From assembly GCA_000474255.1 (NCBI GenBank), contig BATO01000033.1, positions 1 to 58,312 of the forward strand: a DNA stretch of 58,312 nucleotides. The letters are read 5' to 3'. Both the position numbers and the translations under genes were made by a program. Position 1 is the first letter of the stretch. Every line of letters starts with the position of its first letter. The stretch comes from Aquipseudomonas alcaligenes MRY13-0052 (GTDB lineage: Bacteria > Pseudomonadota > Gammaproteobacteria > Pseudomonadales > Pseudomonadaceae). This document shows positions 1 through 58,312 of this stretch, piece after piece. The notes under the pieces are model-generated. The model had not been told where the DNA came from and did not search any database. It saw only the letters and a list, made by a program, of their open reading frames with translations.

Positions 1-1
1 A

Positions 2-649
2 CAGAACTCGAACAACCTAGCCCGACCACGCATCGGGGGCGGGGAAATCATGCACGGCAGCCGACCTCGCAGGGAGATCCCGCGCAACCACTACGCGCCT
101 GCCCAGCGCTTCTGGGTCCAACTGGTCAAGACCAACGACAACCCCAGCTCAGGGGCGTTGTATGTCAATTCTGTGAGGATCTATTACGACAACGAACTGA
201 CCAACGAGCTGACCTTCTCACCCACCCAGCTGGTTTTCACCAAGAAGGGCTGCAGCCTGCGCACCCCTGACACCACGGTGACGTTGCCGACCACCAACCT
301 GCATCACTTCACTGGGGTCGGCAGCACGGCCCGGGAGAAGGCCTTCAGCCTGAATCTCGATTGCGACCCGGATATCCGCATCTCCTACCGTGTGGACGGG
401 CTGCATGAAGCCGGCTCGGTGCTCAAGAACGTGATAGGCCGGGACATGGCCAGGGGCATCGGCGTGCAATTGCTCAAGGGCAATGGCGGGGCGCCCCTGG
501 CGCTGGGCGTCAGGAACGAGCACCTGAACACCGGCACCGCTGGCGGCCCCAGCGCGATTCCGCTGGTCGCGCGCTACTACCAGCTCGAGCCCACGGTCAG
601 CCCGGGGCAGGTGCTGACCACCGCCACCCTCACCCTGTTCTACGAGTAG
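2..649 (+). CDS. Fimbrial adhesin/pilin-domain protein, 5'-truncated
   Basis: C-terminal part of a chaperone-usher fimbrial subunit. The frame is open to the left window edge, so the true start lies outside; the first in-window ATG is at 50. Visible fimbrial-type features are a Cys (KKGCSL) followed by an alternating hydrophobic strand pattern with VTLP, a second Cys about 40 residues on (LNLDCDP), GIGVQLL, then PLVARYYQ and the terminal strand ending TLTLFYE. The pattern fits the Fimbrial domain (PF00419) at the C-terminus of a two-domain tip adhesin or a minor pilin. These subunits are exported by Sec and assembled through a periplasmic chaperone and outer-membrane usher, neither of which is in view. 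The family call is fairly sure; adhesin versus minor subunit cannot be settled without the upstream part. Confidence 0.7.
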   Translation, partial: QNSNNLARPRIGGGEIMHGSRPRREIPRNHYAPAQRFWVQLVKTNDNPSSGALYVNSVRIYYDNELTNELTFSPTQLVFTKKGCSLRTPDTTVTLPTTNLHHFTGVGSTAREKAFSLNLDCDPDIRISYRVDGLHEAGSVLKNVIGRDMARGIGVQLLKGNGGAPLALGVRNEHLNTGTAGGPSAIPLVARYYQLEPTVSPGQVLTTATLTLFYE

Positions 650-654
650 CGCGG

Positions 655-1689
655 TCAGGCCCCGAACAGCTGGCGCAGCGCGCTGGGGGAGAGCCCCGTC
701 CAGCGCCTGAGCGAGCGGCGGAAGTTGGTGCTGTCGTGGAAGTGCAGGTACGCCGCCACCTCGTCGTTGCCGTAGCCCTTGATGCGGTAGAGGTAGAGCG
801 CCACGTGCTTGCGCACCAGGTCACGCTGCTCCTGGTAGTGCGTGCCGTGCTTGGCCAGCTTGCGCTTGAAGGTGGCCGGGCTCATGGCGAAGGCCAGGGC
901 CGCGTCCTCCAGCACCGGCGCCTCGCGCACCCGCTCCAGCAGCCAGCCGTAGAGCCGGTCCAGCAGGCTGGCGCGATGGCCCAGCGCCGCCAGCTGGCGC
1001 GCGCATTCCTGGCGTGCCACCTGGCCGGCGGTCTGCGACGCCTCCGGCAGCGCCCGGGTCAGCCAGGCGCGCGGCACTTGCATGGCGTCCACGTGCTGGT
1101 CGAAGCGCACCTCCTCCCCCAGGTGCACCCAGTACTGCTCGATGCAGCGCGGCTGGGCATGGGCGAAGTGGTAGCGCCACGGCAGCCGCTCCCCGCCCAG
1201 GCGCCGGCACAGCGCCGCCACCGCCGTCATGCTCGCCTCCAGCAGGAAGCGCCGGTGTTCCCCCGCCCCGCAGGCGTCCACCCAGTACAGCCAGGCGTCC
1301 TGCTCGTCCAGCACCAGCCGGGGCGCCAGCAACGGCGTCAGCAGCGCGCGCTGGCGGATTAGCTGCCCCAGCGCATCCTGCAGGTGCTCGGCATGCAGCA
1401 GGGTGTGGCTGGCGGCGCCGTAGTGGCCGGGCAGCAGCCGCTGGCCGAAGAGAAAGGCCGTGTCATCGGCGGCCAGCAGACGCCGGGCATTGCCGATCAG
1501 CCCGAGGAACTGCTGCGGGCTGACCAGCTGCCCGCCGGCGAGGATGTCCTCGTAGAACAGGCCGGTGCCCCGCAGCAGGCGGTGGCTGTCGATCCCCCGC
1601 GAGAGCGCCAGGTCGATCAGCACCGCCGGCTGGCCGTGGGCCGGGATGAAGCGGCTGTCGCACTCGTACCAGTCACCCCTGATGGTCAT
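655..1689 (-). CDS. AraC-family transcriptional regulator with arabinose-binding-like N-terminal domain
   Basis: 344-residue cytoplasmic regulator. The N-terminal two thirds (about residues 15-210) match the layout of the Arabinose_bd family seen in OruR/ArgR-like and other proteobacterial AraC regulators. The C-terminal about 100 residues are a double helix-turn-helix, with the second HTH visible as DEVAAYLHFHDSTNFRRSLR and the usual ending RWTGLSPSALRQLF. The start is supported by GAGGTG just upstream, which overlaps the stop of the preceding GGDEF gene. The 8-bp gap indicates co-transcription, GGDEF gene first. The ligand is unknown. The gene converges on the fimbrial gene, five bases away, so it might govern adhesion genes, but nothing in the sequence shows this. 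Confidence 0.85.
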   Translation of the reverse strand: MTIRGDWYECDSRFIPAHGQPAVLIDLALSRGIDSHRLLRGTGLFYEDILAGGQLVSPQQFLGLIGNARRLLAADDTAFLFGQRLLPGHYGAASHTLLHAEHLQDALGQLIRQRALLTPLLAPRLVLDEQDAWLYWVDACGAGEHRRFLLEASMTAVAALCRRLGGERLPWRYHFAHAQPRCIEQYWVHLGEEVRFDQHVDAMQVPRAWLTRALPEASQTAGQVARQECARQLAALGHRASLLDRLYGWLLERVREAPVLEDAALAFAMSPATFKRKLAKHGTHYQEQRDLVRKHVALYLYRIKGYGNDEVAAYLHFHDSTNFRRSLRRWTGLSPSALRQLFGA

Positions 1690-1697
1690 CGCGCACC

Positions 1698-2615
1698 TCA
1701 GGCACTGTGGGCCAGGCGCGGCGAGCGGGCCTTCGCCAGGGCCAGGTTGAGCCGTTGCAGCAGCGTCTCGGGGCTCTCGTCCAGGGCCATCGCCACCGCC
1801 GTGCTGGCGCGCAGTTGCAGGCGCTCGCCGTGCTGGCGGGTGCGGTGGGCGAAGTGCATCACCGCCTCGCCCAGCTCCGTGGCCAGCTGGTGCGCCTGGC
1901 GCTCGCCGGTGTTCGGCAGCAGCACCACGAAGCGGTCGCCGGCCAGGCGGCAGAGCAGGTCCTGGCGGCGCAGGTTGAGCAGCAGCAACTGGGTCAGCGC
2001 CAGCAGCAGGTGGTCGCCCTCGGCATGGCCGAAGCGGTCGTTGACCTGGCTGAAATCATCGATGTCGAGGATCACCAGCGACAGCGGCTGGCCGTTCGCG
2101 GCGGCCTCGCCCAGGCCCAGCTCCAGCTGGCGGCGCAGGTAGTCGGCGTCGCCCAGCGGGGTGAGCGTGTCGAACTGGCGGTGCTCGCGGAACAGCCGCT
2201 CGCGCTTCTCCATCTGCGCGCTGATGGCCAGCTGCTCGCGGTGCCAGTGGTAGATGCCCAGGGTCAGCAGCACCAGGCCGATGGGCATCGGCACCGACTC
2301 CAGCCAGTGGTCCCAGTGCACCGTGTCGGGCATGCGGATGAACTCATCGAGGCTGTCGATCCACCAGGAGAAGAACACCCCCGCCAGCCCCAGCACCAGC
2401 AGGTTGGTCACCCGCCCGGCGGGCCGGCTTTTCAGCACCAGGCCGATCCACACCAGCGCCAGCAGCGCCGAGCCGCCCTCGCCGAGGATGTCCAGCCAGA
2501 CCCACTCCGACGCCGCCTTCAGATCGCCCACCGCCAGGTGCAGCAGCAAACCGATATTGGCCGCCAGGAACAGCGCGGTGAGCTTGAGGCGATGCAGCTT
2601 CAGCAGGGAGGTCAT
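1698..2615 (-). CDS. Membrane protein with degenerate GGDEF domain (AGDRF)
   Basis: 305 residues. Residues 1-145 contain about four hydrophobic segments, so the protein sits in the inner membrane; the GGDEF domain follows in the cytoplasm. The active-site loop reads AGDRF (codons 1929-1943) instead of GG(D/E)EF. The first Gly and the catalytic acidic residue are therefore replaced and diguanylate cyclase activity is unlikely. An inhibitory-site motif RRQD stands exactly five residues before the loop, as in c-di-GMP-binding I-sites, so the domain could act as a c-di-GMP or nucleotide sensor. It is the first gene of a two-gene unit with the AraC regulator downstream. The family is certain; loss of catalysis is inferred from the motif. 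Confidence 0.85.
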   Translation of the reverse strand: MTSLLKLHRLKLTALFLAANIGLLLHLAVGDLKAASEWVWLDILGEGGSALLALVWIGLVLKSRPAGRVTNLLVLGLAGVFFSWWIDSLDEFIRMPDTVHWDHWLESVPMPIGLVLLTLGIYHWHREQLAISAQMEKRERLFREHRQFDTLTPLGDADYLRRQLELGLGEAAANGQPLSLVILDIDDFSQVNDRFGHAEGDHLLLALTQLLLLNLRRQDLLCRLAGDRFVVLLPNTGERQAHQLATELGEAVMHFAHRTRQHGERLQLRASTAVAMALDESPETLLQRLNLALAKARSPRLAHSA

Positions 2616-2749
2616 GGGCAGGTCCGGCGGGTTAGACCGGGCCAGCAGAGCAGATGATTGTGACGGCGAGGTTGCAGCGCCGGAGCGGGGTGGGAGGGTC
2701 GGATCGGCTCAGGGCACATGGGCAGATTTTCAGGTGCCCGGGTCGCATT

Positions 2750-2856
2750 CCGTAGGGGCGAATTCATTCGCCAAGCAGCCCGCAGGGCTGCCCCAGCGTG
2801 GCCTGGACGCTGCGTCGCCCCTGCAGGTCGGTGGGCGAATGAATTCGCCCCTACGG
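2750..2856. repeat. REP-like element with perfect 23-bp inverted termini
   Basis: Two perfect 23-bp inverted arms (2750-2772 and 2834-2856) contain GGGGCGAATTCATTCGCC and its complement, around a 61-bp GC-rich centre that itself holds a small hairpin (AGCCCGCAGGGCT). The element fills much of the 414-bp space between the GGDEF gene and the receptor gene. It resembles the palindromic REP/BIME-type elements common between Pseudomonas genes and shares GCGAATGAATTCGC with the repeat at 24741-24826. The rest of the space carries only the Pho-box-like site. Confidence 0.75.
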
Positions 2857-2936
2857 CGGCTCTGGAGGGTCCTATCAGCTCAAAACCCTAGGGTTACCCC
2901 CGCAAAACCCTGCCATTCCGGCCCTATGCCGTTGTC

Positions 2937-2954
2937 CTGTCACAGAAGCGTCAT
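2937..2954 (+). promoter_or_regulatory. Putative PhoB box upstream of the receptor gene
   Basis: CTGTCAC-AGAA-GCGTCAT matches the direct-repeat PhoB box (CTGTCAT-N4-CTGTCAT) at 11 of 14 positions with correct spacing, 75 bp before the receptor start at 3030. The downstream genes (phytase, PhoX) have phosphate-acquisition functions, which supports the call. No convincing -10 hexamer is obvious; CCTAGC near 2965 is a weak candidate. Confidence 0.65.
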
Positions 2955-3029
2955 CCGTGCTGCCTAGCGTCCGCTCCCAAGTTGCCGGGTCATTTGCTCG
3001 GCCTGGATTCCATCCTGGGGAGAGCATTC

Positions 3030-5558
3030 ATGTACAAGCGCAGCACCGCCGCCCGGCTTGCGGGCTTCACCTTCAGCGCACTGACCCTGGCCGTGGCCAG
3101 CGTTGCCTGGGCTGCCGACGAGGGCGCGGCCGGCGCCACCGAGCACGTCGAAGTGGTCGGCCAGGCCGCCAGCATCGACAAGGCCCTGAAAGAGCAGCGC
3201 GCCTCCGACAGCGTTGAAAGCGTGGTGCATGCCGACGGCGTCGCCCAGTTGCCGGACCAGAACGCCGCCGAAGCGGTGCAGCGCCTGCCCGGCGTCTCGG
3301 TGGAGCGCGACCAGGGCGAAGGCCGCTTCGTCAGCGTGCGCGGCCTGGGCCCGGACCTGAACAGCGTCACCATCAACGGCACCCTGGTGCCGGCCCCGGA
3401 AAGCGACCGCCGCGCCGTGGCCCTGGATGTGCTGCCCGCCGAGCTGGTGCAGTCGCTCACCGTGATCAAGACCCTCACCCCGGACATGGACGCCAACTCC
3501 CTCGGCGGCACCGTCGACGTGGAGAGCCTCTCCGCCTTCGACCACGAGGGCCTGTTCTACACCGGCAGCACCGAGGCCAGCTACGACGAGAACACCGACA
3601 AGACCAGCCCCAAGTTCTCCGGCGCCATCAGCGACCGCTTCAGCCTCGGCGACGGCATCGACAACTTCGGCGTGGCCGCCGCCCTGAGCTGGCAGGAGCG
3701 CAAGTTCGGCTCCGACAACGTCGAGACCGGCGGCGCCTGGGACTTCGAAGACGGCGCCCGCCTGGAGGAGCTGGAGCAGCGCGACTATGCCATCACCCGC
3801 GAGCGCGCCGGCGGCGGCCTCAACTTCGACTACAAGCCCGACGACGTTTCCAGCTACTACCTGCGCACCCTCTACAGCCGCTACAAGGACAGCGAGACGC
3901 GCAACGCCGCCGGCATCGAATTCGATGACGCGCGCCTGCCGGGCGAAACCGGTGACGGCGAGGGTTACCGCGAGCTGAAGGACCGCGAGGAAACCCAGGA
4001 GATCCAGTCCTACGTCTTCGGCGGCGAACGCATGATGGGCCTCTGGACCCTGAGCGGGCAGGCTGGCTACAGCCAATCCAGCGAAGACAGCCCCGGCCAC
4101 ATCGCCGGTGCCACCTTCGAAGGCATCCGCGACTTCACCGGCACCGGCTTCGACGACAGCAAGAAGCCGCGCCTGAACGTCGAGAACGGCTTCTACGACC
4201 CGGCCAACTTCGCCCTCGACCAGGTCGACTGGGAAAAGCAGAACACCGAGGACACCGAGAAGAACATCCGCCTGGACCTCGCCCGCGACTACGACCTCTC
4301 CGGCTACGCCGCCCAGGCCAAGTTCGGCGGCAAGCTCAGCCGCCGCGACAAGACCAACGACCTGGAAGCCTGGACCTACGAGGACCTGGATAACTTCTTC
4401 AGCGACGAACAGCTCAACCTCGGCCAGTTCCAGAAGGGCAACGTGCACTACACCCTCGACCGCTTCGGCCCCGGCATCAGCGCCAGCGCCATCAAGGGCC
4501 TGCTCGGCCAGCTCAACGCCGCCGACTTCTACAACGAGGAAGAGTCGCGGGTGAACGACTTCGACATGAGCGAAGACATCAACGCCGCCTACCTCATGAA
4601 CACCCTGGACGTGGATGATTGGCGCTTCATCGCCGGCATGCGCTACGAGGGCACCGAGTTCGAAGCCAAGGGCACCGGCATCCGCGATGGCGACTACGAG
4701 AGCATCGAGCGCAAGCGCGACTACCACCACTGGCTGCCCGGCCTGCACGCGCGCTACCAGATCGACAAGGACACCCAGCTGCGCGCCGCCTGGACCAAGT
4801 CCGTGGTGCGCCCGACCTTCGGCCAACTGGCCCCGGGCTTCGTCATCGACGGCGACGAAGCCAGCTTCGGCAACCCCGACCTGTCGCCGCTGGAGTCGAC
4901 CAACTACGACTTCGGCATCGAGCACTACCTGGGCCGCGCCGGGGTGGTGTCGGCCTTCGTCTTCTACAAGGACATCCAGAACTTCGTCTACAACACCGAC
5001 CTGGCCGGCACCGGCGACTGGGCGACCTTCGACGAAGCCAACACCTTCGCCAACGGCGACAGCGCCAAGCTCTACGGCCTGGAGCTGGCCTACTCGCAGA
5101 AGTTCGACTGGCTGCCCGCCCCCTGGAACGGCCTGCTGCTGGGCGCCAACGCCACCTTCAGCCGCTCCGACGCCAGCATCGAGGGTTTCGACCAGGCCAG
5201 CGGCCGCACCCTCAAGCGCGACATCGACCTGCCCAACCAGTCCGACACCGTCGGCAACCTGATGCTGGGCTGGGAGAACGACAAACTCAGCCTGCGCCTC
5301 TCGGCCAACTACAAGTCCGACTACCTGTTCGAAGTGGCCCCGGTGGGCGACCGCCAGCACGACCTGCACGTGGACGCGCAGACCTTCGTCGACTTCAGCG
5401 CCCGCTACTTCCTGACGAAGGAGCTGCAGCTTTCCTTCGAGGCGCAGAACCTCACCGACGAGAGCTACTACGTCTACACCGGCAGCCGCAGCTACAACGC
5501 CCAGTACGAGGAATACGGCCCGACCTACACCCTCGGCCTGACCTTCACCCACTTCTGA
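3030..5558 (+). CDS. TonB-dependent outer-membrane receptor (phosphate-regulon type)
   Basis: 842 residues from ATG 3030, chosen because it is preceded by GGGGAGAG and begins with a clean Sec signal peptide (MYKRSTAARL... cleaved near AWA-ADE); an upstream in-frame ATG at 2982 would add 16 residues before the signal. A TonB-box-like HVEVVGQ follows, then the plug domain (about residues 55-165: LPDQNAAEAVQRLPGVSVER, FVSVRGLGPDLN, VTINGT, SLGGTVDVES). A 22-strand type barrel follows, ending in Phe (GLTFTHF). The plug wording is typical of the Caulobacter-type TonB-receptor family. The gene is first in a cluster with a phytase, a TolQR/TonB motor and PhoX, downstream of a PhoB-like box, so the substrate is probably a phosphorylated compound such as an inositol phosphate. 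That substrate is inference. Confidence 0.9.
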   Translation: MYKRSTAARLAGFTFSALTLAVASVAWAADEGAAGATEHVEVVGQAASIDKALKEQRASDSVESVVHADGVAQLPDQNAAEAVQRLPGVSVERDQGEGRFVSVRGLGPDLNSVTINGTLVPAPESDRRAVALDVLPAELVQSLTVIKTLTPDMDANSLGGTVDVESLSAFDHEGLFYTGSTEASYDENTDKTSPKFSGAISDRFSLGDGIDNFGVAAALSWQERKFGSDNVETGGAWDFEDGARLEELEQRDYAITRERAGGGLNFDYKPDDVSSYYLRTLYSRYKDSETRNAAGIEFDDARLPGETGDGEGYRELKDREETQEIQSYVFGGERMMGLWTLSGQAGYSQSSEDSPGHIAGATFEGIRDFTGTGFDDSKKPRLNVENGFYDPANFALDQVDWEKQNTEDTEKNIRLDLARDYDLSGYAAQAKFGGKLSRRDKTNDLEAWTYEDLDNFFSDEQLNLGQFQKGNVHYTLDRFGPGISASAIKGLLGQLNAADFYNEEESRVNDFDMSEDINAAYLMNTLDVDDWRFIAGMRYEGTEFEAKGTGIRDGDYESIERKRDYHHWLPGLHARYQIDKDTQLRAAWTKSVVRPTFGQLAPGFVIDGDEASFGNPDLSPLESTNYDFGIEHYLGRAGVVSAFVFYKDIQNFVYNTDLAGTGDWATFDEANTFANGDSAKLYGLELAYSQKFDWLPAPWNGLLLGANATFSRSDASIEGFDQASGRTLKRDIDLPNQSDTVGNLMLGWENDKLSLRLSANYKSDYLFEVAPVGDRQHDLHVDAQTFVDFSARYFLTKELQLSFEAQNLTDESYYVYTGSRSYNAQYEEYGPTYTLGLTFTHF

Positions 5559-5563
5559 TCGCC

Positions 5564-5587
5564 GCGCCCTCCCACCGGGGAGGGCGC
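5564..5587 (+). other. Intergenic hairpin between receptor and phytase genes
   Basis: GCGCCCTCCC and GGGAGGGCGC form a perfect 10-bp stem with a 4-base loop, a few bases after the receptor stop. There is no following T run, so it looks like an mRNA processing or 3'-stabilising element that could set different levels of the receptor and phytase rather than a simple terminator. Confidence 0.55.
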
Positions 5588-5613
5588 TCCTCCGCATCGC
5601 CTGGAACCGCCCG

Positions 5614-7542
5614 ATGACCCACACCCGCACCCGCAATCCCCTGCTGCTCGCTGCCCTGCTCGGCCTGGCCGCCTGCCAGCCGCAGCCGGCCGCCGAAGCC
5701 CAGGCCCCGCAACTGGCCCTCAGCCCCTGGGGCGCCTCGGCCAAGGTCAAGGCCGAAGACCTGCGCCAGCTGCCCGGCTCCGCCATGCGCCTGGCCGCCA
5801 GCGAGCGTAATGGCCTGCTCCTGCTGGACGGCGAAGGCCAGGAGCTGGCGCGCCTGCCCGGCTCCTTCTCCAGCCTCGACCTGCGCAGCGCCGGCCCCAA
5901 GGGCCTGATCGCCGCCAGCCTCGACAACGCCACCCAGCAGGCCACCCTGGTGAGCCTGGATACCGACACCCATCGCTGGGGCCGGCCGCTGCAACTGCCG
6001 GCCCGTGACTACGCCGTCGCCGGGCTCTGCCTGTACCGCGACGACGCCCGCAACCTCTACCTGTTCCTGGTGGGCGAAGACGGCCACGGCGAGCAGTGGC
6101 TGGTGGGTGCCGGTGAGCGCCTCAACGCCGAGGCCCGCCACGTGCGCGGCCTGGCCCTGCCGCCGGCCGCCGAGTACTGCCAGGTGGACGATGCCGCCAA
6201 CCGCCTGTTCGTCAACGAAGAGAACGTCGGCCTCTGGGCCTACCCGGCCCACCCGGAAGCCGACAGCGCCCGCGTGCCGGTGGACCTGGTCGCGCCCTTC
6301 GGCGGCCTGGCGAAAAGCGCCGGTGCCATGGCCGTGGTCCCCGGCGGCCTGTTGGCGCTGGACCCTGCCGCCGCCCGTCTGCACCTCTACCAGCAGCAGG
6401 GCGTGACCTGGAACGCGGTGGCCAGCCTGCCGCTCCCCGGCCTGGAAGAGCCCGAGCGCATCGCCGTCGCCACCAGTGCCCAGGGCACCGACCTGCTGGT
6501 GCAGGACGACGCCAGCGGGCGCCTGTACCAGGGCCGCCTGGACTGGCAGGCGCAGCCCGTGGCCCTGCCGCCCGTGCTGCCCAGCGTCGCCGCCCTGCGC
6601 CAGAGCGAGCCGGTGGGCCGCCAGGGCGACGCGGCGGACGACCCGGCCATCTGGGTCAACCCCAACGACCCGGCCGCCAGCCGCGTGCTCGGCACTAACA
6701 AGAAGCAGGGCCTGCTGGTCTACGGCCTCGACGGCCAACTGCTGCAGGAGCTGCCGGTGGGCCGCCTGAACAACGTCGACGTGCGCCCCGGCTTTGCCCT
6801 CGGCGGCCAGCGGGTCGACCTGGCGGTGGCCAGCAACCGCGACACCAACAGCCTCAGCCTGTTCGCCATCGACCGCGCCACGGGCGAGGTGAAGCCGGCC
6901 GGCGAGGTGCGCACCCCGCTCAAGGAGATCTACGGCATCTGCCTGTTCCAGCCGGCCTCCGGCGAGCTCTATGCCTTCGCCAACGGCAAGGACGGGCGCT
7001 TCCTGCAGTACCGCCTGGACGGCGCCAGCGGTGAAGCGAGCGGGCAGCTGGTGCGCGAGTTCCGCGTCGAGAGCCAGCCCGAGGGTTGCGTCGCCGACGA
7101 CCAGCGCCAGCGCCTGTTCATCGGTGAGGAAGACGTCGACGTCTGGGCCCTGGACGCCCGCGCCGACGCCCCCGCCGAGCTGCACTCGGTGATGCAGGTG
7201 GGCGAGACGTTGCACGCCGACGTCGAGGGCCTGGGCCTGTACCAGAGCGACGCCCGCGACTACCTGGTGATCTCCAGCCAGGGCAACGACAGCTACGTGG
7301 TACTCGACGCCGAGCCGCCCTTCGCCCTGCGCGGTGCCTTCCGCGTCGGCCTCAACGCCGCCGCCGGCATCGACGGCGCCTCGGAGACTGACGGCCTGGA
7401 AGTCACCTCCGCCAACCTCGGCGGCCCCTGGAACCAGGGAATGCTGGTGGTGCAGGACGGCCGCAAGCGCATGCCCGAGCAGACCCAGAACTTCAAGTTC
7501 GTGCCCTGGGCCGAGGTGGCCCGGACCCTGGGCCTGCACTGA
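5614..7542 (+). CDS. Two-domain beta-propeller phytase, lipoprotein
   Basis: 642-residue 3-phytase-type enzyme expected to release phosphate from myo-inositol hexakisphosphate with calcium. The N-terminus carries a lipoprotein signal (LLLAALLGLAAC, lipobox LAAC), so the enzyme is membrane-anchored. The C-terminal half (about residues 325-640) contains the beta-propeller phytase hallmark DAADDPAIWVNP, then GTNKKQGLLVYGLDG, RLNNVDVRPGF and EGCVADD. The N-terminal half (about 30-320) is a second, diverged propeller: CQVDDAANRLFVNEENVGLW parallels CVADDQRQRLFIGEEDVDVW in the C-terminal half, but the DAADDPA motif is missing. Dual-domain phytases with an incomplete N-terminal domain are known. The gene follows the receptor by 55 bp and precedes a Pho box. 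Confidence 0.9.
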   Translation: MTHTRTRNPLLLAALLGLAACQPQPAAEAQAPQLALSPWGASAKVKAEDLRQLPGSAMRLAASERNGLLLLDGEGQELARLPGSFSSLDLRSAGPKGLIAASLDNATQQATLVSLDTDTHRWGRPLQLPARDYAVAGLCLYRDDARNLYLFLVGEDGHGEQWLVGAGERLNAEARHVRGLALPPAAEYCQVDDAANRLFVNEENVGLWAYPAHPEADSARVPVDLVAPFGGLAKSAGAMAVVPGGLLALDPAAARLHLYQQQGVTWNAVASLPLPGLEEPERIAVATSAQGTDLLVQDDASGRLYQGRLDWQAQPVALPPVLPSVAALRQSEPVGRQGDAADDPAIWVNPNDPAASRVLGTNKKQGLLVYGLDGQLLQELPVGRLNNVDVRPGFALGGQRVDLAVASNRDTNSLSLFAIDRATGEVKPAGEVRTPLKEIYGICLFQPASGELYAFANGKDGRFLQYRLDGASGEASGQLVREFRVESQPEGCVADDQRQRLFIGEEDVDVWALDARADAPAELHSVMQVGETLHADVEGLGLYQSDARDYLVISSQGNDSYVVLDAEPPFALRGAFRVGLNAAAGIDGASETDGLEVTSANLGGPWNQGMLVVQDGRKRMPEQTQNFKFVPWAEVARTLGLH

Positions 7543-7543
7543 G

Positions 7544-7561
7544 CTGTCATCAACCCGTCAT
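7544..7561 (+). promoter_or_regulatory. PhoB box upstream of the TolQR/TonB/PhoX genes
   Basis: CTGTCAT-CAAC-CCGTCAT matches the PhoB direct repeat at 13 of 14 positions with the canonical 4-base spacer. It begins just after the phytase stop codon and lies about 54 bp before the next start at 7615. It implies a separate PhoB-activated promoter for the motor and phosphatase genes. Confidence 0.8.
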
Positions 7562-7614
7562 CGCCGCGTAATCGAATAGGGCCCTGCGGGGCCCGGCAAC
7601 ACGAGGAACCAACC

Positions 7615-8316
7615 ATGTACGCAACACTGGAACAGATGACCGTCTGGGGCCTGATCAGCGACGCCAGCCTGCTGGTGAAAGGGGTGATGGCGATCCTGCT
7701 GTTCGCCTCCCTGTTCAGCTGGTACCTGATCGTCCAGCGCGGTGCGCTGCTGGCGCGCGTCGAGCGGCAGGCCAAGGCCTTCCAGGCGCGCTTCCGTGGC
7801 ACCGTCGACCTCACCCAGCTGCAGCGCCGCGACGACGCGGACGAGGACGCCGCCCTGGAACGCATCTTCCTGGCCGGCTACCAGGAGTTTGCCCAACTGC
7901 GCCGCGAGCCGGGCATCGCCCCGGAGATGGTGGTGGACGGCGTCGAGCGCGCCCTTTACGTTGCCATCGCCGAGCAGGAAGAACGCCTGGAGAAGGGCCT
8001 CACCTTCCTCGCCACCGTCGGTTCGGTCAGCCCCTACATCGGCCTGTTCGGCACCGTGTGGGGGATCATGAATTCCTTCATCGGCCTGTCCCAGGTGCAG
8101 CAGGCGACCCTCTCCACCGTCGCCCCGGGCATCGCCGAAGCCCTGATCGCCACCGCCATCGGCCTGTTCGCCGCCATCCCCGCAGTGATCGCCTATAACC
8201 GCTTCTCGGCCCGCGCCCAGGGCCTGGTGGCGCGCTACTACGCCTTCGGCAACGAACTGCAGGGCCGCCTGCAACGCCGCCTGGCCGGCGCCAACCCCGT
8301 CGCCGCCGCAGCCTGA
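7615..8316 (+). CDS. tolQ: TolQ/ExbB-type proton-channel subunit
   Basis: 233-residue inner-membrane protein with three membrane segments (about residues 15-38, 135-158 and 168-195) and the MotA/TolQ/ExbB domain. The N-terminal [15 protein letters not shown] and the core [20 protein letters not shown] and [20 protein letters not shown] are much closer to my memory of Pseudomonas TolQ than of ExbB. With the TolR-like partner it should form a proton-driven motor that energises the TonB-type protein encoded next. The setting is not the tol-pal locus, so this is a paralogue devoted to the phosphate genes. The start is preceded by ACGAGGAACC. The pal/ybgC neighbours of a true tol locus are absent. 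Confidence 0.9.
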
Positions 8317-8324
8317 GGTGCAGC

Positions 8325-8771
8325 ATGCTCGTCCGTCCCCAGCGCAAGCACGGCCCCAAGGCCGAAATGAACGTGGTGCCCTACATCGACGTGATGCTGG
8401 TGCTGCTGGTGATCTTCATGGTCACCGCGCCGATGCTCACCCAGGGCGTGAAGATCGAACTGCCCAAGGTGGCCAGCGAGGCGCTGCCCCGTGACAGCCA
8501 GCAGCGCATCCTCACCCTCTCGGTGAAGGCCGACGGCGGCTACTACTGGAACCTGGGCACGGAGCTGGACACCGAAAGCCAGACCGACAGCGCCGTGGCC
8601 CTGGAGGAGATGACCGCCAAGGTGGGCGCGCTGATCGCCGAGCGCGGCGACACCCAGGTGTACATCCGCGCCGACCAGGACGCCGGCTACGGCAAGGTGG
8701 TGGCCGCCATGGCCGCGCTGCAGCAGGGCGGGGTGGCCAACCTGGGGCTGATCACCGAGGCGCCGCAATGA
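8325..8771 (+). CDS. tolR: TolR/ExbD-type motor subunit
   Basis: 148 residues. A short cytoplasmic N-terminus is followed by one membrane helix containing the conserved proton-carrying Asp (NVVPYIDVMLVLLVIFMVTA) and a periplasmic domain (about 45-148) ending GVANLGLITEAPQ. The wording (MLTQGVKIELPKVASEALP, QTDSAVALEEMTAKV) is TolR-like rather than ExbD-like. It starts 8 bp after the tolQ-like gene and its last bases overlap the next start (ATGA). The partner is the TolQ-like channel. Paralogue status is inferred from genomic context. Confidence 0.9.
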   Translation: MLVRPQRKHGPKAEMNVVPYIDVMLVLLVIFMVTAPMLTQGVKIELPKVASEALPRDSQQRILTLSVKADGGYYWNLGTELDTESQTDSAVALEEMTAKVGALIAERGDTQVYIRADQDAGYGKVVAAMAALQQGGVANLGLITEAPQ

Positions 8772-9583
8772 GCGTGATGGTCATGAGCGATGCGCCTCTC
8801 TCCAGTCTGTCGCTGCCCAGCGCCCGTACCTGGCGCAACGCCTTCGCCGCCGGCTGCGCCCTGGCCCTGCACCTGGGCGTGCTGGCGCTGCTGATGGCCG
8901 GCTGGGCCCCCGAGCGCCCCGCCGAACCGGCCCAGCGGGTGCTCACCACCCAACTGATCAGCCTGCCTGCGCCAGCCCCCGAACCGGTTCCCGCGCCGGT
9001 GCAGCCGGCTGTCGCGGAAGCCGCCCCGGTGGAACCGCTGCCGACGCCCGTGGCGCCGGTGCCGCCGCAGGTGGACCCGCGAATCGAGCAGCGCAAGCTG
9101 GAGCAGGCCGCCCTGGCCCGCAAGCGCGTGGAAGAACAGAAGCGCCAGGAGCAGGTGCAGCAGGAAACCCGGCGCCGCGAGCAGCAGCGCCTGGAAGCCG
9201 AGCGCGTCGCCGCGGCTGCCGAGCAACAGCGCCAGCTCGATCTTGCCCGCCAGGCGGAACAGCAGCGCCTGGCCGCCGAGCGTGCCCGCCAGGCCGAAGC
9301 CGCCGCCAACAGCCGCCAGTACCTGCCCATCGCCAAGGAGGCGCCGGACTACCCCCAGCGCGCCCTCGACAAGGGCATCCAGGGCGACTGCACGGTGGAG
9401 TACCGGGTGAATCCCCAGGGCCGCGTCGAGGACCCGCAGGTGGTGGGCGACTGTCACCCGCTGTTCATCCGCCCGTCACTGGTCGCGGCGCAGACTTTCC
9501 GCTACCAGCCGCGCCTCGAAAACGGCCAGCCCGTAGCCGTGCCAGGCGTGCGCAACACCTTCCACTACCGCATCGAACGCTGA
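8768..9583 (+). CDS. tonB: TonB-family energy transducer
   Basis: 271 residues starting in a 4-bp ATGA overlap with the tolR-like gene. There is a short cytoplasmic N-terminus, one membrane anchor (about residues 24-43, ALALHLGVLALLMAGW), a Pro-rich stretch (about 58-100) and a Gln/Glu/Arg-rich, probably helical stalk (about 100-175) reminiscent of TolA. The C-terminal TonB domain (about 180-271) includes YPQRALDKGIQGDCTVEYRV and FRYQPRLENGQPVAVPGV. The C-terminal domain would contact the TonB box of the receptor at 3030-5558. Alternative starts at Met4 or Met6 are possible. The mix of TolA-like stalk, TolQR-like partners and a TonB end is noteworthy. Confidence 0.88.
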   Translation: MSVMVMSDAPLSSLSLPSARTWRNAFAAGCALALHLGVLALLMAGWAPERPAEPAQRVLTTQLISLPAPAPEPVPAPVQPAVAEAAPVEPLPTPVAPVPPQVDPRIEQRKLEQAALARKRVEEQKRQEQVQQETRRREQQRLEAERVAAAAEQQRQLDLARQAEQQRLAAERARQAEAAANSRQYLPIAKEAPDYPQRALDKGIQGDCTVEYRVNPQGRVEDPQVVGDCHPLFIRPSLVAAQTFRYQPRLENGQPVAVPGVRNTFHYRIER

Positions 9584-9620
9584 GCGCGGAGCGCCGGCGC
9601 ATAACCAGAAGAGAACCGTG

Positions 9621-11579
9621 ATGACCCAGGATTTCGACGCCTTCCACGCCGCACTCGCCGCCCATGACGACGTGGCCATCAACCCCAGCGGCAACCGCAG
9701 CCTGGACCGGATGGTGGACGCCGGCCGCCGTAACGTCCTCAAGGGCGGCCTGGCCATGGCCGCCCTGGGCTTCTTCGGCGGCGGCATCAGCGCCTGCCGC
9801 GCGGTGGCCGACGACGGCCTGCTGGGCTTCAAGGGCGTGCCCCAGCAGTTCGATGCCAAGCTCGACAAGGTGATAGTCGCCGACGGCTACAGCGCCACGC
9901 CGTTCTTCTCCTGGGGCGATGCGGTGCTGGCCGATGCGCCGGCCTTCAAGGGCGATGCCAGCGAAACCTGGGAAGACCAGCTCAAGCAGGCCGGCGACAA
10001 CCACGATGGCATGCACTTCTTCCCCTTCCCGGACGCGCCCAACGACCACGGCCTGCTGGTGATCAACCACGAGTACATCAACCCCACGCTGCACAGCGCC
10101 GGCATCGTCTTCGTCGAGGGCAAGCGCAAGGCGGAAGACGTGAAGAAGGAGCAGGCGGCCCACGGCGTCAGCGTCATCGAGGTGAAGAAGGACGGCGACG
10201 GCCACTGGCAGCGGGTCGCCGGCTCGCGCTACAACCGCCGCATCTCCACCCTCACGCCCATGCAGCTCACCGGCCCGCTGGCTGGCAACGCCGCCATGAA
10301 GACCGCCTCCGACCCCAGCGGCCTGGAGGTGATCGGCACCCTCAACAACTGCTCCATGGGCGTGACCCCCTGGGGCACCTACCTCGCCTGCGAGGAGAAC
10401 TGGCACAACTACTTCATCAACCGCGACCCGGCCGACTACGCCCAGCGCGTGTCCCACAAGCGCTACGGCATCGCCAAGGAAGGGGTGAGCAAGAACTACG
10501 GCTGGGAGACCGCCGACGCCCGCTTCGACGCCACGCCCTACCGCGACCAGCCCCACGACGGCCATGTGCAGGAGCCCAACCGCTTCGGCTGGGTGGTGGA
10601 GATCGACCCCTTCGACCCCACCAGCAAGCCGAAGAAGCGCACCGCCGTCGGCCGCTTCTGCCGCGAGTGCTCTACCCTGTCCCTCGGCACGGACGGGCGC
10701 ATGGCCTACTACTACGGCGACGACACCAAGGGCGAGTACATCTACAAGTTCGTGCCCAGCGGCCGCTTCGACGCCGCCAACCCCAAGGCCGCCCGCGACC
10801 TGCTGGACGAGGGCACCCTCTACGTTGCCCGTTTCGACGATGACGGCAAGGGCCAGTGGCTGGCCCTGGTGCACGGCCAGAACGGCCTCACCGCCGAGAA
10901 CGGCTTCGCCAGCCAGGCCGAGGTGCTGCTCAACGCCCGCGCCGCCGGCGACATACTCGGCGCAACGCCCATGGACCGCCCCGAGTGGGTGGCCGCGCAC
11001 CCGGAGACCCGCGAGGTCTACGTCACCCTCACCAATAACGACGATCGGGGCAGCAAGAAACCGGTGAACGCCGCCAACCCGCGCCCGCACAACCTGCACG
11101 GGCAGATCCTGCGCTGGAACGAAGCGGGCGGCGATCCCACCGCCACCACGTTCCAGTGGGAGATCTTCCTCCTCGCCGGCGAACCCCAGGGCGCCAAGGA
11201 CGACAAGGGCCAGGCGGTGCCGGCCAACCTGATCGGCACCATCAACGGCGACGCCTTCTCCTCCCCGGACGGCCTGGCCTTCGACCCCGCCGGCCGCCTG
11301 TGGATCGAGACCGATTTCGACGACATCGAGCCGGCCATGGCGCGCATCGGCTGCAACCAGCTGCTCTGCGCCGACCCCAGGACCCGTGAGGTGCGCCGCT
11401 TCCTCGTCGGCCCGCGCGGCTGCGAACTCACCGGCATCACCTTCACCCCGGACGGCCGCAGCATGTGGGTCAACATCCAGCACCCCGGCATCAGCTACCC
11501 CGCCAGCGACGGCAAGAGTCGCCCGCGCTCCACCACCGTGCTCATCACCAAGAACGACGGCGGCGTGATCGGCAGTTGA
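9621..11579 (+). CDS. phoX: PhoX-family alkaline phosphatase, Tat-exported
   Basis: 652-residue DUF839/PhoX phosphatase that removes phosphate from phosphomonoesters. The N-terminus has a Tat signal: GRRNVLKGG followed by a hydrophobic stretch (LAMAALGFFGGGISA), so it is exported folded with its metal cofactors. PhoX-typical segments are visible: NNCSMGVTPWGTYLACEENW, VEIDPFDP, a TLSLGTDGRMAYYYGDD-like segment, and DGLAFDPAGRLWIETD. ATG 9621 is preferred over GTG 9618 because of spacing to GAAGAG. It is last in the cluster, 37 bp after tonB, and probably transcribed from the PhoB box at 7544. Known PhoX enzymes use iron and calcium; I infer the same here. Confidence 0.92.
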   Translation: MTQDFDAFHAALAAHDDVAINPSGNRSLDRMVDAGRRNVLKGGLAMAALGFFGGGISACRAVADDGLLGFKGVPQQFDAKLDKVIVADGYSATPFFSWGDAVLADAPAFKGDASETWEDQLKQAGDNHDGMHFFPFPDAPNDHGLLVINHEYINPTLHSAGIVFVEGKRKAEDVKKEQAAHGVSVIEVKKDGDGHWQRVAGSRYNRRISTLTPMQLTGPLAGNAAMKTASDPSGLEVIGTLNNCSMGVTPWGTYLACEENWHNYFINRDPADYAQRVSHKRYGIAKEGVSKNYGWETADARFDATPYRDQPHDGHVQEPNRFGWVVEIDPFDPTSKPKKRTAVGRFCRECSTLSLGTDGRMAYYYGDDTKGEYIYKFVPSGRFDAANPKAARDLLDEGTLYVARFDDDGKGQWLALVHGQNGLTAENGFASQAEVLLNARAAGDILGATPMDRPEWVAAHPETREVYVTLTNNDDRGSKKPVNAANPRPHNLHGQILRWNEAGGDPTATTFQWEIFLLAGEPQGAKDDKGQAVPANLIGTINGDAFSSPDGLAFDPAGRLWIETDFDDIEPAMARIGCNQLLCADPRTREVRRFLVGPRGCELTGITFTPDGRSMWVNIQHPGISYPASDGKSRPRSTTVLITKNDGGVIGS

Positions 11580-11604
11580 TGCACGCGATGATGGACCGCT
11601 CTCT

Positions 11605-12144
11605 GTAGGTTGGCGCCGAGCGCAGCGAGGCCCAACGATGCGGACTCGACTCCGCGCGTTGGGCCTCGTACCTCGGCCCAACCTACGGGGTGCATGACGC
11701 CGGCTCTCGTAGGAGCGAGCTCTGCTCGCGAAGCTTGGCGACGCCGAGGTGGCGGGTTTCACCCGCCCTACAAGGGGCCCGGAACCTCCGATGCCGGGCC
11801 GCTCTCCGTAGGTTGGCGCCGAGCGCAGCGAGGCCCAACGATGTCGGGCTCGACTCCGCGCGTTGGGCCTCGTACCTCGGCCCAACCTACGGTGGTGCAC
11901 GATGCCGACCCTGTAGGAGCGAGCTCTGCTCGCGAACATCGGCGCCGCCAATGTGGCGGGTTTCACCCGCCCTACAAGGGGCCGGGGAACCTCCGGTGAT
12001 GGACCGCTCTCCGTAGGTTGGCGTCGAGCGCAGCGAGGCCCAACGATGCGGGCTCGACTCCGCGCGTTGGGCCTCGTACCTCGGCCCAACCTACGGGCGT
12101 GCATGACACAGGCTCTCGTAGGTCGGGTGAAACCCGACGCTCCG
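11605..12144. repeat. Tandem array of about 204-bp composite palindromic units
   Basis: Three copies of an 82-83-bp imperfect palindrome (11605-11686, 11808-11890, 12013-12094) each start GTAGGTTGGCG(C/T)CGAGCGC and end CTCGGCCCAACCTAC, giving a period of 203-205 bp. Between them are two near-identical spacers of about 120 bp with further hairpins: GGAGCGAGCTCTGCTCGCGAA and GGCGGGTTTCACCCGCC. After copy three a shorter variant hairpin GTCGGGTGAAACCCGAC runs to the next gene. No open frame here looks like a protein. The array explains the 565-bp gene-free space after phoX. It resembles REP/BIME clusters but is unusually large. Confidence 0.8.
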
Positions 12145-12723
12145 CTATGGCTTCGGCGGCCGCCTGTGTACGCCGGCCAGCACCTTGTCGGCGAAGGCGG
12201 CGGGGCCGCGTACTTCGAGGTAATGCACCTGCTCGCCATCGGGGATGAAGAACACCTGGTAGGGCTTGCCGTCCTGGCTGGTGCGCCAGGCGAAGAGCTC
12301 GATGCCGTCGATGCGGTAGGGCGTGAGGCTGGCCTTGTCGCCGCACAGGTCCATGGCCTGGCGCATGGCGAACACCCATTCGCGGGCTTCGGGCGTGGCG
12401 GCGCTGTCATCGCCGAACAGCAGGCGCACCTGTTGCGCCGGGGTGCCCAGGCCGGCATTGCCCAGCTCCTGCTGCGTCATCGGATGGTGGGCGAGGCTGT
12501 GGCCGTCGGGGTAGCGGGCGATCAGCAGATCACCGCTGTGCAGCAGCAGCTCGGGCTGCTCCACCAGGCCCAGTTGCAGTTTCTCCTTGCCCGCCAGCAC
12601 CAGCGGCAGGCCCGTCGCCTTGGCGGCGGTCAGTTCCTGGTGCGGGGCAGGGCGATAGTCGCAGCCCTGGGCCAGGGCGTTCGAGCCAATCACCAGCAGG
12701 GCCAGCGGCAGCAGGCGTTTCAT
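12145..12723 (-). CDS. Secreted protein of unknown function
   Basis: 192 residues from the ATG at 12723, chosen because it gives a compact Sec signal peptide (MKRLLPLALLVIGSNALA then QGCDYRP); ATG 12732 adds three residues. I do not recognise a family. The mature part has two Cys (positions near 23 and 128), a stretch ITLARYPDG-like (LLIARYPDGHSLAHHP), and a C-terminal FIPDGEQVHYLEVRGP suggesting a compact beta-rich periplasmic domain. It stands alone between the repeat array and regulator-gene debris. No operon partner is apparent. Coding status is supported by the signal peptide and consistent codon use. Confidence 0.7.
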   Translation of the reverse strand: MKRLLPLALLVIGSNALAQGCDYRPAPHQELTAAKATGLPLVLAGKEKLQLGLVEQPELLLHSGDLLIARYPDGHSLAHHPMTQQELGNAGLGTPAQQVRLLFGDDSAATPEAREWVFAMRQAMDLCGDKASLTPYRIDGIELFAWRTSQDGKPYQVFFIPDGEQVHYLEVRGPAAFADKVLAGVHRRPPKP

Positions 12724-12799
12724 CGTCGTCATCCATGCGTCTGTGAGGCGGCGAGCTTAGCAGCGCAGCGGAACCCCGGGTGCGCCACCGTTCTCGTGC

Positions 12800-12911
12800 T
12801 CAAACCGAGTGGTACAGGGCGGCCAGTTCATCGGCGAAGGCTTCGAAGGCGGTCCGCACCGGCTGGCTCGGCTACCCATCGGATGCGGCATTCAGTCGCG
12901 CCTTCAGCGTT
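12800..12911. pseudogene. Remnants of two regulator genes (LysR tail, AraC tail)
   Basis: On the minus strand 12800-12866 reads as the last about 20 codons of a LysR-type protein (SQPVRTAFEAFADELAALYH then SV and stop). Immediately beside it on the plus strand 12870-12905 encodes GYPSDAAFSRAF, the signature of the second helix-turn-helix of cupin-type AraC regulators, running into frame noise. Neither continues into a full gene. Both look like decayed fragments brought together by deletion. The 375-bp space 12724-13098 holds otherwise only the ribosome-binding region of the next gene. Confidence 0.5.
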
Positions 12912-13098
12912 TCAACGGCATGGCGCCAGGGGGGCGAGGCGGCGCCTGGCGACCAGCGGTATGGCCTGAAACCCGCACAAGGATTGATACAGGGAGGGTT
13001 GGCGCTGGTGGCGCCGTGCCATACTTTCGCCAAGTCGGCTTTGTATGGGCGATCCCCTGGAAGCTGTTTACCTGAGGGTGCGGGAGGTGAGGTCAGGG

Positions 13099-14298
13099 AT
13101 GGATAAGGTCCAGCTGTTGCTCAGCCACTACGCCGAGAGCCGTTACACGCGGCAGCTCAACAAAGGCTTTGGATGGCTGCGTTTCGAGCCCGAACTGGAG
13201 GCGGAGTACCGCATCTCCAATTACCGGGCCTTTCGCACCACGCGAATCGGCGCCCTCTGCACGCTGCTGCTGGCGCTGCTGTTCTTCCTCGGCTTCGACA
13301 TCTTCTACGCCCTGCGCCACTACGATGCGACGCTGACCCCGGCGATCTTCGGCATGCGCCTGATCGCCCTGGCCGGGATCATGCTTTCGGCGACCATGGT
13401 GCTCTACGGCAACGATCGCTCGGCCGGCGCCTTCTGGGTGCCCTGCACCGTGTTCTTCATCGGCACCACGACGCTGGTCAGCAACATCCTCTACATGCAG
13501 GTGCTGGAGCAGGTCGGGATGCCCTTCAACATCGACGGCATGATCCTGGTGCTGATCGCCATCTTCTTTCCCGTGGGCTACAGCTACTGGGGGTCGGTGG
13601 TGTGCGCGCTGGTCACCTTCATCACCATGCTGGTGGCGATCCCGGCCTTTCTGCCGGCGGGGTATCTCGACGACTTCGTCGCGCTGTCCATCTACCCGCT
13701 GGTCGCCATGTTCTTCGCCGGCATGTCGCGCTACTTCCAGGAGTCGGCCACGCGGCGCCAGTTCCTCACCCGCGCGGCGCTCAAGGAGCTGGCCGACAGC
13801 GACAGCCTGACCGGCCTGTGCAACCGGCGCATGTTCGAGATCCTGCTGGATCGTTCCCTGCGTGAAAGCCAGCGCGAGCGCCATTGCCTGGGGCTGATGC
13901 TGGTGGATGTGGATTTCTTCAAACGCTACAACGACCTCTACGGCCACCCGGCCGGGGACGCGGTGCTCAAGGCGGTGGCCGAGGCCCTGCAGAGCACGCC
14001 CCGGCGCTCCCTGGACTTCGCCGCGAGGCTCGGTGGCGAGGAGTTCGCCCTGGTGTTCTGCGACCTGGTGCCGGTGTTCGCCGAGCGGGTGGCGGAGGAG
14101 GTGAGCCGGCGCATCGAGGGGCTGGCCATTCCCCACGAAGGCTCCAACATCGGCCCGGTGCTGACCGTCAGCGTCGGCATGGCCCTGAGCCAGCCTGGCG
14201 ACACCCGTGACAGCCTCTACAAGCGGGCGGACGAGGCGCTCTACACCTCGAAAGGGGGGGGCCGCAACCGAGCGACCCTGGCCGCCGAAGTGGGCTGA
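13099..14298 (+). CDS. Membrane-bound diguanylate cyclase (GGEEF)
   Basis: 399 residues from ATG 13099, preceded by GGGAGGTGAGG; an upstream in-frame ATG at 13045 has no such site. Residues about 55-225 form around six membrane helices without a recognised ligand domain. The C-terminal GGDEF domain (about 240-395) has the intact catalytic loop GGEEF (about residue 312) and an inhibitory site RSLD exactly five residues before it, plus LMLVDVDFFKRYND and GHPAGD. It should make c-di-GMP from two GTP, with product inhibition. Transcribed alone. The enzyme class is secure; the input signal is unknown. Confidence 0.9.
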   Translation: MDKVQLLLSHYAESRYTRQLNKGFGWLRFEPELEAEYRISNYRAFRTTRIGALCTLLLALLFFLGFDIFYALRHYDATLTPAIFGMRLIALAGIMLSATMVLYGNDRSAGAFWVPCTVFFIGTTTLVSNILYMQVLEQVGMPFNIDGMILVLIAIFFPVGYSYWGSVVCALVTFITMLVAIPAFLPAGYLDDFVALSIYPLVAMFFAGMSRYFQESATRRQFLTRAALKELADSDSLTGLCNRRMFEILLDRSLRESQRERHCLGLMLVDVDFFKRYNDLYGHPAGDAVLKAVAEALQSTPRRSLDFAARLGGEEFALVFCDLVPVFAERVAEEVSRRIEGLAIPHEGSNIGPVLTVSVGMALSQPGDTRDSLYKRADEALYTSKGGGRNRATLAAEVG

Positions 14299-14451
14299 GC
14301 CCACTCGGGTGATGTTTTTTTCATCCTTCCTTCACCGCGTTTTCACTCCTTCCCGGTCACTCTCGCCTCGCGCTGGGCAGACCGGGTCCGTGTCCGCGCA
14401 GAGGGTTGCATCCATCAGGCAGCCACATCCGTGCGGGCCCCGGGAGTCGTG

Positions 14452-15222
14452 ATGAATAAATTGCCCCAGATCACCCTGGCCTTCTGGATCATGAAGATCT
14501 GCGCCACCACCCTGGGCGAGACCGCCGGGGACCTGCTGTCGATGACCCTGGACGTTGGCTACGCCATCAGCTCGCTGATCCTCATCAGCGCCTTCTTCGC
14601 CACCCTGCTCACGCAGCTGGCGAGCAAGCGCTACAACCCGCTGGTGTACTGGGCGGTGATCCTCTCCACCAGCACCGCCGGCACCACCATGTCGGACTTC
14701 ATGGACCGCACCCTGGGCCTGGGCTATGCCACCGGCTCGGCGATCCTGGTGGGCATCCTGCTGTGCATCTTCGCGCTGTGGCGGGTCACCGAGGGGTCGC
14801 TGTCGGTGGACCGCATCCGTTCGCGGCGCGGCGAGCTGTTCTACTGGGGCGCGATCCTCTTCTCCAACACCCTGGGCACGGCGCTGGGCGACTTCCTCGC
14901 CGATGACTCCGGGCTCGGCTTCGCCGGTGGTGCCTTGCTGATCGGCGGTGCCCTGGCGCTGGTGGTGGCGGCCCATTACTTCACGCGGATCTCCACCGTG
15001 CTGCTGTTCTGGCTGGCCTTCGTGCTCACCCGGCCCTTCGGCGCGACCCTGGGCGACGTGCTGACCAAGACCCACGAGAAGGGCGGGCTGGACTTCGGCA
15101 CCGTCGGCTCCTCCCTGGTGCTCGGTGGCGTGCTGCTGGTGCTGGTGGTGTACGCGACCTGGGTGCAGCGCCAGCGCGCCGCCTACGCGGGGCTGACGCT
15201 GGTGCGCACGCCTCAGCGATAG
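14452..15222 (+). CDS. COG4705-type integral membrane protein with fourfold internal repeat
   Basis: 256 residues from ATG 14452 (CGGGAG upstream). About eight hydrophobic segments are organised as four repeats, each containing a variant of T-x-G-x-T-x-x-D: [56 protein letters not shown] and TRPFGATLGDVLTKTHEKGG. These conserved Thr/Gly/Asp loops probably face each other in the membrane. The family is known as uncharacterised membrane proteins; transport function is plausible but unproven. It overlaps the convergent DUF2388 gene by 10 bp at its end. Confidence 0.8.
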   Translation: MNKLPQITLAFWIMKICATTLGETAGDLLSMTLDVGYAISSLILISAFFATLLTQLASKRYNPLVYWAVILSTSTAGTTMSDFMDRTLGLGYATGSAILVGILLCIFALWRVTEGSLSVDRIRSRRGELFYWGAILFSNTLGTALGDFLADDSGLGFAGGALLIGGALALVVAAHYFTRISTVLLFWLAFVLTRPFGATLGDVLTKTHEKGGLDFGTVGSSLVLGGVLLVLVVYATWVQRQRAAYAGLTLVRTPQR

Positions 15223-15539
15223 GCCGAGGCGGCGAGGGCGCGGGCGAGGCTCATGTCGTCGGCGCTCGCCGTCGCCGGTTGTCGGTGCAGTTCCTGCAGG
15301 GTGCGCTCCAGCTGCGCGCCACGGATGCGCCCATCGCTGGCGACGAAGGCCATCGCATCGTCCCGCGCCTGGGCCTGGATGCCCGGCTGGCGCTCCTCCT
15401 GGCTGAGGTTGCTGGTGGTAGCGGGGGCGAAGGTGATGGCCGCGCTGCTGCTGAGCAGCCAGGAGCCGGAGCCTTCGTCGGCCAGCGCGGCGGCTGGCAG
15501 GGCCAGCAGCGCGAGGCAGAGCGGGAGTGTCGGGCGCAT
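15213..15539 (-). CDS. DUF2388 small periplasmic protein
   Basis: 108 residues with a Sec signal (MRPTLPLCLALLALPAAALA) and the DUF2388 pattern: SSAAITFAPATTSNLS, then ARDDAMAFVASDGRIRGAQLE. This family is common, often in several copies, in Pseudomonas; its function is unknown to me. The gene lies 8 bp after the Sel1 lipoprotein gene, so the two are probably one transcript. Confidence 0.8.
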   Translation of the reverse strand: MRPTLPLCLALLALPAAALADEGSGSWLLSSSAAITFAPATTSNLSQEERQPGIQAQARDDAMAFVASDGRIRGAQLERTLQELHRQPATASADDMSLARALAASAYR

Positions 15540-15547
15540 GGTAGGGG

Positions 15548-16069
15548 TCAGGGCAGGGTCTTCAGTGCCGCGCAGCTGGCTTCGTAGCGCTGGCCACAGG
15601 CGGCCTGGTAGAGGCGACGGGCCTGGTCCGGGTCGCGCGGCACGCCCTGTTCGCCCTTGAGGTAGAGGCTGCCGAGCACGTGCTGGGCCATCGGGTTGCC
15701 GGTGGCGGCGGACTGGTTGAGGTACTGCAGCATCGCCTGCTGGTTGGCGTAGGCCGGGTCGTTACGCCCGGTGTAGAGGTAGGCGAGGCTCACCGCCGCC
15801 ATGGCGTGGCCCTTGTCGGCGGCACGCTTCCACCAGAACTCCGCCTGCTTGAGGTCGGCGGGCTTGGCCACGAAGAAGTGGCTGCCCAGCTGGAACTGCG
15901 CTTCCAGGTCGCCGCGCTCGGCGTTGGTGCGCAGCAGCTCCAGGGGCGTGGGCTGGTCCTGCACCTGGTTGGGCAGGCGCTGCGGCGGTGCTTCGGGCTT
16001 GGGCTGGTCATGGCTGCAGCCGGCCAGCAGGGCCAGGGCGCAGAGCGCCGCCAGGTGTATCGCTTTCAT
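15548..16069 (-). CDS. Sel1-repeat lipoprotein
   Basis: 173 residues from ATG 16069, chosen because AGGAGTG precedes it and the lipoprotein signal (MKAIHLAALCALALLAGC) then begins at residue 1; a longer frame from 16165 adds 32 unlikely residues. After a Pro-rich linker come Sel1-type alpha-helical repeats (about 60-170): AEFWWKRAADKGHAMAAVSL, AMLQYLNQSAATGNPMAQHV, LGSLYLKGEQG, ARRLYQAAC. Such repeats mediate protein contacts at the membrane. It heads a two-gene unit with DUF2388. The partner is unknown. Confidence 0.85.
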   Translation of the reverse strand: MKAIHLAALCALALLAGCSHDQPKPEAPPQRLPNQVQDQPTPLELLRTNAERGDLEAQFQLGSHFFVAKPADLKQAEFWWKRAADKGHAMAAVSLAYLYTGRNDPAYANQQAMLQYLNQSAATGNPMAQHVLGSLYLKGEQGVPRDPDQARRLYQAACGQRYEASCAALKTLP

Positions 16070-16233
16070 CCATTCACTCCTGCCGCCGCCAGGGTTCGCG
16101 GCGTGCTTCATACGGTAGTCAGACGGCGTATCCGACAACAGCTTTTGCCAGGGGTGCAACGCCATCCTGTGAGCCGGTCGTGATCGTCGGCATTTCGTCG
16201 CTTGGCTTTGTGAAAATAAGATGCTAGATTTTC

Positions 16234-16259
16234 ATGAAATTTATCAATTCAAATTTCAT
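16234..16259 (+). promoter_or_regulatory. Inverted-repeat operator before the polyamine oxidase gene
   Basis: ATGAAATTT (16234-16242) and AAATTTCAT (16251-16259) are perfect 9-bp arms around an 8-base AT-rich spacer, in an AT-rich island 11 bp before the chosen start at 16270. TGAAAATAAGATGCTAGAT just upstream could contain the -10 region. The site is a good candidate operator for the PuuR/PauR-like repressor encoded at 17584. An alternative start at 16234 would place coding sequence over this site. Confidence 0.6.
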
Positions 16260-16269
16260 GAGGCCTCGC

Positions 16270-17559
16270 ATGTTCAAGCAATCCGCCCAGCATGTCGGCA
16301 CCTGGTACGCCGCCAGCTACCCCGGCTCCATCCCTCTGCGCCCGCGCCTGCAGGGCAGCCTGGACTGCGAGGTGCTGATCATCGGCGCCGGCTTCAGCGG
16401 CCTGCACACCGCGCTGCGCCTGGCCCTGGCCGGCAAGCGCGTGGTGTTGCTGGAGGCCAGCCGCGTGGCCTGGGCGGCCTCCGGACGCAATGGCGGGCAG
16501 GCGCTGCTGGGCTGGTCGTGCGACATGCCGCCGCTGGAAAAGGCCCTGGGGCAGGAGCGCACCCGCCGCCTGTGGGACAGCATGCGCTGGGCCGCAGGCG
16601 AGATGCGCGAGCTGCCGCAGCGCCACGGTTTCGACGTCGACTACCGCGTGGGCAGCCTGTGGACGGCGGTGCTGGAGCGCCGCGTCGAACTGCTGCGCGA
16701 GGCCCAGCGTGACGCCGAGCAGAAGTGGGGCTACGACGCCATGCGCCTGATCGAGCGCGACGAGCTGCCGGAGTGGATCGACAGCCCGCGCTACAAGGCG
16801 GCGCTCTATGACCCGGAGGCCGCCCACCTCAACCCGCTGAAGCTGGCCCAGGGCCTGGCCGCCGCCATCGAAGCCGCCGGCGGGCGCATCTTCGAGCAGA
16901 GCCAGGTGCTGGAATACCGCGAGACGCCGGCCGGCTACGTGGCGCGCACGCCCGAGGGCGAGGTGCGTGGCGACGTGCTGGTGCTGGCCTGCAACGCCTA
17001 CGTCGACGGCCTGGACCGCCAGCTGTCCTCGCGCCTGCTGCCGGTGGGCTCCTACCAGGTGGCCACCGCGCCGCTGGACCCGGAGCTGGCGCGCTCGCTG
17101 CTGCCGAAGAACAGCTGCGTGATCGACAACCAGTTCGTGCCCGACTACTTCCGCCTCACCCCCGACCACCGCCTGCTGTTCGGTGGCGGCTGCACCTACC
17201 TGGGCGGCCTGCCCAAGGACGTGCCGGCGGCCACCCGGCCCTACCTGGAGCGCGTGTTCCCGCAGCTCAAGGGCGTGCAGATCGACTATGGCTGGGGCGG
17301 CCATATCGACGTGACCATGAAGCGCACCCCCGACATCGGCCGCCAGGGCCAGCGCTACTGGCTGCAGGGCTTCTCCGGCCACGGCATCCTGCCGACCCTG
17401 GCCGGCGCCCGCGCGGTGGCCGACGCCATCCTCGGCGACGAGCAGCTGCTGGCGCTCTACCAGGGCCTCGACAACCCGCGCTTCCCCGGCGGCTCGCTGC
17501 TGGCCGCACCGCTGGAAGCCGCCGGCAAAGCCTGGTATCGCTTGCGCGACCTGGCCTGA
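16270..17559 (+). CDS. puuB: Gamma-glutamylputrescine oxidase-type FAD enzyme
   Basis: 429-residue FAD-dependent DAO-family oxidoreductase. The dinucleotide fold is at about residues 30-60 (VLIIGAGFSGLHTALRLA, VVLLEA), followed by SGRNGGQALLGW and a C-terminal FAD-contacting segment with LQGFSGHGILPTLAGAR. Enzymes of this class (PuuB in E. coli, PauB in Pseudomonas) oxidise gamma-glutamylated polyamines to the aldehyde. Downstream are a PuuR-like regulator (24 bp) and a glutamylpolyamine synthetase-like gene, which supports the polyamine role. The start was chosen because upstream in-frame ATGs fall in the operator-like repeat. Substrate preference among putrescine, cadaverine and spermidine cannot be read. 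Confidence 0.85.
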   Translation: MFKQSAQHVGTWYAASYPGSIPLRPRLQGSLDCEVLIIGAGFSGLHTALRLALAGKRVVLLEASRVAWAASGRNGGQALLGWSCDMPPLEKALGQERTRRLWDSMRWAAGEMRELPQRHGFDVDYRVGSLWTAVLERRVELLREAQRDAEQKWGYDAMRLIERDELPEWIDSPRYKAALYDPEAAHLNPLKLAQGLAAAIEAAGGRIFEQSQVLEYRETPAGYVARTPEGEVRGDVLVLACNAYVDGLDRQLSSRLLPVGSYQVATAPLDPELARSLLPKNSCVIDNQFVPDYFRLTPDHRLLFGGGCTYLGGLPKDVPAATRPYLERVFPQLKGVQIDYGWGGHIDVTMKRTPDIGRQGQRYWLQGFSGHGILPTLAGARAVADAILGDEQLLALYQGLDNPRFPGGSLLAAPLEAAGKAWYRLRDLA

Positions 17560-17583
17560 CGCCGGCACCGAAGGAGATTCGAC

Positions 17584-18141
17584 ATGGACATGCAAGACGA
17601 GATCGAAGGCCTCGCGATCCTCATCCGCGACCTGCGCAAGCACAAGAACCTGACCCTGGGCGAACTGGCCGCGCGCATCGACCGCTCGGTGGGCTTCCTC
17701 TCCCAGGTGGAGCGCGGCCTGTCGCGCCCGACCGTGGCCGACCTCACCGCCATCAGCGAGGCGCTGGGCGTGCCCACCACCTATTTCTACAGCCTCAGCA
17801 AGCCCCGCGAGGTGCGCTGGGTGACCCGCCCCGGCGAGCGCCGCACGCTCTACTACGCCGGCGGCATCACCGACGTGCTCGCCTCGCCGAACATGTCGGC
17901 CGGCTTCTCCATGCTCGAAAGCCACCTCGAACCCGGGGCCACCAGCGGCGAAGGCCACCTGGACGACAGCTCCGAGCAGGGCGGCTTCGTGCTCGAAGGC
18001 GAGCTCAGCATCTGGCTCGACGACGCCGAGGAACCGGTGGTGCTGCACCCCAACGACAGCTTCCAGCTGCCGGCCCACGCGCAGTTCCGCTACGCCAACC
18101 TTTCCGATAGGCCCACCCGAGTCCTATGGGTATTCACCTAG
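17584..18141 (+). CDS. puuR: XRE-cupin regulator, PuuR/PauR-like
   Basis: 185 residues. An N-terminal lambda-type HTH (about 8-65: LRKHKNLTLGELAARIDRSV, SQVERGLSRPTVADL) is followed by a C-terminal cupin (about 105-185: SEQGGFVLEGELSIWLDD, NDSFQLPAHAQFRYAN). This two-domain form is the PuuR/PauR class, which represses polyamine catabolism and responds to putrescine-type ligands. It is the second gene after the FAD oxidase (24-bp gap, AAGGAGAT ribosome site) and likely binds the inverted repeat at 16234-16259. The family is secure; the ligand is inferred from the neighbours. Confidence 0.85.
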   Translation: MDMQDEIEGLAILIRDLRKHKNLTLGELAARIDRSVGFLSQVERGLSRPTVADLTAISEALGVPTTYFYSLSKPREVRWVTRPGERRTLYYAGGITDVLASPNMSAGFSMLESHLEPGATSGEGHLDDSSEQGGFVLEGELSIWLDDAEEPVVLHPNDSFQLPAHAQFRYANLSDRPTRVLWVFT

Positions 18142-18160
18142 AGCCGGCTTATGGCCGGCT
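18142..18160 (+). terminator. Hairpin after the regulator gene
   Basis: AGCCGGC and GCCGGCT form a stem directly after the regulator stop codon. No T run follows, so it is a weak or Rho-dependent terminator or an mRNA-end hairpin. The remaining space to 18306 contains GGCGTTGAAAGCGAT-type sequence resembling a segment near 28640 and AT-rich CTTATCTTTTC before the next gene, a possible promoter area. Confidence 0.4.
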
Positions 18161-18306
18161 GCGCGTCGGCGATGCGGCGTTGAAAGCGATCTCAGAATGC
18201 TCATTTACCGCTCGTAGACTCCGCTTCTTCGATCGCTTTCGCCTTGCCTCGCTCTAGCTCGCTCAGCCCTAAACCGACTCTTATCTTTTCTTGCAGGACC
18301 ACAGCG

Positions 18307-19659
18307 ATGACAACAACAAACCCGCATCCCGACCTGCTCGCCGAAGTACGTGCCTTCCGTGCCCGGTACCCGGAGATCCGCTACGTGGACCTGATCTGCC
18401 TGGACATCCCCGGGCATTTCTACGGCAAGCGCTACCCGGTGGAGATGCTGGAGAAGGTCGCCGCCGGCGGCCCGCTGAAGCTGCCGCAGAACTGCGTGCT
18501 GCTGGGCACCCAGGGCGGGCTGTACCCCATCGGTGACTACTGCTTCGCCGACGGCGACCCGGATGCGCCACGGCGCCTGGTGCCCGGCACGTTGAAGCCG
18601 GTGTGCTGGGAGCGCCAGCCGCTGGGGCAGATGCTGATCACCTCCGACGGCACCGAGGCGCCCATCGAGTTCGAACCGCGCGAGGTGCTGGCCCGCGTGC
18701 TGCAACGCCTGGCGCGGCGCGGCATCCGCCCGGTGGTGGCCTTCGAGCTGGAGTTCTACCTGTTCGACCGCACGCTCAAGGACGGCCTGCCGCAGTTCCC
18801 CCGCGACGCCCTGTGCGACGACGAGGACGACCAGCCGAACATGCACATCGAGCGCCTGTCGCGTTTCTCCACCGTGCTCCACGAGATGGTCGAGGCCGCC
18901 AACCAGCAGGGCGTGGCGGCCAACGTCATCACCGCCGAGCTGGGCCCGGGGCAGTTCGAGATCAACTTCGGCCACTGCGACGACGGCCTGCAGGCCGCCG
19001 ACTGGGCCGCCCTGTTCTGCCGCAGCACCCGGGGCGTGGCGCTCAAGCACGGCCACCGCGCCAGCTTCATGAGCAAGCCCTACCTGGACGCGCCGGGCAG
19101 CGGCATGCACGTGCACGTCAGCCTCTACGACGAGGCCGGCGCCAACCTGCTCGACGCCGACGGCCAGCGCCCCCTGCGCCACGCCGTGGCCGGCTGCCTG
19201 GAGCTGCTGCCGCACTGCATGCCGATCTTCGCCGCCAACCACAACGCCTTCCGCCGCTACGGCGCCATGGTCAACGCCGCCAGCCGCGCCAGCTGGGGCT
19301 TCGAAGACCGCGATGCGTGCATCCGCATCCCCGAGTCCGACGGCCGCAACCTGCGCATCGAACACCGCCTGGCCGGCGCCGACGCCAACCCCTACCTGGT
19401 GCTGGCGGCCATCCTCACCGGCATGGAACACGGCCTCGACGCCGCGAAAGAGCCCATCGCCCCGCTCAACGAAGACCGCTCCAGCGGCATCGACTTCCCC
19501 ACCGACATGCCCGCCGCCGTCGCCGCCATGCGCGACCACCCCGTGGTCAACCAGGGCCTGGGCAGCGAATTCGTGATGGTCTATTGCGAGAACAAGCGCC
19601 AGGAGTACCTCGACTTCATCAACGAAGTCAGTGCGCGGGAATATCGGTGGTACATGTAG
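18307..19659 (+). CDS. puuA: Glutamine-synthetase-family gamma-glutamylpolyamine synthetase
   Basis: 450 residues from ATG 18307 (GCAGGACC upstream). Glutamine-synthetase fold: N-terminal beta-grasp domain (about 15-115) and catalytic domain with VAFELEFYLFD, ITAELGPGQFEINF, GSGMHVHVS, AANHNAFRRYG and NLRIEHRLAGADANPYL, which supply metal, ATP and glutamate ligands. In bacteria with PuuB and PuuR neighbours, members of this branch ligate glutamate to putrescine or another polyamine (PuuA, PauA/SpuI). A DUF or ethanolamine branch cannot be excluded from sequence reading. The stop codon is the first base group of a heptamer repeat. Confidence 0.82.
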   Translation: MTTTNPHPDLLAEVRAFRARYPEIRYVDLICLDIPGHFYGKRYPVEMLEKVAAGGPLKLPQNCVLLGTQGGLYPIGDYCFADGDPDAPRRLVPGTLKPVCWERQPLGQMLITSDGTEAPIEFEPREVLARVLQRLARRGIRPVVAFELEFYLFDRTLKDGLPQFPRDALCDDEDDQPNMHIERLSRFSTVLHEMVEAANQQGVAANVITAELGPGQFEINFGHCDDGLQAADWAALFCRSTRGVALKHGHRASFMSKPYLDAPGSGMHVHVSLYDEAGANLLDADGQRPLRHAVAGCLELLPHCMPIFAANHNAFRRYGAMVNAASRASWGFEDRDACIRIPESDGRNLRIEHRLAGADANPYLVLAAILTGMEHGLDAAKEPIAPLNEDRSSGIDFPTDMPAAVAAMRDHPVVNQGLGSEFVMVYCENKRQEYLDFINEVSAREYRWYM

Positions 19660-19707
19660 CTGGAAGCTGGAAGCTGGAAGCTGGAAGCTGGAAGCTGGAA
19701 GCCGGAA
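19658..19707 (+). repeat. Heptamer tandem repeat (AGCTGGA)n
   Basis: Six perfect copies of AGCTGGA and a seventh with one change (AGCCGGA), starting inside the stop codon of the synthetase gene. The unit length of seven means gain or loss of copies does not change the upstream protein. Related AGCTTGAAGCT-type runs occur at 42591-42618, 48803-48906 and 53508-53545. Confidence 0.9.
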
Positions 19708-19716
19708 GTGTCCTGC

Positions 19717-19850
19717 GTAGGGTGGGTAGAGCGTAGCGAAACCCACGCGGTCGGCGTTCGACACGACGCCGAATGGTGGGCCGGTGAAGCGTGGTCCACC
19801 CGCTTGGATGCCGGGTGCTCCCCGGCGTACGAAAGCGGCACAGCTTCTGG
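19717..19850. repeat. GTAGGGTGG-type intergenic palindromic element
   Basis: Begins GTAGGGTGGGTAGAGCGTAG with CGAAACCCACGC as inner complement, then GTGGACCACG-like segments (GAAGCGTGGTCCACCCGC) and GGTGCTCCCCGGCGTACG. It is an imperfect, partly decayed member of the palindrome family seen at 22993 and 26488. With the heptamer repeat it fills the 217 bp between the synthetase and LysR genes; the convergent genes leave no promoter here. Confidence 0.6.
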
Positions 19851-19876
19851 GCTTCCGGCTTCCAGCTAAATCAACT

Positions 19877-20776
19877 TCAAGCTCCGCCGAAGGCGGCCAA
19901 CAGATCCTCGACGAACGCCTGCTGCGCTTCGCTGGGTTCGCGGCCGCGGTGGTGGGTGAGGCGGAATTCGACGTTGAAGCCCAGCCGCTCCGGGAGCAGG
20001 GCGCGGAGTTGCCCGCGTGCCTCCCAGGGCGCGGCGATGTGGCGGGGCAGGTAGCCGATGTGGGCGCCGGAGAGGATCAGCGCCAGGGTGCCTTCCACCT
20101 GCTCGGTCACCGCGCTGCTGGCGGCGGACTGGAAGGGCTCGGCCTCGCCGATGAAGCGGTAGGGGTGCAGCACCCGGTCGCAGTGGCGCAGGTCGCTCTC
20201 GGTCACGCGCGTGCGGTCGAACAGCGGGTGCCCGGCGCCGCAGAACAGCAACTGCTCCTCGACGAACAGCGGCTGGTGCTCCAGCGCCTGCTGGTTGCCG
20301 GAGAAGTAGCCGATGGCCAGGTGCAGCTGGTCCTGCAGCAGGCGCCGCTCCAGTTCGGCAGGCATGGCGCTGAGCAGCTCGATGCGCACCGCCTGGCGGC
20401 GCGCGCGGAAGCGGCGGATGGCATCGGCCAGGCGCAGCATCACCGTGTCGTCGAGGGACTCGGAGAGGCCGATGCGCAGCTCGCCCAGGAGCATGTCGGC
20501 CATGCCCCGCGCCTCGCCCTTGAAGGTCTCGATGGCGCCGAACAGCCGCCGTGTCGCCGCCAGCACCTGTTCGCCCTTGGGCGTGAGGCGGAAGCCGGCC
20601 TTGCCCCGTTCGCACAGGCGAAAGCCCAGGCGCGTTTCCAGCTTGGCCATCTGCGTGCTGATGGTGGACTGGCCCACCCCCAGCGCGCCCTGGGCGGCGC
20701 TGAAGCCGCCGTTCTCCACCACGGCGATGAACAGCCTGAGCAGTTGCAGGTCCAGGTCCTGGAGTTGGGCGAGCAT
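19877..20776 (-). CDS. LysR-family transcriptional regulator
   Basis: 299 residues from ATG 20776 (TGGAGATTCAC upstream); an in-frame ATG at 20821 would extend into the divergent promoter. The N-terminal winged HTH (about 8-65: LQLLRLFIAVVENGGFSAAQ, GVGQSTISTQMAKLE, LGFRLCERGKAGFRLTPKG) is followed by a type-2 periplasmic-binding-like effector domain (about 90-295). It is divergent from the polyamine-binding protein gene, with a 110-bp shared control region, so it probably regulates that gene and the agmatinase-family enzyme. GbuR-type LysR regulators of guanidino-compound catabolism are a known parallel. Confidence 0.88.
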   Translation of the reverse strand: MLAQLQDLDLQLLRLFIAVVENGGFSAAQGALGVGQSTISTQMAKLETRLGFRLCERGKAGFRLTPKGEQVLAATRRLFGAIETFKGEARGMADMLLGELRIGLSESLDDTVMLRLADAIRRFRARRQAVRIELLSAMPAELERRLLQDQLHLAIGYFSGNQQALEHQPLFVEEQLLFCGAGHPLFDRTRVTESDLRHCDRVLHPYRFIGEAEPFQSAASSAVTEQVEGTLALILSGAHIGYLPRHIAAPWEARGQLRALLPERLGFNVEFRLTHHRGREPSEAQQAFVEDLLAAFGGA

Positions 20777-20795
20777 GTGAATCTCCAAACATCGA

Positions 20796-20810
20796 TGGCA
20801 AGCGATGCCA
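20796..20810. promoter_or_regulatory. Candidate LysR-type binding site
   Basis: TGGCAAGCGATGCCA is a perfect interrupted palindrome (TGGCA arms, 5-base spacer) in the divergent region, close to the LysR start, within overlapping CATCG/CGATG symmetry. Its position fits autoregulation and activation of the divergent gene by the adjacent LysR protein. This is inference from position and symmetry only. Confidence 0.45.
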
Positions 20811-20886
20811 AAGTAGAACACTTCATATTTATCCGAAGCAAAGCCCGGCGCAGGATCGCCTCATCACCGCTCCGGGAGCTTTCGCC

Positions 20887-21969
20887 ATGCGCCTTTCCCT
20901 GTTGTTCGCCCTGCTCGCCGCCTGTGTCCTGCCCGCCCAGGGGCAGGACCGGGAGCTGAACCTCTACAGCTGGTCCGCCTACATCCCGCCCCAGGCGCTG
21001 GAGCGCTTCAAGGCCGAGACCGGCATCAAGGTGAAGTACGACATCTTCGACAGCGCCGAAGCCCTCGACGCCAAGCTGCTCACCGGCGGCAGCGGCTATG
21101 ACGTGGTGTTCCCGGCCAGCAGCGGGCTGGCACGGGCGATCAAGGCCAATGCCGTGCAGCCGGTGCAGCGCGAGCAATTGCAGCACTACGCCAACCTCGA
21201 CCCGCAGCTGCTGGCCAAGCTCGCCAGCGTCGACCCCGGCAACCGCTTCGGCGTGCCTTACACCTGGGGCACCATCGGCCTGGGGATCAACCGCGATGCG
21301 GTGCAGAAGCGCATCCCCGACGCACCGCTGAACAGCCTCGACCTGCTGTTCAAGCCCGAGTACGCCAGCCGCCTGAAGGACTGCGGCATCGCCGTGATCG
21401 ACTCGCCCCAGGAGGTCATAAGCGTCGCCCTGCACTACCTCGGCAAGGACCCCTACAGCACCGCCAAGGCAGACCTCGCGGCGGTCCACGGGTTGCTCAC
21501 CGCATTGCAGCCGAACCTGCGCTACGTCGGCGCCGGCAAGCACATCAACGACCTGGCCAAGGGCGAGATCTGCCTGGCGCTGACCTACAACGGCGACGCC
21601 GCCATCGCCGCCGAGCAGGCCCGCGAGGCGAAGATGCCCTTCGAGGTGGTCTACCGCATCCCCCGCGAGGGCACGCTGATCTGGTTCGACACCCTGGCCA
21701 TCCCCGCCGACGCGCCACACCCCCAGGCGGCCCATGCCTTCATCGACTGGATGCTGCGCCCCGAGGCCATCGCCGAGCTGACCAACAGCCAGTTCTTCGC
21801 CAACGCCAACCAGGCCGCCACGCCGCTGCTGGACCCGGCGGTGGCCAACGACCCGGACATCTACCCGCCCCAGGCCGTGCGCGACCGCCTGTTCGGCGAG
21901 CAGGAACTGACCCTCAAGCAGCAGCGCGAGCGCACCCGCCTCTGGACCCGCTTCCGCACCCAGTACTGA
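20887..21969 (+). CDS. Periplasmic polyamine-binding protein (PotF/SpuD type)
   Basis: 360-residue solute-binding protein with a Sec signal (MRLSLLFALLAACVLPAQG). The mature protein starts with the family pattern LNLYSWSAYIPPQALERF, then ETGIKVKYDIFDSAEALDAK, GYDVVFPAS, PYTWGTIGLGIN and TYNGDAAIAAEQA, typical of putrescine/spermidine binders of ABC importers. No permease or ATPase gene is beside it, so it must share a transporter elsewhere or serve signalling. It is followed after 43 bp by the agmatinase-family gene, suggesting an agmatine, guanidinobutyrate or putrescine ligand. Confidence 0.87.
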   Translation: MRLSLLFALLAACVLPAQGQDRELNLYSWSAYIPPQALERFKAETGIKVKYDIFDSAEALDAKLLTGGSGYDVVFPASSGLARAIKANAVQPVQREQLQHYANLDPQLLAKLASVDPGNRFGVPYTWGTIGLGINRDAVQKRIPDAPLNSLDLLFKPEYASRLKDCGIAVIDSPQEVISVALHYLGKDPYSTAKADLAAVHGLLTALQPNLRYVGAGKHINDLAKGEICLALTYNGDAAIAAEQAREAKMPFEVVYRIPREGTLIWFDTLAIPADAPHPQAAHAFIDWMLRPEAIAELTNSQFFANANQAATPLLDPAVANDPDIYPPQAVRDRLFGEQELTLKQQRERTRLWTRFRTQY

Positions 21970-22012
21970 ACCCGCGCAGACGGGAAACACCCCACCGATG
22001 GAGCCCGATGAC

Positions 22013-22975
22013 ATGGAACACGCCTACGACAACGACCAGGCCATCACCCGGCCGAGCCTGCTGGGCACGGCCGCCGAAGCCACCTACGCCGGCATCACCA
22101 GCTTCATGCGCCGGCGCTACAGCCGCGACCTCACCGGCGTCGATCTGGTGGTGAGCGGGGTGCCCTTCGACACCGCCACCACCAACCGCCCCGGCAGCCG
22201 CTTCGGGCCCCGCGCCATCCGCGCCGCCTCGGTGCAGATGGCCTGGGCGCGTCACTTTCCCTGGGAGTTCGACCCCTTCGACCACCTGGCGGTGATCGAC
22301 TACGGCGACTGCGCCTTCGACCACGGCACGCCCCAGCACACGCCGGAGGCGATCCAGGCCCACGCCGCGCACATCCTCGAGGCCGGTGCGGCGATGCTCA
22401 CCCTGGGCGGCGACCACTTCATCAGCTACCCGCTGCTCAAGGCCCATGCGGCCAAGCACGGGCCGCTGTCGCTGATCCACTTCGACGCCCACAGCGACAC
22501 CTGGCCGGACGAAGAGGGCCAGCGCATCGACCACGGCACCATGTTCTTCCACGCCGCCCGCGAGGGCCTGGTGGACCCGGCGCGCTCGGTGCAGATCGGC
22601 CTGCGCACCACCAACGACGACGTGATGGGCTTCCAGGTGCTGGACGCCCGCGAGGTGCACCGCCACACCCCGGAGCAGATCGCCGAGCGCATCCGCGCGC
22701 GGGTGGGGGACAACCCGGTGTACCTGACCTTCGATATCGACTGCCTCGACCCGGCCTTCGCCCCTGGCACCGGCACCCCGGTTTGCGGCGGGCTCTCCAG
22801 CCACCAGGCGCTGGAAATCCTCCGTGGCCTGCGCGGCATCAACCTGGTGGGCATGGACGTGGTGGAAGTGGCGCCGCCCTACGACAACGCCGAGGTCACC
22901 GCCCTGGCCGGCGCCACCCTGGCGATGGAAATGGTCTGCCTGTACGCCGCGCGGCATAAGTTGGGCGAGCGCTGA
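22013..22975 (+). CDS. speB: Agmatinase-family ureohydrolase
   Basis: 320 residues from ATG 22013 (GGAG nine bases upstream; the opening MEHAYDN parallels agmatinase HQYDN); ATG 21998 would add five residues. Dinuclear-manganese arginase fold with all signature segments: GGDHF (about residue 130), HFDAHSDTW and FDIDCLDPAFAPGTGTPVCG. The enzyme removes urea from agmatine giving putrescine, or from 4-guanidinobutyrate giving GABA (GbuA in Pseudomonas, also beside a LysR gene). Sequence reading cannot separate the two. Cotranscribed with the binding protein. Confidence 0.85.
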   Translation: MEHAYDNDQAITRPSLLGTAAEATYAGITSFMRRRYSRDLTGVDLVVSGVPFDTATTNRPGSRFGPRAIRAASVQMAWARHFPWEFDPFDHLAVIDYGDCAFDHGTPQHTPEAIQAHAAHILEAGAAMLTLGGDHFISYPLLKAHAAKHGPLSLIHFDAHSDTWPDEEGQRIDHGTMFFHAAREGLVDPARSVQIGLRTTNDDVMGFQVLDAREVHRHTPEQIAERIRARVGDNPVYLTFDIDCLDPAFAPGTGTPVCGGLSSHQALEILRGLRGINLVGMDVVEVAPPYDNAEVTALAGATLAMEMVCLYAARHKLGER

Positions 22976-22992
22976 AGCGCCGAGACGCTTCT

Positions 22993-23084
22993 GTAGGATG
23001 GGTCGGGCGGCGTTCCGCGAGGTACGAAACCCATCGAATTCCGGGCACACCAGCATGGGTTTCGCTTCGCTCTACCCATCCTAC
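22993..23084. repeat. 92-bp palindromic element GTAGGATGGGT...ACCCATCCTAC
   Basis: Arms GTAGGATGGGT and ACCCATCCTAC are perfect inverted copies; inner parts CGAGGTACGAAACCCAT and CATGGGTTTCGCTTCG also pair. The element follows the agmatinase-family gene and abuts a terminator. It belongs to the same end-type as 11605, 19717 and 26488. Confidence 0.8.
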
Positions 23085-23100
23085 GAGCTGTGTAAAAAGA

Positions 23101-23123
23101 CGCGGGCCCAGGGCGGGCCCGCG
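23101..23123. terminator. Bidirectional Rho-independent terminator
   Basis: CGCGGGCCC and GGGCCCGCG make a 9-bp GC stem with a 5-base loop. On the minus strand it is followed by TCTTTTTACA, giving a good T tract for the CoA-transferase gene ending at 23140; on the plus strand TTTC follows for the agmatinase-family operon. Confidence 0.85.
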
Positions 23124-23139
23124 TTTCACGCACAACCTT

Positions 23140-24699
23140 TCAGGCTTCGTCGATCATCCCGCGCAGGCCCATGCGCGTCTCGCCGAACAGGCGCACGTCC
23201 ATCAGCTTCGGGGCGCGGACGATGGGGCGGAAGTCCATGCGCTCGATGATGTCGCGCTCGATGTCCACGCCCGGCGCGACCTCGATCAGCTCCAGGCCTT
23301 CGGTAGTCAGGCGGAACACGCAGCGCTCGGTCACGTAGAGCACCGGCTTGCCGGCTTCGGCGGCGAGGCGGCCGGCGAAGGTGCGGTGCTCCACCTCGCG
23401 GACGAACTTGCGCAGCGCGCCGTCCTGCACGATGCGCAGGGCGCCGTTCTCGATGCGGATGTCCTGCGGGCCGGCGCTGAAGGTGCCGACGAAGACCACC
23501 GCCTTGGCGTTCTGGCTGATGTTGATGAAGCCCCCGGCGCCGGCCAGGCGCGTGCCGAACTTCGACACGTTGAGGTTGCCCGCCGCATCCGCCTGGGCCA
23601 GGCCGAGGAAGGCGAGGTCCAGGCCGCCGCCGTCGTAGAAGTCGAACTGGTAGGGCTGGTCGATCAGCGCGCTGTGGTTGCAGGCCGCGCCGAAGTCCAG
23701 GCCCGAGGCCGGCACGCCGCCGATCACGCCGGGCTCGGCGGTGAGGGTGAGCAGGTCGATCACCCCTTCTTCCGCCGCCACCGCCGCCACGCCCTCGGGC
23801 ATGCCGATGCCCAGGTTCACCACCGCGCCGGGCTTGAGTTCCAGCGCGGCGCGGCGGGCGATCAGCTTGCGCAGGTCCAGCGGCATCGGCGGCAGGCTGC
23901 CCTCGGGCACCCGCACCTCGGCAGCGAAGGCCGGGTTGTAGGCGGTGGCGAAGGTTTGCTGGTGGTGCTCCGGCGCGGCCACCACCACGCAGTCGACGAG
24001 GATGCCGGGGATCTTCACCTGGCGCGGGTTGAGCGAGCCACGGGCGACCACCCGCTCCACCTGGGCGATCACCAGCCCGCCGGAATTGCGTGCGGCCATG
24101 GCGATGGCCAGGCTCTCGATGGTCAGCGCCTCGCGCTCCATGGTCAGGTTGCCGTCCTCGTCGGCGCTGGTGGCGCGCACCACCCCGACGTGGATGGGGA
24201 AGGTCTTGTAGAAGAGGTATTCCTCGCCGTCGAGGGCCATGCGCCGCACCAGCTCGTCGGTGGTGCGGGCGTTGAGCTTGCCGCCGCCGTGCTCGGGGTC
24301 GACGAAGGTGCCCAGGCCCACCCGCGACAGCTGCCCCGGCTTGCCAGCGGCGATGTCGCGGAACAGCTGGGAGATCACCCCCTGGGGCAGGTTGTAGGCC
24401 TCGATGCGGTTCTCCACCGCCAGCTTCTGCAGCCCGGGTACCAGGCCCCAGTGGCCGCCGATGACGCGGCGCACCAGCCCTTCGTGGGCCAGGTGGTTGA
24501 GGCCCCGGCCCTTGCCGTCACCCTGGCCGGCGGCATAGACCAGCGTCAGGTCGCGCGGCGCCTGCTCGGCCTGGAAGCGCTGCTCCAGGGCGATGGCGAT
24601 GGCCTCGGCGAAACCGATGCCGACGAAGCCGCCGGTGGCCAGGTGGGCGTTGTCGGGGATACGCGCCACCGCCTCGGCGGCGCTCATCACTTTGCTCAT
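23140..24699 (-). CDS. Family I acyl-CoA:acetate CoA-transferase (YdiF type)
   Basis: 519-residue fused alpha-beta CoA-transferase. The N-terminal half (about 1-270) starts with the CoA-transferase pattern [20 protein letters not shown]; the C-terminal half (about 275-519) holds [15 protein letters not shown] and the catalytic glutamate in TAEPGVIGG (Glu322), which forms the covalent CoA thioester. Length and layout match YdiF/propionate CoA-transferases acting on short-chain acids such as acetoacetate, butyrate or hydroxybutyrate. It is downstream of the GntP permease gene on the same strand, 136 bp apart with a REP element between. Probably part of a sigma-54-dependent short-chain acid operon. 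Confidence 0.9.
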
Positions 24700-24740
24700 G
24701 TCGTACCTCGAGCCTGGAAAGGGGGGCGGCCTGGTTCTCC

Positions 24741-24826
24741 CGTGGGAGCGGCTTTAGCCGCGAAGGGCCGCGCAGCGGACCCGGGGCGCCCCTGCGGGCC
24801 GCATCGCGAATGAATTCGCTCCCACG
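24741..24826. repeat. REP-like palindrome between permease and CoA-transferase genes
   Basis: CGTGGGAGCG and CGCTCCCACG are inverted termini 86 bp apart, with inner GCTTTAGCCGCGAA and TCGCGAATGAATTCGC. The pattern GTGGGAGCGGCTTTAGCCGCGA is a widespread Pseudomonas intergenic repeat. Inside an operon it may stabilise the upstream message or reduce downstream expression. Confidence 0.8.
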
Positions 24827-24835
24827 AGCCGCACA

Positions 24836-26221
24836 TCAGAAGCTGCCGAACAGGCTGCCGAGGGTGATCACCACCACCAGGGCCAGCAGCGGGAAGATCA
24901 CCGTGTTCATGAAGATGAATCTGTAGGAATCGCGGTGGGTCAGCTTGCAGATGGCCAGCAGCGAGATCACCGCGCCGTTGTGGGGCAGGGTGTCCATGCA
25001 ACCTGAGGCCATGGCGGCGACCCGGTGCAGCAGCTCGGGGCTGATGCCGGCGGCGTTGGCCATCTCCAGGTACTGCGCGCCGAGGGTCTTGAGGGCGATG
25101 GACATGCCGCCGGAAGCGGAGCCGGTGATGCCGGCGAGGATGTTCACCGCCACCGCCTCGGACACCAGCGGGTTGCCCGGCACGCTCAGCACCAGGTCGC
25201 GGATCACCACGAAGCCGGCGAGGGAGGCGATCACCGTGCCGTAGCCCACCTCGGAGGCGGTGTTGAGGATCGGCAGCATGGAGCCGAAGGTGCCGTCGTT
25301 GAGGCTCTGCTTCAGGTCCGCCCAGCGCCGCCAGTGCAGGCCGATGAGCAGCAGCACCGCCGCGCCCAGGGCGACGATGATCGACCAGATGCCGATCACC
25401 GACTTGGCGTCCTGCAGGCCGCCGAATTCGGGCTTGGCGAGGTAGCTGGTGTCGAGGTTGGGCAGCACCTGCTTGGCCATCAGGAAGTTCAGCGCGATCA
25501 CCAGCAGGATCGGCAGCAGCGCGAGCCAGAAGCCGGTCACCGGCAGGCCGCTCTGCTCGGTGGGGTCGTCCTTGTGGCTGCCGTAGCCTTCGCCGGCGGC
25601 CATCAGCTTGTGGGCCTGGGCGGCGAGCCACCAGCTGCCGAGGCCGAGCATGATCAGCCCGCCGATCAGCCCGAGGATGGGCGCAGCGAAGGCGTCGGTG
25701 CCGAAGAAGGGGCTGGGTATGGCGTTCTGGATCGCCGGGGTGCCGGGCAGGGCGGTCATGGTGAAGGTGAAGGCGCCCAGGGCGATGGCGCCGGGCAGCA
25801 GGCGCTTGGGAATGCCCGCCTCGCGGAACAGCGCGGTGCCGATGGGGTACACGGCGAAGGCCACCACGAACAGCGACACGCCGCCGTAGGTCAGCAGCCC
25901 GCAGGCCAGCACGATGGCGAGGATGGCCCGCTCGCGCCCCAGCCGCGTGACGATGCCCTGGGCGATGGCGCGGGCCGAGCCGGAGTCGTCCATCAACTTG
26001 CCGAAGATGGCGCCGAGCAAAAACAGCGGGAAGAACTGGATCAGGTAGCCGCCCAGGGACTTCATGAACACCTGGGTGTAGGTGGGCAGCATCAACGCCG
26101 CATCACCGGCGAACAGCACCGCCAGCAGCGCCATCAGCGGCGCCAGGATCAACACGTTGTAGCCGCGATAGGCCAGGAACATCAGCAGTGCGAGGGACAG
26201 CAGGATTCCGAGGGTACCCAT
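24836..26221 (-). CDS. GntP-family permease (short-chain hydroxy acid or 3-hydroxybutyrate)
   Basis: 461-residue inner-membrane transporter with about 12-14 hydrophobic segments over its whole length. GntP features include YLIQFFPLFLLGAIFGKLMD, the TYGGVSLFVVAFAVYPI region, FTMTALPGTPAIQNAIP and the C-terminal SGGMSIALKTLGAQYLE, VAAMASGCMDTLPHNGAVIS. In Pseudomonas a GntP-type permease beside a sigma-54 activator serves 3-hydroxybutyrate uptake (PA2004/HbcR arrangement); the present neighbours, CoA-transferase and sigma-54 activator, fit a similar role. Preceded by a sigma-54 promoter at 26293-26308. Substrate is inferred from context. Confidence 0.87.
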   Translation of the reverse strand: MGTLGILLSLALLMFLAYRGYNVLILAPLMALLAVLFAGDAALMLPTYTQVFMKSLGGYLIQFFPLFLLGAIFGKLMDDSGSARAIAQGIVTRLGRERAILAIVLACGLLTYGGVSLFVVAFAVYPIGTALFREAGIPKRLLPGAIALGAFTFTMTALPGTPAIQNAIPSPFFGTDAFAAPILGLIGGLIMLGLGSWWLAAQAHKLMAAGEGYGSHKDDPTEQSGLPVTGFWLALLPILLVIALNFLMAKQVLPNLDTSYLAKPEFGGLQDAKSVIGIWSIIVALGAAVLLLIGLHWRRWADLKQSLNDGTFGSMLPILNTASEVGYGTVIASLAGFVVIRDLVLSVPGNPLVSEAVAVNILAGITGSASGGMSIALKTLGAQYLEMANAAGISPELLHRVAAMASGCMDTLPHNGAVISLLAICKLTHRDSYRFIFMNTVIFPLLALVVVITLGSLFGSF

Positions 26222-26292
26222 GGGATTTCCTTCTTGTTGTTATTTTGAACCGCCGCAGCGGCCGGGCCTGGGTCGGCCCTTTGCCGGTATAG

Positions 26293-26308
26293 AGCGAAAG
26301 CTGTGCCA
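26293..26308 (-). promoter_or_regulatory. Sigma-54 promoter of the permease operon
   Basis: On the minus strand the sequence is TGGCAC-AGCTT-TCGCT, a near match to TGGCAC-N5-TTGCW with exactly ten bases between the GG of -24 and the GC of -12. It lies about 70 bp upstream of the permease start at 26221, and a sigma-54 activator is encoded next door. Confidence 0.8.
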
Positions 26309-26387
26309 GGTGGGCTGAAAAGCCCTGGGGAAGGCGCTGGTGCTGGGTTTGAGCCATCAGCGGGAAGGCGAGCGGAGCGATCCGAGT

Positions 26388-26454
26388 GTCCAAATAAGTG
26401 GACAGTGTCCTGATTATTGGACGCCTATTTCGCATGATGTCCAAAAATATGGAC
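26388..26454. promoter_or_regulatory. Three GTCC-N8-GGAC enhancer sites
   Basis: GTCCAAATAAGTGGAC (26388-26403), GTCCTGATTATTGGAC (26407-26422) and GTCCAAAAATATGGAC (26439-26454) share identical 4-bp arms, an AT-rich 8-base spacer and flanking T/A symmetry. They lie about 80-160 bp upstream of the sigma-54 promoter, the usual place for enhancer-binding activators, and are probably bound by the protein encoded at 26843-28306. Confidence 0.75.
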
Positions 26455-26487
26455 ATCCCATAACCCCGGCGAGCAGGTCCTGGAGTT

Positions 26488-26773
26488 GTAGGGTGGATGG
26501 CGCTCTTTCCATCCACCAACGCGCCCACCCCCAACACCGTGGCCGCAGGAAAATGCACACCCTGCCCAGTGACCAACCCCGCACCGCGTGGATCGATGAA
26601 GCGCGATCCACCCTACGCCGGCCTGGGCGTTCTGTAGGGTGGATGGCGCTTTTCCATCCACCACCGCGCCCGCCCCCAATCACCGTGGCCGCGGGGAAGG
26701 CACGCCCTGCCCGGCGACCAACCCCGCACCGCGTGGATCGATGAAGCGCGATCCACCCTACGCCGGCCTGGGA
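26488..26773. repeat. Tandem duplication of a 146-bp palindromic element
   Basis: Two consecutive units (26488-26633 and from 26634 to about 26773) start GTAGGGTGGATGGCGCT and end GCGATCCACCCTACGCCGG. Each contains a hairpin of TGGATGGCGC...CCATCCA type, a variable GC-rich centre with CACCGTGGCCGC, and CGTGGATCGATGAAGCGCGATCCACC. They differ by scattered substitutions and small indels, so the duplication is not very recent. They fill the space between the enhancer sites and the activator gene. Confidence 0.85.
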
Positions 26774-26812
26774 GCTTCGCGGGGGGTATGCCGCTGGCGT
26801 GCCGGCCCGTAG

Positions 26813-26830
26813 CCCGGGCTTCAGCCCGGG
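26813..26830 (-). terminator. Hairpin downstream of the sigma-54 activator gene
   Basis: CCCGGGCT-TC-AGCCCGGG is a perfect 8-bp stem beginning 12 bp after the activator stop codon. No T run is visible; the motif GTAGCCCGGGCTTCAGCCCGG also recalls a common Pseudomonas repeat. A role in transcript end formation is plausible. Confidence 0.45.
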
Positions 26831-26842
26831 GAGGCCGCCCGG

Positions 26843-28306
<1,464 letters not shown>

Positions 28307-28435
28307 GGGCGGTGAGGTCCGGAGGGGCGGGAGCGACGGATTATGGGCGGGGCGCCGAAACATCGGCAAGGAACCCTTTGCGCTCGCCGGCAGTCGATCA
28401 GGAGGTAGACGAATTTCCCTACAAGGAGCTTTTGC

Positions 28436-28594
28436 ATGGACCTGATCCGCATCCTCATCGCCATCATCCTGCCGCCGCTGGGCGTGTTCCTGCAGGTGGG
28501 TTTCGGCGGCGCCTTCTGGCTGAACATCCTCCTCACCCTGCTGGGCTACATCCCCGGCATCGTGCATGCCGTGTACATCATCGCCAAGCGCTAG
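28436..28594 (+). CDS. PMP3/YqaE-family small membrane proteolipid
   Basis: 52 residues from ATG 28436, with AAGGAG eight bases upstream. Two hydrophobic helices joined by a short turn: MDLIRILIAIILPPLGVFLQ, then WLNILLTLLGYIPGIVHAVY and the ending IIAKR. This is the UPF0057/Pmp3 pattern, linked in yeast and plants to membrane potential and salt tolerance; the bacterial role is less clear. Monocistronic, divergent from the sigma-54 activator gene. Confidence 0.9.
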   Translation: MDLIRILIAIILPPLGVFLQVGFGGAFWLNILLTLLGYIPGIVHAVYIIAKR

Positions 28595-28699
28595 CGGGCT
28601 GGTGAACAACTGACTGCGTGGCCGCTGCGGCGTTGAAAACGCCTTGCATCGGCTGCCTCGCCTACGTTTTTCAACTTCGTGCCGGGCGTTAAAAGCAAC

Positions 28700-28718
28700 G
28701 GGGACGCCATGCGTCCCC
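28700..28718 (-). terminator. Terminator of the BRO-N gene
   Basis: GGGGACGC and GCGTCCCC form an 8-bp stem with a 3-base loop nine bases after the BRO-N stop. On the minus strand GTTGCTTTTAACG follows, giving a short T run. The upstream part of this space (28595-28690) has GCGTTGAAAACGC and TTTTTCAAC complementary stretches, seen in related form near 18180. Confidence 0.65.
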
Positions 28719-28727
28719 GACTCCGTT

Positions 28728-29198
28728 CTATTGCAGCGTGGCCTGTTCGCGGCCGTCGAACAGCTCCGCCACGTCCTTCACCCGCACCCATTGGCGGCCC
28801 TGCCATTCCATGACGCTGAACTCCGTGCCCTGCCAGGTCACCCGGCGCTGGCGGGGCAGGTGCGGCGTGGCCTGGGAGCGAAGGGCGGGGATCACCTCGC
28901 CGGTGATCCACTGGCGCAGGCCACGGTGCTCGGGGTGATAGAAGTTGACCTTGAGCAGCTCGCAGACGGCGCTCTCGCTGATCAGCAACAGGGTTTCCAC
29001 CGCGCCCTGGTGGTTCTCCACGCGCTCGCTGCGCCACTGGTCCGGGTCCAGCTTGCGGGTCAGCTTGTCGTCGATATGGCGGTTGGTGAGTGGGCCAAGG
29101 TCGCTGGCGACGACCCAGGCCTGGTCGTCGATCAGCAGCGCGCGCAATGCGCGGTGGTGGCGGTGGAAGACGCTGGGAACGAAATAGTCGTGGGACAT
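28728..29198 (-). CDS. BRO-N domain protein, phage antirepressor-like
   Basis: 156 residues from ATG 29198, preceded by GGAAGGAGTCTCATC; the frame continues upstream through the C4-like leader but without a start of its own there. It contains the BRO N-terminal DNA-binding domain (about 8-110): HHRALRALLIDDQAWVVASD, LLLISESAVCELLKVNFYHP, RGLRQWITGEVIPALRS, then a short tail repeating a partial domain (VMEWQGRQWVRVKDVAELFD). In phages such proteins are antirepressors that counter lysogeny repressors. As an isolated chromosomal gene it may be a domesticated phage regulator. The structured region upstream suggests antisense control. Confidence 0.85.
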   Translation of the reverse strand: MSHDYFVPSVFHRHHRALRALLIDDQAWVVASDLGPLTNRHIDDKLTRKLDPDQWRSERVENHQGAVETLLLISESAVCELLKVNFYHPEHRGLRQWITGEVIPALRSQATPHLPRQRRVTWQGTEFSVMEWQGRQWVRVKDVAELFDGREQATLQ

Positions 29199-29253
29199 GA
29201 TGAGACTCCTTCCTTGCAGGGGAGCCGCCACCTGATCCAGGGCGCATAAGGGT

Positions 29254-29340
29254 GGCGGACCGTACGAGGTGTGGAATACCGGTATGAATGCCACCACCGG
29301 CGGGCTCTCGCCCTCCTCGCACGGTCCGCCATAGATGGCC
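29254..29340 (-). ncRNA. C4-type antisense RNA-like leader of the BRO-N gene
   Basis: On the minus strand a 16-bp stem, GGCGGACCGTGCGAGG with CCTCGTACGGTCCGCC (one mismatch), encloses two smaller hairpins: GGGCGAGAGCCC and a region around ATACCGGTAT. The layout and the place, about 60 bases ahead of a BRO-N antirepressor gene on the same strand, fit the phage P1/P7 C4 antisense RNA, which is processed from the ant transcript and blocks ant translation. Possible target pairing is visible: AGGGCG with CGCCCT at about 29240-29245, and GAGCCCGCC with GGCGGCTCC just before the ribosome site. Identification is from memory of the family, not a model search. Confidence 0.6.
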
Positions 29341-29591
29341 AGGCCTCGAAGACTGCATTCTTTCGTTGGGCCTGCTTATGGCGGTGTTGCGATGGCATTC
29401 AAGTTCGGGATTCCACTCCCGGCCATGCCGAGGCATGACGGTTAGAGACGCTACAGAACGCCCTTGTAGGCCGGCAATGACGAGGGTGGGTAGGAATCTT
29501 CGGAGGATCGAAAGGCTGTTGGCCAACCCCCGTGCTCCACCGGCTGGACTAGCCTCTCCCTGGCTGATGACGCAACAGTAAGGAGGCTGCC

Positions 29592-30059
29592 ATGCCCTAC
29601 TACTTCTACAAGGCTGTTCTCGACTGCCACATCACCGGGAAAATTCCTTTCCTGCCCACAACTGGAATCAAGAAGGGTGGGCTTGATCCTTCCCAGAGGA
29701 ACGCATTCGGGGGCGCCACCATGACAGCGGTTGCTACTACTGGAAGAGCCTTGAGCGAGTCTGACAAGACTGGGCGTGGCCAGTGCCTGACTGGCGATAA
29801 GGAGTACGCGGAAGACTACGCCAAGACGGACAACCACAGGTTGCTCCGTATTACCCTGGGCGATGGCGACCTGGCGAAGCTAGTACAACGAACGGACCTG
29901 ATGACTGCCTTCGCCAGCATGCAGGAGGCGGTCGACGCCAATGAGTGTTCGGCAATCGTGACGATCCCACCTGAATCCATCCATTACCTGGCTGATAACG
30001 ACTCGTGGCAAGCGATCTCGACGTATCCGAACCCGGAGCCGAAGTCTTATGGTGATTGA
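29592..30059 (+). CDS. Orphan 155-aa protein with ADP-ribosyltransferase-like features
   Basis: Starts at ATG 29592 after a perfect AAGGAGG. No family recognised with certainty. The order of motifs recalls the ART/KptA fold: an opening YYFYKAVLDCHITGKIPFLP-like strand-helix with a following G-I-K-K-G-G-L-D-P, a central CLTGDKEYAEDYAKTDNHRL (Leu-Thr-x-Asp with A-x-x-Tyr-Ala) and a late VTIPPESIHYL. If so it could be a toxin or modifying enzyme, but no antitoxin or immunity gene is adjacent and the catalytic Glu cannot be assigned. It sits between the phage-like BRO-N locus and the displaced tRNA fragment, so horizontal origin is likely. Confidence 0.6.
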   Translation: MPYYFYKAVLDCHITGKIPFLPTTGIKKGGLDPSQRNAFGGATMTAVATTGRALSESDKTGRGQCLTGDKEYAEDYAKTDNHRLLRITLGDGDLAKLVQRTDLMTAFASMQEAVDANECSAIVTIPPESIHYLADNDSWQAISTYPNPEPKSYGD

Positions 30060-30077
30060 GGGTGGGCTCTAGAACGG

Positions 30078-30103
30078 AAAAGCCGCGCAATGCGCGGCTT
30101 TTT
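30078..30103. terminator. Terminator after the orphan gene, original tRNA terminator
   Basis: AAAGCCGCGCA and TGCGCGGCTTT form a strong stem with T run on both strands (TTTTTC on plus, TTTTCC on minus). It ends the orphan gene on plus. It also sits at the distance from the tRNA 3'-fragment expected of the tRNA's own terminator before island insertion; a sister copy is at 33068-33092. Confidence 0.85.
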
Positions 30104-30115
30104 CATGGGGTATTG

Positions 30116-30161
30116 GTGGTGGGCCCACACGGACTTGAACCGTGGACCAAAGGATTATGAG
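30116..30161 (-). repeat. Displaced 3' part of tRNA-Ile2 (attachment-site copy)
   Basis: 46 bp identical to 33096-33141, covering the CCA end, acceptor 3' strand, T-arm, variable loop and anticodon half of tRNA-Ile2(CAU) on the minus strand. Beyond 30161 the match stops, so no full tRNA exists here. This is the att-type direct repeat left by a site-specific element integrated at the tRNA 3' end. Confidence 0.9.
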
Positions 30162-30742
30162 CCCTCACCTGCCCCCCGTCTCATCTGGCAAAACAGCTCT
30201 ATGCCTGTGTTTTCGGGGATATTGCCGGTCATCGAAAGCCAGTATTTACATCAGGTGTGGACGCAATGTGGACACTTTCGCCTTCCCAGCTCTTCACACC
30301 CCTGCATTTCCTTTCACAGTGTGAAAACACCCACTACCCCGGGCAGGCCCGCGCCGCCGCTGGCACTGGGGCCTATCTTCATCTCGCCCCGGGTTGGACT
30401 TTTTTTTCTACACACGACCCGTCGGCGAGAGGGGGTGATTCCGTTTTAGCGGTGCGTTTTCGCGCCGGCGGCGATTTTCTCGCAGCACCGTTCAGCGGCA
30501 GGGGATGCTCTACAGCTCGTCCAACCTGGTGATGTAGCTCGGGCTTTTCAGCTCGCGTCGCATGCCCCATTTGGGGGTGGCAGGGACTGCACCTGGTCGA
30601 ATCGTGCCGATCCCCGCTACGCTTTGCGCTCGGTCTTCCTGATCACTGCAGTGCTCCGGAAGCTTGCGGGGGCTGTTGATAGGTCGAGAGCATCTATAGA
30701 GGGCGCCGGATGGCGCCCTTGAATTGACTGTCGGAGAAACGA
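30162..30742. other. Gene-free left end of the island
   Basis: No convincing gene. Contents seen: the GTGGACGCAATGTGGACAC arm-like repeat at 30257-30275; a pyrimidine-rich run with eight T near 30400; a minus-strand tail coding RRELKSPSYITRLDEL and stop near 30505-30560 that may be the end of a lost phage gene; and a hairpin GAGGGCGCC-GGAT-GGCGCCCTT at about 30697-30720, immediately before the first cargo gene, probably insulating it. Confidence 0.55.
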
Positions 30743-31195
30743 ATGGAATTTCTAACTGTTCTGCAGGGCTTGCTGACGCCAGTTATTGCGGGGTTGGGCA
30801 TCCTCATTGCCTACCGCCAATGGCGGACTGCAAGAGATAAACTGCGGCTAGATTTGTTTGATAAGCGCGTAGAAGTGTATGAGGCAATAAACGAATTTAT
30901 TACCAAAAGTCAAAGCCGGTCGGCTGATAAAGATAAAGTTTCACAGGACTACCTCGACGCATTGGGGAAGGCGCGCTGGTTATTTGAGCCTGATGTGCTC
31001 TACTTCTGTCGAAAGAAAATACTGAAATGCGCTTCAGAGTTGCAGGAGCTGCGAGAGGCACGCGAGGCCATGGAAGACGGTCCGGAGTTGCCAAGGAATG
31101 ACAGTAGGATCATGGCGAAGAGGTTGGAGTTGAATAAATATCGGAAGGAGTTTGAGGAGATTTGCACGCCTTACATGGCTATTCGAATGAAATAA
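30743..31195 (+). CDS. Membrane-anchored small protein of the island
   Basis: 150 residues from ATG 30743, with GGAGAAACG upstream. One N-terminal hydrophobic helix (about 8-25: LLTPVIAGLGILIAYRQW), then a long charged, probably helical cytoplasmic part (KLRLDLFDKRVEVYEAINEF, KKILKCASELQELREAREAM). I do not recognise a named family, but single-helix anchors with helical tails of this sort are frequent in phage-defence and island genes. Codon use is AT-richer than neighbours. The next gene starts 53 bp later, so the two are probably one unit. Confidence 0.75.
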   Translation: MEFLTVLQGLLTPVIAGLGILIAYRQWRTARDKLRLDLFDKRVEVYEAINEFITKSQSRSADKDKVSQDYLDALGKARWLFEPDVLYFCRKKILKCASELQELREAREAMEDGPELPRNDSRIMAKRLELNKYRKEFEEICTPYMAIRMK

Positions 31196-31248
31196 ATATA
31201 CAAGCGCTTCGGCGTTGTTTTGGGGTTGCAAAATCTATGGAAGGATAT

Positions 31249-32463
31249 ATGAGCGAAAAATGTATTTATTGCGACTCAGGAACTGAGTTCAATATAGAGC
31301 ATATGTTTCCTGCGGGTATGGGGCGCGATGATCGTTTTGTTCTGAAGGGGTGTGTTTGCACGGCTTGCAATTCTTTGTTTGCAAAGGATATAGAAGTTGA
31401 GTTGATGCGACGGTCGCCAGCTGCTATTGCACGAATGTTCTTGCAGGATCATGGGCGAGAAAAAGACGAACCACCAAAATTAGAGGCCGAGGCGTTCTAC
31501 ACGATGGACCCTGAAAGGGGCTTAGCATTGGAGAGCGTGGCAGGGAAGAAAATGCTGCCAGACTTGCCGCCGCAAGCGATCATCAATGGGAAGAACGTCC
31601 AGTTCATCTCCACCAAAATGGATGATCTGCAAACCTTCTTCAATCTCCTTGAAGAGTTGGTGGAAGGCGAGAAGCTGTTTACAGTTAAGAAAATAAGGGA
31701 TCAGGATGGCTCAAGATTCTTAGTGACGGAGTATGTCAGGACTGGAGATAAGTATCAGATTGGTGAAAGCGTAGAGATGAAAAAACTACCGAAAGGTCAG
31801 TTGCTATGGTTGCAGCAATTTAGCAAGCCTCATCAAAAGGGAAATGCCGCTTTCCATCCTAGGTTCTTCCTTCATGATCGACGTTCGATTAATTATAAAT
31901 CTGATGGTCTTGAGGAGTTGTGTCTCAATCTGGCAAGAATGAGAGAGTTCGTACGCAATCGAGATAAATGCACTGCATATGAAGATACGGAACATCAAAA
32001 TCCTTTGGTGAAAGTGGAGATGGCATTTGATATCCATAAGCCTCAGAGGGCTATGGCAAAGATTGGGGTGAATACCCTGGCTTTTTTGTGCGGGGCGAAA
32101 TATATCCGTGATAAGGCGTTCGATACAATCAAGAGCTCAATATTAACGGGTGAGCCGGTGCTGCCTTTAGTTGCAGCAGAAGTAGATGATCCATTTCAGT
32201 TTGTTATGGGTGGGAAGGTCGATAACTCTCATGTGCTATGTTTGCACAAATACCCATTAGAAAATGGTCGATGCCACATAATTTTTTGCATACGGTTGTA
32301 TGGTGGGCATACATATCAATTTCTGTTGGCTGAAAACGCGCCGGATGCCGAAATTGAGCCGCACGGGACATATTTTGTTGTGAACTATGTTGAACATCGA
32401 ATAGAGCAACTGAGCGGTTACCACTTCTTATTGCGTGAGCTTTTACCGGATATCAAGCGGTAA
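31249..32463 (+). CDS. HNH-type zinc-ligand protein of the island
   Basis: 404 residues from ATG 31249 (AAGGA close upstream); ATG 31237 is an alternative adding four residues. The N-terminus has CIYC (Cys5, Cys8), the sequence NIEHMFP with His18, and CTACN (Cys37, Cys40, Asn41). This C-x2-C...EH...C-x2-C-N order is the zinc-stabilised HNH nuclease pattern, with EH as candidate catalytic pair. The remaining about 350 residues are unrecognised and may be an effector or sensor domain (HPRFFLHDRRSINYKSDGLE, NTLAFLCGAKYIRDKAFDTI). Strongly AT-rich. Coupled to the membrane-anchored gene upstream; a defence role is possible but unproven. Confidence 0.75.
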   Translation: MSEKCIYCDSGTEFNIEHMFPAGMGRDDRFVLKGCVCTACNSLFAKDIEVELMRRSPAAIARMFLQDHGREKDEPPKLEAEAFYTMDPERGLALESVAGKKMLPDLPPQAIINGKNVQFISTKMDDLQTFFNLLEELVEGEKLFTVKKIRDQDGSRFLVTEYVRTGDKYQIGESVEMKKLPKGQLLWLQQFSKPHQKGNAAFHPRFFLHDRRSINYKSDGLEELCLNLARMREFVRNRDKCTAYEDTEHQNPLVKVEMAFDIHKPQRAMAKIGVNTLAFLCGAKYIRDKAFDTIKSSILTGEPVLPLVAAEVDDPFQFVMGGKVDNSHVLCLHKYPLENGRCHIIFCIRLYGGHTYQFLLAENAPDAEIEPHGTYFVVNYVEHRIEQLSGYHFLLRELLPDIKR

Positions 32464-32985
32464 TTGGCTTCAGTTTCCCGCCCAACTGGCCGGCAGTACC
32501 GGCCGCTGCACTGAAGGCCGCCGCGTTCGCTGGCGGCGGGCTCAATGCGTGCACGTGGCTCGCGATGTTCGTGTTCATCTCCTGCACCAGATCCAGCAGG
32601 TCGCACAGCACCTGCAGGACGTTCACGGAGCTGGAGCCCAGCCAGGTCTTCGGCGCTTCCAAGTGCTGGCTGATGCCAGCGACGCTCTGGCGCAACCCCT
32701 GGATTTGCTCTTCCATGTTGCGCCCATAGTAGCGTTGCAGCGCTGACCCACCACCATGTTCATGTCCTGGCCGCTGGCCTGATTCAGATCGTCCACGGCA
32801 GCCAAGCTAGCGCTACCACCGGGCAGCAGCTTCAGCACGCCCAGCGCTTCCACTTTCTTCCCGCCCACGGTCTCGGTCGCGTGGTCGTCCACCTCCTCCA
32901 TGTGGCTTTGGTCGCGCTCGGCGTTCTGAAGGGCTTCCACCTGGCGCAGCTAGCTGCCGTCGGCATTCACGCAGGACTTGGTATA
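32453..32985 (-). pseudogene. Phage baseplate/tail structural gene remnant, frameshifted
   Basis: C-terminal fragment read on minus in two frames. The first part, with an in-frame TAG at 32950-32952, reads VEALQNAERDQSHMEEVDDH, then GGKKVEALGVLKLLPGGSAS and SGQDMNMVVGQ. Near 32740 the frame shifts to GLRQSVAGISQHLEAPKTWL, GSSSVNVLQVLCDLLDLVQE, MNTNIASHVH and the ending KLKPITA. The Leu-rich helix with ASHVH and KL-x-PIT tail is typical of phage baseplate or spike-associated proteins. The 3' end overlaps the HNH gene stop by 11 bp. The 5' part is missing. Confidence 0.7.
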
Positions 32986-33067
32986 GCTACTGGGCTCAGT
33001 AAGGAGTGGACGCAAAGTAGACGCAAGACGCGGAGTGAAATAGCGCTGAGCCAGTATCCGGAAAGAC

Positions 33068-33092
33068 GAAAGCCGCGCATTGCGCGGCTTTC
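33068..33092 (-). terminator. Terminator of tRNA-Ile2
   Basis: GAAAGCCGCGCA and TGCGCGGCTTTC pair almost perfectly, five bases beyond the tRNA 3' end. It is the sister of the hairpin at 30078-30103 with different flanks, so the island brought its own tRNA end and terminator. Confidence 0.8.
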
Positions 33093-33095
33093 AAA

Positions 33096-33141
33096 GTGGT
33101 GGGCCCACACGGACTTGAACCGTGGACCAAAGGATTATGAG
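33096..33141 (-). repeat. Attachment-site copy within intact tRNA-Ile2
   Basis: Direct-repeat partner of 30116-30161, identical over 46 bp, extending from the base after CCA to the anticodon region. Element insertion restored the whole tRNA at this end. Confidence 0.9.
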
Positions 33142-33173
33142 TCCTCTGCTCTAACCAACTGAGCTATAGGCCC
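33097..33173 (-). tRNA. tRNA-Ile2 (CAU anticodon)
   Basis: 77 nt with encoded CCA. On the minus strand: acceptor GGGCCTA/TGGGCCC, D-arm GCTC/GAGC, anticodon stem GAGGA/TCCTT with loop CTCATAA, variable TGGTC, T-arm CACGG-TTCAAGT-CCGTG. The CAU anticodon with this body resembles the isoleucine-2 tRNA, read as AUA after lysidine modification by TilS, more than elongator or initiator Met tRNA. Position beside the RmcA-like gene matches Pseudomonas. It is the integration site of the adjacent island. Confidence 0.9.
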
Positions 33174-33189
33174 CCAGAAGGCCGGCGGA

Positions 33190-36100
33190 TTATACCGGCG
33201 CCTTTTCCTGAGCGCCAACAGGTTGACAGGGATCGAGGAATTGCCGGGCGAAAACGTCGGCGGGGAGGGGGCGGCTGACGACGTAGCCCTGGATCTGTTC
33301 GCAGCCTTCGGCGGTGAGGAAGGCTTCTTGAGCGTGGGTTTCGACGCCTTCGGCGATGACGGTGAGCTGCATGCTGCGGCCGAGGGCGATGATGGCGCGG
33401 GCGATGGCGGCGTCTTCGAGGTCGTCTGGCAGGCCGCGGACGAAGGATTTGTCGATCTTGATGATGTCCAGCGGCAGGCGCTTGAGGTAGCTGAGGGAGG
33501 AGTAGCCGGTGCCGAAGTCGTCGATGGCCAGTTGCACGCCGAGCGCCTTGAGGGCGTGGAGCACGGCGAGGGCTTCTTCGGCCTGGCTCATGATGAAGCC
33601 TTCGGTGATTTCCAGTTGCAGGTGGCAGGGGACGACGCCTGTGTCCTGCAGCAGGCGGTCGATGCGCTCGACCAGTTGCGGCTGGCGCAGTTGGGCGCCG
33701 GCGAGGTTGACGGAGAGCGGGCCGAAGGGGGCGTGGCGGTCCTGCCATTCGCGCATCTGCCGGCAGGCTTCGGCGAGGACCCAGTCGCCCAGGGGGAGGA
33801 TGAGGCCGTTCTCTTCGGCGAGGGGGATGAAGCGCTCGGGGGAGATTTCGCCGAACAGGGGGTGGTGCCAGCGGATCAGGGCTTCGGCGCCGATCAGGCG
33901 GCGGTTCTGCAGGCACAGCTTGGGTTGGTAGTAGAGGCTGAGTTCGCCGCGTTCGAGGGCACGGCGCAGTTCGTTCTCCAGGGCCATGCGTTCGTTGGCC
34001 TGGAAGGTGAGGTCGCGGGTGTAGAACTCGATGCGGTTGCGGCCCTTGGATTTGGCGCGGTACATGGCGGCGTCGGCGTTCTTGACCACGGTGGCGACAT
34101 CGCTGCCGTGTTCGGGGTAGAGGCTGATGCCGATGCTGGCGCTGGTGAAGAACTCGTGTTCGTCGGCCTCGAAAGGGGCGCTGAAGCAGGCGAGCACTTT
34201 GCTGGCGATGTGCTCGGCGTCAGCGGCGGTGTGCAGGCCGGGCAGCAGGATGATGAATTCGTCGCCGCCGAGGCGGGCGACGGTGTCGATGTCGCGCAGC
34301 TGGTCCTTGAGGCGGGCGGCGATGCTTTTGAGCAGGAGGTCGCCGACCGGGTGGCCGAGGCTGTCGTTGATGTGCTTGAAGCGGTCGAGGTCGATGAAGA
34401 GTACGGCGCCTCGCTGGGCGTCGGTGGTGGCGTCGAGCAGGGCGGCCTGCAGGCGACTTTCGAAGAGGATGCGGTTGGGCAGCCCGGTGAGGGGGTCGTG
34501 GTGGGCCTGGTAGTCGAGGCGGGCCTGGGCGTGCTTGAGGGTGGAGATGTCGGCGAAGACGCCGACGAAGTGGGTGATCTGCTCGCCGCGGTTGCGCACG
34601 GCGCTGATGGTCAGCCATTCGGGATAGGGTTCGCCGTTCTTGCGGCGGTTCCAGATTTCGCCCTGCCAGTGGCCGTCGGCGGCGAGCTGGTGCCACATGG
34701 CGGCGTAGAAGGCGCTGTCGTGCTGGCCGGAGGCGAGCAGGCGCGGTGATTGGCCGAGGGCTTCGGCTTCGCTGTAGCCGGTGATTTCGGTGAAGGCGCG
34801 GTTGACGGCGGTGATGCGCTGTTCGGTGTCGGTGATCATCACGCCTTCGGCGGTGCTTTCGAAGACGGTGGCAGCCTGCAGGAGCTTTTCCTGCATCTGC
34901 TGGCGCTCGGTGATGTCGCGGGCGATGGTGAGGACGCAGGCTTCGCCGTTGATGGGGATGGGTTGGGCGGTGAGTTCGCAGAGGCGGATGCTGCCGCCCT
35001 TGGTGCGTATCGTGGCGGTGAAGCTGCGCAGGCTGCCCTGGTCGCGGATGGCGTGGACCATATGCTGGCGGTCTTCGGGGTTGGCCCAGATGCCGAGTTC
35101 GAGGGTGGAGCGGTCGGCGGCTTCGCCGGCGACGTAGCCGGTGATGCGGGTGAAGCCTTCGTTGGCTTCGATGAGCCTGCCGTCGACCAGGCGGGTGATG
35201 AGCAGGCCGTCGGGGGATGCGTGGAAGGCGCGGGCGAATTTCTCTTCGGAGATCTTCAGTTGCTGCTGGGTTTCCTTGACCAGGGTGATGTCGCGCACGA
35301 CGACGATGAGGGCGGGGATGCCGTCGAGGTCGATGGGTTGCGCGGAGATGAGGCCGGTGAAGCTTTCGCCGTTCTGCCGGCGGAAGGTCATTTCCAGGTT
35401 GTGCAGGCTTTCGTTCTGCAGGCGCTGGAGGAGGCCGGGCCCCATGTCGGGGGTGCCCCAGATGCCCAGTTCGGTGGCGGTACGGCCGATGGCCTGGGCG
35501 GCGTCGATGCCGGTCTGTTGCTCGAAGGTGCGGTTGACGTCGAGCAGGCGGCCGTCCTGGCGACGGGCGAGGGCGATGACGTCGGGGCAGTTGTGGAACA
35601 CGGAGGCGAATTTCTGCTGGGAGAGGCGCAGGGCGTGCTCGGTGTCCTTGGCCTCGGTGATGTCGATCATCAGGCCGCGGATGATCTGGCTGTCGCCCTG
35701 GGGGTCGAGGGTGACGATGTCGCGGATCCACAGGACGCGGCCGTCGGCGGCGAGCATGCGGTAGTCGAAGCTGTGGTCGCGTCCGGCGGCGACTTCTTCG
35801 TTGCAGAAGTGTTCGGCGTGCCGGGCGTCTTCGGGATGGAGGGTGCGCTGCCAGAAGCCGGTTTCGAGCCAGTCCGCCAGGGGGTAGCCGAGCATGCGTT
35901 CGGCGTGGGGGGAGACGTAGGTGAAGCGGTGCTCGTCGAGGCGCATTTCCCAGGCGATGGCGTTAAGGCTTTCGACCAGGCCACGGTAGTGCTGTTCGCT
36001 GGTGCGCAGTTCGTCTTCGAGCAGGGCGCGGCGTGACATTTCGCCGCTGAGGCGGCGGTTGATGCGCAGGACGAAGAGCAGGGCGAGGCCGATCAGCAGC

Positions 36101-36924
36101 AGGGCGGGAAGGCCGTAGGCGATGAAGGTGGTCCAGACCGGGCGCCGGTCGATGACGCCGCCGACCCAGCGGTCCTGGATGGCTTCGATCTGGGCGGTGC
36201 TGATGTCGGCGAAGACCTTGTCGAGGATGCCGACCAGGGGGGTGTCGCTACGCGGCGTGGCCATGGCGAGCTGGTAGCGGTAGGGCGTCTCGCCGCTGAT
36301 GTAGAGGCCTTCGAGCCTGAGTTGGCGCAGGCTCCAGACGCTGGAGGCGAGGTCGCCGACGAAGGCGTCGGCCTGCCCGGTAGCGAGGGCCTGGAGGCCG
36401 GCGGCGACGTTGGGCAAGGGCAGGAGGTTGAGGTCGGGATTGCCGCTGCGCAGCAGTTCGTGAGGGGCGTAGTCCTCGACCACGGCGATCTTGAGGCCGT
36501 AGAGATCGCCGAGCGATTTGGGCTGTGGGCCGCCGTCGCGGGCGAGGATGACGATGGGGAAGTCGAGGTAGGGGCGGGTGAAACTGAGGTATTGCTGGCG
36601 TTCGGGGGTGGACATGACGCCGGGCAGCAGGTCGAGCTGGCCATTGCGGGCCTGCTCCAGCACTTCACCCCAGTTGCGTGGTTCCACCGGCTCGAGGCGG
36701 ACGCCCAGGCGTTCCTGGATCAGCTTGACGTAGTCGGCGGCGAGGCCCTGGTGGCGGCCCTGGCTGTCGCGGAATTCGAAGGGGGGCCAGGAGGCGTCGA
36801 TGCCCATGCGCAGGACGGGGTGGTCCTGCAGCCATGCCTGTTCTTCCTGGGTGAAGGTGAGCGCTCCGGACGGGGCTGCCCAGAACGCCAGACACAGCAG
36901 GAGAATGGCAGGCAGACGCGCCAT
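33190..36924 (-). CDS. rmcA: RmcA-like sensor with PAS, GGDEF and EAL domains
   Basis: 1244 residues from ATG 36924 (signal sequence [20 protein letters not shown]); an upstream in-frame start at 37029 would precede this. A periplasmic solute-binding-like domain (about 25-265: [14 protein letters not shown]), a membrane helix (about 275-295), four PAS domains (about 310-800) with PAC-type endings such as [14 protein letters not shown], then GGDEF (loop GGDEF, about residue 885, with I-site RDID five residues before) and EAL ([36 protein letters not shown]). Both catalytic motifs are intact. In P. aeruginosa RmcA (PA0575) lowers c-di-GMP in response to redox state and sits in this same place. 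Confidence 0.92.
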
Positions 36925-36993
36925 GACGGTCCCGTTCCACGAAGTGATAGGCGGAAGTGTAGACGCGGCAGCTGGCGCTTTGGTAGCAGAAAG

Positions 36994-37019
36994 AAAAACC
37001 CCCGGACTGGCCGGGGGTT
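36994..37019 (-). terminator. rpoD Rho-independent terminator
   Basis: AACCCCCGG and CCGGGGGTT pair around ACTGG; on the minus strand the stem is followed by TTTTTCTTTC. It begins seven bases after the rpoD stop codon and separates rpoD from the rmcA promoter. Confidence 0.9.
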
Positions 37020-37025
37020 GTTCGA

Positions 37026-38876
37026 TCACTCGTCGAGGAAGGAGCGCAGATGCTCGCTTCGCGACGGGTGGCGCAGCTTGCGCAGCGCCTTGGCTTCGAT
37101 CTGGCGGATCCGCTCGCGGGTCACATCGAACTGCTTGCCGACTTCCTCGAGGGTGTGGTCGGTGTTCATGTCGATGCCGAAGCGCATGCGCAGGACCTTG
37201 GCTTCACGGGCGGTGAGGCCGGCCAGTACTTCGCGGGTGGCTTCCTTGAGGCTTTCGACCGTGGCCACGTCGATCGGGGACTGCATGGTGCTGTCCTCGA
37301 TGAAGTCGCCCAGGTGGGAATCCTCGTCGTCGCCGATCGGGGTTTCCATGGAGATCGGTTCTTTGGCGATCTTCAGTACCTTGCGGATCTTGTCCTCGGG
37401 CATTTCCATGCGCTCGCCAAGCTCTTCCGGGGTGGGCTCGCGGCCCATTTCCTGGAGCATCTGGCGGGAGATGCGGTTGAGCTTGTTGATGGTCTCGATC
37501 ATGTGCACCGGAATACGGATGGTGCGGGCCTGGTCGGCGATCGAGCGAGTGATCGCCTGACGGATCCACCAGGTGGCATAGGTCGAGAACTTGTAGCCGC
37601 GCCGGTATTCGAACTTGTCCACCGCCTTCATCAGGCCGATGTTGCCTTCCTGGATCAGGTCGAGGAACTGCAGGCCGCGGTTGGTGTACTTCTTGGCGAT
37701 GGAGATCACGAGGCGCAGGTTGGCCTCGACCATTTCCTTCTTCGCCCGGCGAGCTTTCGCTTCACCGATGGACATGCGGCGGTTGACGTCCTTGATCTCG
37801 GAAATCTTGAGGTCGACTTCCTTCTCGAGGTCGATCAGCTTCTGCTGATTGCGCTTGACGTCGTCGACCAGCTTGCTCAGGGCTTCGGCGTACTTGGCCT
37901 TGCCTTTGGTCAGGCCTTCGACCCAGGTCAGGTCGACTTCGTTGCCGGGGAACAGGCGCAGGAAGTCGGCACGCGGCATGCGGGCATCACGCACGCAGAG
38001 CTGCATGATGGCGCGTTCCTGGGCGCGGACACGGTCAAGGGCGTCACGAACGCGGTCTACCAGGGCATCGAACTGTTTGGGTACCAGTTTGATGGGCATG
38101 AACAGCTCGGCGAGGCCTTGCAGTTCATCGATGGCCTGTTTGCTGGAACGACCATGCTTCTTCAGCGCCTTGCGGGCCTTTTCCAGCTGGTCGGAGACGG
38201 CTGTGAAGCGGCGCAGGGCCTCTTCCGGATCGGGACCGCCGTCGCCTTCTTCCTCGGCGTCGTCGCTCTCACCTTCCTCTTCTTCGTCTTCGTCCTTTTC
38301 CTTCGCGGCGCTTTCTTCCTTCGGGACGACAGGCTCGACTTCCTCGGCCGGCACGCTGCCGTCGTCGGGGTCGATGTAGCCAGCGAGGACGTCGGAGAGA
38401 CGGCCACCTTCGGTAGTGACGCGATGGTACTCGGAGAGAATGCTGTCGACGGTACCGGGGAAGTGGGCGATCGCGCTCATTACTTCGCGAATGCCTTCCT
38501 CGATGCGCTTGGCGATCTCGATCTCGCCTTCGCGAGTCAGCAGTTCCACCGTGCCCATTTCACGCATGTACATGCGCACCGGGTCGGTGGTTCGGCCAAT
38601 GTCGGTCTCGACGGCTGCGAGTGCGGCGGCGGCCTCTTCGGCTGCAGCCTCGTCGGTGTCGGCTTCGGCCAACAACAGGGCGTCCGCATCCGGAGCACTC
38701 TCGAATACGTTGATCCCCATGTCATTGATCATGCGGATGATGTCTTCCACCTGTTCCGGATCGGAAATATCCTCCGGCAGATGGTCATTGACCTCCGCGT
38801 AAGTCAGGTAACCCTGCTCACGACCACGGGCGATCAACTCTTTGAGGCGAGACTGCTGTTGCGCTTTTCCGGACAT
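37026..38876 (-). CDS. rpoD: RNA polymerase sigma-70 factor RpoD
   Basis: 616 residues, normal for Pseudomonas. Region 1.1 at the N-terminus ([20 protein letters not shown]), region 1.2 ([20 protein letters not shown]), an acidic non-conserved insert ([20 protein letters not shown], about residues 190-215), regions 2.1-2.4 ([60 protein letters not shown]), region 3 and region 4.2 ([20 protein letters not shown]). It directs the polymerase to housekeeping promoters. Last gene of the rpsU-dnaG-rpoD macromolecular synthesis operon, 67 bp after dnaG. Confidence 0.99.
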
Positions 38877-38943
38877 AACACCCTATCCACTTAAGGTCTT
38901 GGCGGGCTAAAAACAAGCCGAGGATTATACCTGACCAGAGGCC

Positions 38944-40935
38944 TCAAGCGCCAGTTGGGCTGGTGGAGGCTGGAGATGGACTGCGGCTGAGGAGGTCGCG
39001 CAGCTGGTCTTTCTCCTCTGCGCTGAGTTCGCTCTGCCTTGCTTTGCGTAGCAGTTGTTCGAGGCTGCGCTCGCGTTGGCGGGCCGACAACCTAGTTATA
39101 GTGTCGAAAAACTGTTGTTCAAGGTTGTCACTCGAAATCAACCATTCCTTCTCCGCCAGTGCCTGCAGCAGCCGGCCCTGTTCGGTGCCGTGCCAGCGGG
39201 CGATGAGCTGCAGCGAGCGCAGCTTGGGGTTCTTCTGCAGGGCTTCGAGGAGCGACACCATCAAGCGGGCGTACGTGTCGTCTTCTGCGGCGAAATGGCT
39301 GGCATTTTCCACCTTCTGCGCAAGGTTTGGATGGTGAAGCAGTGTCCTGAGTGCCGTCAGGGTTGGCGACTCGACCTTGATTTCAGTGCGCGGGGGGCGC
39401 CTGAATTCGCCTTGGCCGCCTTTCTTGTCCCAGGGCTTTCCGCCCTTTTTCCAGTCGCCTTTCCACTCGCCTTTCTTGCGCTCGGGCTTCTGCCATTCGC
39501 CCTGTTGCTGCCGTGCGGGTGGTTCGAAGTAGTGTTCCTGGCCGGCATCGCCATAGCCTTCGTAGCTGGCAGGGGCGCCGTAGTGGTAGTCGTCGGGGTA
39601 GTGCGACGCTTCGCCGCTGTGCGACGGTGCATCGTGGCTTAGCTGGCCGATGGCCTCACCGTTCAGGCCGGTGATTTCCGACAGGCGCTGACGCATCAGC
39701 GTACGCAGGTTGGCGCCGGGCACTTTGTCGATCAGTGGCGCGGCCAGGGTAACCAGGTGCGCCTTGCCTTCCAGGGAGCTGGGATCGGCTTCGTCCCTCA
39801 GTTGCTGGAAGAAGTAATCGGCCAGGGGCTGCGCGTGCTGGGTGATGCGGGCGCGGAAGGCATCGGTACCCTCGGCGCGTACCAGGCTGTCCGGGTCTTC
39901 GCCTTCGGGGAGGAGCAGGAAGCGTGCGCGCCGGCCGTCCTCCAGGGACGGTAGCGTGGCTTCCAGTGCGCGCCAGGCGGCCTTGCGTCCAGCCTGGTCG
40001 CCGTCGAAGCAGAACAGGATGCTGGGCACCAGGCGGAACAGGCGCTTGATGTGCTCCTCGCTGGTGGCGGTGCCGAGGGTGGCGACGGCGTTGCGCAGGC
40101 CTTGCTGGGCCAGGGCGATAACGTCCATGTAGCCTTCGACGACCATCACCTCGTCGAGGTTGCGGTTGTTCTTGCGGGCTTCGTAGAGACCGTAGAGTTC
40201 CTGGCCTTTGTGGAAGACCGGTGTTTCCGGCGAGTTCAGGTACTTGGGTTTGTCATCGCCCAGTACGCGACCGCCAAAGGCGATGACCCGGCCCCGGCTG
40301 TCGCGGATGGGGAACATCACGCGGTCACGGAAGCGGTCGTAGCGCTTGCCGCTATCGGCGTTCTCGATCAGCAGGCCGGCATCGATCATGGCCTTCTGCT
40401 GCAAGGCGTCGCTGGCCAGGTGCTTGAACAGGTTGTCCCACCCCGGTGGGGCGAAGCCGAGGCCGAAGTCGCGGGCTATTTCACCGGACAGGCCGCGTCC
40501 TTTCAGGTAGTCGACGGCGGCCTTGCGTGTCGGGTGGCTCTTCAGGGCTTGGCGGTAGTAATCCGAGGCAGCTGTGAGCAGGGCGTAGAGCGGCGAGTCG
40601 GTGGCTTGGCGTGGGCGATTGTTACGCCCGCTTTCCTCGCGCGGTACGTCCATGCCGGCACGTTTGGCCAGCTCCTCGACAGCCTCGGGGAAGTCGAGGT
40701 TGTCGTGGTCCATGATGAAGCCGAGGGCGTTGCCGCCGGCGCCACAGCCGAAGCAGTAGTAGAACTGCTTGTCGGGGCTGACGCTGAAAGAGGGCGTCTT
40801 TTCGTTATGGAATGGGCAGCGGGCGCTGTAGTTTTTGCCGGCCTTCTTCAGCTGGATGCGCGAACTCACCACCTCGACTATGTCGGTGCGGTTCAGCAGA
40901 TCGTCGATGAATCCTTGGGGGATCAGGCCGGCCAT
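38944..40935 (-). CDS. dnaG: DNA primase DnaG
   Basis: 663 residues. N-terminal zinc-binding domain (CPFHNEKTPSFSV, YYCFGCGAGG; about 40-65), catalytic core with TOPRIM (about 255-340: NRNLDEVMVVEGYMDVIALA, CFDGDQAGRKAA) and C-terminal DnaB-interacting domain (about 520-663). A Gly/Lys-rich, low-complexity linker (about 440-510: KKGEWKGDWKKGGKPWDKKG) joins core and C-terminus, a feature seen in Pseudomonas primases. It makes RNA primers at replication forks. Middle gene of the rpsU-dnaG-rpoD operon, 194 bp after rpsU with a terminator hairpin between. Confidence 0.98.
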   Translation of the reverse strand: MAGLIPQGFIDDLLNRTDIVEVVSSRIQLKKAGKNYSARCPFHNEKTPSFSVSPDKQFYYCFGCGAGGNALGFIMDHDNLDFPEAVEELAKRAGMDVPREESGRNNRPRQATDSPLYALLTAASDYYRQALKSHPTRKAAVDYLKGRGLSGEIARDFGLGFAPPGWDNLFKHLASDALQQKAMIDAGLLIENADSGKRYDRFRDRVMFPIRDSRGRVIAFGGRVLGDDKPKYLNSPETPVFHKGQELYGLYEARKNNRNLDEVMVVEGYMDVIALAQQGLRNAVATLGTATSEEHIKRLFRLVPSILFCFDGDQAGRKAAWRALEATLPSLEDGRRARFLLLPEGEDPDSLVRAEGTDAFRARITQHAQPLADYFFQQLRDEADPSSLEGKAHLVTLAAPLIDKVPGANLRTLMRQRLSEITGLNGEAIGQLSHDAPSHSGEASHYPDDYHYGAPASYEGYGDAGQEHYFEPPARQQQGEWQKPERKKGEWKGDWKKGGKPWDKKGGQGEFRRPPRTEIKVESPTLTALRTLLHHPNLAQKVENASHFAAEDDTYARLMVSLLEALQKNPKLRSLQLIARWHGTEQGRLLQALAEKEWLISSDNLEQQFFDTITRLSARQRERSLEQLLRKARQSELSAEEKDQLRDLLSRSPSPASTSPTGA

Positions 40936-41017
40936 AGGGTGCTCAGGACGCTGGGAGGGTCAAAGCATAGGCCCCCATCGCCGGTTGGCGATAGCGGCAT
41001 TACCGGTGCTGCAAATG

Positions 41018-41052
41018 CAAAAAACTCCGGCGTTCGCCAGGGCGAAGCGGAG
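41018..41052 (-). terminator. Terminator between rpsU and dnaG
   Basis: On the minus strand CTCCGCTTCGCC...GGCGAACGCCGGAG folds into a hairpin followed by TTTTTTG. It lies between rpsU and dnaG, the position where E. coli also has a partial terminator that keeps DnaG far scarcer than S21. Confidence 0.8.
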
Positions 41053-41078
41053 TGTCGCATGCGGTGCCTGAATGCACT

Positions 41079-41098
41079 CGCCCGGCCGGAGCCGGGCG
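41079..41098 (-). other. Second hairpin downstream of rpsU
   Basis: CGCCCGGC-CGGA-GCCGGGCG is a perfect 8-bp stem 31 bp beyond the rpsU stop and ahead of the terminator at 41018. It has no T run and may mark the rpsU mRNA 3' end or an RNase processing site. Confidence 0.5.
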
Positions 41099-41129
41099 AT
41101 GCTGAAAGCGTGCGGCGAAGCCTGTTAAC

Positions 41130-41345
41130 TCAGTACAGGCGCTCGCGGCGGCGCTGCTCGCGCTGCACTTTCTTGGCGTGACGCTTCACTGCAGCAGCAG
41201 CTTTACGCTTGCGCTCTGCGGTGGGCTTCTCGTAGAACTCGCGGCTGCGGACTTCAGCCAGTACACCGGCTTTTTCGCAGGAGCGCTTGAAGCGACGCAG
41301 GGCTACGTCGAAGGGTTCGTTCTCTTTAACTTTGACGGCTGGCAT
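41130..41345 (-). CDS. rpsU: 30S ribosomal protein S21
   Basis: 71 residues, the usual length: begins [20 protein letters not shown], continues [20 protein letters not shown] and ends in a very basic tail [10 protein letters not shown]. It binds the 30S platform and is needed for initiation on natural mRNAs. First gene of the macromolecular synthesis operon and divergent from tsaD across 204 bp, which must contain both promoters; TATGAT at 41502-41507 is a plausible tsaD -10. Confidence 0.99.
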
Positions 41346-41549
41346 CCAGGTCGTACCTTCACTAATTACCGTGGGTGAACGCGCTCCTGGCTAAGACTGC
41401 GGGAGAACGTCGGTTTTCAAGGGTTGCGGATGTTAACGCCTTGCGCCCTGGAATGCAAAGCCTTCAGTCGAAAACCGCTGGCCGGGGCGGAGGGCGGCGA
41501 TTATGATGCGCGCCTTCTTTATTAGCTAGGCCTGGAAGGCAGGTTCCCA

Positions 41550-42575
41550 ATGCTAGTGCTGGGTCTGGAAACCTCTTGCGACGAGACCGGTGTCGCTCTC
41601 TACGACAGCGAGCGCGGCCTGTTGGCCGATGCGCTGTTCAGTCAGATCGACCTCCATCGCGTGTACGGCGGCGTGGTGCCCGAGCTGGCGTCCCGCGATC
41701 ACGTCAAGCGCATGCTGCCGCTGTTGCGCGAAGTGCTCGATGGCGCCGGTTGCAAGCCGGCCGATATCGATGGCATCGCCTACACCTCCGGCCCCGGCCT
41801 GGTCGGCGCGCTGCTGGTGGGTGCTTCCTGCGCCCAGGCCCTGGCGTTCGCCTGGGGCGTGCCTGCGCTGGGTGTGCACCATATGGAAGGCCATCTGCTG
41901 GCGCCGATGCTGGAAGAGCAGCCGCCGGAGTTTCCGTTCGTCGCCTTGCTGGTTTCCGGCGGCCATACCCAGCTGGTTCGCGTCGATGGCATCGGCCGTT
42001 ACGCTTTGCTCGGTGAGTCGGTGGACGACGCTGCGGGCGAAGCCTTCGACAAGACAGCCAAGCTCATCGGCCTGGGCTATCCGGGTGGCCCCGAGATCGC
42101 CCGCCTGGCCGAAAGCGGTGTGCCGGGGCGCTTCACCTTCCCGCGCCCGATGACTGATCGCCCTGGCCTGGATTTCAGCTTCAGCGGCCTCAAGACCTTC
42201 GCCCTCAACACCTGGCAGCAGTGCCGCAATGCTGGGGACGACGGTGAGCAAACCCGTTGCGACATCGCTCTGGCGTTCCAGCAGGCGGTGGTCGAGACTC
42301 TCGTCATCAAGTGCCGCCGGGCCCTGAAGCAGACCGGCTTGAAGCGACTGGTGATCGCCGGTGGGGTGAGTGCCAACCAGGCGCTGCGCCAATCGCTGGA
42401 GGCGATGCTGGGCGAATTCCACGGCAACGTCTTTTATGCGCGCCCGCGGTTTTGCACCGACAACGGCGCGATGATCGCCTATGCCGGTTGCCAGCGCCTG
42501 AAGGCCGGGCAGCAGGAAGGTCCGGCCATTGCCGTGCAGGCGCGCTGGCCGATGGAAAGCCTGCCGTCGATCTAG
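41550..42575 (+). CDS. tsaD: tRNA threonylcarbamoyladenosine synthase subunit TsaD
   Basis: 341 residues of the ASKHA-fold Kae1/TsaD family. N-terminal [16 protein letters not shown], metal-binding [10 protein letters not shown] (two His), [32 protein letters not shown], and [10 protein letters not shown]. With TsaB and TsaE it transfers threonylcarbamoyl to A37 of ANN-decoding tRNAs, which include the tRNA-Ile2 in this window. Monocistronic, convergent with plsY. Confidence 0.98.
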
Positions 42576-42593
42576 CGTCGCGTGGCGTCTTGT

Positions 42594-42618
42594 AGCCTCA
42601 GGCTTGTAGCTTGAGGCT
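42594..42618. terminator. Convergent hairpin between tsaD and plsY
   Basis: AGCCTCA and TGAGGCT form a 7-bp stem around CTTGTAGC-type sequence, 18 bp after tsaD and 10 bp after the plsY end. No strong T run. The sequence is of the GCTTGTAGCTTGAGGC low-complexity kind seen elsewhere in the window. Confidence 0.5.
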
Positions 42619-42628
42619 GTCTTCAGTT

Positions 42629-43198
42629 TCAGAAATGTCGTTCGCGTCCTGCGAAAAGGTCGCGTAGATTGCCGCGGTGTCGCCAGACGATCAGGCAGCA
42701 GAGCACGGCCATTGGCAGCAGGGCTCCGGGTTTCTGCCAGGCCAGTAATGGCAGGGTCAGCGGCGTTGCGATCAGCGCGGCGAGCGAGCTGGTGCGGGTG
42801 AGGAAGAAGGTCAGCGCCCAGGCCCCGACAGCCAGCAAGGCGGCCGGCGGGTAGAGCCCGAGTAGCATGCCGGCGGCGGTGGCGACGCCCTTGCCGCCGC
42901 GAAAGCGAAAGTACAGCGGGTAGAGATGCCCGAGCACGGCGGCGAGGCCGATCCAGGCCTGTTTCTGGATGCCGAGCCCGATCAGGTAGGCGACCAGTAC
43001 GGGCAGAAGGCCTTTGAGCAAGTCGCCGAGCAGGGTGAGGATCGCGAGCTTCTTGCCCGCCACGCGCAGCATGTTGGTGGCGCCCGGATTGCCTGAGCCC
43101 TGGTCGCGTGGGTCGGCGAAGCCGAACAACCGGCTTAGCAGGATGGCGAAGGACAGCGAGCCGAGCAGGTAGGCGAGAATCGCCAGCAGCCAGAACAT
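42629..43198 (-). CDS. plsY: Glycerol-3-phosphate acyltransferase PlsY
   Basis: 189 residues, five membrane helices. Signature cytoplasmic loops are visible: [20 protein letters not shown] (motif 1), [19 protein letters not shown] (motif 2) and a late [17 protein letters not shown] (motif 3). It transfers acyl from acyl-phosphate to glycerol-3-phosphate, the first step of phospholipid synthesis, in the inner membrane. Divergent from folB with 52 bp between. Confidence 0.97.
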
Positions 43199-43250
43199 TG
43201 GTATCCATTCCAGGGCGAGGGAGCCCTGATTCTAACGGGGCAGAAGTTAC

Positions 43251-43604
43251 GTGGACACGGTTTTCATCGAGGGTCTTGAAGTCGATACCGTCATTGGTGC
43301 GTACGACTGGGAGCGGAGCATTCGCCAGTGCCTGCGCCTGGACCTGCAAATGGCCTGGGACAACCGCCCGGCCGCCGCCGATGATGAGCTGGCCCATGCC
43401 CTGGACTACGCTTCTGTCTCCCAGCGCATCCAGGCGTTCGCTGGCGAATCGCAGTTCCTTCTCGTGGAAACCTTCGCCGAGCGATTGGTCGCTGTGCTCA
43501 TGGCGGAATTCAACATTCCCTGGGTGCGGCTCAAGCTGCACAAGCCCGGTGCGGTGCCCGCTGCCAGCAGCGTTGGCGTGGAGATTGAACGCGGATGCCG
43601 CTGA
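43251..43604 (+). CDS. folB: Dihydroneopterin aldolase FolB
   Basis: 117 residues starting at GTG 43251. FolB pattern: VFIEGLEVDTVIGAYDWERS, LDYASVSQRIQAFA, FLLVETFAERLV and VRLKLHKPGAVP. It converts dihydroneopterin to 6-hydroxymethyl-dihydropterin in folate synthesis, handing product to FolK, whose gene overlaps by 10 bp (translational coupling likely). Confidence 0.96.
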   Translation: MDTVFIEGLEVDTVIGAYDWERSIRQCLRLDLQMAWDNRPAAADDELAHALDYASVSQRIQAFAGESQFLLVETFAERLVAVLMAEFNIPWVRLKLHKPGAVPAASSVGVEIERGCR

Positions 43605-44137
43605 CACCGGTTCTGCTGGGCCTGGGCAGCAATATCGGGCGTGAAGAACACCTGCGGGCCGGCCTCGATGCGCTGGCCGGTTTCCTTCATGAGATCCATT
43701 GCTCGCCGGTGTTCGAAAGCCAGCCGGTGGGCATCAAGAGCGGACCCTTCTACAACCTGGTGGTGGCGGCGACGACCGACCTGCCCCTGATGGAGCTGGA
43801 CCGCCGCCTCAAATTCATCGAGGCCGACAACGGCCGCTATGCGCCAGATCGCAAGGGTTTGCCGCTGGACATCGATGTGCTGCTTTACGGCGACCTGGTC
43901 GGCAGTTTCGATGGCCTGGCCTTGCCGCGTGCAGAGGTGTTGAAGAACGCGTTCGTGCTCTGGCCCTTGGCACTGGTAGCGCCTGAGCGCCTGCACCCGG
44001 GTGAGGGGCGCAGCTTCGCGGAGCTTTGGGCAACGGCGCAGATTCAGCAGCAGCTGTGGCCGGTGCCTTTCGAATGGCAGGGGCGCAAGTTGACGCCCGC
44101 CGATCTGCTTCAGGCCTTCCCCGCGCCTTCCTTGTAA
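43595..44137 (+). CDS. folK: 6-hydroxymethyl-dihydropterin pyrophosphokinase FolK
   Basis: 180 residues. HPPK features: [42 protein letters not shown] and [16 protein letters not shown] with [15 protein letters not shown]. It uses ATP to pyrophosphorylate the pterin before condensation with p-aminobenzoate. Overlaps folB by 10 bp and its last 28 bp overlap the convergent cca gene. Confidence 0.96.
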
Positions 44138-45342
44138 GCCTTCAGTGCCTTCAGGCGCTCGAGCCTGAGCGCTTCGCCCAGTTCGGCCCCCTTGTAGCCC
44201 TTTTCCAGCAATGGCTGGACCGCGACTGCACGCGCGGCTTCGGCGGCGCCTCGCAGGTAGTCGGCCTGGGGGTATTCGCGCTGCTCCAGGCCGTGCCGGC
44301 CGCGGGCGTCCATCTCGCAGGCCGCGATGAATTCCTCGAAGCGCTGCGGGCGGCGGTAGACATCGAAACGGGCGAGCAGCTCTGCCAGGGTCGAGGCGCG
44401 GAGTTCGGTGGCGCGGTGGGCATGGGTGTGGAACTCGCCCACCAGCATCGCCAGCTCCTGGCAGTCCCGAGGCGCCTTGCAGCGCTCGTTGACCTGCTGG
44501 ATCAGCTTGAGGCCGCGCTGTTCGTGGGCGATGTGCCGGGGCCACTCCTCTTCTGGCGTCTCGCCCTTGCCCAGGTCGTGCAGCAGGCAGGCCCAGCGCA
44601 CGGTGAGAGGTTGGTCGTGTTCCGCGCACTGCTGCAGCACCGCCAGCACGTGCAGCCCTGAGTCCACCTCCGGGTGATGATGCTCGGGCTGGGGCACGCC
44701 GAACAGGGCGTCCAGTTCCGGCATCCAGGCCTGCAGTGCACCGCAGTCGCGCAGCACCTGGATGAACACGTCCGGGCGCGGCTCCATCAGGGCGCGGGAG
44801 ATTTCCTTCCAGCTGCGCTCCGCAGTCAGGGCGTCCAGCTCGCCGGATTCGGCGATTTCCCGCATCAGTGCGATGGTTTCCGTCGCGACGCTGAAGCCAA
44901 GTGGCGCATAGCGGGCGGCGAAGCGAGCCACACGCAGCACGCGCAACGGGTCTTCGGCGAAGGCGGGGGAGACGTGGCGGAGGATGCGTTGCTCAAGATC
45001 GCGCCGGCCGCCATAGGGGTCGACCAGCGTGCCATGTTCGTCTTCGGCGATGGCGTTGACGGTGAGGTCGCGGCGGATCAGGTCCTCTTCGAGGCTGACG
45101 TCCGGGTTGGCGAAGAAGGTGAAGCCGCCGTAGCCGCGCCCGCTTTTGCGTTCGGTACGTGCCAACGCGTATTCCTCGCCGCTCTGCGGGTGGAGGAACA
45201 CGGGAAAGTCCGCGCCGACCGGCTTGAAGCCCTGTTCGAGCATTTCTTCGGCGGTTGCGCCGACCACGACCCAGTCCACTTCCGTGACCGGGCGACCCAA
45301 CAAGCGGTCACGAACCGCGCCGCCCACCTTGTATATCTGCAT
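44110..45342 (-). CDS. cca: CCA-adding enzyme (tRNA nucleotidyltransferase)
   Basis: 410 residues from ATG 45342, which has GGAGG five bases upstream; the in-frame GTG 45348 is too close to that site. Class II nucleotidyltransferase head (about 1-140: [58 protein letters not shown]), neck with [12 protein letters not shown], and an HD phosphohydrolase domain ([12 protein letters not shown], about 250-260). It adds or repairs the 3' CCA of tRNAs. Starts inside the end of the DUF4136 gene. Confidence 0.97.
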
Positions 45343-45889
45343 GCTCACCTCCGAGGGTGCGGAGGATAGCAGCCCGCTCGCTCGCTGCGATGGGGATTTG
45401 CCGGGTCAGGGCTTCCACTGCGCTTTGCAGCAGCTCGGCGCTGTCCCAGGCGGGGCTCAGGCCGGTGCTGGCGATGCCTTCCCAGAGCACCTGGCCTTCG
45501 AGGTCGGTGATGCGCAGGCGCAGGGTGCCGGTTTCATCACGCAGGCGGTGGATGGCCTGGTAGGGGCCGAGTGGGCTGGGCGGCGCCTGGTCGACCTTGA
45601 ACTCCAGCGGTGCGTCCTGCAGGGCCAGCCAGTAGTAGATGCGCAGCTCGGGCGTCTGGCTTTCGTGATAGCCCCGGGTCGCCAGGCCTTGGCGGAGCAA
45701 TGGGTCGAGCCGAGCGTAGTGCTCACGGTAGGGGGCTTGGCCGAGCAGCGCCTGTTCCGGAGGAACCAGTTGGAAGCTGTGGCGAGCGGTCAGGTCGCCG
45801 CCGTCCGGGTGCACCACCTGGATGCTGGGGATGTGGGTGGAGCAGGTGGCCAGGACCAGGCACAACAGCAGGACGAGGAACAGGCGCAT
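45308..45889 (-). CDS. DUF4136-type lipoprotein
   Basis: 193 residues with a lipoprotein-like signal ([16 protein letters not shown]); the lipobox ends LATC, with Thr at -1 where Gly, Ala or Ser is usual, so lipidation is not certain. The body ([40 protein letters not shown]) fits the DUF4136 pattern of outer-membrane-associated lipoproteins. Upstream of cca and overlapping it by 35 bp, so translation of cca is probably coupled. Function unknown. Confidence 0.8.
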
Positions 45890-45948
45890 CGACGCTCTCC
45901 ATGGGCGATGACCGCATGCTCGGGGGAGCCCGGCATGCGGTCAACCGA

Positions 45949-47514
45949 TCAAATGGGCGGGATAACCAGGTCCAGGCGGGGGTATTCGCCGTCTTCGCTG
46001 CGCTCACCCTTGGGTGGTACGTGGTGGGTGCCGGTGATCTGCTCGCCGTTCATGGTTTCCAGGTGGATGTCGAAGCCCCAGAGGCGGTGCAGGTGGCGCA
46101 GCACCTCCTCGGTGGATTCGCCCAGGGGTTTGCGGTCGTGTTGCTGGTGGCGCAGGGTCAGGGAGCGGTCGCCACGGCGGTCGACGTTCCAGATCTGCAC
46201 GTTGGGTTCGCGGTTGCCGAGGTTGTACTGGGCGGCGAGGGTTTCGCGGATCTGCCGGTAACCGGGTTCGTCATGGATGGCAGGGACCAGCAGCTCGTCC
46301 TTCTGGTCGTCGTCGAGGATGCTGAACAGCTTGAAGTCGCGGATCACCTTGGGCGAGAGGTATTGGAGGATGAAGCTCTCGTCCTTGAAGCTCTTCATGG
46401 CGAATTTGATGGTGGAGAGCCAGTCGCCGCCGGCGATGTCGGGGAACCAGCGTTTGTCTTCCTCGGTGGGCTCTTCGCACATGCGGCGGATGTCGCGGTA
46501 CATGGCGAAGCCCAGGGCGTAGGGGTTGATGCCGCTGTAGTAGGGGCTGTCGAAGCCGGGCTGGAATACGACGCTGGTGTGGGACTGGAGGAACTCGAGC
46601 ATGAAGCCTTCGGTGACCAGGCCTTCGTCGTAGAGGTCGTTCATCAGGGTGTAGTGCCAGAAGGTCGCCCAGCCTTCGTTCATGACCTGGGTCTGGCGCT
46701 GGGGATAGAAGTACTGGGCGATCTTGCGCACGATGCGCACGATCTCGCGCTGCCAGGGCTCCAGCAGCGGTGCGTGCTTTTCGATGAAGTAGAGAATGTT
46801 TTCCTGGGGTTCCGACGGGAAGCGCCGGTTGTCCTTGTCACCACCCTTGCCCGCGCCCTTGGGAATGGTGCGCCAGAGGTCGTTGATCTGCTTCTGCAGG
46901 TGTTCCTCGCGCTCCTTTTGCCGGCGCCGTTCTTCTTCGGCGGAGATCGGATAGGGTCGCTTGTAGCGGTCAACGCCGTAGTTCATCAGGGCGTGGCAGG
47001 AGTCCAGCAGGTCTTCCACCGCGTCGATGCCGTGGCGCTCCTCGCATTGCATGATGTACTGCTTGGCGAACACCAGGTAGTCGATGATCGAGCTGGCGTC
47101 GGTCCAGGTGCGGAACAGGTAGTTGCCCTTGAAGAAGCTGTTGTGGCCGTAGCAGGCGTGGGCGATCACCAGTGCCTGCATGGTGATGGTGTTTTCTTCC
47201 ATCAGGTAGGCGATGCAGGGGTCGGAGTTGATGACGATCTCGTAGGCCAGGCCCATCTGCCCGCGGGAGTAGCCTTTCTCGGTGGCCAGGAAGTGCTTGC
47301 CGTAGGACCAGTGGTGGTAGCCCAACGGCATGCCCACCGAGGCGTAGGCATCCATCATCTGCTCGGCCGTGATGACTTCGATCTGGTTGGGATAAGTGTC
47401 CAGGGCATAGCGCTCGGCCAGTCGGCTGATCTCGCGGTCGTAGGTGCGGATCAGGTCGAAGGTCCACTCCGACCCGGTGGAGATGGGTTGCCTTTTCTTC
47501 TCTGTGGCAGTCAT
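45949..47514 (-). CDS. SpoVR/YcgB family protein
   Basis: 521 residues, full SpoVR length. Recognisable parts: IEVITAEQMMDAYASVGMPL, YHHWSYGKHFLATEK, MGLAYEIVINSDPCIAYLME, and the acidic-His segment MNEGWATFWHYTLMNDLYDE. Named from a Bacillus spore-cortex gene; in non-sporulating proteobacteria it belongs to a conserved stationary-phase/nitrogen-stress trio with YeaH and the PrkA kinase, whose genes are immediately upstream here (10-bp gap to yeaH). Biochemical function is unresolved. Confidence 0.95.
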   Translation of the reverse strand: MTATEKKRQPISTGSEWTFDLIRTYDREISRLAERYALDTYPNQIEVITAEQMMDAYASVGMPLGYHHWSYGKHFLATEKGYSRGQMGLAYEIVINSDPCIAYLMEENTITMQALVIAHACYGHNSFFKGNYLFRTWTDASSIIDYLVFAKQYIMQCEERHGIDAVEDLLDSCHALMNYGVDRYKRPYPISAEEERRRQKEREEHLQKQINDLWRTIPKGAGKGGDKDNRRFPSEPQENILYFIEKHAPLLEPWQREIVRIVRKIAQYFYPQRQTQVMNEGWATFWHYTLMNDLYDEGLVTEGFMLEFLQSHTSVVFQPGFDSPYYSGINPYALGFAMYRDIRRMCEEPTEEDKRWFPDIAGGDWLSTIKFAMKSFKDESFILQYLSPKVIRDFKLFSILDDDQKDELLVPAIHDEPGYRQIRETLAAQYNLGNREPNVQIWNVDRRGDRSLTLRHQQHDRKPLGESTEEVLRHLHRLWGFDIHLETMNGEQITGTHHVPPKGERSEDGEYPRLDLVIPPI

Positions 47515-47524
47515 GTCACGGCCC

Positions 47525-48796
47525 TCAGGTAACCAGTCGGCGCTGGAAGAGTTCGCGGAACACGGGGTAGATATCGCCAGGGGAGACGATCTGCTGCTGG
47601 GCGAAGGTGTCGGCGAAGGTGTCGCAGACCTGCTCGTATTCGAACCACAGCGCCTGGTGCTCGCGCGGGGTGATCTCGACGTAGGTGTAGTACTGCACGA
47701 AGGGCATGATCTGCTTGATCAGGATGTCCCGGCAGATGGGCGAGTCGTCGTTCCAGTTGTCGCCGTCCGAGGCCTGTGCTGCATAGATGTTCCATTCGTT
47801 GACGGGGTAGCGCTCGGCCATGATCTCCTGCATCAGCTTGAGGGCGCTGGAGACGATGGTGCCGCCCGTTTCGCGGGAGTAGAAGAACTCCTCTTCGTCG
47901 ACCTCGCGGGCGCTGGTGTGGTGACGGATGAACACCACTTCGATCTTGTCGTAGTTCCGCTTGAGGAACAGGTACAGGAGGATGAAGAAGCGCTTGGCGA
48001 TGTCCTTGGTCGCCTGGGTCATGGAGCCGGAGACGTCCATCAGGCAGAACATCACGGCCTTGGAGCTGGGGTTGGGCTGCTTGACCAGCAAGTTGTACTT
48101 GAGGTCGAAGGTGTCGAGGAACGGCACCCGTTCGATTCGTGCGCGCAGCTTGAGGATCTCCGCTTCCAGTTCCTGGATGTCGCCGAAGTTGTCCGGCTCC
48201 TCACGCTTGAGCCTGGCAAGTTCTTCCCGCGCCACACGCAGCTTGGCGCGACTGGAGCCGGAAAGGGCAATGCGACGGGCATGGGCCGAGCGCAGGGTGC
48301 GGATGATATTGATGCGTGAGGGGTTGCCCTCGTTGCTGATGCCGGCGCGTACGGTCTTGAAGGTGTCGGAGCCGGTGAGATGGCGTTTGACCAGGTTGGG
48401 CAGCTCCAGGTCTTCGAACATGAAGTCGAGGAATTCTTCCTGGGTGATCTGGAAGACGAACTCGTCCATGCCTTCGCCGGAGTTGCTGGCCTTGCCACTG
48501 CCGCGTCCGCCGCCACCGCCTTGCGGGCGAGGGATGCGTTCGCCTGTGGTGAATTCCTTGTTACCCGGGTGAACGATGGTCTGCCGGCCGCCACGGCCGT
48601 GATGCAGCACGGGCTCGTCGATGTCGCGGCCGGGAATGCTGATCTGCTCACCATGCTCCATATCGGTGATGGAACGGCGGCTGACGGCTTCTTCCACCGC
48701 CTTCTTGATGTGGTCGCGGTACCGCCTGAGGAAGCGCTGGCGGTTCACCGTGCTCTTGTTCTTGCCATTCAGGCGTCGGTCGATCACGTAGCTCAT
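47525..48796 (-). CDS. yeaH: YeaH/DUF444 family protein
   Basis: 423 residues. N-terminal basic region ([20 protein letters not shown]), Gly-rich segment ([16 protein letters not shown], about 90-110) and a C-terminal von Willebrand A-like domain with [20 protein letters not shown] (MIDAS-type DxSxS) and [11 protein letters not shown]. Second gene of the prkA-yeaH-spoVR group. In E. coli YeaH pairs with the YeaG kinase in response to nitrogen and carbon starvation. Confidence 0.95.
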
Positions 48797-48802
48797 GGGT
48801 GC

Positions 48803-48906
48803 CCCTCCGGGGCAGCTTCAAGCCGCAGGCCGCAAGCCGCAGGTAGAAGCGCAGAGCATCGGCCCCCGCTCCTTCTTGCCGCTTGAAGCCTGCAGCTTGT
48901 GGCTGC
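48803..48906. repeat. Low-complexity AGCTTCAAGCC/GCAGGCCGCAAGCC region
   Basis: Contains CAGCTTCAAGCCGCAGGCCG with CGCAAGCCGCAGG, and 45 bp later CGCTTGAAGCCTGCAGCTTG with TGGCTGCAG, which pair into a long imperfect hairpin. It is the only content of the 112-bp space between prkA and yeaH and is of the same family as the heptamer repeats. Confidence 0.65.
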
Positions 48907-48908
48907 AG

Positions 48909-50831
48909 TTACTGCGACTTGCGTACCCGCAGGTACCACTCGGACAGCAGGCGAACCTGTTTCTCGGTGTAGCCGCGCTCGACCATGCGTTTGACGAAAT
49001 CGTTGTGCTTCTGCTGCTCGTCCTTGCTGCCCTTGGCGTTGAAGCTGATGACCGGCAGCAGGTCCTCGGTGTTGGAGAACATTTTCTTCTCGATCACCAC
49101 CCGCAGCTTCTCGTAGCTGAGCCAGGTGGGGTTCTTGCCGTTGTTGTTGGCCCGGGCGCGCAGCACGAAGTTGACGATCTCGTTGCGGAAATCCTTCGGG
49201 TTGCTGATGCCGGCGGGTTTCTCGATCTTCTCCAGTTCTTCGTTGAGGGCGACGCGGTTGAGGATCTCGCCGGTTTCCGGGTCCCGGTATTCCTGATCCT
49301 GGATCCAGAAGTCGGCGTAGAGCACATAGCGATCGAAGATGTTCTGGCCATACTCGCTGTAGGACTCGAGGTAGGCGGTCTGGATTTCCTTGCCGATGAA
49401 CTCGATGTAGCGCGGTGCCAGGTACTCCTTGATGAAGCGCAGGTAGCGCTCACGCACCTCGGCGGGGAATTGTTCCTGCTCGATCTGCTGTTCCAGCACG
49501 TAGAGCAGGTGAACCGGGTTGGCCGCCACCTCGTGCGGGTCGAAGTTGAACACCTTGGAGAGGATCTTGAAGGCGAAGCGGGTGGAGAGGCCGTTCATGC
49601 CCTCGTCGACGCCGGCGGCGTCGCGGTATTCCTGGATCGACTTGGCCTTGGGATCGGTGTCCTTGAGGTTCTCGCCGTCGTAGACGCGCATCTTCGAGTA
49701 GATATTGGAGTTCTCCGGCTCTTTGAGACGCGAGAGGGCGGAGAACTGCGCGAGCATCTTCAGGGTGTCGGGCGCGCAGTGGGCATTGGCCAGGGAGCTG
49801 TTGGCCAGGAGCTTGTCGTAGATCTTGATCTCATCGTTGACGCGCAGGCAGTAGGGCACCTTGACGATGTAGATCCGGTCGATGAATGCCTCGTTGTTCT
49901 TGTTGTTGCGGAAGCTGTGCCATTCCGATTCGTTGGAGTGGGCCAGCAGGATGCCCTGGAACGGAATCGCCCCGAGGCCCTCGGTGCTGTTGTAGTTGCC
50001 TTCCTGGGTGGCGGTCAGCAGCGGGTGCAGCACCTTGATCGGCGCCTTGAACATCTCGACGAACTCCATCAGGCCCTGGTTGGCCCGGCACAGAGCGCCC
50101 GAGTAGCTGTAGGCGTCGGCGTCGTTCTGCGGGAATTCCTCCAGCTTGCGGATATCCACCTTGCCCACCAGGGCAGAGATGTCCTGGTTGTTCTCGTCAC
50201 CGGGCTCGGTCTTGGCCACGGCGATCTGGTTGAGGATGGAGGGGTAGAGCTTGACCACGCGGAACTGGCTGATATCGCCGCCGAACTCGGCGAGGCGCTT
50301 GGTTGCCCAGGGCGACATGATGGTGGAGAGGTAGCGCCGGGGAATGCCGTAGTCCTCTTCGAGGATGGCGCCGTCTTCGGTGGCATTGAACAGCCCGAGG
50401 GGCGACTCGAACACCGGAGAGCCCTTGATGGCATAGAAGGGCACTTTCTCGATCAGCTGCTTGAGCTTCTCGGCCAGGGAGGATTTGCCGCCGCCCACCG
50501 GACCCAGGAGGTAGAGGATCTGCTTCTTCTCTTCCAGGCCCTGGGCGCCGTGGCGGAAGAAGGCGACGATCTGGTCGATGCAGTCTTCCATGCCGTGGAA
50601 GTCGGCGAAGGCCGGGTAACGGCGAATCACCTTGTTGGAGAAGATCCGTGACAGCCTCGAGTCGGTGGAGGTGTCCAACAGCTCCGGCTCACCGATGGCC
50701 ATCAGCATCCGTTCGGCTGCGGTGGCATAGGCGCTGCGGTCCTGCTTGCACAGGTCGAGATATTCCTGAAGGGAATATTCCTCCTGGCGGGTCGCCTCGA
50801 AGCGTTGTTGGAAGTGGCTGAAAATGCTCAT
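48909..50831 (-). CDS. prkA: PrkA-family serine protein kinase (YeaG)
   Basis: 640 residues. N-terminal AAA+ module (about 60-370) with Walker A LLGPVGGGKSSLAEKLKQL and an arginine-rich second half, and C-terminal PrkA domain (about 385-640: FAFKILSKVFNFDPHEVAAN, EEQIE-like helices, FRNEIVNFVLRARANNNGKN). It is the first gene of the prkA-yeaH-spoVR group. Expression in other proteobacteria is in stationary phase and under nitrogen stress; the promoter must lie in 50832-51000, where I find no clear sigma-54 motif. Confidence 0.95.
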   Translation of the reverse strand: MSIFSHFQQRFEATRQEEYSLQEYLDLCKQDRSAYATAAERMLMAIGEPELLDTSTDSRLSRIFSNKVIRRYPAFADFHGMEDCIDQIVAFFRHGAQGLEEKKQILYLLGPVGGGKSSLAEKLKQLIEKVPFYAIKGSPVFESPLGLFNATEDGAILEEDYGIPRRYLSTIMSPWATKRLAEFGGDISQFRVVKLYPSILNQIAVAKTEPGDENNQDISALVGKVDIRKLEEFPQNDADAYSYSGALCRANQGLMEFVEMFKAPIKVLHPLLTATQEGNYNSTEGLGAIPFQGILLAHSNESEWHSFRNNKNNEAFIDRIYIVKVPYCLRVNDEIKIYDKLLANSSLANAHCAPDTLKMLAQFSALSRLKEPENSNIYSKMRVYDGENLKDTDPKAKSIQEYRDAAGVDEGMNGLSTRFAFKILSKVFNFDPHEVAANPVHLLYVLEQQIEQEQFPAEVRERYLRFIKEYLAPRYIEFIGKEIQTAYLESYSEYGQNIFDRYVLYADFWIQDQEYRDPETGEILNRVALNEELEKIEKPAGISNPKDFRNEIVNFVLRARANNNGKNPTWLSYEKLRVVIEKKMFSNTEDLLPVISFNAKGSKDEQQKHNDFVKRMVERGYTEKQVRLLSEWYLRVRKSQ

Positions 50832-51109
50832 TGCGTCACCTCGCTGGATACTGGGAGCCGGCGGGATCGGATATGCGGGTGCGGGCAGTCAGCCGACGAG
50901 TCAGCCGATGAGAAACCCCCAGAACACCTAATGGTCGCTGCCGATGGCCCGGAACCGGTGTGCCGGCTCTCCCCTTTTGGATGGCCTGACCTAAGAGTAG
51001 TTCGGAATCCGGGAGGTCAAGGATGACGGAAGGATAACAAGAGATTGCCGTTCGTCAGGTCGCGGCGCTAGGCCAGTGATGGCGCGGGATTGCGCCATCG
51101 AGAAAATTT
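50832..51109. other. Gene-free space between prkA and glpE
   Basis: No gene seen. It contains a hairpin GATGGCGC-GGGATT-GCGCCATC (51078-51099) followed on plus by AAAATTTTTAC, and AT-richer stretches around 51025-51060 that may include the prkA promoter. Repeated CAGTCAGCCGACGAGTCAGCC at 50886-50906 is a short direct repeat. Confidence 0.5.
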
Positions 51110-51439
51110 TTACTCGGCACTGCCCTGGGCGACTTCGCCGGGGTAGGTGGCGCGCCAGAGCTCGAAGCCACCGTCCAGGCTGTAGACGTCGGAGAAGCCC
51201 TGGCCCACGAGGTAGGCGGCGGCTCCCTGGCTGGAGTTGCCGTGGTAGCAGGTGACGATCAGGGGCTTGTCGAGGTCGGCCTTGGCGATGAAGTCGGCGA
51301 GGGAGTAGTTGTCCAGATGCTGCGAGCCGGTGATGTGGCCATTGGCGTAGCTCTGCGGGTCACGGATGTCGACCACCTGGGCACCGTGTTCGCGCAGTGC
51401 CTGGGCCCGCTCCGGCGGGATGCGTTGGAATTCGCTCAT
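51110..51439 (-). CDS. glpE: GlpE thiosulfate sulfurtransferase (rhodanese)
   Basis: 109 residues, single rhodanese domain. [20 protein letters not shown] is the N-terminal signature and [13 protein letters not shown] the catalytic loop with Cys near residue 66. It transfers sulfane sulfur from thiosulfate to cyanide or thioredoxin. The start overlaps the apaH stop by ATGA, so it is translated together with apaH. Confidence 0.95.
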
Positions 51440-52260
51440 GCTGTGTTCTCCTCGCAGCTGCAACGGATGCGTTCGCCGCTGTCGACGTTCAGAAGGGTCA
51501 TGGCCCCGCCCCAGACACAGCCGGTGTCGAGGGCGAAGAGGCCGGGTTCGTCGCACTTGCCTTCCAGGGCCGCCCAATGGCCGAAGATGATCTTCTGACC
51601 ACGAGTCTTGCGCTCGGCGTGGCTGAACCAGGGTGCGTAGCCAGGGGGGGCGGTGTCGATGCCCTCCTTGCTCTTGAGGTCCAGGGTGCCGTCGGCCTTG
51701 CAGAAGCGCATGCGGGTGAAGCAGTTGGTGATGACGCGCAGGCGGGCGATGCCTTGCAGGTCTCCATCCCATTTCGCCGGCTCGTTGCCGTACATGCCGT
51801 CAAGGAAGAGGGGCAGACGGACATCGTCCCGCAGAACTTCCTCCACCTCGCCCGCGCGTTTCAGCGCCTTGGCCAGCGTCCAGTTGGGCGGGATGCCGGC
51901 GTGGACCATGGCGATGTCGCGCTGCTCGTCATAGTGCATCAGCTTTTGCTGGCGCAGCCATTCAAGCAGGTCGGCGGCATCGGGTGCTTCGATGATCTCG
52001 CGCAGGGTGTCCGACTTCTTCAGGCGCTCGGTGTTGTGAGCGACCGCCAGCAGGTGCAGGTCGTGGTTGCCGAGCACGCAGACCAGGCTGTCGCGCATGG
52101 CGTAGAGGAAACGCAGGGTTTCCAGCGATTTCGGGCCGCGGTTGACCAGGTCGCCCACCAGCCACAGGCGATCGCGAGCGGGGTCGAACGCCACGCGTTC
52201 CAGCAGGCATTCCAGTGGATCGAGGCAGCCCTGGAGGTCGCCGACTGCGTACACCGTCAT
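51436..52260 (-). CDS. apaH: Diadenosine tetraphosphatase ApaH
   Basis: 274 residues. Metallophosphatase motifs: [38 protein letters not shown] and [17 protein letters not shown], then IMVHAG-like ([13 protein letters not shown]). It splits Ap4A symmetrically into two ADP. It lies 11 bp after apaG and overlaps glpE. Confidence 0.97.
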
Positions 52261-52271
52261 GGGGGCTCCTG

Positions 52272-52652
52272 TCAGTGCAGCGCGCCGGGAACGGCCAGGC
52301 GGAAGGGGGCGATCTCGGCGTCGAAGCGTTTACCGTCTTCTGCCACCATCTGGTAGCTGCCCTGCATGGTGCCGACGCGGGTCGCCATGACCGTGCCGCT
52401 GCTGTAGACGTGGCTCGCGCCCGGCTCGATCAGCGGTTGCTGGCCGACGACGCCGGCACCCCGCACTTCCTGCACATGGCCGTCGCCATCGGTGATCACC
52501 CAGTGGCGAGACACCAGCTTGGCCGGCAGCTCACCCTCGTTGCGGATGGTCACGGTGTAGGAGAAGGCGAAGCGGTTTTGCTCGGGCTGCGACTGCTCCG
52601 GAAGGAAGCGGGTGGTGACACTGACGGCGACCAGGTAGCGGGAATCGGGCAC
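52272..52652 (-). CDS. apaG: ApaG (CorD-like) protein
   Basis: 126 residues of the single-domain ApaG immunoglobulin-like fold: [70 protein letters not shown] and ending with [12 protein letters not shown]. Function is debated (magnesium/cobalt efflux, nucleotide binding). Conserved operon position between rsmA and apaH. Confidence 0.96.
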
Positions 52653-52690
52653 GGGACTGTTCTCTGGAACCGGAATGAAAGTCTAGGGCG

Positions 52691-53494
52691 TCAGGCGCCG
52701 GTTGTCTGTTCGGCCAACTGGTCGGCCAGGCGTACGAACGCGGCCAGGTCCAGTTGTTCGGGGCGCAGGCTACCGTCGACACCGGCGGCTTCGATGGCAT
52801 GGCTATCGAGCAGGCCCTTGAGTGTATTGCGCAGGGTCTTGCGGCGCTGGTTGAAGGCTTCGCGCACAATGCGCTCCAGCAGGCGATGATCCTTGGCCGG
52901 GTGCGGCAGGACTTCATGGGGCACCAGGCGCACGATCGCCGAATCCACCTTGGGTGGCGGGTTGAAGGCCCCGGGGCCGACGTTGAACAGGTGCTCCACG
53001 CGGCAGTGGTACTGGACCATGATCGACAGCCGCCCCCAGTCGCCGCCACCGGGCTCCGCGGCCAGGCGCTCCACCACTTCCTTCTGCAGCATGAAGTGCA
53101 TGTCGCGGATCAGGCGCGCGTTGCTCAGCAGGTGGAAGATCAGCGGGGTGGAGATGTTGTAGGGCAGGTTGCCCACCACCCGCAGGCTGTGGGGTTCGGC
53201 GTTGAGCTGGTTGAAGTCGAACTTCAGGGCGTCGCCCTGGTTCAGCTTGAAGCGTGGCTCGTGGCCGAACTTGCTCTGCAGGATCGGGATCAGGTCCAGG
53301 TCCAGCTCGATGACGTCCAGTTGCGCACCGCTGCCCAGCAACCCTTCGGTCAAGGCGCCCTGGCCCGGGCCGATTTCCAGCAGGCGCTCGCCTTCCTTGG
53401 CATGGATGCCGCGAAGGATGCGATGGATGACGCCAGCGTCGTGCAGGAAGTTCTGGCCAAAGCGCTTGCGCGCGCGGTGTTGGTATTCGGACAT
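52691..53494 (-). CDS. rsmA: 16S rRNA dimethyladenosine transferase RsmA (KsgA)
   Basis: 267 residues. N-terminal KRFGQNFLHDAGVIHRIL, SAM-binding LEIGPGQGALTEGLL, and catalytic NLPYNISTPLIFHLL. It dimethylates the two adjacent adenines near the 3' end of 16S rRNA during small-subunit maturation. 38 bp before apaG. Upstream, the space 53495-53615 holds AGCTTGAAGC-type repeats (53511-53543). Confidence 0.97.
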   Translation of the reverse strand: MSEYQHRARKRFGQNFLHDAGVIHRILRGIHAKEGERLLEIGPGQGALTEGLLGSGAQLDVIELDLDLIPILQSKFGHEPRFKLNQGDALKFDFNQLNAEPHSLRVVGNLPYNISTPLIFHLLSNARLIRDMHFMLQKEVVERLAAEPGGGDWGRLSIMVQYHCRVEHLFNVGPGAFNPPPKVDSAIVRLVPHEVLPHPAKDHRLLERIVREAFNQRRKTLRNTLKGLLDSHAIEAAGVDGSLRPEQLDLAAFVRLADQLAEQTTGA

Positions 53495-53615
53495 TGCGGG
53501 CTCCAGGTGGAGCAGCTTGAAGCCGGTAGCTTGAAGCTGGAAACGGGGAAAGGCGCGGAGTTTACAGCATTGCGCCGATCAGGCCGAAATGTGCTGCTGA
53601 TCGGCGCGCTGTGGC

Positions 53616-54605
53616 TCAGCCTCGGCTGGCGGCCATCTCGTAGGCCGTCTCCAGGGCCACCTGCAGGCTGCCCCCATCGATGCGCCCGGTTCCGGCCAGG
53701 TCCAGGGCGGTACCGTGGTCCACCGACGTGCGGATGATAGGCAGGCCGAGGGTTACGTTGACCGCCGCGCCGAACCCCTTGTATTTGAGCACGGGCAGGC
53801 CCTGGTCGTGGTACATCGCCAGCACCGCGTCGCAGTGCTCCAGGTGCTTGGGGGTGAACAGGGTGTCAGCGGGCAGAGGGCCGATCAGGTTCAGGCCTTC
53901 TTTGCGCAGGCGTTCCAGGCAGGGCTCGATGACCTCGATCTCCTCGCGCCCCAGGTGGCCACCTTCGCCCGCATGAGGGTTGAGACCGCACATCAGGATG
54001 CGCGGATTGGGCAGGCCGAATTTCTCCACCAGGTCGGTGTGAAGGATGCGGGTCACCCGTTCCAGGCGTTCGCTGGTGATGGCGGCGGCTACATCCTTCA
54101 GCGGCAGGTGCGTGGTCACCAGGGCGACGCGCAGGCCGCGGGTGGCGAGCATCATCACCACCTGCGTGGTGTGGGTGAGTTCGGCGAGGAACTCCGTATG
54201 CCCGGAGAAGGCAATGCCGGCCTCGTTGATCACGCCCTTGTGCACGGGCGCGGTGATCATCCCCGCGAAATGGCCATCCAGACAGCCCTTGCCCGCGCGA
54301 GTCAGGGTTTCCAGCACGTAGCCTGCATTGGCCCGTTCGAGCACGCCGGGCTGGACGGGAGCTTGCAGGGGGGTGTCCCAGACGTAGAGTGCGCCTGCTG
54401 GTGCCGGCTCTTCAGGCCAAGCGGCGGGCGAGACGGGCGTGACACGGATGTCGAGGCCGAGCTGGCTGGCGCGCTCTTCCAGCAGCGCTTGGCTGGCAAT
54501 GGCGATCAGGGGGTAGGGCTGGCGCTCTCGGGACAGGAGCAGGCAGAGGTCCGGGCCGATGCCGGCGGGTTCACCAGGGGTGAGGGCGAAGCGGGGAAGG
54601 GGCAT
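53616..54605 (-). CDS. pdxA: 4-hydroxythreonine-4-phosphate dehydrogenase PdxA
   Basis: 329 residues. PdxA signatures: [67 protein letters not shown] and [17 protein letters not shown], including the metal-binding His residues. It oxidises 4-phosphohydroxy-threonine in the DXP-dependent pyridoxal phosphate pathway. Between surA and rsmA as in other gammaproteobacteria. Confidence 0.97.
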
Positions 54606-54682
54606 TGCGGGCTCTCCGGCTGTGGCGCGTGGCGGCGATTGTACCGCCAGCGCGCCACCCTGCGTGGCAGGGCGCCGAAGAA

Positions 54683-55975
54683 TCAGAGCTTGGTTTCGAC
54701 GTACGCCTCGTCGCGGATCTGACGCAGCCAGGCTTGCAGCTCTTCGTCGTACTTGCGGTTACGCAGGACGTTGATGGCTTGCTGCTCGCGCATCTGGTCG
54801 GCGCTGTCGGTGGCGCGACGGCCCAGGACTTCCAGCACGTGCCAGCCATAGGGGCTCTTGAACGGGCGGGACAGCTGGCCGGCCGGGGTCTTGGCCATGA
54901 CTTCGCGGAACTCGGGAACCAGCGCGTTGGGGTCGATCCAGTTCAGGTCGCCGCCATTGAGGGCCGAGCCCGGGTCCTCGGAGAAACTCTTCGCCAGGTC
55001 GGCGAAATCTTCACCGGACTTGATGCGCTCATAGAGACGCTCGGCCAGGCGCTCGGTGTCGGCTTCGCTGCGAATCTCACTCGGCTTGAGCAGGATGTGG
55101 CGAACGTGCACTTCATCGCGAACCTGGGTGCTGCCGCCACGCTTGTCCAGCAGCTTGAGGATGATGAAGCCGCCCGGGGTGCGTACAGGCTCGGTGACTT
55201 CACCGGGTGCCAGGGCGCTGATCATGCCGTCGAAGGGCGGCGGCAGCTGGGCGGCCTTGCGCCAGCCGATCTCGCCGCCTTCCAGAGCGGTTTCGCCTGC
55301 AGAGCGGGAAATCGCCAGTTGGGCGAAGTCGGCGCCTTGCTGCAGTTGCTGGTAGAGCTCCTTGGCCTGTCGGTCGGCAGCCTGGATGGTTTCGGGCGAG
55401 GAGCCGTCCGCAACCGGGATCAGGATGTTGGCCAGGTGGAATTCTTCGGAGAGCTGCATCTTGCCCAGGTCGGAGGCGAGGAAGTTCTGCACTTCCTGGT
55501 CGGTGACCTGGATCCGCTCCGCCACGCGACGCTGACGAACACGGCTGATGACCATCTCGCGACGGACCTGGTCGCGGGCGTCTTCATAGGAGAGGCCGTC
55601 CTGAGCCAGGGCGCCCCGGAACTGCTCGACGCTCATGCCATTGCGCTGGGCGATGGCTTCGATGGCCTGGTTCAGTTCCTCATCGGTGATGCGGATGCCG
55701 GAACGGTCGCCGATCTGCAGCTGGATGTTCTCGATGATCAGGCGTTCCAGCACCTGCTGGCCCAGCACGTGCTCAGGGGGCAGCGCCGAACCGCGCTTGG
55801 CGATGGTCTGCTGCACCTCATGGACGCGCTGGTCGAGTTGGCTCTGCATGATCACGTCGTTATCGACGATGGCCACGACACGATCGATCGACTGGACCTC
55901 GGCATGCACCGCACCACCGAGGAACAGGGCGCCCAACAGCAGCGGGCGGAGACAATCAGAAAGCTTGGTCTTCAC
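54683..55975 (-). CDS. surA: Periplasmic chaperone and peptidyl-prolyl isomerase SurA
   Basis: 430 residues from GTG 55975, chosen because it gives the standard signal peptide ([20 protein letters not shown], cleaved after VHA) and Pseudomonas length; the ATGs at 55999 and 56017 add 8 or 14 residues. N-terminal chaperone domain (about 25-170: [20 protein letters not shown]), two PpiC parvulin domains (about 175-275 and 285-385: [20 protein letters not shown]) and C-terminal helix. It delivers outer-membrane proteins such as LptD, whose gene overlaps by 20 bp. Confidence 0.95.
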
Positions 55976-58312
55976 GTTCACGGTAACCTTGGATGCCATT
56001 GTCGAGGAAGCTTTCAACCTTGTTGCCGATCACGCCGCCGAGGCCCTTGAACACGATCTGCAGGAAGACGCCGCGGTCGGCCTTCTCGTTGAGTTCGGGC
56101 GAAAGGGTGGTCTCGTCGTAGTCGACCCAGTAGCGGTTGATCAGACGGAGTTTCCAGCAGCAACTGTCGTACTCGAAGCCACCGAAGGCTTCCAGGGTGC
56201 GGTTGCGGTTGTAGTCGTACTGCCAGCGGGCGATGGCGTTCCATTGCGGGACGACCGGCCAGATAACGGATGCGTCATGCTGCTCGATCTTGTAGTAGTC
56301 CTTGATCAGGCGGCCGGTCACGTTGTCGATGTAGTCGCCGCCTTCCTGCCACTGGCCGGTGGTCTGGTTGTAGACCACGGAGTCGTTGCGGTAGCGGTAG
56401 CCGAAGTTGACCACCTTGTTGACGTCGTCTTCCGGCTGGTAGTGGAACATCAGGCTGCCGGAGCGGGTACGGCCGGCGTCCGGGTCCCAATTGAAGTCGG
56501 AGGATAGGCGCCAGTCGCGGTTGAAGCGGTACAGGTATTCCAGCGCATAGGGCGAAACACTGGCCTGGGCCGACTTGCGATCGCGGTAGTCGATGCCAGG
56601 CAGCTGCACCTTGCGGTCTTCGAAGTAGAAGGCCTGGCCGATGCTGAAGCGCTGACGCTCGAAGCCGTTGGGCTGGATCCAGCGGTTGGTCAGGCCCAGG
56701 GATACCTGATTGGCATCGCCTACACGGTCACGACCGGAGAAGCGGTTCTCGCGGAACAGCGAGGAATAGCTGAAGGCGCTTTCGCTGCTGTCGAAGACCG
56801 GAATGTTGTCCTGCTTTTCCTCAGGAACATAGAGGTAGAACAGGCGGGGTTCCAGGGTCTGCTTGTACTGGCTGCCGAACAGCTCGGTGTTGCGATCGAA
56901 GTACAGGCCGCTGTCGACGCTGAAGATCGGTACGCCGCGGTCTTCGCTGCTGTTGAATTCCTGGCCGGCGAGCAGGGTGTCCTTGCCACGCTGGTCCAGA
57001 TCCAGGTCGTACTGGGTGTAGAGGTACTTGACCGAGGGCTTGAGGAAGCCGTAGCTCCAGTCCAGCGGCAGGCTGACGCCCGGCTCCACGTGGATGCGGT
57101 TGCCGTTGGCACGGGCCAAGCCCGGGATGCGGGTGTCGTACCACGGGCTCGCAACGCCATTCTCGTCGGTGAAGTCACCCTTGCGCAGATCACGCTCGAA
57201 GCGTACGAACTCGGTGGAGTAGGAGAACTTCAGGCCGCCGGCATCGACTGGCAGCACGCCATCCAGGGTGATCTGGGGCAGGCGGTCGTACGGGGTGATC
57301 TCGGTGACCGTGGCCATTTCATAGGCATGGGCATTGAGCCTGGCGGTGTAGCTGTCGCCACGCCAGGTGACGGCGCCCTGTTGGTTGACGTAGGTCGATT
57401 GCTCGATGCCCAGCTCGGTCTGCAGGTCCTGGAAGTAGTACGGGTCGCTGATGTCGGTGTAGTCCACCTCGGTCATCAGGCGTTCGTCCAGGCCGCCCTT
57501 GTGTTGCCAGTTGTACAGCCAGCGCTTGTCCTTGTACTCGGACTGCAGCTTGCGCTCGTCTTCCTCGTCATTCAGGTACGCACCACCGAACTGGCCTTCG
57601 CTGCTCTTGGTCAGGTAGCGGAACTCGCCTTCCATCAGCAGGCCACGCTTGGCCATGTAGCGCGGATAGAGGGTGGCGTCGTAGTTCGGCGCGAGGTTGA
57701 AGTAGTAGGGCGTCAGCAGGGAGAAGCCGGTGTCGCTGCTGGTACCGATGCTCGGCGGCAGGAAGCCGGACTGGCGACGGTCGTCGATGGGGAAATAGAT
57801 GTAGGGGGTATAGAACACCGGAATGTCCTTGACCCGCAGCGTCACGTTGGTCGCGGTGCCGAAGCCCGTGGCCTGGTTCAGCTTGATGTTGTTGCCTTTC
57901 AGGTGCCAGGCGTTGTCGCCCGGCTCGCAACGGGTGTAGGTGCCGTCCTTCAAGCGGATGATCGCGTCTTCCTGGCGCTTGGCGTACAGGGCGCTACCGC
58001 GGGTGTGCGATTTGTGCAGCACGTACTCGGCGTTGTCGATCTGCGCTTCGCCGTTGTCCAGTTGCAGTTCGGCCCTGTCGCCGACCACCAGGGCGCCGTT
58101 GTCGCGCAGCTTGACGTTGCCCACAAGCTCGCCACGATTTTCGGCTTGCAGCAGGTTCGCCTCGTCGGCTTCCACCTGCATGCTGCCCTGGCGCAGGACC
58201 ACGTCACCGGCGAGGGTCGCGACCTGCTTTTCCTGCTCGTAGCGCGAGGCCTTGGCGGAAACGTAGGTGGGCGCGTCTTCCGGCGGGGTCTTGTCGTTCA
58301 TGCCGGGGCGGC
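55956..58312 (-). CDS. lptD: LPS-assembly protein LptD, 5'-truncated
   Basis: At least 781 residues; the frame runs off the right window edge, so the signal peptide is missing. The N-terminal LptA-like jellyroll repeats ([40 protein letters not shown]) are followed by the 26-strand beta-barrel. The C-terminal Cys pair CC ([15 protein letters not shown]) and [12 protein letters not shown] are typical; disulfides to N-terminal Cys set LptD maturation. With LptE it inserts LPS in the outer membrane. Upstream of and overlapping surA. Confidence 0.97.

Follow-up and report, generated by a model that had tools for sequence, protein, structure and literature searches.

Phytate is the phosphorus store of plants and a large pool of the organic phosphorus of soil, and two-domain phytases are known in Pseudomonas. 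The locus described here, part of a 58,312-nucleotide stretch of the genome of Aquipseudomonas alcaligenes MRY13-0052 (the window), raises the question of which genes work together with such a phytase and how they are induced. The initial annotation had described six genes as a self-contained, complete pathway for phytate or organophosphate under Pho control.

The open reading frames and domain profiles confirm this gene set, with all six genes contiguous and co-directional on the plus strand. The first encodes a TonB-dependent receptor (3030..5558; TIGR01782 group, 641 bits) with a TonB-box-like EHVEVVG. This is followed by a two-domain beta-propeller phytase (5614..7542), which scores over the PF02333 cut-off in two stretches and has the signature motifs of the family once, in the C-terminal domain, the same domain that aligns with the phytase structures 3amr and 1poo. 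An ExbB/TolQ-like proton-channel protein of the MotA/TolQ/ExbB type (7615..8316), an ExbD/TolR-like protein (8325..8771) and TonB (8768..9583) come next, so that MotA_ExbB, ExbD and TonB_C domains are found in one operon, as in a TonB system. The two motor subunits are over the TIGR cut-offs for TolQ (TIGR02796) and TolR (TIGR02801) but under those of the other TolQ/TolR and ExbB/ExbD models of NCBIfam. The last gene encodes a PhoX alkaline phosphatase (9618..11579, from a GTG; an ATG at 9621 is an equally likely start), which is over the PF05787 cut-off and aligns nearly end to end with the solved PhoX (PDB 3zwu), with no NCBIfam match at 1e-3. The phytase had also been called a lipoprotein. 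While the window protein does have a lipobox (LAAC), no more than 32 of the 80 orthologues, from the best 80 of at least 548 related stretches, fit the lipobox pattern used, and a conserved lipoprotein phytase is not upheld. The ten listed phytases that do not match the pattern resemble proteins with Sec signal peptides, and a surface lipoprotein may not be the general form of this enzyme.

To compare loci we used the best 80 of at least 548 related stretches, picked by phytase similarity, a choice that favours close relatives (the best-80 set). PhoX is an optional member, adjoining the other genes in just 23 of the 75 eligible loci. ExbB, ExbD and TonB follow the phytase in 77 of the 79 loci of the best-80 set that could be judged. 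They were found in none of 11 stretches from more distant Gammaproteobacteria that carry the same regulator (the distant set, defined below). The six genes are therefore not a conserved unit, and the terms 'self-contained' and 'complete' are only partly supported. The genome of the window has 7 TonB_C and 9 MotA/ExbB matches in all, making the motor of this locus one of several. Three further open reading frames of the window, at 50-649, 12145-12732 and 14431-15219, had no match across the best-80 loci.

The most constant partner of the receptor and phytase lies on the other side of the receptor, at 655-2615 on the minus strand, and had been left outside the boundaries drawn by the initial annotation. 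It is a divergent operon of two genes, the first for a GGDEF membrane protein (1698..2615) and the second for an AraC-family transcription regulator (655..1689) with a PF12625 N-terminal domain and HTH_18. The pair is present and divergent in 73/73 loci of the best-80 set that reach far enough upstream. These comprise 70 of 70 with at least 6.5 kb before the phytase and three shorter ones (L079, L083 and L084) that were counted as eligible because the pair is present, by distance alone the figure being 70/70; the other seven end within 3.2 kb of the phytase, before the upstream genes. In all 73 the distance from the stop of one gene to the start of the other is between -16 and +11 nt. We surveyed 298 Pseudomonadaceae genomes, 123 with the phytase and 175 without, scoring the best candidates per genome (up to 7) for both proteins at E <= 1e-40. 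The GGDEF gene was found in 120 and the AraC gene in 121 of the 298, all of them among the 123 phytase genomes, with no match to either in the 175 others. Two phytase genomes without a GGDEF match are cut short near the locus: in G286 only some 270 nt of the phytase contig precede the receptor match, and G250 is 73% complete, with a contig end. G034 lacks the GGDEF gene but has kept the AraC gene as well as the two repeats described below, so the GGDEF gene is not strictly required.

The same arrangement extends beyond the family. The distant set consists of the 11 strong matches to the N-terminal sensor domain of the GGDEF protein outside the family Pseudomonadaceae, all from Gammaproteobacteria; all 11 adjoin an AraC gene and 10 adjoin a phytase. 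Strong matches to this domain were seen only at this type of locus. Four marginal matches (G468, G407, G710 and G771) were kept out of the set; of three stretches examined for them, L123 and L124 had no match to any locus query, and in L125 the sole match was one of 70 residues with the GGDEF protein. We reject the idea that the divergent operon is a chance neighbour, given its presence in 73/73 loci of the best-80 set and its confinement to phytase genomes. The passages retrieved from the open-licence literature include none that ties phytase to an AraC/GGDEF pair, and one P. aeruginosa strain is reported to have a gene for a phytase on one contig and one for a diguanylate cyclase on another (PMC4144306).

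Phosphate control of the locus had been proposed from PhoB-like boxes before the receptor and before the motor genes, and these are real, being conserved far above shuffled controls. The box of the receptor-phytase promoter (CTGTCACAGAAGCGTCAT, 2937..2954, plus strand) agrees with 11/14 consensus positions and is followed after 10 nt by a -10 element, TAGCGT (2965..2970). In the best-80 set the interval from the GGDEF gene to the receptor contains a box of 11/14 or better, on either strand, in 69/74 loci (2.6% when shuffled), and in 68/74 such a box faces the receptor. Where the forward box reaches at least 10/14, TAnnnT is found exactly 10 nt past it in 70 of 72 loci, the fixed spacing between PhoB box and -10 element of a Pho-regulon promoter. 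The box of the motor-TonB-PhoX promoter (CTGTCATCAACCCGTCAT, 7544..7561, plus strand; 13/14) is not universal, being present in 45/72 scored gaps of the best-80 set, against 0.07% when shuffled, and missing in 27. Seven loci were omitted from this count, the gap being no more than 10 nt (L074-L077, L081 and L083) or shorter than the box (L078); in the Methylophaga-type loci exbB begins 9-10 nt past the phytase, too small a gap for a second box. The gaps between receptor and phytase (1 of 75 scored, from 77) and between TonB and PhoX (0 of 17 scored, from 22) served as controls in the same loci, and a box in either was rejected. With none in the gap before it, phoX is probably read together with the motor genes. 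A box also points towards the GGDEF/AraC operon. In the window this is weak (2660..2677, minus strand; 9/14) and alone not above chance, but across the best-80 set a minus-strand box of at least 11/14 is found in 41/74 loci (1.3% when shuffled); in 37 of these the GGDEF gene starts no more than 90 nt away from it. In the distant set the boxes are weaker, with the best box reaching at least 12/14 in 5 of 11 by raw count.

A rival explanation would be a plain Pho-regulon cluster, in which PhoB alone controls the phytate genes and the divergent pair, a long-standing neighbour, has some other target, such as attachment or motility, and does no more than share the intergenic region. The strong conservation of the PhoB boxes and -10 elements is what would be expected of it, and phosphate and c-di-GMP are indeed linked in pseudomonads, for example through RapA of P. 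fluorescens. We nevertheless consider it unlikely, since the pair has no matches among the 175 genomes without phytase and stays with receptor and phytase also in loci where the motor genes, or the three open reading frames named above, were not found. The part of a proteomic study of the Pseudomonas strains SBW25 and DSM4166 that was available also argues against simple Pho control, as the phytase of these two strains showed no PhoBR response and induction by substrate was suggested (PMC5082522). An excerpt on P. syringae gives a 3.2-fold induction of its phytase gene by bean leaf extract (PMC2803797).

A candidate site for a second input is found in the intergenic region shared by the two operons, where GTCAnnTCAGCTCA occurs twice as direct repeats at a near-fixed distance to each of the divergent promoters. 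Copy A (GTCGGATCGGCTCA) is at 2698..2711 and copy B (GTCCTATCAGCTCA) at 2869..2882, both on the plus strand; such copies at both promoters, rare elsewhere in the loci, are a further point against control by PhoB alone. A matrix for this operator was built from 42 training loci, to which the 34 remaining loci are related. Two sites scoring at least 10 were found in 40 of the 42 training loci and in 25 of the 34 others of the best-80 set, compared with none in shuffles. Inside the 42 intergenic regions there were 86 matches, against 8 in the 886.7 kb outside them. Nine of the 34 non-training loci of the best-80 set fall short of two such sites; the Alcanivorax locus L088 has two weak copies, and in several Stutzerimonas and P. 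putida-type loci copy A is weak or missing. In the distant set two copies on the same strand are found in 8/11 loci, with one copy in L113, one and a weak one on the opposite strand in L114, and none in L120. Across the 6.88 Mb of the genome of the window the operator pattern occurs three times, twice at this locus. There is no genome-wide excess, with 10 matches against 12 for the reversed pattern in four phytase genomes (one of which is a second genome of the species of the window) and 38 against 46 in 14 other genomes. It is only the pairing at the locus that is notable, not the count in the genome. Conserved operator-like sites at the adjoining promoters are what a regulator of this locus would leave, and from their position and co-conservation with its gene the repeats are likely to be the operators of the AraC protein. 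Between the two copies is a REP-like inverted repeat (2750..2856; arms of 50 nt, 82% complementary), which is probably an insertion rather than a component of the switch.

The predicted model of the AraC protein has a pLDDT of 93.4, and its nearest fold in the PDB is CdpR (5chh). It has its fold and domain order in common with CdpR and QhpR, though it scores below the NCBIfam cut-offs. The GGDEF protein has a helical N-terminal membrane domain, predicted as four long helices and without a Pfam match, and its domain arrangement is uncertain given a pTM of 0.51. The 50 structure matches listed are all GGDEF-containing proteins, with no relative of the membrane domain among them. In place of the GG[D/E]EF of an active diguanylate cyclase the signature is AGDRF in 74/74 members of the best-80 set, L080 having been dropped from the GGDEF counts because it carries a different GGDEF protein. 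In the distant set the fourth position is Arg in 10/11. The RxxD of the I-site, five residues ahead of the signature, is kept in the window protein, with both R and D in 74/74 of the best-80 set; in the distant set it is found in 10/11, L122 having lost it.

The protein might still be active in spite of its signature, so that low phosphate would raise its level and that of c-di-GMP and thereby favour attachment to a phytate-rich surface, leaving the AraC protein as a local activator. The predicted fold does match cyclases, and in the best-80 set the equivalents of PleD D327, D344 and E370 are acidic in 74/74 while N335 is kept in 73. Against this, the fourth signature position is Arg throughout the 74 (Arg or Cys in 11/11 of the distant set) and the equivalent of PleD K332 is replaced in 74/74, both positions that we take to be catalytic. 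There would seem to be only a small chance of an active cyclase; with one substituted residue and a lost lysine, the protein looks like a pseudo-enzyme. A degenerate GGDEF fold serves sensing rather than synthesis in LapD and FimX. Both are weak matches to the GGDEF protein and also have an altered signature, but the window protein differs from them in having no EAL domain matched, an unnamed membrane domain and a co-encoded AraC regulator. The locus points to a Pfam-less membrane sensor domain and to a family of degenerate GGDEF proteins with a fixed altered signature.

We think it fairly probable that this is a locus for the uptake and hydrolysis of phytate under dual control by PhoB and the AraC protein, with the pseudo-cyclase as the membrane input to the latter. 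The organophosphate or phytate function and Pho control of the initial annotation are supported, as far as sequence can tell, by the domain content, the conserved PhoB boxes and -10 elements and the phytase motifs. The receptor, driven by the local TolQR-like ExbBD-TonB, would bring inositol phosphates, probably as Ca-phytate, into the periplasm, where the two-domain phytase would strip off phosphates; PhoX, where present, would finish the lower phosphoesters, and Pi would enter by Pst. No inner-membrane transporter for inositol phosphates was recognised among the genes of the locus, so the cytoplasmic AraC protein would need a relay. This might be the GGDEF pseudo-enzyme, passing on a periplasmic cue, the binding of c-di-GMP or GTP, or both, which is the least certain step. 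Full expression would need low phosphate and that cue together. Regulator pair, operator-like repeats and PhoB boxes thus offer a testable two-input answer to how phytase is induced in pseudomonads. More tentatively, and possible rather than probable, this could be a new transmembrane switch at the phytate and organophosphate loci of Gammaproteobacteria, with membrane pseudo-diguanylate cyclase and AraC regulator gating a PhoB-primed promoter such that the phytate genes would fire only at low phosphate and with a sensed substrate (or c-di-GMP state).

The receptor might instead import another substrate, such as a different organophosphate, a glycerophospho-type compound or a chelate of metal and phosphate, on which the phytase-like enzyme would act. 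The receptor family is broad, the relative locus L115 has a metallophosphoesterase in the place of the phytase, and L054 and L061 have an additional gene resembling purple acid phosphatases. We doubt this explanation, as both phytase motifs, DDPA[IVLF]W and NN[VIA]DxR, are found in 80/80 loci, though these are the best 80 of at least 548 and were chosen by phytase similarity, and receptor-phytase pairs are found in other lineages too. In Flavobacterium (Fjoh_1367/1368) and Citromicrobium JL354 a TonB-dependent receptor adjoins the phytase as it does here, and the Fjoh_1367/1368 pair is described as induced by phosphate depletion; unlike for the window locus, the portions of these descriptions available mention no energiser, PhoX or AraC/GGDEF pair (PMC8115612, PMC3400609). 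The latter also assigns PSPTO_3242 to a cluster of receptors that has phytate among its substrates (PMC3400609). An extra, phosphate-linked ExbBD-TonB set comparable to the one here is exbB2-exbD2-tonB4 of P. aeruginosa (PA0693-PA0695), called uncharacterised in the section available; it differs from the set here in its locus, which is controlled by VreI, a sigma factor, as well as by PhoB, and in its neighbours, an alkaline phosphatase and genes for protein secretion (PMC7035377). PhoX and the two-domain phytase are themselves like those known from Pseudomonas, and what sets this locus apart is that it combines them with the regulator pair and a TonB energiser of its own. Six other gammaproteobacterial phytase contexts (L094-L099, of which L096 ends at a contig edge) gave no match to the regulator pair, and in four of them a receptor is found beside the phytase.

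Six consecutive genes lie on the forward strand at 3030-11579, encoding in order a TonB-dependent receptor (TIGR01782 group), a beta-propeller phytase with two domains, two motor proteins that exceed the TIGR TolQ and TolR cut-offs (one ExbB/TolQ-like, the next ExbD/TolR-like), TonB and PhoX. The contiguous, co-directional arrangement and the domains proposed in the initial annotation were borne out. Directly upstream of the receptor, and divergent from it, is the gene of a GGDEF-domain protein (1698-2615, reverse strand) with that of an AraC-family regulator beside it (655-1689, reverse strand). The window is one of the 237 contigs of a 6.88 Mb draft genome and, among the matches listed in a similarity scan, the best named matches of its phytase fall in Pseudomonas. 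The C-terminal domain of the phytase aligns along its length to solved phytases, and the alignment of PhoX to the solved PhoX 3zwu is almost full-length. The signature DDPA[IVLF]W, in a single copy per protein, and the motif NN[VIA]DxR are found in 80/80 phytase orthologues. The phytase had also been described as a lipoprotein, which may not be general; a lipobox pattern is seen in just 32 of the 80 orthologues and the nonmatching ones listed resemble Sec signals, which leans towards a periplasmic rather than a surface-anchored enzyme.

The 80 named loci compared here are the best 80 of at least 548 related stretches, gathered by phytase similarity. The AraC and GGDEF genes diverge from the receptor in all 70 loci with at least 6.5 kb before the phytase and in 3 shorter ones, the other 7 stopping within 3.2 kb of the phytase, and the spacing between the two genes is -16 to +11 nt in 73/73. 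The full set of six genes had been read as suggesting a complete pathway. In the compared loci the ExbB-ExbD-TonB set follows the phytase in 77 of the 79 that could be judged (it is absent there in Endozoicomonas, L085, and Alcanivorax, L088), and PhoX adjoins in 23 of 75. Three window genes outside the unit had no match in the 80 loci. In some pseudomonads (L054, 5692-7092, and L061, 5667-7115, both reverse strand) a purple-acid-phosphatase-like gene separates the receptor from the GGDEF gene and is read in the GGDEF/AraC direction; it has domains PF16656 and PF00149 in L054 and is assigned by likeness only in L061. This suggests that the GGDEF/AraC operon can carry enzymes too. In locus L103 (2460-14160) only fragments of the GGDEF gene, the receptor, the phytase and PhoX are matched, as if these had been broken together, while the matches of the motor genes and TonB are nearly full length. 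A record titled Brenneria, outside Pseudomonas (L070), shares the whole stretch between AraC and TonB, both included, at identities of 51-70%, which suggests that it may have been transferred as a unit.

The regulator pair also tracks the phytase across genomes. The phytase is present in 123 of 298 Pseudomonadaceae genomes, in which the GGDEF protein is found in 120 and the AraC protein in 121 at E ≤1e-40; neither is found at this threshold in any of the 175 genomes without phytase. There are three exceptions among phytase genomes: G034, from which the GGDEF gene has been lost, and two whose phytase contig breaks off close to the receptor. Within the window's genus the distribution is patchy (4/18 genomes, two of them of the window's species), which on these genome counts argues against mere shared descent. 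The N-terminal membrane domain of the GGDEF protein has no Pfam match. A profile of it, searched against 321 genomes from the class and 398 from the phylum, matched 11 genomes, all of the same class, with the window's family and four marginal matches excluded. In these distant stretches an AraC homologue adjoins in 11/11, and phytase and receptor in 10/11 each; ExbB-ExbD-TonB was not found in any of the 11. In L115 the place of the phytase behind the AraC/GGDEF/receptor set is taken by a metallophosphoesterase (PF00149, 13979-15445) whose start resembles that of a lipoprotein. The AraC-GGDEF pair, receptor and phosphatase thus look like the core, with the energiser and PhoX as additions.

PhoB-like boxes had been proposed before both the receptor and the motor genes. 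Scored against the 14 positions of CTGTCATnnnnCTGTCAT, the window's box ahead of the receptor reaches 11/14 and the one ahead of exbB 13/14, and both are kept in relatives well above shuffles. The GGDEF-receptor intergenic region contains a box of at least 11/14 on either strand in 69/74 loci (shuffles 2.6%), oriented towards the receptor in 68/74. The second box is not universal, being present in 45 of the 72 scored gaps upstream of exbB (shuffles 0.07%) and missing from 27. As negative controls, the receptor-phytase gap has a box in 1/75 and the TonB-PhoX gap in 0/17. Where the receptor promoter has a forward box scoring 10/14 or more (72 loci), a TAnnnT element starts exactly 10 nt past it in 70, the same layout as in PhoB-dependent promoters. 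A third, opposite-strand box of at least 11/14 occurs in 41/74 loci (shuffles 1.3%), 37 of the 41 no more than 90 nt away from where the GGDEF gene starts; the window's own scores only 9/14. In Methylophaga-type loci (L074-L077, L083) exbB begins 9-10 nt after the phytase, leaving no space for a second PhoB promoter, so the motor genes there probably belong to the receptor operon. In the distant loci the best PhoB box reaches at least 12/14 in 5/11, a count made without shuffle comparison.

In the intergenic region between the divergent genes, a footprint from 24 of 74 regions contains two direct copies of GTCAnnTCAGCTCA, which in the window are copies A (2698-2711) and B (2869-2882). Scored with a matrix built from 42 training loci, both copies reach 10 or more in 40/42 of these and in 25/34 others, including the window, Methylophaga and a distant genome, and in no shuffles. 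Among the 9 failing loci, Alcanivorax has two weak copies, and in several Stutzerimonas and P. putida-type loci copy A is weak or missing. Matches number 86 inside the 42 regions versus 8 in 886.7 kb outside. One copy usually lies 72-89 nt away from the start of the GGDEF gene, and the other usually 138-162 nt away from that of the receptor gene. Their mutual spacing, by contrast, ranges between 88 and 802 nt, so each copy seems to belong to its own promoter. Copy A is parted from the GGDEF gene in some loci by an inserted phosphatase gene. Among the 11 distant loci, two copies on the same strand occur in 8, a single copy in L113, a single copy and a weak one in the opposite orientation in L114, and none in L120. 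The 6.88 Mb genome of the window has three occurrences of GTCNNNTCRGCTCA, two at this locus. Of the 10 matches in the genus's four phytase-bearing genomes 8 are at the locus, and the 14 genomes without phytase have 38 scattered matches (reversed-pattern control 46); total counts are background, but the paired placement is not. The AraC protein is a candidate binder of the copies, which fits with G034, where AraC and both copies are kept without the GGDEF gene. A REP-like inverted repeat (2750-2856) lies between copies A and B in the window.

The GGDEF protein has the signature AGDRF in 74/74 members, a 75th row being a different protein and dropped. Aligned to PleD and given in its numbering, the equivalents of D327, D344 and E370 are acidic in all 74 and that of N335 is kept in 73, while E371 is arginine and K332 is replaced in all 74. 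The RxxD inhibitory site is intact in 74/74. These positions matter for catalysis and feedback. The 11 distant members have arginine at the fourth signature position in 10 and cysteine in one (L120), and RxxD in all but L122. In the predicted structure (pLDDT 86.5, pTM 0.51) a GGDEF fold comes after four long helices, and the 50 matches shown in a structure search were all GGDEF-containing proteins.

Gene content, promoter architecture and conservation together suggest how the locus may work. The receptor would import phytate to be cut in the periplasm, a separate PhoB promoter would drive the motor set and PhoX in the window, and the AraC protein would supply a second condition. Because no inner-membrane inositol-phosphate transporter was recognised among the locus genes, a membrane relay to the AraC protein would be needed, and the natural candidate for it is the pseudo-GGDEF protein encoded alongside. 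PMC5082522 describes phytase in SBW25 and DSM4166 as showing no evidence of PhoBR regulation and as one that might need substrate, and PMC2803797 reports a P. syringae phytase gene induced by bean leaf extract and not by apoplast fluid. From related species among the 80 loci, we infer that these phytases are of this locus type, and two conditions would reconcile the conserved PhoB boxes with both accounts. Receptor-phytase pairs are already known (PMC8115612 and PMC3400609), as is a phosphate-linked ExbBD-TonB set in P. aeruginosa (PMC7035377). Nothing on the AraC/pseudo-GGDEF pair was found in the portions of the open-licence literature searched.

Downstream in the window, a second GGDEF protein with an ordinary GGEEF signature (13045-14298) has just two weak matches in the 80 loci (L080 and L087, 34-36%, opposite strand) and so lies outside the unit. 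Downstream of PhoX, at 11586-12122, a 104-nt repeat is present in three copies, 60-100% alike, at a spacing of about 204 nt.
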